From contig CM076961.1 in NCBI GenBank assembly GCA_039566865.1, forward strand, positions 14,221,501-14,285,500: DNA of 64,000 nt. The letters run 5' to 3'. Source of the stretch: Aurelia coerulea (taxonomy: Eukaryota; Cnidaria; Scyphozoa; Semaeostomeae; Ulmaridae). The notes beneath the pieces were generated by a model. The model saw only the letters and a list, made by a program, of their open reading frames with translations, was not told the origin of the DNA and did not search any database. The position numbers and the translations under genes are program-made. This document shows, piece after piece, positions 1 to 64,000 of this stretch; position 1 is the stretch's first letter; the number at the start of each line of letters is the position of its first letter.

Positions 1-415
1 GTGCTGCAGTGCCCTGCTTTGTGATAAAGCGCACAACAGACTTTTCCCAGTTCTATGAAGGTGCTGCAGTGCCCTGCTGTACTCCACTGCCTTTGCCACG
101 AGAAAAGTCAGGCAGACGGTGCTGGAACTGCCCCAACGCCTCTTGATAACTCAGAATAATCGATCTCTTGGCATGCAAACAACTGACATACTTTAAAACA
201 AATGAACTGAGTTTTGAAAGCATTGAAAAGTGAATCGTTTGAATGTGGGCCATTTCAATGGAATGGCCCAGAATGTAGATTAGTTAACTTTTTATATATT
301 GTATATATTGTATTGTATATATTGTATATATTGTATATATTGTATATATTGTATATATTGTCATCTATGTAAAATATCGAATCACAATAAACGAACAACA
401 ACAACAACAACAACA
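1..415 (+). repeat. Repeat tail with AT microsatellite and (AAC)n
   Basis: A 22-bp block (GTGCTGCAGTGCCCTGCT...) occurs at 1 and again at 61. Then come TATATTG-type repeats at about 298-361, an AATAAA-like signal and (AAC)n at 393-415. The layout resembles the 3' end of a LINE with a simple-repeat tail. No coding part is visible. Confidence 0.5.
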
Positions 416-465
416 TTAATCTTTTATCCGTGATGATTTTGCATTACCCTTTGTTTGCTTTCCAG

Positions 466-571
466 GATTTCACCCGAACATTATTTCACAGATCTTTGTT
501 TGAATTCAGATAGTGGTGCTGCAGAGGCATTGGGTATAACCCTTGATCTGAACTTGCAATACTTGTGCGAG
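466..571 (+). CDS. Exon 1: helical region
   Basis: An AG acceptor at 464-465 follows a T-rich tract and the donor is GTTTGT. The first base completes a codon from an upstream exon that lies outside the window. The remaining 35 codons are open and include HYFTDLCLNSDSGAAEALG. It ends in phase 0, matching exon 2. Confidence 0.7.
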
Positions 572-3500
572 GTTTGTAATTTTTTTTCAGGATTCGCGTC
601 TTAGATTTGCTTCTTTCACAACTTATGGACCACCTTAGCTTGTATGTTTTCTCTGATAAATTGTGTGTACTTGTGATCAGATCTGAAGAAGACGGAGAAA
701 ACAGGCGCCTGTAAATATATGACTCGAAGTGAATAACTTGTATTGTTATCTTATATTGAAAAGGTGGCAAAGTAGTCAGCGCACCAATGATTGGCACGCC
801 TGTCATACTGATCAAGCAGACTCTAAATAAGGGCTTTGTTACAAGGAGTTAGGGTTAATCTTGCAAATAGTTACCGCAGCGCTCGGTGATTTCTTGTACT
901 TTTCGCTGACGTTATTACAAGCAGACCCGGATACGAGACTGCGTGCAGGCTAGGGTCACCATTGCTGATTGGTATACTATGGTAGGGTTACCTTAATACC
1001 ATGGTAGGGTTGCCCTAGCTAAAGGGCTACCGTAGCGGAAAGGTCAACTTTGGTTGGCCATTTAAAGGCGAACCTTTGCAGCTAGGACAACCCAGTTGCC
1101 CTGGTCAACTAAACTGTTATGCGAAATTTTTCATTTGTTCAACATAGGGCTTTATTTTTGCACTCGATCCAAACAATTGACGAAATTTTTTCATCAATCT
1201 TAAAGGCATTGTTAATTTATACATGCCAGCACATTTAATCTATTTGGTAGCAGCCTTAAGCAATCTTGCGTTAACCCGTACAGGCGATTTATCTTTAGCT
1301 AGAGAGTTCACAAGGAACAACTTTGACCCGGCTGCTAGGGTAGCCCTATATCCTTGTAATCAGGCGCTACGAATTTTCTGGAAGTATTGAAAGTTGATAT
1401 GGGATGCTATGCTTTATGGTTTTATGTGAATTTTTTATTCTGTCATAGACATTTTCACAATGAGATTTTTCTTGCAGCTTGTTGCTGAGCAGAGATTGCA
1501 GGAAGGTGATGTCCAAGGTGCAACCAAATTTTACAATCTTTCTGAGGTAATTTTCTCAATCTTATTTTTGATCTCGTGCCTGATTTAAGAAGTCCTTAAT
1601 AATAGGAAACTTAGAAAATTTGAAGATAATCAGGAAGCAGCTGCAGACAGGGAGCTTTTGTTCTTAAAGCAATTGATAACAATGTATCTAATTTGTACTT
1701 ATGATATAGCACCATTGTTTTCAGAATTATTAGAAGGCTCTAGCCCCCATCGGCGTAGGGGAAGATAAAATTTGGGGGGCTGCCCGACAAAAAATCCATT
1801 GTTTGAGAAAATTTTCCCCGACTTGAGGCGAATTTCTGCCCGATTATGGCTTACTTTCGCTAATTTTTCTAACGTTTGGGAGGCTGTAGCCCCCCATAGC
1901 CCCCTGTCTCCTACGCCTATGCTAGCCCCCCCCCACAGTGGGGCATTTGTACAAGGCATCATGACATTCGCTATTTAAGAAGAATTTTTTGTTTACTCTT
2001 GACAATTCATGTTAAAGGTCTTACTGCAACTATGAAATAGTATATTTGAAATAAATTGGTTGGTTAGAAAAAATGCAAATTAATTTCGTTTATTTTCTAT
2101 ACTAACTTACAGTTGTGATGATGATGATTATTATGATTATTTTGGAGGGTTTTGCAATGAAACCAGAGATACTAACTGCCAAAAATGTGTGTGCATCATT
2201 ACGTTTTCTTTACGTTTTCTGTTGCTACGGATGATATGAAAGCCCTTTGTAATTCTTGACCGTTTTAAGGACAAAATTGTAAAAATATTGTAGTTTGTTC
2301 TGCTCAGTACCCTGTAGACCCACAATAGCTCCCTTGTTTGCCCATGCCCCCTTACTTTGCAGTTTTCTTTTCTTTTTTACACTTAAAAACCATTTGACAT
2401 CAATGTTTATTGGGTCAGCAGTCTTAGAATTAGATTTCAGAGGCATAGAGTCCCAAAGTGATGCTTTCGCTATTTTTACTTCCATTATTTCATAAAAAAA
2501 CTGAGATATTGTGACAGATTTTCCTTCAAACCCGCAAATTTCCCCAAACAATCCTGTCTACCACGTTATCATGGACTCTTCAGGTACAATTTAAGCATAG
2601 TGTGGTTTGTCTGCTCTTGTCTGCACGTTTTGTATCCAACTAGAAAGGTAAGTGTGTTGCTAAGAATGGCCTAAATAGCGCAGCCAATGGTACACAGATC
2701 AAAATATTAGCAAAAAATTCGAAAAATATTCTTTTGTGCTGTCAACGTAATGAATATTGTCCGCTAATGGCTAAAGATCAAACTGATATAAAGGTTTAAC
2801 CTGCAACATCCACTGAAAGAGCTACAGAAGGCAGATAAGGTAGCTTAATTTTCAGTGATCAACTGCACTGGAATTTTCTTGCTCCTGTTTTTGAGAAAGC
2901 CTAGTACTTTAAGGCTCGTACATTCTTTAAAAAAAGGGATAGAAAGAATATTTAAAAAGTTTTGTGATCCCCAACCATTACTCTTTCAAAATAGGTATGT
3001 TTGGAAGTAGTTGAAGGAAATCGAATTGTTGGTCTATGTCATGATGATGCCCCACTGTGTCCCCCCCCCCATGTCTCCTGTCACTCGCTTTGGGACTTTG
3101 GTGCTAAGGCACTCGCTCATGGCTGTAGGAAGCAGCTGCAGACTGGGAGCTTTTGTTCTTAAAGCAATGGATGACAATGTATCTAATTTGTACTTGTGAC
3201 ATAGCACCATTGTTTTCAGAGTTATTAGAGGGCTCAAGCCCCCCCCCCCCCCTGTCTCCTGATTTCTACGGTGTTGCACTAGCTGTGTTACTTATCATTC
3301 TCAAGGCATTTCGAAGCTTTCACCGTGTCAAGTACTATGACCTAAGGCTAAGATACAGGCTATTTGTGAAATTTAAACCTTGGCGTGCTCTCTCTGGCTG
3401 GCTATAATGTGATAAAAAACTTTGAAACATGATGTGATGTGATTTAGAAACCCTTTTGTGTCAGTTAAGACCGATCTGAAATTTCTCATTTGAGTATAAT

Positions 3501-6500
3501 TCAATAGTGCTAATTAAAATTTTTCCTCCGGATTATAACAAGGACAGATTTGGTGAGAGAATAGCACGAGTTGGTTTTGATTGACACCGCAATTCAAAGC
3601 AATTAGCGATCACAGACAAAGGAAATTCTCTCAACCAGTAATTCAAAACAAGCAAAGCCGGAAAAGTTTCTCTGAAACCCAGGTAGCTAGCTCGCTCATT
3701 GTGCATTCCAGAAGCTGTTTTAAGAGCAAACAAGAGCATATATCGAAAGGAGAAGGATATATTTACACATCTACCTCGGGCATTTTATTTCTTTGATTCA
3801 GAAGCTGAGCAGTAAGTGTTTTAATTACATCCAAAAAATAAGAGAATTGAATCGCCTCCCAATCGGCTTCTGGACCAAAGAAATAAAATGCCCGAGGTAG
3901 ATGTGAAGTTATATCCTTCTTCTTTCGATATATGCTCATGCTTGCTCTTAAGAACAATTTCTTGAATGCACAACAAATGCGCTAGCTATTTGGGTTTTAG
4001 AGAAACTTTTGCGGCTTTGGTTGTTTTGAATTTACGGTTGAAAGAATTTCCTTTGTCTGTAGTTGCTAATCGCTTTGAATTGTGGTGTCAATCAAGCGCA
4101 GCTGTTGCTATTGTATTACAAAATCTGCCCTTGTTGCTGATTATATGATTTTGTTTTCTTTTTCAGTGTTCGCCAATCAAAAGAGCTAATAACCTAATAA
4201 AGTATGCCTCTGTCACTGACGGACTGATTTTCATCAGACAGGTTAGTGATTTTGTTTTGGTTTTTTATTTTTACAATCTTCACAACGTTTGCAATAAAGT
4301 TTTCAGGTTCTATTCTCATTTCGATTGCTCCTAATTGGCACTTTCCAATTGAGATCTTCCATCTCCAACTATTTTTTTCTATAAATGCACAAAATATCTT
4401 CAAATGAATGAATAGCGTAGAGCTTAATGTGCTAAATAGTCTACTGATGAAGGGTTAAGCCTGAAACGTTTAGCACATTAATCTCTGGCTATTCATTCAT
4501 TTAAAAACATTCTGTGTATTTATCGATTATTGTAGCCGTACGTACAAACAAACAACCTATATTTCTTTCTATATTAATGAGTAATTACAAAACTACGAAC
4601 AATTCAACTACAAGGAAGTAATGCTAAATCACAACTTAAAAGCTTTACAAGAAGCTTATGCTGTAACACAAATTGCATTGGCAATACGATTACAACATGA
4701 TACCAGACGATTCACAAAATGATATACAGGACTATGCCACAAGAGGTGTGATCAGGCCCATTTCTCCTGGGGCACACATACAGTCACACATACAGTCAAT
4801 ACCTGAAGTATATTGGTCACATATGTCGTGCAGAGAACACAGCGCTAACAATGATATTATTGTTTGCCAAACCAGAGAGGAAATACTACCGTGATCCATG
4901 GGGAAAGATTTCTGGGTTACTTCGAGTATCAAGTGATCAAGCTAAGAGGGCTACTCAGTCACGTAATGAATTCGCCGAGTTGATACGGAAACGTTTTAAC
5001 TCGCCCCTGTAATGACAACGTTCATTGTTGGAGGAAGATACAGGTACAGGTAGGTACACAAAGAAATGATGAAAAAAAAACCGACTAACAAAACAAGCAG
5101 AAACCGTTTTTATTCCAATTTGGACCCTTGACGCCTACTTATGAAATAAATCCCTTACGTAAGAGACATGCATATGCCGCCAGGACTCCCATAAAACGTT
5201 TTGGCGCTGAATTGACAAGTCTCAATCTCAATTTGATAAGACAAAGGACATATGCTTAGATTCCGAATAACTTAAAAAATTAAAACAAAAACTAGATACA
5301 TAATTTTTTTTCTTTTTTATTGTCATTTTAGAAACTGATGCGAAGCTTCTTTTTAGAAGGCATTCAGTATATTGGTAGAAGTAGGAGAAGTAGAAGTACA
5401 CATCCTTTATCTATTTCCTAGTTACTTTTGATTCTCAGTGCGCATGGTTGTCTTGGAAATGCATGATTTATCTTTGACTACTGTGAGTGCGAAATCGACA
5501 TTCGCTTGTTCAGTTTCATGCATTTGGACATTGGTCAGTCCCATTTTCTCAAAGAGACCAGGGAAAGGTCTATTATTCTGAATATCCCCCTCGGCAACCG
5601 GTGACAGAAGATGAAGCAAACGTAAATCTCGTGTTTGATTTGACTCCTTTTTCATTGTCACATTCATGTTTAATTTGCATCGGTTTCACATTGCAGATTC
5701 TGAAGCACCCTGGAAATATATCCTCAAAAGACCGTAAGAAGTTAGCAGATATGGCAGTTGCATGCTACACAGAACAAGTAAGAAGTCTCAATTAGTTTTC
5801 CCAATGAAAATGAAAATTAGCTAGCCATATAGAGATAAGAGATGAGGTCTTGTGTTTCAGTTTTGTTGCATCATTAGACTGTAGAAAATATCATTATATT
5901 GGTAGGTCATTTATCTGTGTTAACAGAAAAGGAAACAATCCTCCATCACCTACCCCTGCTGTGCAGCAGCAAGCTGATTTCCAGGTTTCCTTCGGAAATA
6001 TTGCTGTTAATAGATTAACTTATGAGATTTAAATTCCACAACAAATCGTTGTTTTAATGAGCGGTCGTAATACATGGTTGTATCTTTGAAAATTAAAGTA
6101 AAACTTCAATGTGTACACTCTGAAATGAGTAAAACGTCCGAGAGGTTTTACCTCATCGGGGAATATCGACACCCTACAGGTAAAGGGGTCAATTCAACAG
6201 CCGACCCTACCTTTGTCAAAATATATCTATTTTAATTTGAAAATTATAAGATTGTTCAATTTTATATTTTAGATTCTTGAAAAGCAAAAGCCGGCTCATT
6301 TTAGAAAAACTGTCTCTGATTCTTTCATGTAAGTAAGGGCATGCTTCATCACCATTTAACTAAAGACAACGGTTTTTTAAAATGGATTCAATTCAAGTAG
6401 ATTTAAATTTAGTACCTAATTAAGTTGGCCAGTCTGCTCTTGCCTCTCGTCACTTCACTGAAGTGACGAAGAGGGAAACCCTGAAAACGCACAGACAGCT

Positions 6501-9500
6501 AAAACATAACAAATCATACTCTTTTTTATACATATAAAATATTACAACAAATCTTTCATTCTACTATACTTTCCTAATTACTGTACAACACTACAGGGAC
6601 GATGTCAAGGGGAGCGAAAGACATAACTACCCCATGGCCAATAAGAAAGACACGCAACGTTAAACTAGATACAACTAGGTACATTACGAACGATTAAAAC
6701 CAAATGGGTACTATATTAGATTCTGCCTAACATTAGATGTCGGGTCAGGTTTGCGGTGAAATTAAACTGTCACGAGCGCAGCTCTTCTTGCTGGTATATC
6801 ATACTCTATAATCACACTTGCTCTCATTCTTGGAACTTTCTTTCATGCGAACAACTTCCAGCATGCGAACCATCTTCATTGTCCAGCTTTTTAGATTTTA
6901 TTATGAACGGACTGAGTTTCTTTTCTTCTTCAGCAACAATCTTTTTCCAAAATCCATTAACAACCCATTTATGTTAGAACCTTATTTTCATTGATTAGAA
7001 CAAGTTATCTTAGGCCTTTAGAAGAGTATTATCTAAATTGATTGCATGGTAATCGTCTTTAAATGATAATGCAGGGTTTCCAAAAAGAAGTACTCCTGTT
7101 TAAAAAATCACCAAAAATTGATTATCAAACCTTTAATGAAATTTTCTTTTTGAATTGCTTTGTCAAATACCCAAAATCATTCACAGATGATAAAATGTTT
7201 GCTTTTGATGCAGCAAGGTAGGAAATTTACACGTTGAAAAACCTTATTTTGAGCTATAGTTTTTAAGCAAAATACTCAATCTTGCCTAAGAGTCAAAAAT
7301 TTCCGATTTTTATCATCATTGAAGTCTCCAATGATAGTGCGCATTTATTTCTGTCATTTATGACCACATTAGAAGTTTTAGACGCACAAAGAAATTGATT
7401 TGGCAATCATCAGTGCTTTTTTGTAGTATGATTCAAAACCAGGTAGCCCTAAAAAGAGCTAAATTTGCTCATTTTAAATCACTTACAAGATCAGCTATGT
7501 CTTGCAAAATAATTGGGTCTTTGATCTACTTAACAAAAAAAGAAAATTGAAGATAGGCCGTGTAATCAATTTTTGTGATTTTTCAAACGGGAGTACTTTT
7601 TTTGGGACACCCGGTAGTAACTGAATGAATTAATGAATGAATTGATACAGATTTGCTCCGCTGACCGTCTATGAGACGATTTCTAGACTACACGCAGAGT
7701 CTACTGTCACTGCGGAGGTTAGCGAATGGTAGAAGGAATGAGTAAACAGTTCCTCTTCACTTGTTCTTCGTCCTTCCTCCTTCTCTCCGCATTGATGTAG
7801 AGGCTGCACACACAGACTAGACAATTTCTAATGTATTAACTTTTGTACCTACCCTACTGGTTTCCTAGGTCGTTCTTACGAGACAACTTCGATTACGATG
7901 CCATTATCGCAATGGAACTACTTGCAAGTCATGGAATGATAGACAATCTCTTCGAAGTTGCAAAGGTATGTTTTCATATAAGCGTGAATCCCCATACGTC
8001 TATGAGCTTTCGACTTTTGCTTTAGGAAGTGAATTTGCTGATATTCTGGGTGAGTCAGAAAAATGTATTCGCCTTTTGAAAAATCGTACTGGAAAATCTA
8101 TGCAATATATTTGTAAAAATGTTATTTACATCATCTCATTGAGGCTTTAACTTCATTTGAGAGATTTTTTCGTAATTTAAGAATCATTTTCTTCTGAAAT
8201 CAGGATTTAGCCAAAATTCTTATTTCTCAATTTGCAAAAACAGCCAAAAATGAGTTTTCCATGCAAATTTTGGCTATTTGATCCTTAGCATTGATAAGAG
8301 AGCATAGTTACGTTGCAACCGTAGAAAGCTATGCTGGACCCAAGAAGAGCATTATTTTTTCATTTTATTGATTGAAAAATGGACTCAATCGAGCCACTCA
8401 CTAAATGTGAAAGCTAAAGTATGTGGGAGCCAATTTTCGGCAGTTCTTCATTTGAGATTAAGATTGTGCATTGTAAAGTATGAATAGATTCTCAAAATCA
8501 AGTTAAGCTCTCAGCCAGGCAAATAAGTTGGGACTTTTCAAATTTATTGTGTAGTTTTTGCAGTGCGATTTTTTAAAGAGTAGATACATTTTTCTGACTC
8601 ACCCAGTATCAAACCAATCATACGTTTACGTCTTTCTCAAATTAGATAGTCGCTTTCGAGAAATACTTTAATTTTCGTTATTCGCGGACATCTCCACATG
8701 ACACCTAATTTGAGACAGGCTTTAGTTATTTCCAACTGTCAAAATGGCCAAATGTTTTATCTTTGAGTCCTTTGTATTTCAATTCTTTTGGCCAAGTTTC
8801 AAAGATTTCCTATAATTTAATGGTTGGCCAACCTTTTCTTCTTCAGACTTCATTATTTGATACTGATTTTTCAAGGTTTTTATGATCAACATTTCAATAT
8901 ATCAACAGGCAAAGGGACTTATCAAAGAAGCTCTCGAGTTATGTGCCTCAAGAGGGCTGTATTACATTTCAAATTCAAACCAAAACATGCTGCTTGATCG
9001 TGGATATGCTGCAATTGTTTGCAGTGCCAAGGACGGTGCATTTATATCCCATATGAAACCAGAAGAAGCTGTCAAGTTCCTTTTGATGCAGGTAAAGATT
9101 GCTCGTTTTCAGTTGCCGTTTTTCTTCACTGACTCGGTTTAGGAACTTGGCAGTGTAATAATTGATGCCGAAAATAAATTGTAGTAAACACATATTTTTA
9201 AGACTTGTCAATGTCATCATGTCCAAGTATAGTCAATACTTTCGACCTCGCGGCAGTAATGCCTTCACTTTTCAACATAATATTGTTGTGTCATCCGTTT
9301 AGAAACAGAGAATTTTATCCTAGAAACTTTCCGGCATTTCCCAGAGCCAGAAGCCACTTACGAAGAGTGGCAGTTTATGAGCAGAAATTTCAAGAATGAG
9401 ATACGTTCTTCATCGTTTTTGTCATAGCCGAGACGAGCATCAAGCTCATCAATAGACATTGTAGCTATTCCATAAACGAATCTGGATTGAGCAATATTTC

Positions 9501-12500
9501 TATATGACGATTAAACCGCATTCACGTTGGCACAGTTAAACTAGCTTTATCTAGCCAGGTTAAATTCTAACCAATCAACTGCATTCAATTTGTGTGTTTG
9601 ACCAATTAGACGGCCCCATTCGATAACCTGGGTTAGATTAAACTGGTTTAGCTTGCCAATGTGAATAGTGTGAATAAACTCTGTTTTTTAATAGTTAAAA
9701 TGCCTAAAAACTCATATACCAAAACCTTCGTGCTCTTGGTGAGTTTCTTCCAAGTCTTTCTCTGTTTTTTGTAGCCTGAGATCACAAATACATTTATCAA
9801 TCAACTTGATTCAATTATTAGCAAACTAGAAGAGAATTCTTTGCTCTTAATTGCGAGAATGTTTGATCCTTCAAGATCATTCATCAAACCATATTTAGAA
9901 AAGGCTGAATCTACTTGCAAGAAACGGTATGTACTGATATAAGCCTCGCTGCTTCAAATTTCTTTTCAGGCCCAGTTAACATGGTTTTTGTGCCGTGTCG
10001 AATTTAATAGATGATGCTAAAAACTTCCACATGGCAATTAGATTCGGCTTAAAAACGATGTTTAAATCACCTCCCGTTTTGAATTGATAAAACGGCAGGA
10101 CTTCACCAGCTCTGTCGTATCAAACAGCACAAAAACGACTTGATTTAAAAATCGTATTTCTGCTGCGTTTAATTAATCAACTCCAGGCCATCGTCCGCGA
10201 TTTCTACGTGTGATCAGCCACTGCGCTTGTGCATTTTGAAAAATGGCCATTTTAACCATTTTACTTTTAATCCGACACGGCCAAAAACGATGTTTGAATA
10301 AGATTTTTAGACACTGCAGATTCTGCCATTGTTAATACAATTCGATTCGACACGGCAAAAACAATGTTTAAACGAGGCCTTAGTTAAGCGAATAGGAGCT
10401 TTTCGGGCATCGTGTCTATTTGAAGAACGTAGACTTATGAACTTGAGTTCCTTGTTTTCCTGCGTCCTTTGATTTGTTGATATCACTTCGGTTGACAAGG
10501 ACTCGTAACATCACCATATATTAACGAGCATACTTGAGGCTCAAACAGACTGGATCCCTACCCAGCAATCATATTACTAGAGTCATCTAGAACCTAGTTT
10601 TCAGCCAATCAGAACAAATTCATTGGACACCCGGGGGGGGGGGGTACATAACATATTTAGGGTACGGGTATGTGCCACCCATATGGGTGGGTTTTTGGGC
10701 CCAAAATTCAAGGGTAGTTTTTCGACAGATTTTCCATAAACATGGGTGTAGTTTCGCTGAAATTCGCAAAAAGTGGTTGAAATTGGCAGTTTTCCGCCAA
10801 ATTAATCATAAAAGTGGGTATCAAAGCAAGTTTCGGTAATTACAAGATGGTAGCTTTCTGAAAACCGAGCGGCAGACCCCCGTCCATCCTCAAGTCATGT
10901 ACCCCCCCCCCCCCCCCGGGGTTGGACATCAACAAGACTTCTCACAGCTGCGATGGATTTATTTTGTTTCCACAAAGGAAGATAGGTCACGGATACATCA
11001 CTCTTTGTATTAACAGTTTATATTCCAACGTTGAAACCTTTTAAACCAGACATTGACGTGATTTTGTGGACGTTGGTGTAAGAAAACTACCGCAAATTTG
11101 GAATAAGTGTGCCCGTTATTAGTTCATCGTAGGACAAAACAGTTCATCATTCATTGTTCTTCCTGCTGAATTGACAAACCATTCTTTTGAAGCTTATAAT
11201 TGCTTGTATGTTCTTTTGTTCGTGGAGGCTTTGTTGATTCGTTTACTTTTTTTATCATTTGTCGATTTATAAACGCCAGAAGAGGTTAATAATCTTATTT
11301 CCTCAATGTTGAAATTTAATTTTTTTACAAACTGTTCATCGCTCGTCGTTCTTCCTGTTGCATTGATTGACCAGTCTTTGAAACCTATATTGTCGTGTCT
11401 TTTCTTTATTCTGTGATACTTCGTTTATTCACTTTCTCTTATCAGATCATTCAATTATCTGTTTATTTTTTGAATCATTCTTTCATGATACCATTTACAC
11501 CTGGGACACCAAAGATCTCCCACTTTGATAGGCCACAACAAATCATATACAGGGCTGATTTGAAGGTTTTATTTTAGTACGAATGGTAATTTATTCACTA
11601 CAATTGAATTTATATTCATATTCCAGGAGTCCATCTCTGGTATCATTAGCGTCCACATCCAGTTCAGAAGGAGCCTCAGTAAGTTTGTTTGTGACTTGAT
11701 TTGATCTCCAATTTTGAGACAGGAAATAAAATATGTAAGTGTGTATGAAGTAGCTGCTATTTGTGATAATTCTAGCCGCACGATTCTGCAATTTTTGAAG
11801 CTTAACTAGTCAGAACTCAGCCTAGTTTCCCCGCACAGAACAGCATGTATCGAAAATGTGGCTCTACAATATGTTATGTCCGAAAGTTAGGCCATCATGT
11901 TTCTAATACGACGTGTACTTAACAACAACAACCATCCATTAGGACAACGACAACAACTATGACAACAACTACAACATCTTCCCCCAATTAATTAAGTCAT
12001 TAAATGTCTAAAGTCAACATCAAAATGTTTGATGCTTCAGGAACTCAAAATACATCAACCATAAATTCATAAATCATTATAGTCTGTTGGTTTCTTCGGT
12101 TTCAAAACTCTTCCATAACGTGATCTCCTTGTCACATCCATTGGCACGTTTGAACGATCATCTCCTTCGTGTTGGTCACTCACACCTGCTCCTTCGTGTT
12201 GGTCACTCACACCTGCTCCTACGGTAGGCAAAGAGGTAACAACGTGTGGGTTTAACATATACACCTTTCTAATAAATCTTGAATTTCTTCTGAGGATGTT
12301 ACCGTTCTCCATCCTTATTTTGTATGACCTGTGTCCTGCGTCTTCCATTATTCTTCCTTTCAATGTCCACGTACGATTTTGGGGGTTCTGGACAACAACT
12401 CTTTGGTTAATCCTGAATTGACTTGAAGCAGTAACATTTCTCTTGGATGCACTTTTTTGGTCAAAGTACCTCTTTTGTCCTTCTCTTTCCATGACTAGGT

Positions 12501-15500
12501 CCCTCGTAATACCTCGCCTGTCTGTTTCAATCGATGGAATATTGTCCCTGAGTTTCCTCCCCATCAGCAATTCAGCAGGTGACTTGCCACAACCCAAGGG
12601 AGTATTTCTAAGAATCAGCAGTCCCTTGAGGATGTCTTGTCTCGAGCCGTTACATTTTTTGATGAGGTTTTTGATTACTTTGACTGAAGATTCAGCCAGA
12701 CCATTGGACTTTGCGTATCTTGGACTGGATGTTCTTTGCTTAAATTGCCAGTCTCGGGCAAATGATCGGTAATATTTGGATGTATATGGTGAACCGTTGT
12801 CTGATATCACAACTTCTGGTATCCCATGTCTGGAAAAAAGCTTCCTTGGTTGCATGTATTACATTCAGAGCGTTTGTTCTCTTTAGCTCATAAACTTCTG
12901 GGTAATACGAGTAATAATCAGTCACTATGAGGTAATTTTTTCCACCTTGTCTTATTAAATCTGTGCCGACCTTCTGCCATGGTTTCACAGGAACTTCATG
13001 GGGTTGAAGGCTTTCTGTTTCCTTAGATGGTTGATATTTGCTGCATTCATGACACCCTTTTATCATATTTTCAATATGATGATTCATATTTGGCCAGAAA
13101 CAGCTGTTTCTGGCTCTTCTTTTGCATTTCACTATGCCTAGATGTCCTTCATGTAATTTTTCTAACATGCTTCTTCTCATTGTATTGGGGATTATAATCT
13201 GACTACCCCTCAATATTAATCCATTCACAGTTGTGATATCTCCTCTGTGTTCCCAATAGGGTTTTACAGCATCGGAACAACCTCTTCTTTCATGTGGCCA
13301 ACCATTCATGATCACAGAGGCCAGCTCTGTTAAAACAGGATCATTTGCAGTTTTCTCTCTGATTTCCTCTAATCTTGAATCTGTTACCGGTAGCTGCTGT
13401 ATCACTGCATTAACATGACATTCTGTATCTTTCTCAGCAATCAAATCTTGCTCTGTCGGTTCTTGTGTTGGTGCCCTAGATAATGCGTTTGCATCTATCA
13501 TTTCCTTTCCAGGGCAATATTCAACTGTAAATGAGTAGTTCAATAGTTTCAATCTCATGTTTTGTATTCGAGGTGACATCTCAGCAAGCATCTTTGTTTG
13601 AAGTATGGGTATGGTTTGTGGTCTGTCTGGATTTGGAAATTTGGTAGGCCATGTAAAAACATCTTCATCTTTTCACATCCCCAAGCTATTGCCAACATCT
13701 CGACCTCTATGGGATGATAGTTTTTCTCTGCTGCTTTTAAAAATCTTGAAGCACATGCTACTGGTTTCCAAACCCCTTCTTGTTGCTGTGATAATATGAC
13801 AGCAATACCATTCAGTTTACTGCCATCTGTCCTTATCTTTGTTGGTTTCTCTGGACTAAAATGTGCTAGCACAGGTGGTTGTGCCAAAACAATTTTTACT
13901 TTCTCGAATGCCTTTGTGTGCACTGTTTCCCACACCCAGTCATTCTTTGTGCTTAATAAATCTCTTAATGGACTAGCTGCATCAGCAAGCTCTGTGCTGT
14001 ATTTAGATAACTGATTAGCCATTCCTAAGAATCTTCTCAATTCTGTAACATTAGTTGGTGTTTTGAACTCAGATATTGCTTGAACGCGGCTTGATAATGG
14101 TTTCACACCTTTCTCGTTAACTTTATGACCAATAAACTCAACCCCTGATTTGTCAAATTCGCATTTTTCTTTATTCAATGTAACATGGTTAGCCTTGAAT
14201 CTTTCAAGTAAATTTCTCAATCTAGCATCATGTTCAGCTTTGTCTTTACCAAACACAAGGAAATCATCTGTGCTTTTAACAACCCCTTCCAGGCCTTCAA
14301 TTATGAAATCTATTTTCTTGTTGAATATTTCTTGTATTGAAGAAAGTCCAAAGGGTCCCCTTGTGCAACAATATCTTCCAATTGGAGTGATAAAAGTTGT
14401 AAGAAGTTGGCTTTTTCCATTCAATGGTACTTGCCAATAGCCTGAGTTTGCATCTAGTTTTGACATAACTTTGCAATTGTTTCTCAGCTTAGAGATTGAT
14501 TCCTCTACGCTCTCTAATTGATAAAACTCTCTCCTTACTCCCAAATTTAGCTTTGTAAGATCAATGCATAATCGAATTTTGTTGTTAGGCTTTCCCACAA
14601 TGACAATTGGATGGCACCATTCTGTAGGTTGATCTACTTTTCTTATTACACCAAGTTTCTCCATTCGTAAAATTTCTGCCTTGACTTTGTCCAACATTGG
14701 TAAGGGGATATGTCTTGGAGCATTGATGTGATAAGGAATTGTGCCTTCTTTCAATTCTATGTTGATTGGTTGACCTTTAATGCAACCCAGGCCAGAAAAA
14801 ATCTCTGGGTATTCTTTAACAAATGTGCTTTCATTTTTTGAATCAACTGAGTCACATCTCAGTTCATTAGGCTTTTCCAAGGTGATAATGTGTAGCTCTC
14901 TAATTGTTGGTTTCCCCAACAAGTTCTTCTGACGATCTTTAATAATGTAACAAATCTGCCTGGCTTTGCTATTCCCCCATGTGAATGTGATATGAGTGAA
15001 TCCCAGGCATTTCAGGTGTTGCCCCCCTGGACCAATTAATCTTTTATTTGTTTTCTTGAGACTATCCTTGTTTATTCCAAGCTTTTCTAGCTCCTTTTCT
15101 GCAATTACAGTTACATCAGCTCCAGTATCTACTTTAAAATCTATGAAAACCATTTTTGTTTGCATAGACACTTCAAAAGAATTATTTTTGCTTTCTCCAT
15201 CAACTGCCCCCAGAAATAATGAATCAAGCTCTTCCTCGTATCTGTGTCGATGTTTCCAACAGCTTCTCTCCCCTTGCATAAACCACTGCAACTAAAGTGA
15301 TTTTTCTTTAAACATTTGTTACACTTTTTGTTCCATGCTGGACAAAAATCTCTTCCCCATTGGTGACGCTGACAACAGAACTTGCAGAGTCGTTTTTGAA
15401 TATTTGGTGTAGATGGCTCCATTCCACGCTGTTGAATAAAGGTAGATCTTTGATTCCTTGGATTATTCTGTTCTGATTTTCGGAAGTTTAATGCATTTAT

Positions 15501-18500
15501 CTCCCCAGACCTTGTTTCTTTCATTGTAGCTGCGCCCTCTATCGCTTTTTCATGGCTCCTGCAAATGTTCTCTGCTTTCTTCAGATCTAATTTGTCCTCA
15601 GATAACAATTTTCTCCTGAGTTGGTCACTGTTGACTCCTGCTACGATACGATCTCTGATAAGACCATTGTGACATGTACCACAAAAGTTGCAATTTTTGC
15701 TTAGGATCTTGATATCCGTCAAGAAATCATCAAACATTTCTCCATCTTCTTGTATTCTGCAGTTGAAAACATGTCGTTCTAAAGTTTCATTGACTATTCC
15801 CTTTGCAAAGGCCTCCAAGGCTTCTATGATCTTGGCAATATCTTTTACATCATCCTCTGATAGATTTAAGGTATCATAAATATTCCTCGTTTCATCTGTA
15901 AACGTGTATCTCAGCATAGCACATTGGTAGGCTGCCTCTTTCTTTCCTAGTTCTGTGACAATGTAGTAGTCATTCCATTTTGCAAGCCAAGCTTTCCAGG
16001 CAACATACCTATCCACAGATAGGTCTAATACTGGCGGAGTCCAACTCATCTCAGCCATTATTTTAAGCAACTGTCGACTGCGCCATGTTATGTCTGAACG
16101 TTAGGCCATCATGTCTCTAATACGACGTGTCCTTAACAACAACAACTAGTAGGACAACAACAACAACTATGACAACAACTACAACAAATATAATTTGCAA
16201 AGGAAATTTTTTGGCAGAAGCTTCTTTTCAAATTTTATAAAAATATAATGAACGGGAGACCTTGGCTTGAACAGACTTAATTTTTTCCTCCCACACGAGG
16301 TACTTGTCAACTTGGACACCGAGATACTTAATACTGTCAACGAGTTCTACAGGGGAATCACAGGGGGTCCAGGAATGTCAGTGAAGACCACTGTAGTTTT
16401 GGTTTCTTGATTCCGCGGTTCTCGGTTCCTTCGTTCCTTGGTTCGTCATGAAAATAACAGCTGTGTAATTTGATACCGATTACATCATCCTTGTGTGCGG
16501 TCAGCCAGCTATTGTTTCATTTGTCGTGTGAGAGCTCTTCTCTCATTGGCTGCCGTTTGAATTCGCGGGTTTTTCAAATCCTGCGCCTCGTAACGGTAAC
16601 TTGTAACGGTAAGAAAGAGAAAGAAAAGAGGAAAGGGATGAAACTTCACCAGATCGCTGAAGCAGGGTCAGGTGTACGCTACTGCCACAGGGGATTCCCT
16701 CTGGAAACATGAAGGAAAACCTAAGTTCTGAAAAGTGCGGAATTATGGGTATAATTTTCAGAAGTATGTGCGGAATTATGGGTATCATTTTCAGAAGTAT
16801 GTGCGGAATTATGGGTACCATTTGAAGAAACATGCAGACTTTTGGGTATCATTCTGAAGAAATATTGCAGAATTATTAGGAGGCAAGTTTAGCGCCTGGG
16901 GGTGGAAGCCCTGGAGGTGCCTAAAGCCAAGGATGGGTATGTGTGAACCCCAGTTGGTCTGATTTCTACCCCCTCCCAGTTTTGGGTATCCTTTTCACAT
17001 AATTCAATAATGTACCAGTTTTGGGTATGGTTTCTTCAATCCACCCAGTTTTGGACATGTTTTTCATTCAAACAAGATATAACCAAGGTGTACAAGAAAA
17101 ATTCACCTGGGTAAAGATACGTTTGTGAGCTATGCTGTGTGTGTATGTACATGTACCAAGCCAGGTACTAAAGCTATTTTAGACTATTTTTCGAGCCATT
17201 ACATAAAAGTACATCATACAAGTCTTCATACCACCAAACAGCGCTAGACTATATCATGTTCATGTATAAAAAAGGTAGGCAATTAACTAACTTGGCCTTG
17301 CCCTTTATGAGCTTTTATGTGTGCTAGCACTATCATCATCATTCAGGCACTTCTCATACAGAACATGCATTAATCTGTTTGTTTGTCAGGTGGTGGAGAT
17401 TAGAACGGCTAGTAGTCGTTCTAAATAAATCTAATCTTACCCGCCAGTTGATTGTGTCACATTGCTCTCCTTTCTTCTCTTCATCTCATCATATTATCAA
17501 CTTTCATATTATTTGCATTAGGCCATCATGGCAATGTGTTGTTGTTGTTCTATGATAAAACAACAACAGCAACAGCACAGGAACATGATGGCCTTTAACA
17601 AATACAAAATGAAAATTGAGCTGAGTGAGAGAAGAGATGTGAACAATGTGACACAATTAACTGGCAGGTAAGATTGAATTTTATTAAATTTAGAACTAGG
17701 AGTGCCAGTGGCATGATTTCACATCCTATTTTGAAATTATTTTCATTTATTGCTCATCATTTGATCATTGATTGAACTGGACTGGACCATAAATAAGGCC
17801 TGTGATGTGAATCATTTTTTATCAACATTCAAAACTTCACCACTACTTCACTTATGACTTGAGTTTAACATCAAACAGTTTGCTGTAGCTCAAAAAAAAT
17901 ATCTCAAAACTAATTTAAACATTTTTGCAAAATACTGTCCGACACTTAACCTGTACCCTGTATATACAGTAGCTTAACCATTTTACCTCTGCATGCAGAC
18001 CGCAGACCCCGTCTCTCCACTAGATGTGCAGGACCTGATACTGAGCTATACTGAGTGATCTAAATTAAAAACTTTCAAAGCATACTCTTTCTTATGGCTT
18101 AAGAATTCTTTTTAGAATGGAAAGAATTTTTTCAAAATTCTGAAGAAGTCTTGAATCCTTTTATTGACGATGCGCAAAGGCCTGTATTGTAAGGCAATGG
18201 TATGCGCACCATCATCGATTTTACATGCAGAAAAAGCCAGGGGAGGTCAGTTTGAGAGAGATATTTGTTTGTTTGCCTTTTTGTGGTTTATAAAAGACAC
18301 TGGTTTGAAAGTTCCAGTTTTGGGTATGGTTATTTCAATATAATCTGCAGTTTTGGGTATCACTTTTGTCATAAGCCATCCAGTTTTTGGGTAATGTTTT
18401 GTTTGCACCTTCGCACATACACGTCCTTGACTTTAGGCACCTCCACCCCCGGGTTTAACAGGGTTTCAGTCAGAACTGAAAACTCTTTGGACTAAGAGAA

Positions 18501-21500
18501 ATGTTGCCCTTAAAACATGTACTTAGATTTTACCGTACCCTCTTTACCACATTAACTATCATATAGGTGAAAGTGAAGTTGCGGTTTTTTGCATTGTTCT
18601 TTGCCTTGCGGAATTATGGGCCAAGTTTTCATCATTTTGCGGAATTATGGGCCATGTTTTCATCAGGTTTGCGGAATTATGGGTCACATTTTTTCAGATA
18701 TGTGCGGAATTATGGGTCCAAATTCTGAACCAAAATGGCACGTCCCCGTCCAAAACTAGGCTCAGTTACCCCCCCGAGGTAGGATATCATATCACGTTTA
18801 TGTTTAAGTCGGGCAAAATTTTCTTAAATAATGGATTTTTTATCGGGCAGCCCCCCAAATTTTATCTCCCCCTACGCCGATGAAATTTGCCAAAATTTAT
18901 TCCTGGAATTTATAGCTCAAAATTTCCTATAATGTTAATTCTCAAAAATATATTCCCACGAAATATTAGTAATTAACAAATTTGCGAAATTCTAATTTTG
19001 CTAAATGTCAATTTAAAAAGGATCGAGAAATTAATTATGCACTACTTTCTTTCAGTATTCGGTCAGTTACCTTATCTTTAAGTGTACTCTCGCGATAATT
19101 CCCATTTTGACGGATTCATAAAAGTAAATTCCAAAATTGCTTCGCCCCTTCATTTTGGATTTGCAGCCCCCCCCCTAAAACCCTCTGTTCCTAATGAAGG
19201 AGATAATTTATTCAAATACACTAACTGAAGTGAAAGTAATCGCAGAAATGTAAATTCAAAGATTTTGTACAAGGCAACCACAAATCGTTGAACTCACGCA
19301 GTTCTCGGCCTCTTGATTTTGCTTTCCATGGTTGAAGAGAGAGGTCACTTTGTGTACTTTATGAACAAAGAACGTGAGGTCAAAAACGTCAATCAAACCA
19401 ACTTAATCCGTGTCCTTTGAAGCCTGTGATGCAGTAGCATATACCTGACCTCGCTTCATTTGCTCGAAAAACCTAACGGAGAAAAACTTCTTCTTTTTCT
19501 CCACGTACGAAACGAATTTCGACAGGAACTTTACAGATAGTGGTAAATACATCTATGGTCTGTGTAAAATCGTGCAGAGTAAATCGAAAGCGCTTGTCTG
19601 ACATCAGAAATTTATCGAAGTTCTAGGACCACTTCTGAAGCGGCTCGACGAAGTTTCATCCCTTCCCACTATACCACAGGGGGTCCAGGAATGTCAGTGA
19701 AGACCACTGTAGTTTTGGTTTCTTTTATTTGGGTGAGTAGGATATCATATCACGTTTATGTTTAAGTCGGGCAAAATTTTCTTAAATAATGGATTTTTTA
19801 TCGGGCAGCCCCCCAAATTTTATCTCCCCCTACGCCGATGAAATTTGCCAAAATTTATTCCTGGAATTTATAGCTCAAAATTTCCTATAATGTTAATTCT
19901 CAAAAATATATTCCCACGAAATATTAGTAATTAACAAATTTGCGAAATTCTAATTTTGCTAAATGTCAATTTAAAAAGGATCGAGAAATTAATTATGCAC
20001 TACTTTCTTTCAGTATTCGGTCAGTTACCTTATCTTTAAGTGTACTCTCGCGATAATTCCCATTTTGACGGATTCATAAAAGTAAATTCCAAAATTGCTT
20101 CGCCCCTTCATTTTGGATTTGCAGCCCCCCCCCCCCCCTAAAACCCTCTGTTCCTAATGAAGAAGATAATTTATTCAAATACACTAACTGAAGTGAAAGT
20201 AATCGCAGAAATGTAAATTCAAAGATTTTGTACAAGGCAACCACAAATCGTTGAACTCACGCAGTTCTCGGCCTCTTGATTTTGCTTTCCATGGTTGAAG
20301 AGAGAGGTCACTTTGTGTACTTTATGAACAAAGAACGTGAGGTCAAAAACGTCAATCAAACCAACTTAATCCGTGTCCTTTGAAGCCTGTGATGCAGTAG
20401 CATACACCTGACCTCGCTTCATTTGCTCGAAAAACCTAACGGAGAAAAACTTCTTCTTTTTCTCCACGTACGAAACGAATTTCGACAGGAACTTTACAGA
20501 TAGTGGTAAATACATCTATGGTCTGTGTAAAATCGTGCAGAGTAAATCGAAAGCGCTTGTCTGACATCAGAAATTTATCGAAGTTCTAGGACCACTTCTG
20601 AAGCGGCTCGACGAAGTTTCATCCCTTCCCACTATACTATATTCTAATATTCTACTGTAACAATAGCTGGCTGACTGCACACAAGGATGATGTAATCGGT
20701 ATCAAATTACACAGCTGTTATTTTCACGACGAACCAAGGAACGAAGGAACCGAGAACCGCGGAATCAAGAAACCAAAACTACAGTGGTCTTCACTGACAT
20801 TCCTGGACCCCCTGTGTCTTCACTGACATTCCTGGACCCCCTGTGGGGGAATCATCGATCACAAATGTAGGAGAATCTACCGTTTTTTCGCTGATCTTTT
20901 CAAGATTTAGTCTAGACCTAGACCTTAATTTGGTCTAGCATGACTAGAAATTCAACTCTGTGAGTCACCAGTGGAGTTCCTTTCATCGCTATTTGGCTTG
21001 ATTTGCATTAAAATGATCCATTTGTATCTGATTTTATAGTAGCTTGCCTTCCCTTAGTTGTCTTCTTTTCGATAGGTAACACTTTTCCCCTTGATTTCGT
21101 TTCCCTTTATTTCTGTATCAGACAAGGAAACTCTTTGAATGAATCCCTTCTTTGCTTGCTAGTTACTGTATATCATACTTAGTAAAGTTTAGCTTGATGG
21201 AAATTGACAATGATCAGTGAAATATTCCACAGCGCATTTTAACTCAATTGTTTGACTTTAAATGTAGACTGAACCGCTAACACCCTAACACCCCATGAGT
21301 TAGAAATGCTAGACGAGTTGGCAAAATATGTACAAATTTGAAAGCCTATATCTCTCAAACCATTTGTCAGATTCCTAAAAAATGGTAATACATCTGTGGC
21401 TAACATATTAACTTAGATAAGGAAGCCTAGTTAGTCAGAGTCAACAAATTACAGACGATTTTATAAATAGCTTCTTCTCAAAATTCTTCTCAAAAATTCT

Positions 21501-24500
21501 TGATTCAGTTTGCCAGCAATCCAGCATAGTGGTAATACGAAATAGATAAAAATGGCTTAGTGACATAGCAGTCCTCAGTTTAGACGACTGTACAGCAGCC
21601 TCTTTGTAAACATATACCCCATTCACATCTGCAATTTAAACCAGTTTAAAGGGGCAGTCAGACGTGACGTTGCGCGGGACATTTTCATTGTATTTGTATG
21701 AAAAGTGCTTAGGCTTAGCATCGACTCGTCAATGGAGATTTTGAATGGGATTATCGCACATTCAATCCATCTCCATCGACATTGTTCTTGACAATCCCAA
21801 GGATTTAATTGACAAATATTGTTCGTCTATGTCGATTTCATGTATTTGCAAAGTTATTTTGTCTATCCCAAATTCCTGAAAGTCGTAAACAGCGATCTTG
21901 CTGAAGCAACTTTGTAGCTGCGAAGAGATAATCTACAAGTCGACGTGGGCAAGAAACTCACCAAAGAATATGGTTTTTGAGTCAGATATCTGATGCTTGG
22001 TGAAACCGAAAGGTGAATAGAACCTTCTCAAACCCTACTGGATTCATTGCTCAATTAATTTCATCAGAATTACAGCGAACAAAGATGTACAGTAGACATG
22101 TTTTGGTGTTTAGGCCTATACGAATTGGATTGTGACACGCAGAATCTGCTACCCGCGTTTCGCGTCTGACTGCCCCTTTAAACTAATCCAGGTTATCAAG
22201 TGGGGCATTCTAATTGGTCCGTAGAAATACTACGGACTGTCTAAAATACATTAATACGTTTGAAAATATTAATGAAAATTATGGCGTAAAACGCAACATA
22301 GTCACCTGATTAGCAATGCAATATTTCGAAGAATTTCTCTGATCAACACATTCCACAAACGATCTATTTCACCAATCACCAATTTCACGTAGCATTTCAT
22401 GCAATAAATCCAATAAATCGAATGCAGTTGGTTGGTTGAAATTTAACCTGATTCAGTTAAAACTGGTTTAACTGTGTCAGTGTCAGTTTCAATGCGGTAG
22501 TAGTAAATGTTTGATCGATAAAATAGACACATAGAATTTTATAATGGTGGCCGTACGGCTAAACTGCAAGAAAAGTTAACCAAAGATTTTAGGACACTTT
22601 TGAAGGATTCCTAATACCCCATTCACACTGACACAGTGAAACCAGCTTTATCTAAACCAAGCTAAATTTCAGCCAATCGAGTGCATTTGATTTGTTAGAT
22701 TGACCAATTAGAATGCAACATTCGATAACTTGGTTTAGTTTAGGCTGGTTTGATTTGCAAGTGTGAATAAGGTACAAGAAGAAGCCTTGCATAAATTCAT
22801 ATTTCAGTTATCATTTAACAAGAATTTGTTTTTATATAAATCAATTCAATGACGTTACAAACATTGTAATCAGCTCTGCACCAAAAGAAACTACTCTATA
22901 ACCAACACGATAGATGGCTGCACTACAGACGATGGACCTGGAAACTTTTATCATGCGCCTAAATGCATCGCGAAATGAATGAGAAAAAGTTCATCCACTG
23001 ATGAATCGGGATTGGTGGGATTGTTATGGTTAAAAGAAGAACGTAAGAAATCTTTGCAAAATTCCCTTACTCCATCTCTAGTGCAGTCGACAGTTACAAT
23101 CTTATAACCTTGCAAAAAGGAATATATGATTTTTTTTTCTATAAATTCAATTTTAAAAATTTACAATTTACGAATTACCTAAGATTACAAACGAGCTACC
23201 ATACAATACTACAGAAACGATACCAAGGGGAGCAAAAGATCATGACTACCCCAGGGCCATCACATGAAGGAGATAAACTAAAATACAACTAAATATATCA
23301 GAGGCCCCCTAGCTATTCAGAGAAGAATTAGAATTGAACGATATTTTGCAAATGGAATTTTCGAATGTACGCAATAGTGATAGAAGCTTTATCGCCACTC
23401 AATCGATCGAAAGTCGCGTATGAAATGTATAAGAAAGACGCTCAATCCAGGCTCTTTTGTAGAATAGCTAAAGGGTGTTGTTACGAAAAGCTACTTACAA
23501 ACAAAAGAACAAAAGAATAGAGGAACGGGACTCGGCGAACAGGAGACTTTACGAATATGGACTTGGTATGGTGGTTGAGTTACATTTAGCTAGATTTCTG
23601 TCATCTTAATTGAATCGACCGCTTGTTTGGATGTATTGTAGAGTCAAATCGAGTATATTTCTGTTGACGTCATTTGGGAGGTCTTTATCACCATACAATA
23701 AAAGCTGCGTCAAAACTTCATTTGAAAGGTCGATATATCCGAAAGGTCGTAGTAATGCAAAAACTCCAGCGAGAAGGACTCGACGCTGATCCTCAAACGA
23801 GGGGCAAAGCAACAAAAAGTGCTCCGTGCTCTCAATACCATCGTTAGTAGGGCACATTGGATTTATGGTATCCCTAAAAATATGTGATTCATCAATATAT
23901 TGGATTTATGGTATCCCTAAAAATATCCCTAAAAATATATGATTCATATGATTGCACTATGATTAAGAATAAAAACACATTTACGACAGAGAACAAGATG
24001 AGAAGAAACCACAATGGGTGTGTATATGCACATATCTCCTGCAGCCAAACGAGAAACGAAGCAAAGCCGAGCCGAGCCGAGCCGAGCCGAGCCGAGCCGA
24101 GCCGAGCCGAGCCGAGCCGAGCCGAGCCGAGCCGAGCCGAGCCGAGCCGAGCCGAGAAAAGCAAAGCAAAGCAAAGCAAAGCAAAGCAAAGCAACGCAGA
24201 GCGCAGGCTTTCGAACGTCTTTACATTTGTTTACTCACCCTGTACAGCATGTTGTAACTTTGTACTTACTTCCCAGATTTTACTCATCATATGACACATT
24301 GCTACGTCTGTCTCATTTTTCATTTCTCATTTTACAAACAGGACCAACTTGATTTGCCAACAATCTCCACGATGTTTGAATTCTTTCTCAAGACAGTCAT
24401 TGTCATGAATGCCAAGCGACCTCCATTGACACACTTGCCTGACAGGTAACAAAATATGCTGCAGGGTGACGTAGAGTAGTGAACCGAGAATGCCTTTTAC

Positions 24501-27500
24501 ACATAAAGAGTAGTCAGCAGAAATCAGTGATTCGAACGTTGTATAGTAGCTAAATGACCAACCAAATTTGTACTATTTTTGCTATTTTTTATCGACACAA
24601 AAAATTTGCAAAAAACAAGGATTCAGTGAAACCAGGCAGATCTAAAAACCCATCGAAGTTTGTCAACAACAGGAGATCAATTTGATCAGTATGATGCAAT
24701 AAGCATGTCAGATCTAGCCTCCCAGTGCATGCAAACAATTTTCTAATCTTTTTTTTCTTTTAGTCAGTTGCTGTCATAGAAATGTTGCTGCCGGTTGCTG
24801 CTCAATGCGCTGCTGTGGCCATTACAAGAGCACGCCACCCTTCTCTGTCAGCAGCCTGATGAACTGCATCAGCAAAACTTCCTCCAACCAACTTTACTAC
24901 CGGATGTCTCAGAAAAAAGTACCCCCTTTTGAATGGAAATAGGAACCAAGCAATAAGATATCATTGCTCCCCGACTTCGCAGCTAAATTTATCAATGTTC
25001 AACTTAGATGCACGTACCTTGCATTTAGAAATCGTCCACCAAACACCGGAGATACAGGTTCGCAAAGTCAAAGTTTACAGTGCATCCAAAACCAAAGGTT
25101 TTGAAAAAGGGCCTAGTCATGATTTGTATCGTGGACATTTTCCAAAGTACCTGTAAACTTTAAGTTTCCGTGTTTTGCTTTTGAAAAAAATAAAAGATGC
25201 ATGGACATGGCGCTGATTAAACAAATATAGTAAAAATGTGGTAAGAGAATTAAAGTCGTGCCACATCTCCAAAATAAGCGTGCATATGCTCATTTTCCTC
25301 TTCTTTAATACAAAACACTTGGGATCGAATGCAATGCAAGGACCGTTTCCTTAAAAGAAAATTTACTTCAAGAACAATTGAAGTAATTCAAGGTATAAAT
25401 CTTTTCAAAAATAAAAATTAAAGGTCAAAGTCGAAATCTCGTTAGGCCATTTCCCCAAAACCTCTGGTTTCAGGTTCACTCCAAATTTTGAACTTGTGAA
25501 CTCGTATCTCCTGTGTTTGGTGGTCGATTTCCAAATGCAAGGCATGTTCTTTTAAGTTGAAGACCAAAAAATGTAGCCATGAATTCAAAAAGTACCGAAA
25601 TATTATCGTTTTGCTGCCTTGTTGAGTCAAAAGGGGGTAATTTTTTTTGAGACACCCGGTATGTCACTTGTCCATGATATCAGTGGCCTTCCTCTTTTTC
25701 CTTCAACCTTTCCCTCGATAATGCGCCTTTCCATACATCCCTTTCTTATGATGTGACCAAAGAAACCTCCAAAGAAACCAATTCCATTTTATTATGTGAC
25801 CAAAGAATTCTCAAATAATAAAGAAACCTCCAAAGAAACCAATTCCATCTTATGATGTGACCAAAGAATTCTCAAATAATGAAAATAAATCTTCTATACA
25901 AATTCTAATTCCACAAAGGGGAATGTTTGGATGCATCTAATCAGAGCTCCTTGTTATCAGAATGATATCATCACTGTGTCGGTGCACCACGGCTTATCGA
26001 AATCTATCGTCTTTTTTTATAAGCTTCGAAGGGTTTTAGAACTGGTTGTATTCACTAAGTCCTTATTTTCGCCAGTTTGTAATCTCGATAAAAGTAGCGA
26101 AAAATGGTACCTATATAGCTTAGCTATTTATAATTTTTTACGGCAGAGTGTTCCAAAAAAGCCACCCGTTGTGTGAGGCTTTTTAGCATTCAATTGCCCC
26201 GTTTTCACACAGTTACATAGGATTGGCTTCACCTTAGAGAGTTTGAGAACTTGTTTTAATCAATAGGCTATTTTAGCAAGAAGACGTAAGCCGAGAAGAC
26301 GCCAGCAGAATTCTTTCGTTCCAGGATGTAATTTAAAAAGCGAAATCAACTTCAAAACTTTTGTGAATCTCCTGGGGATTTGTGTAAGTTCTGTTATGAA
26401 CTCGACAACCTGAAAAGTGTACTTTTGAAGGCCGCTCACCAAAAATAGAAAGTCGATATGGAAAGTAAAAACTACAGTATGTGAGCATATTCATAACCAA
26501 TGGAGACACGAGAACACAAACTATTTTCAAGGAGTATTCCTCTTTATGAGCAGCTTTTTGAGATAAAAAGGCTGGAGCATTGGAATGCTCCAAAAACCTC
26601 TGAGTGTCCCCGTCTCCGAAGACGTCCGCGCCTTGTTGCTAAAACAGCCTAATCTGACGAGCGGTTGCTGATTTATGGCGCAGGATGGCGCAAAGTAAGT
26701 GGTTGCTTCAAAAACAGCACTTCCTTTGTTCTCCAGCAATGTAAACCAAGTAAATTTTGAAAGGAAAGGTTCTAGCGTTGTATTCAGATTTGTTTTCATT
26801 TGTAAAAGGGTTAATAGTGTTGTCTTAAAGATAAAGGGCATTATCAAATCTATTGAAAATTTAGCAAAAATGTGAATGCAAGGCTACTATCTTATCTTCA
26901 AAATTGATCTGATTCTGACATTGCTGGAGAACAAAGAAAATGCTGTTTTGGAAGCAACCACTGATTTTGCATTCCTTGTGCCATAAATTAGCAACCCCTT
27001 GGCAGATTGAAGCACACGAGGTTGCAAGCTCTAAGTTTACGCATATCCTATGCAACTGTGCAAACGGGACAATTGAAGTTACAGCTCCTTCACAGCAACC
27101 ACACGAACTTTGCTACATTTTTTGGGACACACTGTATGTTTGCTGCAGTTACAAGATTCACAAGGCAAAATTGCCATAAATAGTTAGCGACTGAAATCAT
27201 CACCTAATCGCATTCTTTGATCAAACTACTGTAGCTCGCATTCTCTTACTCATTGGGGAGATGTATGCCAGATGAAAAAAGAAAACTTTGTTTTGCAAGG
27301 TTTAACATTTTTATAGCCGAAAAGAACGTTTAAGGATAGGCCTAAAAGTTTCTCCGACTTCTTGGAGCCAAAGCTTCTTTCCTGCACTGTTTTCTCTAAA
27401 ATCAATTCCATCTCATTTCTTTGTCTATTTTCTAATTATAGGAAATCAGTTCTGAGATATATGATCGGACAGCACAGCTCGGGGTCACAAAGGCACGGGA

Positions 27501-30500
27501 GAACGGTAAGCATATTTCGCACTGGCTTTGGGATATGTAGTTAGTACTGGAGAGTTGCTAAAGCCTGGTTTCCATATAACCATAAGCGTCGGTGACAGTG
27601 CTTGGACAATGCAGTACACTACAGCTCTACCATGATGGTTGTGACCGGTTGTGACTATTGCTCTACCGTGGTAAAGGTATCATAAAAAGTGTTTCCATTC
27701 GTCCCTAGTATGTCCCAGCGAACTCGCTGTCGTAAAATGACGATAGATTTCCTAATTCTTGATTGGTAAGTTGAAGTCATGTGTTTTATAAGAACAATGA
27801 CATGGTCACAGATGCATCCCCGACGGCTGCGATGCATGTTACATCAAAACTTTCTCGTGGCAGGAGCGTCGTGAGAGCCGGGAAAATTGAACCAAATTCA
27901 ACGTTTACGTCGCCACTGCCTCAGTAGAGCAACATTCGCAACCACGTAGAACCGCCGTAAGGAAGTGTATCCATTAAAACTGAAAACGTCGCAACACTAC
28001 TGTATCAGCACTGGTACAGCCGTGTCTCGCCACTGGCCCCGCCAATTATGGCTATATGGAAACCAGGCTTAAGAATTACACCTACGGTGTCCTCAGTGTA
28101 TTTCACTTTGTTTTTAAGTATGAAATTGGTTGTAAAGAGAAGCCAAGGAGTGTGCACGTTATGACCTAGAAAGGATGTTGAAGCCATTTTGAGGAGCCTC
28201 TATTCGATGATACCACAGGGGGTCAAGGAATATCAGTGAACTGACTGTAGTTTTGATTTCTTTGGTTCCTTGTGATCTGGATTATGAAAACAACAGCTGT
28301 GTAATTTGATACACATTACATCATCAGTGCGGTCGGCCTGCTATTGTTACAGTATAATATATTATAGAGGCACGGGATTTGAAAAAACTGCGAATTCAAA
28401 CCGCAGCCAATGAGATCAGAGCTCTCACATGGCAGAAGATTTTCCTACTGCAACAATAGCAGGCCGACCGCAATGATGATGTAATCTGTATCAAATTACA
28501 CAGCTGTTGTTTTTATAATCCAGATCACAAGGAACCAAAGACACTAAAACTGCAGTCTGTTCACTGATATTCCTGGACCCCTTGTGATGATACTGACAGA
28601 ACAACAAACAAATGTAGAATTTGGGAACGTTTTAGATCGTATTGCTTCGTAGAGCGGAATGAAAAGTACATCCTTCAAAGTGTTTTTACATTTGGTACAA
28701 GTCCTTTGATCATCTCTGCTAAATAGTTTCTAGCTTTATTTGTTTCAGAGTGACCCCATATTCCTTGATTTTCTCTTTGGTCTGGTTTTGATTTGGCATC
28801 AGATGAATTGTATTTCAATATCTTCCCTTCTGCAGAAAAGCTCAATAAGTCTTGAATACAATACTGAAGTAGAGAGAACGTCTCTTGACTGCGGAAAAAA
28901 TCACATTGCATTCGTGTCACGTGATGGGGATGTTTACACTTGGGGAAGATCGAGTCATGGAAGGTTTGTTATTTTATCTACTCAATTTATTGTCAACAAT
29001 CTTTAAAAAGGTCGGTGTAAAATTCTATTACATTTTCTTTGAAATAAATGGCTTGGGGGGAACTTAGGGCTCTTTGCTGTAAATCTGCTGTGGAAATTTA
29101 TTGAATACTTGATTAGTTTCAAAATGGTGGCATTCATTAAATTTGAGGCTATGACGTCATCAAATTTCTAAATTCTAAACCAGAAAAGCTACAGATTAGT
29201 GCTTTCCACAGCATAGGTTCCTAATCTTTAAAAAGGCTGGTGTAAAATTGAGTGACCTATTTCTTTGAACTGAATGACTTCAAAGAAAATTTAGCTAATT
29301 CTCTATAATTCTACCGTTGAAATTTTCTGAAATCTTCAATATTTTCAGAATTAGAGTGTTTTTCTTCTTTTTTCAAGAATTCAAGAAAAATTAAAAAAAA
29401 ACTTAAAACCATCGTAATTTCTAAACAGTTTGACGTAACATGAAATTATTTCGAAGGAAACCATAGATCATAAATGCCTACAATATGGTGCCAAGCAAAA
29501 GTCTACCACTCATCTGGTTTATGATTTAGAAATTTGATGACGTCACATCCTCAAATGAGTTGAAATGTAAGATACGCTGTAATTTCCAAAAATATTCATA
29601 ATTTCTGAAAAGTCCAACGGTAGATTTATAGATAAGTATCTAAAGTTTCTTTCAAGCCATTTGATCAGAAGAAATTGGTCATTGAATTTTACACCCACCT
29701 TTTTACGCCGAGTTAAAGATTTGGAACCTATGCTGCTTTCCACCATATTGTAGACCTTCATAAACTATAGTTTTCTTGAAGTTTATCATTTACTCTCTAT
29801 TGGTTTAGGATTATGATGATTTGAATTTTTTCAAAATTTCCCATGAATTTTTCAAAAATTATTAAATTGCAAATGGCAATAAGCCCTGTGTAAAATTTGA
29901 AAAAGTCAGCAGTATACGAAATAAGATGTGTGCTCTTGAAGTCTTCAAAAGTTTGAATGGCGTATCGCCACACGCCTTTAAAAATTACTTCACGAGAGTC
30001 AACCACATCCAGTGTACTCGTGCCAAGACAAATAACATCGTTTTGCCTAAAGTCAAATCTGAAACAGGAAAGAAGGCCTTTTTCTGTCAAGGAGCAAAGA
30101 TTTTTAATAAACTGAGAAATGAAATGAAGACTGAAACTTCAGTTTTTACGATTTAAGACTTTCTGTAAACATTTTAACTTTGACTTTTAACATTTTATCT
30201 TCTTGGGGTATATTGCTTTTTCTTTGCATTTTAGACAGGTCCTTGCTTGATAGCAGCAAATTTTTGCTGAACAAGTTTAACCTAGGTATAAATATGATAC
30301 TATGTAAACATGTACGTAATCCATACCATGGTCAGCAGCATGATATTATTATTATTATTATTATTTGTTCTTTGCTTTTAATGCAGTACAGTTCTCGCCA
30401 CGGTGCCGAGGTCAGTCCATGTCCCTAAGGCAACAGCAGTGTTCACTTGATGGACAACGTTCTTCTCAGGATGTGGGCGCTTCCGAGGAGAGCAATCTTC

Positions 30501-31845
30501 TGCAATTCTTCAATCCGTATGTGTCCAGGAATTTGACTGACGTACTTCTCAAGGCCTTTCTTGATGAGTCCCAGTGCTCCCACTACAATTGGAACTGTCG
30601 ATGTCTTCATTTCCCACATTTTTGTTACTTCAATTTCAAGATCTTTATACTTGGACAGCTTCTCTACTTCTTTAATCGATACATTTCTTTCAGATGGTAT
30701 ACTCATGTCAATCATAATGCATTTCTTTTCTTTCTTGTCTTTGATAATTATGTCAGGTCTATTAGCTTTTATCTCTTTGTCTGTGCTTACAGGCATGTCC
30801 CATAGTACGGTGGCAGCTTCATTTTCAGTCACTTTCTCAGGTTTGTGCTCATACCACTTATCTGCAGTTGGGAAATGGTAATTTTTGCATATTTTCCAAT
30901 GTAGGTATCCTGCTGCCTTGTCATGTCGCTGTATATATTCCGTCTTTGCGAGTACTGGACAGCCGGCTACAATATGGTCAATAGTTTCCTCGAATTCATT
31001 GCACATCCTACACTTGGGGTCAGTGCCGTCTTTGATGATCTTATTGTGGTATGATCTTGTTGCTAAGCTTTGATCCTGTGCAGCAATTATCAAGCCCTCA
31101 GTTTCTCATTTAAGTCCAGGACTCTTAAGCCATTTGTGAGTCTGTTCTATTTCAACATCTGGCTTATTCACCCTAGTTGGATACTGGCCATGCATCGGTT
31201 TTCCTTCCCATATCTGTCTCATCTTCTCATGTGCCTTCTTCTTTGTCTCCTGCTTTACTCTTTTAGCAAATAAAGTGATTTTTTCTTGTTGTAGTCTAGC
31301 AGTGTCTGGTACTTGTAACTCTCCTTTAAATTTTCTGGCATCTTTTGCAACAGAATAAAGCTTCTTGCTGTTTTCATGCCGGTACACAAGTTTGAGAAGG
31401 GGATCTTCTGTTTGTTCCAGGTACGAGTTTAGCCCCACTGTGGTTGTTTTGAACACGAGTTCGAGCTGAGAGAGGCCCCGTCCGCCACCTTCTCTCGGTA
31501 GGTACATTCTTTCCACATCAGCTTTTGGGTGGTTCATCCTCTCTATAGTTAACAGCTTCCTTGTCTTTGTATCCAGCTTTCTTATTTCACTCATCTGCCA
31601 GTTTACAATGTTGACACTATAAGTAAATACGGGTACAGCAAGTGTATTGATTGCTTCTATCTTGTTTGATCCGTTGAGTTCACTTTTTGTTACCAGTCTC
31701 ACTCTCCTGTAGTATTCTTTTCTAATTTGTTCTTTCATGGTGGCATGCTGTATACCATCACCTTCATTGATCCCTAGATATTTTTAAGCACCTTCCTGCT
31801 CTAGCTCCTTTATTGTGGTATTAGTGTCTACTGTGATGTCTGTAG

Positions 31846-31942
<97 letters not shown>

Positions 31943-31949
31943 GTAGTAG

Positions 31950-32033
<84 letters not shown>

Positions 32034-35000
32034 GCCGCAAGTTTGGAGAAAAAAAATCAAGAGTTAGACAAATTTCCGCGGCAGATTTACAACAAAGTAA
32101 CATAAGTTCCTTTCAAGCCATTCAATTCAAAGACAAATGTTACATAATTTTACACCCACCTTCTTAAAGATTTGAAAGAATTAAGCCCCATGCTTTTATT
32201 GTTAGGCTTTGGACTGGTCATCATAATCCATTTCAAGGGTGCTTCCCACTGTGCAATGAACTCTCATTGCTTTCCTCGTCTCCAATTTTTCAAATGAGAT
32301 AAAACTTTATCTTGCACTGTGAATAACCTTCGACTATAAAGTCTGATTCACATTGATTGTAAAAAACAGGCTTTACATGCAAATGTCGTTTACAGTGCAA
32401 GATTTTGAACGAAGAGATCTTCTGGCTGGAATTGTAGAATGATTACGACCATTTGTACAAATAGCTAATCTTTCAAAAGATGCTTTGGCGCAGCTTTTTC
32501 AATATGGCGCAGCTTTTACTATATGGTATTACCTTTCTGATGACTTGAACAAAAATATACTCGAATTGACTTTACGTTTCATCCACGAAACTGGTTGGTT
32601 TGTTTGAGATCTTTAGAAACTTCAGCTATGTATCAAGCAACGACAAAGTCTCTTTACGTGAATGTTTTTTGTTTTCCTTGTAAATTCTGTTTCCTATTAG
32701 ATGCCAGGCATCTTATGCATCTCAAATCTGCATCTAGTAAAGAGTACTGATGAATGGCATAATAACATTGATTCTCAAAAGGTCAATATGACGATATTTT
32801 TGGATTTGAAAAAGGCCTTCGATACGGTGGATCACAAAATACTGCTCGAAAAATGTTCTAGGTATGGCGTGCAGGGTAAGGTGATTAGCTGGTTTCGATC
32901 CTACCTCGCTGAACGAAAACAGTTTTGCAGAATCAATGGTAAATGTTCTATGTCTTTGGGGGTAACCTGTGGCATTCCCCAGGGTTCCTGCCTAGGCCCC
33001 CTTCTCTTCATCATATACCTTAACGACTTTGAAGAATGTTTACAGTTTTCTTCGGCGAGCATGTATGCTGATGATACGCACACAACGATAGCCTCTGAAG
33101 ATATTAACGAACTTGCCGAGATGATGCAGGAGTAGCTACAGAACATTTCTGAATGGATGAGGGTCAATAAATTAATTGCCAATCCTAAAAAGACTGAGTT
33201 TATGCTTATCGGCCATCCACGTAGAATTAACAAAATTGAACCTCTGGTTCCATTGAAACTTAATGGCACAGAAATAAAACGAGTGACAAAAACTAAATCA
33301 CTAGGGGCTATTGTCGACGAGAATCTAAGTTGGAAGGAACACTTCAAATCCTTGAAAGGTAAAGTAGCAAGTGGTTTGTTTGCAATGAAAAAACTTAAAA
33401 ACATTCTTCCGCAATCTAAGCTATGTGAGGTTTACCATGCGCTGGTTGACAGTCACCTCCGATATGGGAATGTTATCTGGGGTAGCCTGCCCAACACGAA
33501 GCTGCAAACGCTTCAGCGTCTACAGAACAGGGCCTTCTCAATTATTCCAACTGCTAGAATAAAGGACCCCTGGATCAATAATGGGCTGAACGTTGATCAA
33601 ATCATCTATTTTGACAGATCTATCATGACACACAAAATAGTCAACAAGCAGTGCCCTGAGAGCCTCTGGAACAAGTATAGTCAGAGGAATGAAATTTCTA
33701 GGTGTAACACAAGAAACAATAGAAATCTCGACATCCCAAAGTTTAAACTTGAGTGTACAAAAAAAAGTTTCCACCTTTCCGGGCTTAAAGCTTGGAATGA
33801 AATACCAATCGAAATAAGGGAAATCCCCTCGCTCTATCAGTTTAAAAGAAAATTGAAAACGCATTTAAAGAGCTCAGTAAACCCTAACTAAAACACGACT
33901 CCCAGGAAGATCAGATCTCAGCCTGGATCCAATCCTAGCTAATACCAAATTTTATATTTTGTTTTTCAACATTCATTTAAAACAAACTTGTAACTTTTGT
34001 AGTTTAATTTTGCACTGATGGGATATCGTGTAAAAATATTAATCAATAAAAAAAATCCAAACGAGCCCCGCTCGTGAATCTTTTAAGTTCTTCCCAACCC
34101 TGACCCGACATCTAATGTCAGACAGAATCTAGTATCTTATCCATTATCCATTAGTTTTCTAATCGTTCGTAGTGTACAGTTAGTTGCATGTAGTTTAACG
34201 TTATCCATGGGGTAGTCATTGTCTTTCGCTCCCCCTGGTATCGTCCCTGTAGTGTTGTATGGTAATTAGATAAGTATGGTAAATTGTAGAATTTATTGCT
34301 AATTCTTTATATAAATGATGTAAAAAAAAGCAAGATTAACTTTCGTCGCGTTTGAAAAATTAGCTATAAGGAAAGTTCACTGCCCAGTGAGAACCAGTCT
34401 TTTAGGGAGCTTGATCCCATTTTCAGTCCGAAGCAATGGCTGCAAATCCCAAAGGGAGTAGACCGTTCACAAAGGAGTTCAAACCAAGTTGTTTGTTGAA
34501 AAAGAATTGATTTTACAGGGTGAATCAAAATGACTTCAACTGTTTGAAAATTTTTTGATTTGGAGAATACTTATTGGAATGAATCAAAGTTTGATTGATA
34601 TCCGAAAATGTGAAGTATTCTTGTGGGTTTTCTTCTATTTTTCTGAACATTCTAAAATAGAAGTAAATTTGATTTATGAAACCTTGAGGCATAAAAAATC
34701 ATTTTTGCAAAAGTATCAGATCATATATGACCCCACCTGGACTATAGAGACGTTATCTATCATATTCAATCTAAAGTATCTGAATTCAGTCAAAACATCA
34801 TTTTAGCAAATCTAATGTACGATAGAATCAAATCAAATCTAATTTCTATCGAAAATATTGACCTGGAATTGAATAGAAAGTTACGGCTAAGCGAACTTTT
34901 CTTGTCTAAAGTTCCACCCGCTTGGAAAATTTCACTGACTGGAGATTAGTCTTAACAAATTTTCAAGCGGTTGAAGTTATTTTTAGTCCACCCGGTATTT

Positions 35001-38000
35001 CTCTGCAACATTACATTGCAAACAATTGTCTGAATTGCTGAAGTGTCCATTTTTCCCTTCTGCTTAAAAATGACAGTTTTCTTGCAGACTTGGACATGGA
35101 GATATAATCGAAGAAAAGGGGATTTCAGTGCCTTTCAGAGTTGAAGGACTTCACATGCATGGGTAAACACTTTTGCCTCACTTAGAATAGGAGTGCTCAT
35201 TGGTCATAACGATTCTTAGGGTGGAGGTCTGATTCTTTTATAAGAAAAGTCTTGTCATTTTTATTGAAAACTCAATTTTCGATCTGATCATCCTAAGTTG
35301 TCTCTCAAAGGTAAGATTGAAAATGGCGCTACTCCTGGCCGTTATTTATTGCTATATATTTCCATGCTCCTTATGGTATCATTTTGAAATCTTTGTATGT
35401 TTTGTAAATTGTATGGGAATATAAAAAACGTTATTCCGTCAATCATGCATCTGTCAAAGGGAAAAGATCCGACTTTTAGGCTCTGTCATTAGCCAAACTG
35501 AGTACTTGTTCGCACATCCAAAAAATAGTCCAGAGCCTGTAACATTACTATGTTTCTTTTTCTCTTTTCAGAATTCAAGTGCTCTCAATTGCCTGTGGTG
35601 CAGCACACACTATTGCCGTTTGTAGAGAAGGAGTAAGCACTTATGTTACAGGAGTGTCGCATTTTATGTTCCATTTTCGCTAGATGCCAAGAATTAGCCC
35701 TGTCCACAAGTTGCTCGGCAACTTTCGGTCTTTTGGGCAACTTTTAGGAATTTTGGCAACTTTTGTAACATTGAGAAACTTGTCCTTATTTTAGCAATAT
35801 TCGAGCAATTTCTATGATATTTTATTTATTCTCTGCAACTGTAATGAAAATTAGACATGGAAAGGAGCTGTGTTCTGGTCAGGCTGGGATTAAACGTCTT
35901 GGTTTGTGAAGAACTGGTCTTTGAAATTAACAAATTGTGACTATGATCAGTATGATGATGATGATGATGATGACAACGATGATTATTATTAACCATCAAT
36001 TAATGTTGTTGTTGTGGTTGTTGTTGTTTTTAAGCAACAAATGGTTTCTGCTGAAATACTCAAGATGTGTTACATGGTTCCAACAGAATCAGTGTCGAAA
36101 GGCTCAAACTTCCAGGAAGCTGCGGTTACGTCATAAAAGAAATGTTGAAAAAAAAATTAAGACACCTTTCATCATCCTTGGCGCTAACTTTATGCACATT
36201 TGTCAATTATTCATACATCTATAGCACTTGGCCTTCAAAAATGACAATGAATGAGCAACTTTTGAGCAACTTGTTGAAAAAGTGGCAACTTTTGAGCAAC
36301 TTTTCAGGAAATTATGAGCAACTTTTCGAAATATTTTGAGCAACTTTTGGACAGGGCTACCAAGAATAAAAATAACGAACTTTGCTCGATTTTGACTATG
36401 TAGTTAATTGTTTCGTTTTCTTTGTTGTAGGTTTATTCATGGGGGTTCAATAACTTAGGACAGGTGAGATAGTATAGTGATTACACAAAGGAGAGGGTAA
36501 ATGTCATTATTTTCAGCGATCTTAAACAGTCAATTGAAGTGAAATATGGATGTTCATGCCTCCTTTCCACCTGCATTGTAGGGCTGACAGGCCTAACAGG
36601 GTTGACAGGGCTGACAGTGCTTAACCTAGACGAGAGATCTGTACAATAACAGTCGTATGTTCAACCAGTAGCGAAGGATTCTCCATCGTAAAGGCCCTTT
36701 TAAAGGAGAAGCATCTATTTACAGCCTCCTAATATAATTTTTCGCTACCTCTGGATACGATGATAATTCATATAATTAGAATGCCATTTGTAGCCAAATC
36801 GAGCAAACCCTTCGATGCTACTTGAGTATGTCACTAAAGTCCCGAGGTGGGGGGGGGGGGTCCACGGTACGGAGCTGTGGCACTTTCTAGGGTACCTCTT
36901 TTAAAATAGAATCCAGATTTATGAGTATAGATTGAACGATTATTTTTATTTCCAGAGCATGGGTATGCTTTTTATAAAATAGCGTTTGAATGTAAACTTT
37001 TTCCACTTTGCTCCACGGATTTATGGGTATACTTTTGTAGCTTTTTCTGGGTTTATGGGTATACTTGTAAGACATTTTGCCCGATTTCTTGATGGTACTC
37101 CTGCGCTCTGATTGTCACAATCCCATGTTATGAACTCAAGTACCCCCCTGCTTCACAGTATTAAATGCAAATTTAATAATACTGCTTTTAATAGCAGTTA
37201 TACAGCTATGTTATAAAATTGTACCTCGTAGCTTGGCGTTGGAGATACTCGCCGAAGGAGCAGACCATGCCTTATTTCACAGTTAACACCAAAGAATGTT
37301 GCAACAGTCACTGCGGGGCATTATCACACTCTGGCTATTGATGGAGACAATAAAGTATGGGCATGGGGCTGGGGTATTCATGGACAATTAGGAGTGAAAT
37401 CAGCTGAGAATGCCAAGACTCCTGTCAATATAGCATTACTGAATTCACAGAAAGCTGTGCAAATTGCTGCTGGATATGCCCATAGTGTTGTTCTGTCGTC
37501 TAAGGTATGTACTTCTATTTGTTTTCATCGTGTTTACTCCTGGATGGTGCATGTGGTTAGAGTATTCATGAACTTGCCCGAGTCTCTTCCGCTTTTTCTC
37601 TACGCAGAGGTCATTATTTTGGTATTTGACGCAGAAGAGACTTGGCAAGTTCAGGGTATTCACGGCTGATTAGGAGCTGACAGTCCAAACTACGTATCTT
37701 ATTGTAGCGAAAACTTGCAAAACCTTGAATTGCAAGACTTAGTCTCCAGGGTATCATCTGTACGTTTCCTGAAGTAACTGATGTTTCTTTGCTCAACATT
37801 GACAAATGGCAATTAAACGTCTTGCCTTGCAAACTCTATGAGCATATTTAGGGAGCATGCAAGCTCCTCTGCAACTGGGTTTTGCAATGGTAGCTTTAGC
37901 GATTGCAACTTTATTCTTCTACAGTATTTAACTTTTGGTAGGTTTGAAAAATTTCTAATAACTAAATGTATCACTGTAATTTCTTTATCTGTTTTTTTGC

Positions 38001-41000
38001 CTTGTAGGGATATGTATTCACATTTGGTGCAGGTGAGTTTCTTTGTTCTAAATGTGAGAATTACTGTGTTTACATTTCATTACCATGCATTGTGAGGGAA
38101 GATGGCAAAACGATGCGTACATATGGAAGATTCAAATGAAAAGCTTGCAAGCAGTGAATTGCAACTCATAACGTCGTCCCAAAGAAGCTATTTTTTTGTT
38201 AGAATCATGTTTTCATAGACTACGAGATCGTATGATATTCACCTACGTTGTGCAACACACTCACTCGTCGTTGCATGCCATAGCCCATTGTTTTTGTCCA
38301 TCATCATTTTATTTCAACCAAATACTTTTTGCTTCAAATCGTATTCTAGAGATTATTTGAGACCTTTTCTGTCAGCCCAGTTTTGTCATTCTTCTTAAAG
38401 GACAAGTCCGGGGTTGGAATATTTGTTCATAAAATGAATGATTACAATGTTGTGAATGGCGTGTAGTACTTTTTCCAACCTTCTCTGTCTTTTCTCTGCA
38501 AAGTTGCGTGTTTCAATCTGCGAAATGAGCGAAATGATGTCATTATTCATGACGTCATTTAACCCACTCCGCCTTCGACCTGAACGAGGCTGTTTTCTTA
38601 TAGAACTCTCCAGTAATTTCCGACGTCACAATGAAACCTCCCAACCAAGGCTAGCCATTTTATCGCGTTTTACAAAATGGTGACGACATTGGGCCTAACT
38701 TACGAAAAATGCTGTGCGAATTTACAACAGAAAAAGCTATCAGAAGTTGGAAAAATGCTACAAGTGATGTTCGGCAGTTGGTAAAGTTGCTTTTTGACAT
38801 TAATTGTAGAAACCCCGGACTTGTCCTTTAAGCCAATTTTGTTACTTTCTAATATGCTGATTTGTTGTCATTACTTTCTTCCCGGAAACTATTCAAAGGG
38901 TTGAAAGAATTTCTTACAGACTTAAAATTTGTTATCATTACGCTTTTTTAAGTTGCTTACTTTTATAGAAAATCTGTTTCATTGCACTATTTATGTTGTC
39001 TACAGGTCTCTATGGTCAGTTAGGAATCGGAGTCAACACGAAAGTTACAACGCCGAAGCTTGTTAAACTTCTGATGGATGAATCGATCTATCAAATTGCT
39101 TGTGGGGCATTTGAAACGGTAAAGAATTGAAGGTTTTCTTTTGTAATCATAACAGTAAAGCACTGCAGATCTATCAAATTGCTTGTGGGGCATTTGAAAC
39201 GGTAAAGAATTGAAGGTTTTCTTTTGTAATCATAACAGTAAAGCACTGCAGACCTATCAAGTTGCTTGTGGGGCATTTGAAACGGTAAAGAATTGAAGGG
39301 TTTCTTTTGTAATCATAATAGTAAAGCACTGCAGATCTATCAAGTTGCTTGTGGGGCATTTGAAACGGTAAAGAATTGAAGGGTTTCTTTTGTAATCATA
39401 ATAGTAAAGCACTGCAGATCTATCAAATTGCTTGTGGGGCATTTGAAACGGTAAAGAATTGAAGGTTTTCTTTTGTAATCATAACAGTAAAGCACTGCAG
39501 ATCTATCAAATTGCTTGTGGGGCATTTGAAACGGTAAAGAATTGAAGGGTTTCTTTTGTAATCATAATAGTAAAGCACTGCAGATCTATCAAGTTGCTTG
39601 TGGGGCATTTGAAACGGTAAAGAATTGAAGGGTTTCTTTTGTAATCATAATAGTAAAGCACTGCAGATCTATCAAGTTGCTTGTGGGGCATTTGAAACGG
39701 TAAAGAATTGAAGGTTTTCTTTTGTAATCATAACAGTAAAGCACTGCAGACCTATCAAGTTGCTTGTGGGGCATTTGAAACGGTAAAGAATTGAAGGGTT
39801 TCTTTTGTAATCATAATAGTAAAGCACTGCAGATCTATCAAATTGCTTGTGGGGCATTTGAAACGGTAAAGAATTGAAGGTTTTCTTTTGTAATCATAAC
39901 AGTAAAGCACTGCAGACCTATCAAGTTGCTTGTGGGGCATTTGAAACGGTAAAGAATTGAAGGTTTTCTTTTGTAATCATAACAGTAAAGCACTGCAGAT
40001 TCATAAAACATGAGAAGGTTTAACAATCTCTTTAGTTCAGTTAACACCAAAGATATATTGAACGTCTTTATATGTAACCATGGCCGATCAATGCAGCTTA
40101 TCTGGTTTACATTTGAGTTGTTCGCAGTTGGAGTCATTTTTATTCTTTTTGTGTGTTAACAATGGGTGTCTCGTAATGCAGTATACGCAAAGATCTTTTC
40201 AGTTAATTTACTTTCGCAACTTTCGCAAAAGCATATTTACTTTTATATTACTATTAGGTCTGTTATTACATCCCTAACCTTACGAAATGTATCACTTCGT
40301 TGTTAGGTTGCTATTTCTGAAGACCAAACGATATTCTCTTGGGGAAGAAATTACAAGCAGTTTCACATATGTGCTGTAAGTCTAATTTCTGAGGGGTTGC
40401 AGCAATGCATTTTTTCATATTCCCATAAAATTTACAATCAACAAACGAAGGTTTCAAACGATGCCACAAGGAGCATGGAAGTACACAGCAACCCTGCGAC
40501 CATAACATTTAACATAGAGATTCAAAATTAACATTACTTAAGGTATTACAAATTACACATTAAAATAGCGATTACAAATAATTCCGACAACAAATAATTA
40601 CAATAAACAAATGTCAAGAAACCAGTTACAACAGAGAGGAGGTTTTTAACAACAACTTACTGAAACCGTTCTGAGGCCTGAATATATTTTAATGTTGCCT
40701 CGAGAATTTTTGTATTTGAATCTAAAGATAATTTTTCGTGGCCATACAGAATGATTTGGAGTATAGTTTTATTTGAAAGGTTTGTTAATCCATTGAGTCG
40801 CAATATCGCATTTACACTGCTGAGAAGGTCACGTCTATCCTCGTCATAAGCATGGAAGAGCAGCAAAGGTGTTCCGTAACCTCAATACTTTCAATACTAT
40901 CAGTACAATACTATCAATACTATCCTCGAGAGCATAGCTTCCAAATCTTTAATTCGACTTAAAAAGGTGGGTGTAAAATTCTGTGATCTATTTCTTCTGA

Positions 41001-44000
41001 CTGAGTGGCTTGAAACAAACTTTAGTTACTTATCTTTAATTCTACCGGTGGACTTTTCAGAAATTTTCAATATTTTTTGAAATTTCAGTTTATGTTACAT
41101 TTCAAATCATTTGAGGGTGTGACGTCATCAAATTTCTAAATCATGAACCAGAAAAGTGACAGACTTTTGCTTGATACCATATTGTAGACAACCATCAACT
41201 ATGGTTTTCTTTGAAATTATTTCATGTTGCTTCAAACAGTTTAGAAACTACGATGGTTTTAAGTTGTTTTGAAAATTGTTCTTGAATTCTTGAAAAAGAA
41301 GAAAAACACTCTAATTCTGAAAATATTGAAGATTTCACAAAAGTCCAACGGTAGAATTACAGAGAAATAGCTGAAGTTTCTTTGAAATCATTCAGTTCAA
41401 AGAAATAAGTAACTGAATTTTAGACCAGGCTTTTTAAAGATTTGGAACCTATGCTATCCTCGATACTTTTAACCTTATATATTTTCTTGTATCTATTTTT
41501 ATATTATATACTTGTAAATATTTTTAAGATACGTGGCAAATGATACATACATACATTCATATATATATATTTATATATATATCACTTATCGGGCACAAAG
41601 GATTTAAAGTATCGCTGAAGTTATGTCCAATACGAAGCTGTGTTAACATTGATAAACATTTTGGGTCGTGAATGTTGTAGACCAGTTCGGAGGTGGACGG
41701 ATGAGTGCTAATGGTTGTTTCTTGAAAACATTCACTGAGCAGAATTTTTTAATCACAGGGTCAAGTTTTTCCCATTCCGACAAACAGTTAGGATAGAAAC
41801 TTTATTTGAATCTCGCACGTATTTGCCCTATCGCAGCTCGCCTGCGAAGACTGTAGTCAGATTCCTGATGCTGAGGTACAAAACTTCTTGTGTAATCTGG
41901 AGTCAAATTATTGATGATCTTATAGAAAAGAACAAGGCGTCTACTCCATCGTCGGGGGTTGAGCGATTCCCAATCAAGTTCATGATAAATTTTCTGACGA
42001 GATGTGCCCTTCCAAGCGCCAGTTACTGCCAATGCGGCAGAGTATTGAACTGATTCGAGTTTTTCCATTGCATTAGTCAAGTGACAGTTTGACTAAATTC
42101 ACAGGTATATTGCGGAATGTGATATATTATGTCACCATAGTCTAAATGCGGTCGAACATAGAGTTTATATATTTCGTTGAGCTTATGTCGCGGCAAATAC
42201 TTTGAAAGAAATCTCAACATCCCTATTCCTTGTCTTCATTTTGAAATAACTGATTGAATATGACTAGCGAAGGACAGTTTAGAGTCTGGTATGACACCAA
42301 GGTGTTTTGCTCCTAGACCCTGAGGCTTATAACATTTGTTAAGCGTATGTCGCGGCAAATATTTTTAAAGTAATCTCAACATCCCTATTCCTTGTCTATA
42401 TTTTGAAATAACTAATTGAATACGACTAGCGAAGGACAGTTTAAGGGTCTAGTATGACACCAAGGTGTTTTTTGCTCCTAGACCCTCACTACTACATGGA
42501 AACCGCCAGGATGGCGTACAGGTCAATTAATGAGGAAGCTCCCAATTACCTTGCAACTCTGTTCGAGAGGTTGTCGGAAAAAAGCGTCAGAGAGCTTCGT
42601 AATACTAATACAGACCTGAAGCTGCCTTTCCTGAAAACGTCCAGTGGTCAGGTCAACGGTGCTTTGCTTGTAGAGGAGCACGATTATGGAATAGCCTTAG
42701 CGCTGATGTCAAGACAGCGTCCACCTTAAATCGATTCAAAGCTACATATAAAACCAGCAAGTAATCTTTTCGGTTAAACCCCTTATTTACATATCAGTTT
42801 TATTTTGATCTTTATCCTTATATGTAAATTTCATGATTAGAGATATTTATTTTGTTGTTATTTACAGGGCAATTTGGAAGTCAGTATCTAACTGTTTATT
42901 TAACCTTGTTTAAAGAATTTAAAATGAACTGAAATGAAAAAAAATGGAACACTATTTAAAAAGATGGGTGGGTGATTCGTTGGAATGCATTGCATTGCAT
43001 TCAGAGCAGACCTAGCACTGCTATTACCATCTTTCATCATTGATCATAAGGGTCTGGTGATGATTTGTATTTTCGCTGAAATTTGCCACTGAAGACCATT
43101 ACTTGCGTGAAAGAATGCCTGGAACGAATGGTTCGGGTTTCTTCTTAAATTACTGCCGAGCTAAGTTTTTTGACAATTTGATGAGGATTTGTTTCGGTTT
43201 GTTGCAAGGCAAGGCCATTTTTTTATTGCAATCTTGCGTGATCTGTTGACGTAAATTTCTCACAACCAATGCAGTGCTACATAGACATAAAACACTCTTT
43301 TTTCCACTCAGACTATTTCTTATTGCGTTATTGCCGTCTGACGTTTCATAAGTAGTTTCACAACAGTTACAGCTTACTTCTTATTTCACCTGTGTCTCTT
43401 AATCCTTGCAGAAAGCTGAAAGCACATCGAGTGGACGACAGCTGGCTAGTTCAGTAGCAACTGATCTTAGTCACAAATACTACCCTGAAGAATTATCATT
43501 TCGGCTACCAGAACCAATAGCTCAAGTAAGTAAAGTACCCTTCAGGGACCTCAACAGGTTCTAGTTACGTATATAGTTGAAATACCAAACATTTTTTTCA
43601 TTTTCGCTGTTTTCCTCAGTCAGTGGCACTTTTTTAAAGACAACCTTTTCATTTGCGTATTCTCCAGTTGTGAGACTATGCCAAATTTTCCTTTGTGAGA
43701 CTATGCCAAAGTTGTGAGACTATGCCAAACTCCAGCCTCGATTGCATGAACCCTCAACAGAGACCAAAATACATTCGAGTTAGCGAAGAGCTCGAATTAT
43801 GAACTGTCAGCTATTCAGTACAAAACTTATAGTTTTGTTAGGACACTAAATGACCGAAACGATGGTTACAATATGGCTTCTTAGAAACAGGAAGAATAAG
43901 AGTTTCTTCCTCCCGCCCTGTGATAGCTGTATATAACCGAATGTGCTTCTTTCAAACTCTGCTCAAGTATGGCTACAAGTATGGCTACAAGTATGGCTTT

Positions 44001-47000
44001 GCAGAAATTCTGACAATATGATAACTATGCTTTCAGACAGCTATTCCTTGAACTGTTGTTGCAACATGGTTCAATTCAATTCAATTTCATTCATAGAAAT
44101 TCATCCTAATACAAGTTTATCAGTAAAAATGTGTATTCTGTACGACCCAGGATAGCTTCTCCTTACAAGGCATAGCTTCTCCTGACGTGCAAGAAATTTT
44201 CCATGAAAAAGGCAGCAAAAATTTTCTGCAATCTTTCCGTGATGCAATCAAAAATGACATGCGTAGAAGTGGTATTATTAAGGGCGCAATTTTCTTGCTG
44301 GTAGCAACCTAAGCAACTTTGTTTCTTCTTACATGCTTTCTTCTTTCCCAACATACTGCCCGAGTCTACCCCCATTTCCTTACTCTCCTAGTTTCTTTCC
44401 CTTCCCTTTCCATCCCTTCCTTAATCTCTTTCTTCTCTTTTCCCTTACTTTCCGTTTCTTTTTCCTTTTTCCTTTCTTCCTTCCCGGGAAATTCGAGCCT
44501 TTCACCTCCCTTCCTAGTTGCGCCGCTACCACGCTACTTCGTTTTTTGAGCCCTGTTATTACGTGGCCACTAGAAATTTTGGCAACCTGACTAGCTTTTG
44601 GTATTAGTCCAGGTTTCATTGTTGATTAGTCTGTTTGTTGCAATTACAACTACAACATTAGTGTTTTTGTTGTTGCAGTTTTCAGATCAAGGTCTATCGA
44701 ACAAGAGCAGATTTTGTAATACAATAGCAAAAGTTGCGTTTGATTGACACCTCAATTCAAAGCGATTAGCGGCTGCAGACAAAGGAAATTCTCTCAACCA
44801 ATAATTCAAAACAAACAAAGCCGCAAAAGTTTCCCCAAAACTGGTAGGACAAACTCTCGCCTTGTGCAAGCGAAAGATGGTTTTTAAGGGAAGTTATGTG
44901 CTTATAGCGAAAGAAGAAGGGTAAATCTAAAGTTCTGTCGCTTAGATTATATTTATTTGATTCAGGAGCGGAGCAGAAGGCATTGTAATTCTCGCATCTT
45001 TAGGGCTTAAAATGAAACGATTTCAAAACAGCTCCTAAATCAAATACACATAATCTAAGCGACAGAACTTTAGATTTACCCTTCTTCTTTCGCTATAAGC
45101 ACATAACTTCCCTTAAAAACCATCTTTCGCTTGCACAAGGCAAGAGTTTGCCCTACCAGTTTTGGGGAAACTTTTGCGGCTTTGTTTGTTTTGAATTATT
45201 GGTTGAGAGAATTTCCTTTGTCTGCAGCCGCTAATCGCTTTGAATTGAGGTGTCAATCAAACGCAACTTTTGCTATTGTATTACAAAATCTGCTCTTGTT
45301 GGTCTATCGTGTGTGGTATGTTTATCATGTGTTACGTTACCTGTTAACAATTATTTGGCGATTGGCATTTTATTAAATGTCACAATAAAGAATGATAGCA
45401 TTAGTCAGTGTACCTTTTATTTCTTTCCTTTTAGCTAACCGTTGGTAATTGGCATTTCGTGGCTTTGACAACTGTTGGGCAAGTGTACACTTGGGGTTGC
45501 AATGACTGCGGACAACTGGGTCATTACAATAAAATCGATCAGGTAAAAATGTAATCATTTTGTAGTTTGCATTTCACTAGTGGGGAGTACTATTCCAACT
45601 AATTATCAAAGCAGTTATAAAGGGCGTTCTGATTCATTCTTATTGCCCCGCACTAGCGGGGCTTAGTAGTACTCCGTGCGCAGGTAATACAAAGGGAGAG
45701 CACCTCAATATTTTCGTCTTTCCTGTTTTATTTTTCGTCTTTCTGGTTAAACCGGTTTTGATCTAATTGGAAAAGAGGCTGTGATCACGAGGTAGACAAT
45801 ATGGCGGATAGGCCAGTTTAAGTTGTTAGTGGTTCGAATATGTGAAAATTGTCAACAGAAGAGATAGAAGAAATAGTTGCGAGTTTGATTTCATTTTATT
45901 AGCTATGATTTGAAGCCAAATATGATGCTGATAATGATTAGGAGTGGTACTGGTGATGTGAATTTAGAACGCCTCGGTGTTTAGGCTAGTCTACTAGGTC
46001 AGCGAACACAACAAATACAAAATGCAACACAGTAGTGATAATCAAACTTTATTAGGCCAAATCCGTGAAGCCTCAATGAAAACTAGCGACAGTTAAATAC
46101 TACATTCCCCACCCCCACCTGTACGTGTGTGGGCGGGGCATTTAGTATTTACTATTGCTAGTTTTAACTGTTTTGGCCTTGCATGTTCAAACTGTGTAGC
46201 ATTAAATTCTTTTTTTTTCATATCACTGTTAAAACTAAAACGACAAAAATACAATATTCTTTACCGTCAATAGCAGGAATAGACATGACGTCATCTGGTT
46301 TTGGCTATGAACGTCACTTAACTAACTCTTTAACAACAATCTCATAAAACATAAGTAGAATGAAGAACGTAACTATTAAGCCCTTTGTTTACCATGGTGC
46401 AATTCCATTTTAACAGGCGCTAGCATGCGCCAGTGTAGCATAGGTGAATTGATGTTGAAAACTATGCACTGGTGCAAGACCTGTGCAAAGATGGTTGAGA
46501 TCTTCTAAGTTACCGACGACTGATGCCATGGTTCACACCCAAAAGAGCCGAGCAAGCGGAACCTGAACCCGCAAAGGCTGCAACCACCACAGGCCCAAGC
46601 ACCTGCTACCAAGCTCTTAAATTATTTCCTTACACCATAGACAACCCCACGCATTGTTAAAGCCTTGTCAAGAAGATACATCACATCTGTAGCTGCTGGG
46701 TCAGAATTTACTGTTTGCGTTGATGCAGAAGATCAAGTGTTTGCGTGGGGAAGAGCGGACGCTGGACAGGTATTTTTTCATTCCACTCTGTATTGGCTGG
46801 TCAACTCGTATCTAGTTTGGAAGTAAGTTTTTCGTTCTTAAGTATCGAAAGATAAGGATTTGACGACTTGGTTACTGAGATATCTTTTGTGAGGGTGAGT
46901 GGTCCCGAGTGTGGCATTGTAGCCAGGAAGGAGATTTTGAAACTTGACACTTTCGCGCTCATTCTCAACAACGAGGTGAGGTGGGCCTACCCAGCCAAGG

Positions 47001-50000
47001 TGAATGTCGCAGTATATTAGACCTTAAAGAAGCTTATTTGCTGCCCCAGAAGGCAAAGAGAAGGATAAACACAAGAAGGATACAAGGTGATTTATATCAT
47101 TTATTTGAAACCCAATTGAATTCATTCACGGGAACCTAAATTTATCCTACAACCCATGTTTAAACCGTTTCCGTCAGGTGACTGAAATTAAAATCGGTCG
47201 AATGAGGTGAAACTCCGGATGGGTGACCTCTCGGAGGCCTGATCTCGCAACTCACCTCGCCTTCCTTCGGAAGGGACGTTAAACTAGGGTTCCATGCCTG
47301 GATTCGGCATGCATACTGGGCCTAAATTAGCCTAAATTAGAAATCCTTTCAGCCCAATTAAAATAAATTACCGAAGAAAAGAGATATCTCAGATGGAAAG
47401 ATAATCACTCACGTGTAGCAGTCATTTAAATGCTTCTCTCCGGGAACTCGGCGTGGTGTGGAAGAAGTTTATAGTGTGACTCTGCTCTATAAATTTAATT
47501 TTTTTTTCATTTTCAAATGATTATTTTCTTGATTATTTTGCTAAATTGCAACATGACGGAAATGGCAGTTGAGAAAATTGCTTGCGAAAGTTTATGTCTA
47601 ATGCGAAGCAATTTAAAAACCTTTTGCAATCGTGACCAAGCTCATTTTACATTAGTTTAGCCAAAGCCAGTATGAAATTAGACCATACAGCTGTTTGCAC
47701 CTTTTTCAGCTTGGTATTGATGGTGGTGTTTGTAAAGAATGTACTCCTGGAAGTTCAAAGAAGGCTGCAATTTCAATTTTAGCCCCTACTAGTGTTCCGG
47801 GTGTACCACCCCCAGGTGAAAGATCAGACACTATTGGGTCGGCTGGGGTAAGTTTTTGTTTATCTTTTCACGTTTTTCAATGTGAAGGCTTTCAATAGTA
47901 TGATATTTTTTATGTACCGGGTGTCCCAAAATGATGTATCATCGTTTGATTGCTTATATGTCCATAATCGATGAACCAATTTCAAAAACTTTATTTTATC
48001 CGATTGCCGAAAGGCTAAATTGTGTTTGAGGATGCTGGTTGTGGCTTAGGCCGATGTCTTCATGTTGAAAAGAAGATCGATAAACCTGCCCAAATTCAAG
48101 CCTTATATGACATGAAAAAGAAACGGCCTACTTTCCCAGTCAATGTTTTAGATGTGATGCAAAAGGCTGAACTTATATATTGTTCAGAGAAGATGTGTCT
48201 TTCAGAGAATACGAATTCAGTTAATACTGAGTTCAGAGAATACGAATAGGAGTTCAGCCTTTTGTATCACATCTAAAATGTTGACTGAAAAATAGGCCGT
48301 TTCTTTCTCCTGCCATCTAAGGCTTGAATTTGAGCAGGTTTATCGATCTTCTTTTCGACATGAAAACGCTGTGGTAAAACCACAGCCAACATCTTAAAAT
48401 ACAATTTAGCCTGTAGGCAACCAAATAAGACAACGTTTTTGAAAATCAGTTCGTTGGTTATGGACATGTAACCAATCAAACAATAATACATCATTTTGGG
48501 ACACCCGGTATTATATTACATTATTATATTATATGTGCTATGTTATGTTATGTTATGTTATGTTATGTTATGTTATGTTATGTTATGTTATGTTATGTTA
48601 TGTTATGTTATGTTATGTTATGTTATGTTATGTTATGTTATGTTATGTTATGTTATGTTATGTTATGTTATGTTATGTTATGTTATGTTATGTTATGTTA
48701 TGTTATGTTACGTTACGTTATGTTATGTTATGTTATGTTATGTTATGTTATGTTATGTTATGTTATGTTACGTTACGTTATGTTATGTTATGTTATGTTA
48801 TGTTATGTTATGTTATGTTATGTTATGTTATGTTATATTATATTATATTTTCTACTGCATGAGTCATAAGCAACGTGGGACGCTTAGCAAGATTTTATAG
48901 GTGAAAAACAAGTCAGATCGGATCTTCTAAAGTTTTATGTTGCAGAAGAAAAATGAAATTACTTGTTGACATTTAGTTTGCTATGACTGATCCTTCCTTT
49001 CCATGTAAATTTGTTACTTTGTAGTGTTGCTATTTTGGTGAAAATGGATAATTTTTATAGAACTTCCTGCTTTCTAGATATGACAGTAGTAGCTCTTTTT
49101 TTTTACTCTAACACAATGCATGCCTTGTTTCAATTTGTTGGCAGAGAACAGTATGTTTGCCATGGTTTAGAAGTACACACGTGCATAAATATGAATCAAA
49201 TTAAAGGTCTATGTTAGGAATCTTGCGAAACACCATGCTACCAAAATCGCCTGTAATTATTGAATAGAAACACTGATTTCGACAAACTAAATTTTCATAT
49301 CTAAGTCAGCCTTTTTCCGACAGAAAGAATTCTCAAAGAAATGAATTTGTGAAGTAAATTGCATCAATGAAAATTGACGAACACCCCACGTTTTTTCTGA
49401 CTCACCCAATTGATGTTGGACCTATGCTCTACGTGAATGGTATCTTACAAAACTGGATTCGTTTTTATTTTAGAGTGCCAATAACAGAAGAGATTCATCA
49501 TTTGATATGGACGCAGAATTTCCAGACTTTTCATCAGTAGGTAGGTTGTGTTAGAGTTCTGTGGACACTTTAGCATATAAACAATGCGAAAACTAAAATT
49601 GAGAAAAGAGACTAGACTGACAACATGGTTCCTTGTATTCGTTCGACATTTCTCATCTCGTCTTTTTAGTTTCACTCGTACACGGACTCACAACCAAACA
49701 AGTTCTAAACCCGGACGAAATGCTGTTGAAAAATTAAACGTCTTCTATCCTACAAACGCCGAAAGGGAAGTTGAATGTCGCTTTGAATGTCACTCCGAAC
49801 GTCGCTTCGCCATCGAAAAGTCGAACTTTGAACTAATAAGCCAATCAAACGCTACGAATAAGCACGTGGGTTGACCATATTAAGAAAATGGCGATCTGAT
49901 TGGTCGCGCCGTGAACGCGGTCTAGTTGGCCAAATTAGTCTGCGTTTGGAAGCTGTATTATTAGTCATGAAGCCATAACCAGCATCCAGTTCAATGCGGA

Positions 50001-53000
50001 AAATTGAGACTCATGTAATCACCCTAAAAAGAGACTAGCATGTTGTCAACCATTACCGCCCCATTTTCTTTAACTTCTCAAGAGGGCTTCGTCAACAACG
50101 AAAATGTTGAAAGCACGCGAAAATACTTTGCTGACGCTGTTATCATCAATTTGGAAAACTGTCATTTTTCATTTCTTCTCATTTTAAGCATTTTTACACT
50201 GGGATACAAGACAGTTTTGTAACAAGTTAAACAAACACTTTCCTTTTGTCCCAGCAAGAAAGTGGAGAATATTATGTTAACCCTAAAAATTTCTAGATAT
50301 AAACCTACTTTCAACATTCATATCAAATAACTGAACTGCTAAACTTGAAAAAGAAAAGGGAAATATTATAGTTGCGATGTAGATGAGATTTCCTTGAATA
50401 TTCTCAATGTAAAGCTTTTCATTTTGTTTTGAATGACTGAATCGAAGAGGCAAATTTCATTTCCGAGTTGTGTTTATCTTTGGTTTATTCCATGCATCGG
50501 CTCCACGAAACGCAAATGATTTTTGGTCATAAGCTGTTCTCATTTTGTTACAGCAAGATTGCATTCGCCATTGCGTAAAATCCGGTATGAAATTCAGACA
50601 ATCTGGAGATAATATTTCCTAGGTTTTCAGGTGCAAGGTAATTTGAGGACTTATATACCATCGTGCATTTTTTCGATTAATCAGCCTATCAGTTGACGGA
50701 CAGCCAGGCTCCTGCAATAGAGGATCAGCTGGAGTGTCAAAAGGGCTACTTCTAACAATTCTAGCAGCTGTGCTCTGTAATTTTGCAAGGTTTTCAATTT
50801 AGTTGCCCCACAAAATCCCCAAACAGAGCAACAATAACTGAAATGTTGCTTGGCTCTTCAATTCTAACATGCATATTCCTTAATGCTGAACATATTCTGT
50901 CTCTCGATTCACATACCAGGTTTGGAGTTTTATCTTCATATCTTTATTAGTATATATGAAAATATGTTTTTTTACTGTTTAATTTACGTCATGTAATAGT
51001 TATTTGAGCTGAATTGTAATTAGGTTAGAGGCCTTCTTGGCCTAGATGCCTTATTATGTAAAAGTAATTAAAAATATATCACATACTTTGCAAGTACAAT
51101 AGCATAGGAATCTTTCAAATCTTTAAAACGGTGGGGGGGATTATATGACATGTTTCTTTGAATTGAATGGCTTGAAAGGAAGTTATGGTGCTTTGCTGTA
51201 AATCTGCCGTGGAAATATTTTGATATCATGATTTGACTTCACAATCCAAGAGGTTCCAAACTCCAGCACCACGATATGAGAAAGCTAGCAGACCATTACT
51301 TGTTCTCATTAGTGGGACTTGAAGATCAGTTGCGGTGTTTCTCAAATTTTTCCCTCTGCATGTCGAATTTTTAATGAACATTTCTGACAGGTAATCAGGA
51401 GCAAGGTCATTTATCGATTTGTAAACCATGCAAGCTGTCTCGGTTTTTATCATATCTGCTACAGTAGGCCAATTCAAACTTTTAATCAAAGCACTAGCAG
51501 AAGAATCATAACTGCTGTTGGTCACAATTCTAGCTGCGAGGTTTTGAAGTTTTTGCAGCACCTGCAACCTGGTCCCCCCACATGCCCCCCAGACTGAACA
51601 GCAGTAGCGGAGATGCGGTTCAACGATACCACGATACATTTTAGAGAGAGTGTCTTTTGGAAGTAACTTCTTGGCATATTTAAGAAATCCAATAGCACGA
51701 GAAACCTTAGATCGTACAAAAAAGTACCTTACGAAACTTCTTTAAAGTACGAAACCTTAGTCCGTGTACATTTAATATGGCGTTCTTAGTCATTAAGATA
51801 TTATCGAAGATAATCCTGTCATATCATCAATATGTTAAAGTTTTTAAGGTGTTGCTACCTACTTTGAATTAATTTTTTAATCAATCACACATTTAGACAA
51901 ATGATTCTTTACAAAATATAGATTCTGCTAAGTTGATTTTATTTGCTATTTTAGGCCATGGAGCTGTTGCCTATTCTCCAGAATCCGTTTTGGTTGCATT
52001 GCAAAAGTTGAATGGTTCATATGATGCTACTGCGATACTGAGGTAAGTCTGCCCGTGGGAATTGATGATTTTCACTATCAAGTTTGGTAGAATAGAATGA
52101 AATCTACTGCCATGATAGCCTTTCATAAACCAAAAGAAGCTAACATACCGGGTATCACCAAAAAAGTATGGGACAGATTTGATTGGGTCCAATGATGTGA
52201 ATTTGCTTTTATCAATGGCTCTAATCTCTTTCAAAATGTTTTTTTTATTCAGTATGAATTTTTTACAAACAAACTACTTAACGCACTACGTACGAGCTAC
52301 TTTACTACACTACAAGGGCAACGATACCACGGAGTGCAAGAGACCATGACAACTCCACAGTCATTAACATAGAAAACGTGTAACTAAACTAAAATTCAAT
52401 GTACAGCTACGAAAAATACACATGAACAATTTCTACTGATAAATACTAAGGTCCGTTTCACATTGTATGTCGAGCTAACTTTGGGAAATCAGTTCTTATT
52501 CATAGGAATGGGTGAACTGGAGATTCAATTTTCAAATTAGAATGGATTTGTGCCCAATGAGTCTAACACACAATGTGAAACAAACTCACAGAAAAAGAAA
52601 GATGTTCGCCGATAGTCAACTGGAGGTGCTTTGAGAGCAGAAGCATTAATCTTGAAAGCTTTTTGGCCTGAACAAATTCTGGAATTACAGTGTTTTACTG
52701 CCCATGTGATTCAATAATTTGCTAAGGCCAAAAAGCCAAAGCTCTGGTCTGGAGGTGAACACAAATTTGAGCTTTCAAGATTGATATTTCTACTCTCAAA
52801 GCATCGATATCAACAAACAAGGTATCTATGTTCAACTTAAGTAGCGAGGAGAAACATTTTGAAATTGATTAGCCATTGATTAAAGCTAAATTCATATCGC
52901 TGGACCCAACCAAACTGGTATTCTATTGATGTTCGGTACAAATAATGGATGGATCAAATACGTGACCCCCAAGATGAACCATTGCTTAATAGCTTTCTAA

Positions 53001-56000
53001 ATGCAAATTGTGATGAAATTTATTTGGCACTAAGTATAACATAAAATTCACCCACTGAATGAAAATCAATTCATCTTCAGCTATATTTACAGAGAAATGA
53101 GATTGAAAAAGATGGTTGCGAAAATTCTGTGACGAAATCACAAAGCATCAAATGGACAACCTGACGTGATGATGAAATTTCTAATACCAGCCGTTTTTTC
53201 TCGTCGTGCATTTTTCCAGTTCACCATGATATTGTGTTACTTAGAGACAATGTTATGGTATCCCTCTAAAACATCATAGTCAATTCTTTGATGATTAATT
53301 CAAAAATTCCTATTTTTGCCAAGAAAATTACGAAAAATTTACTTGCACGGACATTATTCAGTAATCAATAAATGCATTTGTGGGTTATTGTTGATGATAA
53401 ATCATTTTGTGACAGTGGTTTTCGTGACCATCTTTTTTCAAAAGCTCATAAGCACAACTGGCAATGAATTGATTTTCACTCAGTAGGTGAATTTCATGTT
53501 GTAATTATAGCCATATCAATTTTATCAAAATCTCACATTCTTAAAGCCACCCAAACCTTTTTATCTTAGGTCCTAATGTGTTTTGGCCAACCCTTTATAT
53601 CAACTTGTGATTTTCAGCTTTCAAAGAAGTTTCTTTCACGTTGATAGCAACTCCACATTCTTTGTGTTTCCAAGCCCACTTTGAGTATGCTTTATTTGAC
53701 CACTCCACCTACATACCTCTAACCCTTAAAAGATCAAATTGAGATTTTACCTAAGCTTTGATATCGTGCTTTTCTACAGGGTGTCCCAAAAAATTGTGCC
53801 CCGTTTATCTGAAGATTGCGACAAAACGGCAAAAGATTCTCGCCAAACTTTTGCATGATGGTGCTCTTCAGATGTTCAATTAAAGTTTGCCACCATCCCC
53901 GTAAAAATCCGTTGAAAAATGATGGAGCTATGACCTTCAGAAGACCAAATTTGCCTGATGACTGAAACCAGCGGTCAGCCATTTTGTCTTACTATTTTGC
54001 AGTCATAAGTATCTTCACGTGAGGTAAGAAATAATTCTGTGAGGTCAGAAATAGTGGAACTCTCTGAGGATTATCGGAATTTTCACGAGAGCTATGAAAT
54101 TGGAGGCTGCTATTTCATTTTTCACCCACGAACCCATTTATCGCTGCAAAATAGTACGACAAAATGGACGACCGCTGGTTTCAGTCATTGGGCAAATTTG
54201 ATCTCCTGAAGGTCATAGCTCCATCATCTTTCAACGGATTTTTATGGGAATGGTAGCAAAACTTTAATTGAATGTCTGAGGAGCAACATCATGCAAACGT
54301 TTTGCGAAAACTTTTGCCGTTTTGTCGCAATCATCAGGCAAACGGGGCACAAGTTGTTTGAGACACCCTATATATACGCTAATTCTCTCCTGACGTTTGC
54401 TCAATAATGTAATTCATTCCCGTTGCAGCCTCTGCAAATATCTTGAACAGTTCTATGCTGCATCATTCTGCTCAGAGCTGCAACAAAGATGGGATAAGGT
54501 ATGCTGGTCTCACTTAAGAGAATAGTTAATAGTTTTTCATATCATCCAATATTAAGTGAACACGAACATTTAATGTTGAGTGGCCGAACGTCTTATACAG
54601 TTTGCGTCAGTTGACTGAAGTTAAACTCAGTCGAATGAGGTCAAAATCCGGATGGGTGACCTCTCGGAGGCCTGACTTCGCAATTCACTTCGCCGTTCTT
54701 CGGGCGGGCGTTAAAATAGGGGTCCCATGCCTGGATCCGGCATGCATAGGGTGCCTAAATTAATAAATTCTTCCAGCCCACTTAAAATACATTACTGAAA
54801 AAAGAAGAACAAACATGGCAGTCCTAGCGATAAAGTTTTTTCCATGATCTGGGCCATGTTTGTAACAGTGACAGGAGTGCTTTTGCTTCCTTGTCTTTTT
54901 AAAACGTAAAAATGCAGTACAAAAGCCAGTTGACCCATACTAGAATCTTGAAACTGATGTAGTGCGAGTTTCGAAAGCTAAAAGGAATTGAATCAGCATA
55001 AGACGGCAAGCGTATCTGATTGGCTAACGTAAGTAATTTCACGGAGGCTAACAAACTTCAGCATTAAACTCCATTTACGATCAATAGAATTTTGTTAAAC
55101 GTGCCATCTCTGATAAAGAAGGCGTATTTTGCAATTTTACATGAGATTTTGATTCTTACATGCTGATAAGGTCTTTTGCACCAAAGATTAAATTGGACTA
55201 GGATGATAATTCTATCCTATCCTATCCTATCCTTTGTGACTTCGTAAATTTTGGAATTCTTTCAAAGAAATTGCATCTTTAATGCCATTTGTGGCATATT
55301 TTGTACCCGGGGGGGGGGGGGGTACTTCATTGTCAACATGATTCGACCTGAATCTGGACTTTGAGAAAAGGACCCATTCGTATGACGGAGTATTCAAAAA
55401 TTTCGAGCCCATTTGCATGAATGTCAGGAAATTTTTGACCCATGTGCATGAATTTGTCGATTTGAAACAAAGGAAAATTTAAGTTTTTTGTCCTGGATTA
55501 TCATTATAGGGCCGATTGATAAGAAAATTCTCAAAGAAGTACCCATCTACCGGAATTGTGGTTAAAAACAGACCCATATGTAGAGAATTTCGGATGAAAA
55601 AACCCATCCATATGAGCGGCACGTCCAGTACAACTTGAAGTACCCCCCCCCCCCCCCGGGATTTTGTACCTTAAGAATCATTTTGATCGATAATACAAGA
55701 GCAAAAACGTACTTGAGGTCAGAGGCATGATAAACTTCCTTTGTTTTCTTTGGAGTTGCACATTCTTTTTTGTCATTTTGTGATTATCGCTTAATTTGCA
55801 AGTTTTCCCACTCAGAACATTCATGTACCGTGTGCCCCAGAATGATGCATGAGCTATCCAGTCATGAGGTATGCACTGATTTAAATGGAGCAACAGTCAT
55901 TTTGCAGCAGAAAGCCCGATATTTGATTTTTAAATTTTGCTCTTTGGAATATTAAAATGTGCGCTTTTATTATTTAAGCTGAAACTTTAGAAAAACGTTA

Positions 56001-56274
56001 ATTCTCAGTTCTCTTGAGCTCTTTTCAAAAATATCTCTCAGAAAAATATCCCGTCACTGTAGAATGGCATGATCGATCTGAGTGAAATGAATTTCTACAT
56101 TTAAGTTAGGCTTTCTGCTACAAAATTACTAGTATTTGATTTAAATCGGCGCACGATTCATAATGATACATTTTGGCAAAATCTTTTTGGAACATGCGGT
56201 AGTTTTGATTACCCTAACTCCATTGAGTTGAGTTGAGTTGTTGCTGTTGTTTTTGTTGTTGCTGTTATTCTTGG

Positions 56275-56308
<34 letters not shown>

Positions 56309-59300
56309 ACACTGAGTAGTTGTAGCGTTATCAGTTCAGGCAAACAGTGAAACTATGACCATATAATTGAGTCTAAATAATGATGACTTGGTGCAAACTT
56401 CACCGAGTTTTATGGATATAACATATTTCACCTCTAGGCATTTTCATTTGGTGTCTCAGCTTTGAAGAAAATCGAAAAAGATAAACCAATCGATTGCTGC
56501 TTCAAGAACCTTATCACTGGATTGACTGAGAACATTCTAAGGTAAACCTTGTTGAACCAATTGATAATCACAATAGACCTTTTAGCTATTGAAAAGAATC
56601 AGAATCGAACGATATTTTGCTACATTTTGTAGAATTTTCGAATGTGCACAATAGAGATAGAAACTCTAACGTCACTCGATCGAACGTCGCGTGTAAAGAT
56701 GTGTAAAAATAGCGCTCGATCCAGGCTCTTTTGTAGATTAGCTAAAAGGTCTATTGTTCGATAATGTGGATGGGAAGAATACCGTTTGTCGGAACAAGCT
56801 CTCAGTATCGAGAACCTACAGGGTTTGTTTCAGAAAAAAATGCAACCCAACTTGAATTGAGATTCTTAAGGAAATGATAAGACTTGAATCAATTTGACGC
56901 ATACCATCCCAAAGCACACTCTCCCTTCTTTGCAATGATATCCTGGTTGGCTGGATTAATTGAATTAGTTTTAACTTAACCAACGTTTTCGTAAGTAAGG
57001 CCTATTTCAGATGCTGAAAATGATAGCACATTTAGATAGACGAAAATCCATCTTCATGAGAGCTCATTTTTATCATTATTGCCAGATGCATCTCATGGGA
57101 ATAAATTCATCTTTTTCCTACGTTAGGGTGCCACCTCAAGTGCTTTTAGGCCTGAATAGTCTGACAAAATCTGTTCCATTCGTTTTTACGGTAAAAAGGT
57201 GTTGATTTGGCTCTTACGGCATGCTATATTTGAAATGGGTCATTCGTGCTAAAATACCAATTAAATGAAGAATAACCCCTTTGAAGAATAATCCTAACAT
57301 ATCATTGAAAAGAAGAAAGATTTTACTTTCAGACGGGATAAATTACACATACTCAAATTCTATCACTTGTTTCAAGATTTGTCATTATCGTTTGGCTGCG
57401 TTTTTTCTACAAAATCTTGTAGTATGGTGAAATGTTGTTTCTTGTTCTTCACCTTGGTTTTGTTACGAAGTTCTGAAATACTTATGGATAGTCTTTTGTT
57501 TTTACAGGTGGGAGAAAGAAATTTAATCGTAACTAGATTTAGAAAAGTAAATTCTTACCACGTGTAGTGTTGAAACTGATCTGTGGCTGCTTCTGCTCTG
57601 TGACGGGTGCAAAGTGAGCTGAGAGCCTTAATTTGGGGAAGTTTGTATTGGACAACTTTTTGAAATTGCTCCGAAGGAATTTTGGTATTTTTTATCACAT
57701 GTGTACGTTGCTGCTCCATAGTGTTTCATATGCCTTTTTAGGCCTTACGATCTTCATAAGGTTCATTTAGGATTTTTACCACTATAAACACAAGAGTTTA
57801 TACAGATGTCATCCTCGTGAAAGTTTATCAAAAATCTCTTATCCAGTCGAACTGAGACAAATTTAGTTGTTTGTGGAGTCTTGCACACTATCGACAAATG
57901 TATGATTTTCTTTTGATTGAGTTGAAGCGTCTGTAGATAATATGACTACAATGACTCAAATGCAAATTTCACTGAATCTTTTGTTAAGGTTTGTGCTGCC
58001 AAGTTTAGGAAATCCCTGTTCACCAATGAACTTGAAATTCACAAATGGAAAGACTTTTTTTTAATTCACAATATTTTCAAGAATTCGATAATTTTTTGAC
58101 AATTAATTTCAAAACCGAGAATTTTAAAAACTGGATTTAGTCCATTGTACCGATCTTACTAGTCAGTGAGGTGTTCCAAGATCCTCATACTAAATTCATT
58201 GGAATGCAAAGAAACGCTTGGCTCCGAATTCATCTTATTGATCATGTCTTGGAAACTCGATTGTAAAGTTACCTTGATTCATTACAGTAAGAACCTGTAA
58301 AATATAAGCCACGTTTTAAGAAACCTCCAGCTGATTTTGTTAAGAAATGGTACGCCCATATAAGGAGCTTCTGTAAGTTTTAATGGGAAACTAACCAGGC
58401 TCTTTCAGCAAAAACGGTTTCTATTTTGCGGGTTCTTACTGTTCCTACTGACATCGCAACTGTGTAATGTGTGATATTAGCCTACTTCTCTAATAGTATT
58501 TTCTGCAGTCAAAAAGGGGACTACTTCTGAAAGTTTCTCACCTTTCCATATTTATTTTCAAATATTTCAGCTCTGTGGAAGATCTGATATCCGATGATAT
58601 GGAGATGCAGAATGATATGGCAGCCCTTGTGTCCTTCATTTTTGAGGTAATTAATTTCTTTCCTTTTTTTTTATTGATTTGAATTGGAAATTTGTTACAA
58701 ACCAAAAAATCGTGATACAATACCCTACTATCTCAAGTACTGGTTATCTAAACATGGTTGTTTCAAGCAACTCACTATCTAGAACAAATTCTCACTTCCT
58801 TCATTTTTCTATAGGGATTTGTACAGGAACACTACCGGCTATCTCAAAACAATTTTCTCATCAGAGATGAGCCAATACAGTTCAGTTCAGTTCAGTTCAG
58901 TTCAGTTCAGTTCAGTTCAGATCAGTTCAGATCAGATCAGTTCAATTTATTTTATTTTGAAATTTCACTACATACAAATGCCCTTAAAATAATTACAATA
59001 TACTTCATCAAAACAACAAATTACAACAAAGAAATACAAACTAACAAAATAAACAAATTTATAAAGGAATTTGTATGCAGGGAATTTCTTAAAGGAGGAG
59101 CTCTCTCAATAGTTAAACTAATCGAGGAGATAGCACCCCCTTTCAATTTCGAACAAAAGCTGGATATCAAAGGTTTTCTATCATCGAAAAGTTTCCCATT
59201 CCTTTCGTCTTCTTTGAAATATTTCGATACAAACATTAGAATAATTAATCGTCACATGAACCTGGAAATAACATGAGGAAGATCATCTATTACTGTTCTT

Positions 59301-62300
59301 CCTTGGTACAATTTCTATTCCTAAAGTTTTTCATCAAAATGGCACAACTTTTGTTATCTTGAAACTTAGCCCTCTCGAACAAATTCCATTTACCTTGGAG
59401 CCCAAGATAGCGAGGTCCTTGCACATAGAGGGAAAGACAGTTGAAATTTATTGGGATATGCCTTGGAGCTGAAGATAGCGAGGTTCGTTCACATGAGAGA
59501 CAGATAGTTGAAGTTTATTGGGATATGCCTCTTAGACAATTTGGGCATCAATAGCGGGGTTCGTTCACATAGAGAGAAAAGCACTTGAGGTTTATTGGGA
59601 TATGCCTCCAAGGAAATCACTTTATTAATGAAAGACATGGTTCGTTTATGACGAATTGTTTTTGTGACGATTGTCACAGGGAGGAATATGTCCTCTTCGC
59701 CCTTGCGGGTCCAAGAGATTCTTTCAGAGGGGCAAATGTTTGGCGAAGCCTTTTTGAATGACAAGCATCTGCTTAATACGAGGTTTATAGGACACAAATG
59801 CTCGTTCAGTAGTAGGCAGCGAGGCAGCAACCTCCATTTATAGTTAACTGTACAAGTGTTACTGATAAAGGATTTCAAAAGCAACTTTTATAATATTTCT
59901 AATTGGATATTTACTCTGCTGTAATTATTCCCCCATGCATTCTATATATTATTCCATATATTATTATATATATTATTTCATTGCATATTTATTGCATATT
60001 TTATTGGTTCCATCAATTGTTCTTCCTTTCAGTTATTTCAAGTTTGGCATGAATTTTCAATACCACTTGCTGAGTTGGAAGATTGCTTGATCAAAAGAAA
60101 ATCATTTCTGGCACCAGTGTTAACGATGGTTCTCTTTTCGTAAGTCTTCAATTTGCTTCGTTTTATTCTTTATGAATGGTTTCTCGACTGGTTCGGCCTT
60201 GCTAAAGCTGAGAGATGATATCAAGAAAGCAATGGGCGCGAGTGAACTATCGATTATAGTACTAATTGATTTCTCTAAAGCATTTGATACTATTTCACAT
60301 GACACCCTAATCAAAACTCTGCACAAATACGGCTTTTCGAGAGAATTTCTCCACTGGACGCTAAGCTACCTAGGTGGCCGCAGACAGTACGTGCAACTTG
60401 ACTCTAAGAAATCCAAATTTATGACAACATATTTTGGTGTTCCACAGGGTTCCATTTTAGGCCCACTCCTATTTAATCTTTATGTGAACGATCTAAAAGA
60501 ATACCTTCCATCTAAGTCGATTCAATATGCTGATGACACTACGATCTATGAATCATGCAGACCTTCTAACATACAAAGCGCTGTAAGTAAACTGAGTGAT
60601 ACTCTCACAAAGTTAGAAACCTGGTCGAGCGATAACTCACTGGCTATCAACGCTATCAAGTCCAACTATTTCATCTGTTCGTCCAAAAAACTACATGATC
60701 GACATCATCTGTCTAACATACCAGTCTCTTTATCAATGGGTGAAAAGCCCCTTGACCTAGAAAGCAACCCACGTCTACTTGGCATCTACTTAGATAAACA
60801 CTTAGACTGGTCAAATCACTTGCAAGAAGTCATATCAAGCTGCTACGGAAAACTTGCAGTCTTGAAGAAACTCAAAAACTTCACAACGTTTAAACTAAGA
60901 AAGCAACTTGCCGAATGCTTGATATTATCAAAGATTGACTTTAACGATCATGTCTACTCGCCCTTGACAAATGCACAAGTTAACAAACTGCAACGATTAC
61001 AGAAGGCAGCTGCCAGTTTTGTTTTCGGTAAATATGTCTCCACTAAAGATGTCCTAAAACTGAGATGGCTTCCTGTAGAAGAGAGACGGGAGTTTAATTG
61101 CATGAAACTCGCATACAAAGCTATTCATTATGAAAACTGGCCAACAATCAACCAAATAGAAATCAAAACTACGGGTCGCATGCTTCGCAATAGCAATGAC
61201 CTAAAGCTCATGTCTTCGTTGATAAAAGGAACATTTCAAGATCAAGCCAGCAAACAATTCAACAAACTTCCATCTGCTATTCGACACGAAACAACTCTAT
61301 ACTCTTTCTGTAACAATCTACGGGAACAGCTTTTTATGCGAGCAAATGAACGACTAACTACTTAACTATTTTTTCGAGTTTCTTGATGACAATTCATCTT
61401 AACTTTACATTTCTTTCAATTTCAATCACTATTCCTTTAATATTATTGTAAACATAGGGAAAAAAAACTTTTTAGCTAGAGTTGAAGAGCCACACTTTAG
61501 TTGTGGATATGCTCTTAAAAACCATGTATGTATGTATGTATGTATGAATGGATTTCTAGTTGCCAAAAGTTGAAAGAGTGTTAAAAGATTTGTGCTCAAG
61601 TTTTGGGGCACCCCCAGTTTGCAGGGATCATTCGAATAAGAATGATTTGAATTAAAACACTTGTCCTTTTTTTGACAACTACTGATGCATTCTGTTGTTT
61701 ACTTTACGCTTTTAGCAGAAACTTCCTAATTCTTACAGCTATAAAGATATTGAAGAAAATTATATTGCCAGGAGCTGATAAATCTATCTAATGGAAACTA
61801 TAACTTTAACTAAACAATTGTAAGCTATAGTATTAATTTTGACCTGAGTAATACATGGCCATGTGTCTTTAAGATTAAGCAGTCTTTGTTCTTAGGAAAT
61901 ACTTAGAAGCTTCCTGTCTTAGATGACGCAAGGAGCAGATAAGAAAACATTAATTTGAATTTCAAACTGTTATTGAACAAGTGCTGTAAGCTGGTTTTCC
62001 ACGAGGCGACAAATGTCGAGCAACATCACAAACGAGAAATATCGAGAGAATTTTTTCGTGAGAAAGTAGGATTGATTCCAACTACCTTTCTACAGAAAAA
62101 TCTCGCACGGCGAAAAAGCATTTTCTTCCCAGGTAGATTATTCTCGACATTTGTCACATCGCGCTACATTTGTTGCCTGTCGGAAAGCAGAATTTAACTT
62201 AGGATTGTACATGAATTACCGAATGAGCAAAAAGACTTACACCTGTTAGCAAAGGCGTTGAACTCTACGACCCCGTTTACACGGTAGCGGATCACTTTTG

Positions 62301-63949: not shown

Positions 63950-64000
63950 GTAAAACACAGTAGGGAGTCATTATATAAAACAATCTGTTGCAGGATGGAC

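Follow-up and report, generated by a model that had tools for sequence, protein, structure and literature searches.

Mirage minisatellites, in which short tandem units lie over an exon-intron boundary and multiply its splice signals, are known from the lancelet genes Adh3, BflGb6 and BflGb9 (both globins), troponin C and PGBD5, and the published accounts give units of 10–160 bp together with regular mRNA splicing (PMC3087553, PMC3902484). The mirages in Adh and troponin C are reported to yield no aberrant mRNAs (PMC3902484), and mirage-copied signals have been proposed as potential cryptic sites that could found new introns (PMC3087553). A related human case that does not carry the name concerns genes in segmental duplications whose exon-intron boundaries bear internal tandem repeats; these repeats reportedly may form novel introns via cryptic splice sites (PMC2812944). 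Intron gain by tandem duplication is also on record (PMC4974935, PMC2891723), and Rogers's AG/GT proto-splice-site idea is cited in PMC3087553. Searches of the openly licensed literature yielded no array termed a mirage outside lancelets, and for similar cnidarian cases that literature gave only the lancelet PGBD5 paper and no further clear case.

Here we describe an array of 83-bp units in an RCC1-repeat gene of the jellyfish Aurelia coerulea, located in a 64,000-nt stretch of genomic DNA (the window). Most likely it is a mirage minisatellite like those of lancelets, here in a cnidarian; regular splicing and copy-number variation are predicted for it. Short tandem units over an exon-intron boundary with copied splice signals are common to the lancelet mirages and to this array, whereas the array differs in being cnidarian and in having an exon part of exactly 11 open codons, so that inclusion would preserve the frame. 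In lancelet mirages the number of copies reportedly varies and the mRNA is reported to be spliced regularly; the cnidarian array is known from one genome sequence. With the human boundary repeats it shares minisatellite expansion at an exon border and the possible activation of cryptic sites, but transcript support and possible introns are reported for the human repeats, whereas the copies here are known from DNA and appear wholly intronic (PMC2812944). New potential donor/acceptor pairs are likewise common to the array and to intron gain by tandem duplication (PMC4974935, PMC2891723). Unlike in those cases, no new intron is supported here and the authentic intron is merely enlarged; intron gain would be a plausible later fate. 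Schistosome micro-exon genes obtain protein variation through exon inclusion. They resemble the array in their very short exons; however, they have long introns and encode secreted proteins, whereas here near-identical units with 50-nt spacers lie in a conserved RCC1-repeat gene (PMC10526429).

Gene model and orthologues

The gene model is a spliced alignment of the window to the orthologue P0121 (1606 residues), in which the last anchor pair, 56438 to 60027, was left unjoined. It gave a colinear RCC1-repeat gene with 26 GT-AG introns of 409–12663 nt. The alignment to P0121 starts at its residue 432 with the first modelled exon and continues from there; therefore the label "exon 17", which the initial annotation used, is valid only as a count of exons inside the window, the gene itself starting upstream. 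The features of the model that concern the array are as follows.

464..56539, + strand: modelled gene span with 26 introns; homology near 60027–60140 is not joined, and the gene start lies before the window
37232..37504, + strand: upstream RCC1-repeat exon, the one whose structure was predicted
38008..38032, + strand: 25-nt microexon GYVFTFGAG from the homology model; conserved, phase 0 to 1, bordered by introns of 503 and 973 nt
39006..39118, + strand: authentic exon (LYGQLGIGVNTKVTTPKLVKLLMDESIYQIACGAFET) from the spliced alignment to P0121; unit 1 has the last 33 nt of this exon as its exon part
39119..40306, + strand: putative authentic intron, 1188 nt, GTAAAG...TTAG, made up of the 50 intronic nt of unit 1, then units 2–11 and 308 nt beyond the array
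40307..40375, + strand: next conserved exon (VAISEDQTIFSWGRNYKQFHICA) from the spliced alignment to P0121

In the alignment, the junction 39118/40307 is phase 0. Protein searches placed the gene in a medusozoan RCC1-repeat gene family. One search returned 450 matches at E ≤ 1e-20 and another 288 at E ≤ 1e-12 (the best 120 considered in each), and most of the matches listed were general RCC1-repeat proteins. Among the matches listed, seven orthologues span the junction (P0019, P0121, P0122, P0123, P0125, P0126 and P0127) and are 62–88% identical over the searched part, with P0121 at 88% and P0122 at 82%; by their source names, P0123 is Hydractinia symbiolongicarpus LOC130624943 and P0125 is Hydra vulgaris LOC101237479. 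An eighth relative, P0073, stops short of the junction, and P0124 (30% identical) was left out of the comparison. No gap or insertion was found at the junction in any of the seven, over 55 columns around IYxIACGxFET/xAISEDQT. Because all seven are ungapped there, the protein would normally carry one copy of the IYxIACGxFET strand, as judged from orthologues rather than from the window's own species; the orthologue sequences come from other records, several of them predicted models, and have no bearing on species-specific isoforms.

A protein search of the animal's own genome gave 12 matches, of which three were the array gene itself and nine were 30–38% identical. These nine paralogues are too distant for a comparison of intron history. 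Nine candidates for shorter protein fragments possibly carrying the repeat were considered, and none reached E ≤ 0.001.

Other repeats are present in the window. An inverted repeat (44700–44969 and 45031–45300) with 270-nt arms, 98% complementary and 61 nt apart, lies in the modelled intron 43526–45434, 134 nt upstream of the exon at 45435; once transcribed, its arms could pair as a strong hairpin. A direct duplication at 19000–20429, with copies 958–963 bp apart and 99–100% identical, lies in the modelled intron 11679–24341. Tandem Repeats Finder also reported simple arrays of TATGT (48539–48846, about 61.6 copies) and TTA (31847–32033, about 62.7 copies). Long open reading frames that resemble, by eye, pieces of retroelement proteins occur in or near the introns at 30443–31783 (−), 32701–33891 (+), 60124–61362 (+) and 13558–15291 (−).

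Structure of the array

Sequence inspection identified eleven head-to-tail 83-bp units in a 913-bp array, and Tandem Repeats Finder reported 39085–40000 with a period of 83, 11.0 copies, 97% matches and a score of 1706. This score is far above the chance level, which does not hold for the in-frame appearance of the units. The elements of the array are as follows.

39086..39998, + strand: array of eleven 83-bp units of six sequence types, each with 33 nt of exon end and 50 nt of intron start
39202..39954, + strand: ten extra donor copies ACG/GTAAAG, the first intronic base at 39202 and then every 83 nt to 39949
39161..39998, + strand: CACTGCAG in eleven copies, of which the first ten each precede a copied 33-nt block; weak acceptor-like sites

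Each unit reads, in order, 33 nt of exon (ATCTATCAAATTGCTTGTGGGGCATTTGAAACG or a variant), GTAAAG, a T-rich stretch and CACTGCAG. As in a mirage, all eleven tandem units span the boundary of a conserved exon and are homogenised: only four of the 83 positions vary, two in the exon part and two in the intron part, and their six combinations make up the six unit types. Each variant base is common to at least three units, and units 1, 2, 5 and 10 are identical in sequence. The initial annotation had spoken of eleven exact 83-bp units, which is right for their length but not for their sequence. Both variable exon positions change the amino acid, and the three peptide variants that it listed were all recovered (IYQIACGAFET in five units, IYQVACGAFET and TYQVACGAFET in three each).

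The donor ACG/GTAAAG is present in 11/11 units, and translation past it gives Val-Lys-Asn-stop, with a TGA after three codons. Possible unit exons start at 39169, 39252 and so on to 39916, and all ten extra copies are in frame, open and bounded by GT and AG. The unit sequences thus bear out the earlier description of open blocks of 11 codons with a phase-0 junction and a TGA on read-through. They also agree with the proposal that a minisatellite captured an exon border, given the 33 nt of exon end and 50 nt of intron in every unit. The copied portion is the last 33 of the 113 nt of the exon, and the authentic acceptor at 39005 lies outside the unit, which rules out a whole-exon tandem duplication.

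Splice-site quality of the units

Splice sites were scored with a matrix built from the gene's remaining 25 introns, a small set from one gene whose introns were modelled by homology, so that very short introns could be missed. The unit donor has the sequence of the authentic donor and scores 4.8 bits, a value below which only one of the 25 other modelled donors falls. The unit acceptor reaches 2.5 bits; two of the 25 other modelled acceptors are lower, and it lies at the 83rd–84th percentile of the 3,541 AGs in the window. Among the 77 AGs in the stretch, the unit acceptors rank 5th to 15th. The authentic acceptor at 40307 scores 3.8 bits (3/25 others lower), 1.3 bits above the unit acceptor. 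The matrix is not sharp, because 40307 is surpassed by two other AGs of the intron, at 40258 and 40118, and the 1.3-bit gap is small and speaks only weakly against the units; the pyrimidine, upstream-AG and intron-length measures are stronger.

At positions −20 to −5, the pyrimidine fraction is 0.375 in 11/11 unit acceptors compared to 0.56–0.94 in 26/26 modelled acceptors; a T-rich stretch is present further upstream in the unit. Furthermore, every unit acceptor has an AG 8 nt upstream, whereas an AG within 15 nt is present at two of the 26 modelled acceptors. A YTNAY branch-like motif within 60 nt is absent at 11/11 unit acceptors, and also at four of the 25 other modelled acceptors; the acceptor at 40307 has CTAAC at −33 and CTTAC at −28. 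The unit intron is 50 nt long, eight times below the shortest of the modelled introns, and its length does not occur in the gene (at least 409 nt in 26/26, and up to 12663 nt). Taken together, the unit sites are in frame, open and equipped with an authentic-type donor, and their acceptor is pyrimidine-poor and 1.3 bits under 40307.

Recursive-splicing sites consist of AG/GT with a strong upstream pyrimidine tract. In the units, AG/GT occurs only as GAAG/GTTTTC, in 6/11 units, with an acceptor score of −2.3 and a purine-rich upstream sequence. Recursive splicing, which had been suggested in the form of a ladder, finds no support in these values.

Chance and origin

Tandem duplications were simulated at the 26 donors of the gene, with units of 60–110 bp spanning the donor and at least 15 nt upstream and at least 35 nt downstream of it; a duplication counted when it gave an in-frame open mini-exon of at least 9 nt, an AG and an intron of at least 40 nt, and short exons were not treated apart. 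In-frame open mini-exons arose in 12,146 of 47,736 duplications (25%), and 2,691 of 47,736 (5.6%) also had an acceptor score as good as that of the array. At the array's own donor, 46% were in-frame and open, and 20% also had an equal acceptor score. The test gave no sign that the exon part is under greater constraint than the intron part (variable sites 2/33 compared to 2/50; Fisher p = 1.0). The in-frame mini-exon look of the units thus looks like a by-product of the position of the duplication.

In the 574-Mb genome, the unit occurs 11 times, always in this array (a lower bound, as very common words were skipped), and the whole region was found once in the one assembly searched. Other matches to the unit within the window are short (11–19 nt), and a dispersed repeat family inserted here was rejected on these two observations. 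Because all 11 copies sit in the array and the region is found once, the unit most likely arose at this locus.

Minisatellites with a period of at least 20 and at least five copies were found at 10 distinct loci in 200 kb (twenty sampled 10-kb stretches), six of them with a period of 50–150; extrapolated from this small sample, there would be about 29,000 in 574 Mb. Since this density is high, some minisatellites that straddle exon borders would be expected. The earlier view that tandem exons of this kind are unusual holds only in part, as minisatellites are dense (10 loci/200 kb) and several lancelet genes have mirages on record. Satellite-like arrays were also seen in the sampled stretches, at L030:4-9963 (period 249) and L025:2770-7559 (period 175).

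Discussion

These results make it very likely that the array is a mirage-type minisatellite in a cnidarian, passive and removed whole with the 1188-nt intron. GAT is present at both unit edges, in the exon (...TC GAT CTATC...) and in the intron (...GCA GAT TCATAA...). A single tandem duplication may have joined a point in the exon to a point in the following intron at this common GAT, although three bases are too few for proof of such a starting event. Slippage or unequal exchange would then account both for the eleven copies and for the likeness of the units. As the breakpoint followed an AG at a codon boundary, the blocks resemble in-frame mini-exons. We infer that the exon 39006–39118 is defined by the upstream acceptor and the nearest donor, 39118/39119, and that 39119–40306, including the extra donors, is spliced out as one intron, with the extra 33-nt blocks as passengers. 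Both this duplication route and this splicing outcome are presented as probable courses rather than as observations.

The initial annotation had raised, among other possibilities, a different course, in which the units are alternative mini-exons: their 50-nt introns would be removed and 11, 22 or more residues added to one RCC1 blade in some transcripts. The frame, openness and GT and AG ends of 10/10 extra copies, an acceptor within 1.3 bits of the true one and the modelled 25-nt microexon in the same gene all speak for it, but the claim did not hold up against introns of 50 nt where the 26 modelled ones begin at 409 nt, a poor pyrimidine tract with an AG close upstream, 7/7 orthologues without an insertion and the 25% of simulated duplications that give in-frame open units by chance. 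The protein structure adds a weak argument. In the structure predicted for the neighbouring exon 37232–37504 (mean pLDDT 73.7, pTM 0.67; strands 23–28, 32–37, 42–46, 74–80 and 85–90), the equivalents of the FET/VAI junction, placed by eye, fall after residue 33 (strand 32–37) and after residue 85, with which strand 85–90 begins. Because these positions lie inside beta strands, an added copy would have to be looped out; however, the last copy would rebuild the hairpin IYQIACGAFET-VAIS, so that added copies would sit as extra strands ahead of it. The structure thus makes insertion only slightly less likely. Splicing of units into the message is unlikely on this evidence, and we regard their use as alternative mini-exons as very improbable. 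Much the same holds for a young, unstable exon reservoir from which some transcripts include at least one 33-nt unit, which we consider highly doubtful.

It is possible that the array acts as a splicing decoy. The extra donors could also form a quantitative brake, in which use of a downstream donor retains a TGA, the message is degraded and the number of units tunes the protein level. All eleven donors are GTAAAG after ACG, and any later donor keeps the first read-through TGA in the message; competition among them is conceivable because the donor is rather weak (4.8 bits, with 1/25 other modelled donors lower). On the other hand, the sequence carries no sign of selection on unit number, and lancelet mirages are reported without aberrant mRNAs (PMC3902484); we judge such a brake improbable. 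A literature search on competing identical donors turned up no relevant paper among those listed. Finally, the true allele might have one or few units, the rest being an assembly artefact. Assemblers are known to make mistakes in tandem arrays, and a single assembly lies behind the sequence; one lancelet mirage was reportedly assembled aberrantly in a draft (PMC3087553). Yet the six unit types follow a non-periodic order over eleven units, which assembler copying would not readily yield, the array is short (913 bp), and the genome falls into 294 contigs, including one of 50 Mb, which suggests that the assembly was built from long reads. An artefact is accordingly extremely improbable.

The presence of a mirage in a cnidarian suggests that mirages may arise wherever minisatellites are dense. 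The array also offers a natural experiment on donor choice, with eleven identical donors of which only the first keeps the frame open without further splicing. If the reservoir reading were true, individuals with different unit numbers would make RCC1-repeat proteins with different counts of the added 11-residue strand, and an exon family would have been caught at its birth from a minisatellite. If any unit is used, new exons and introns would be caught at their origin.
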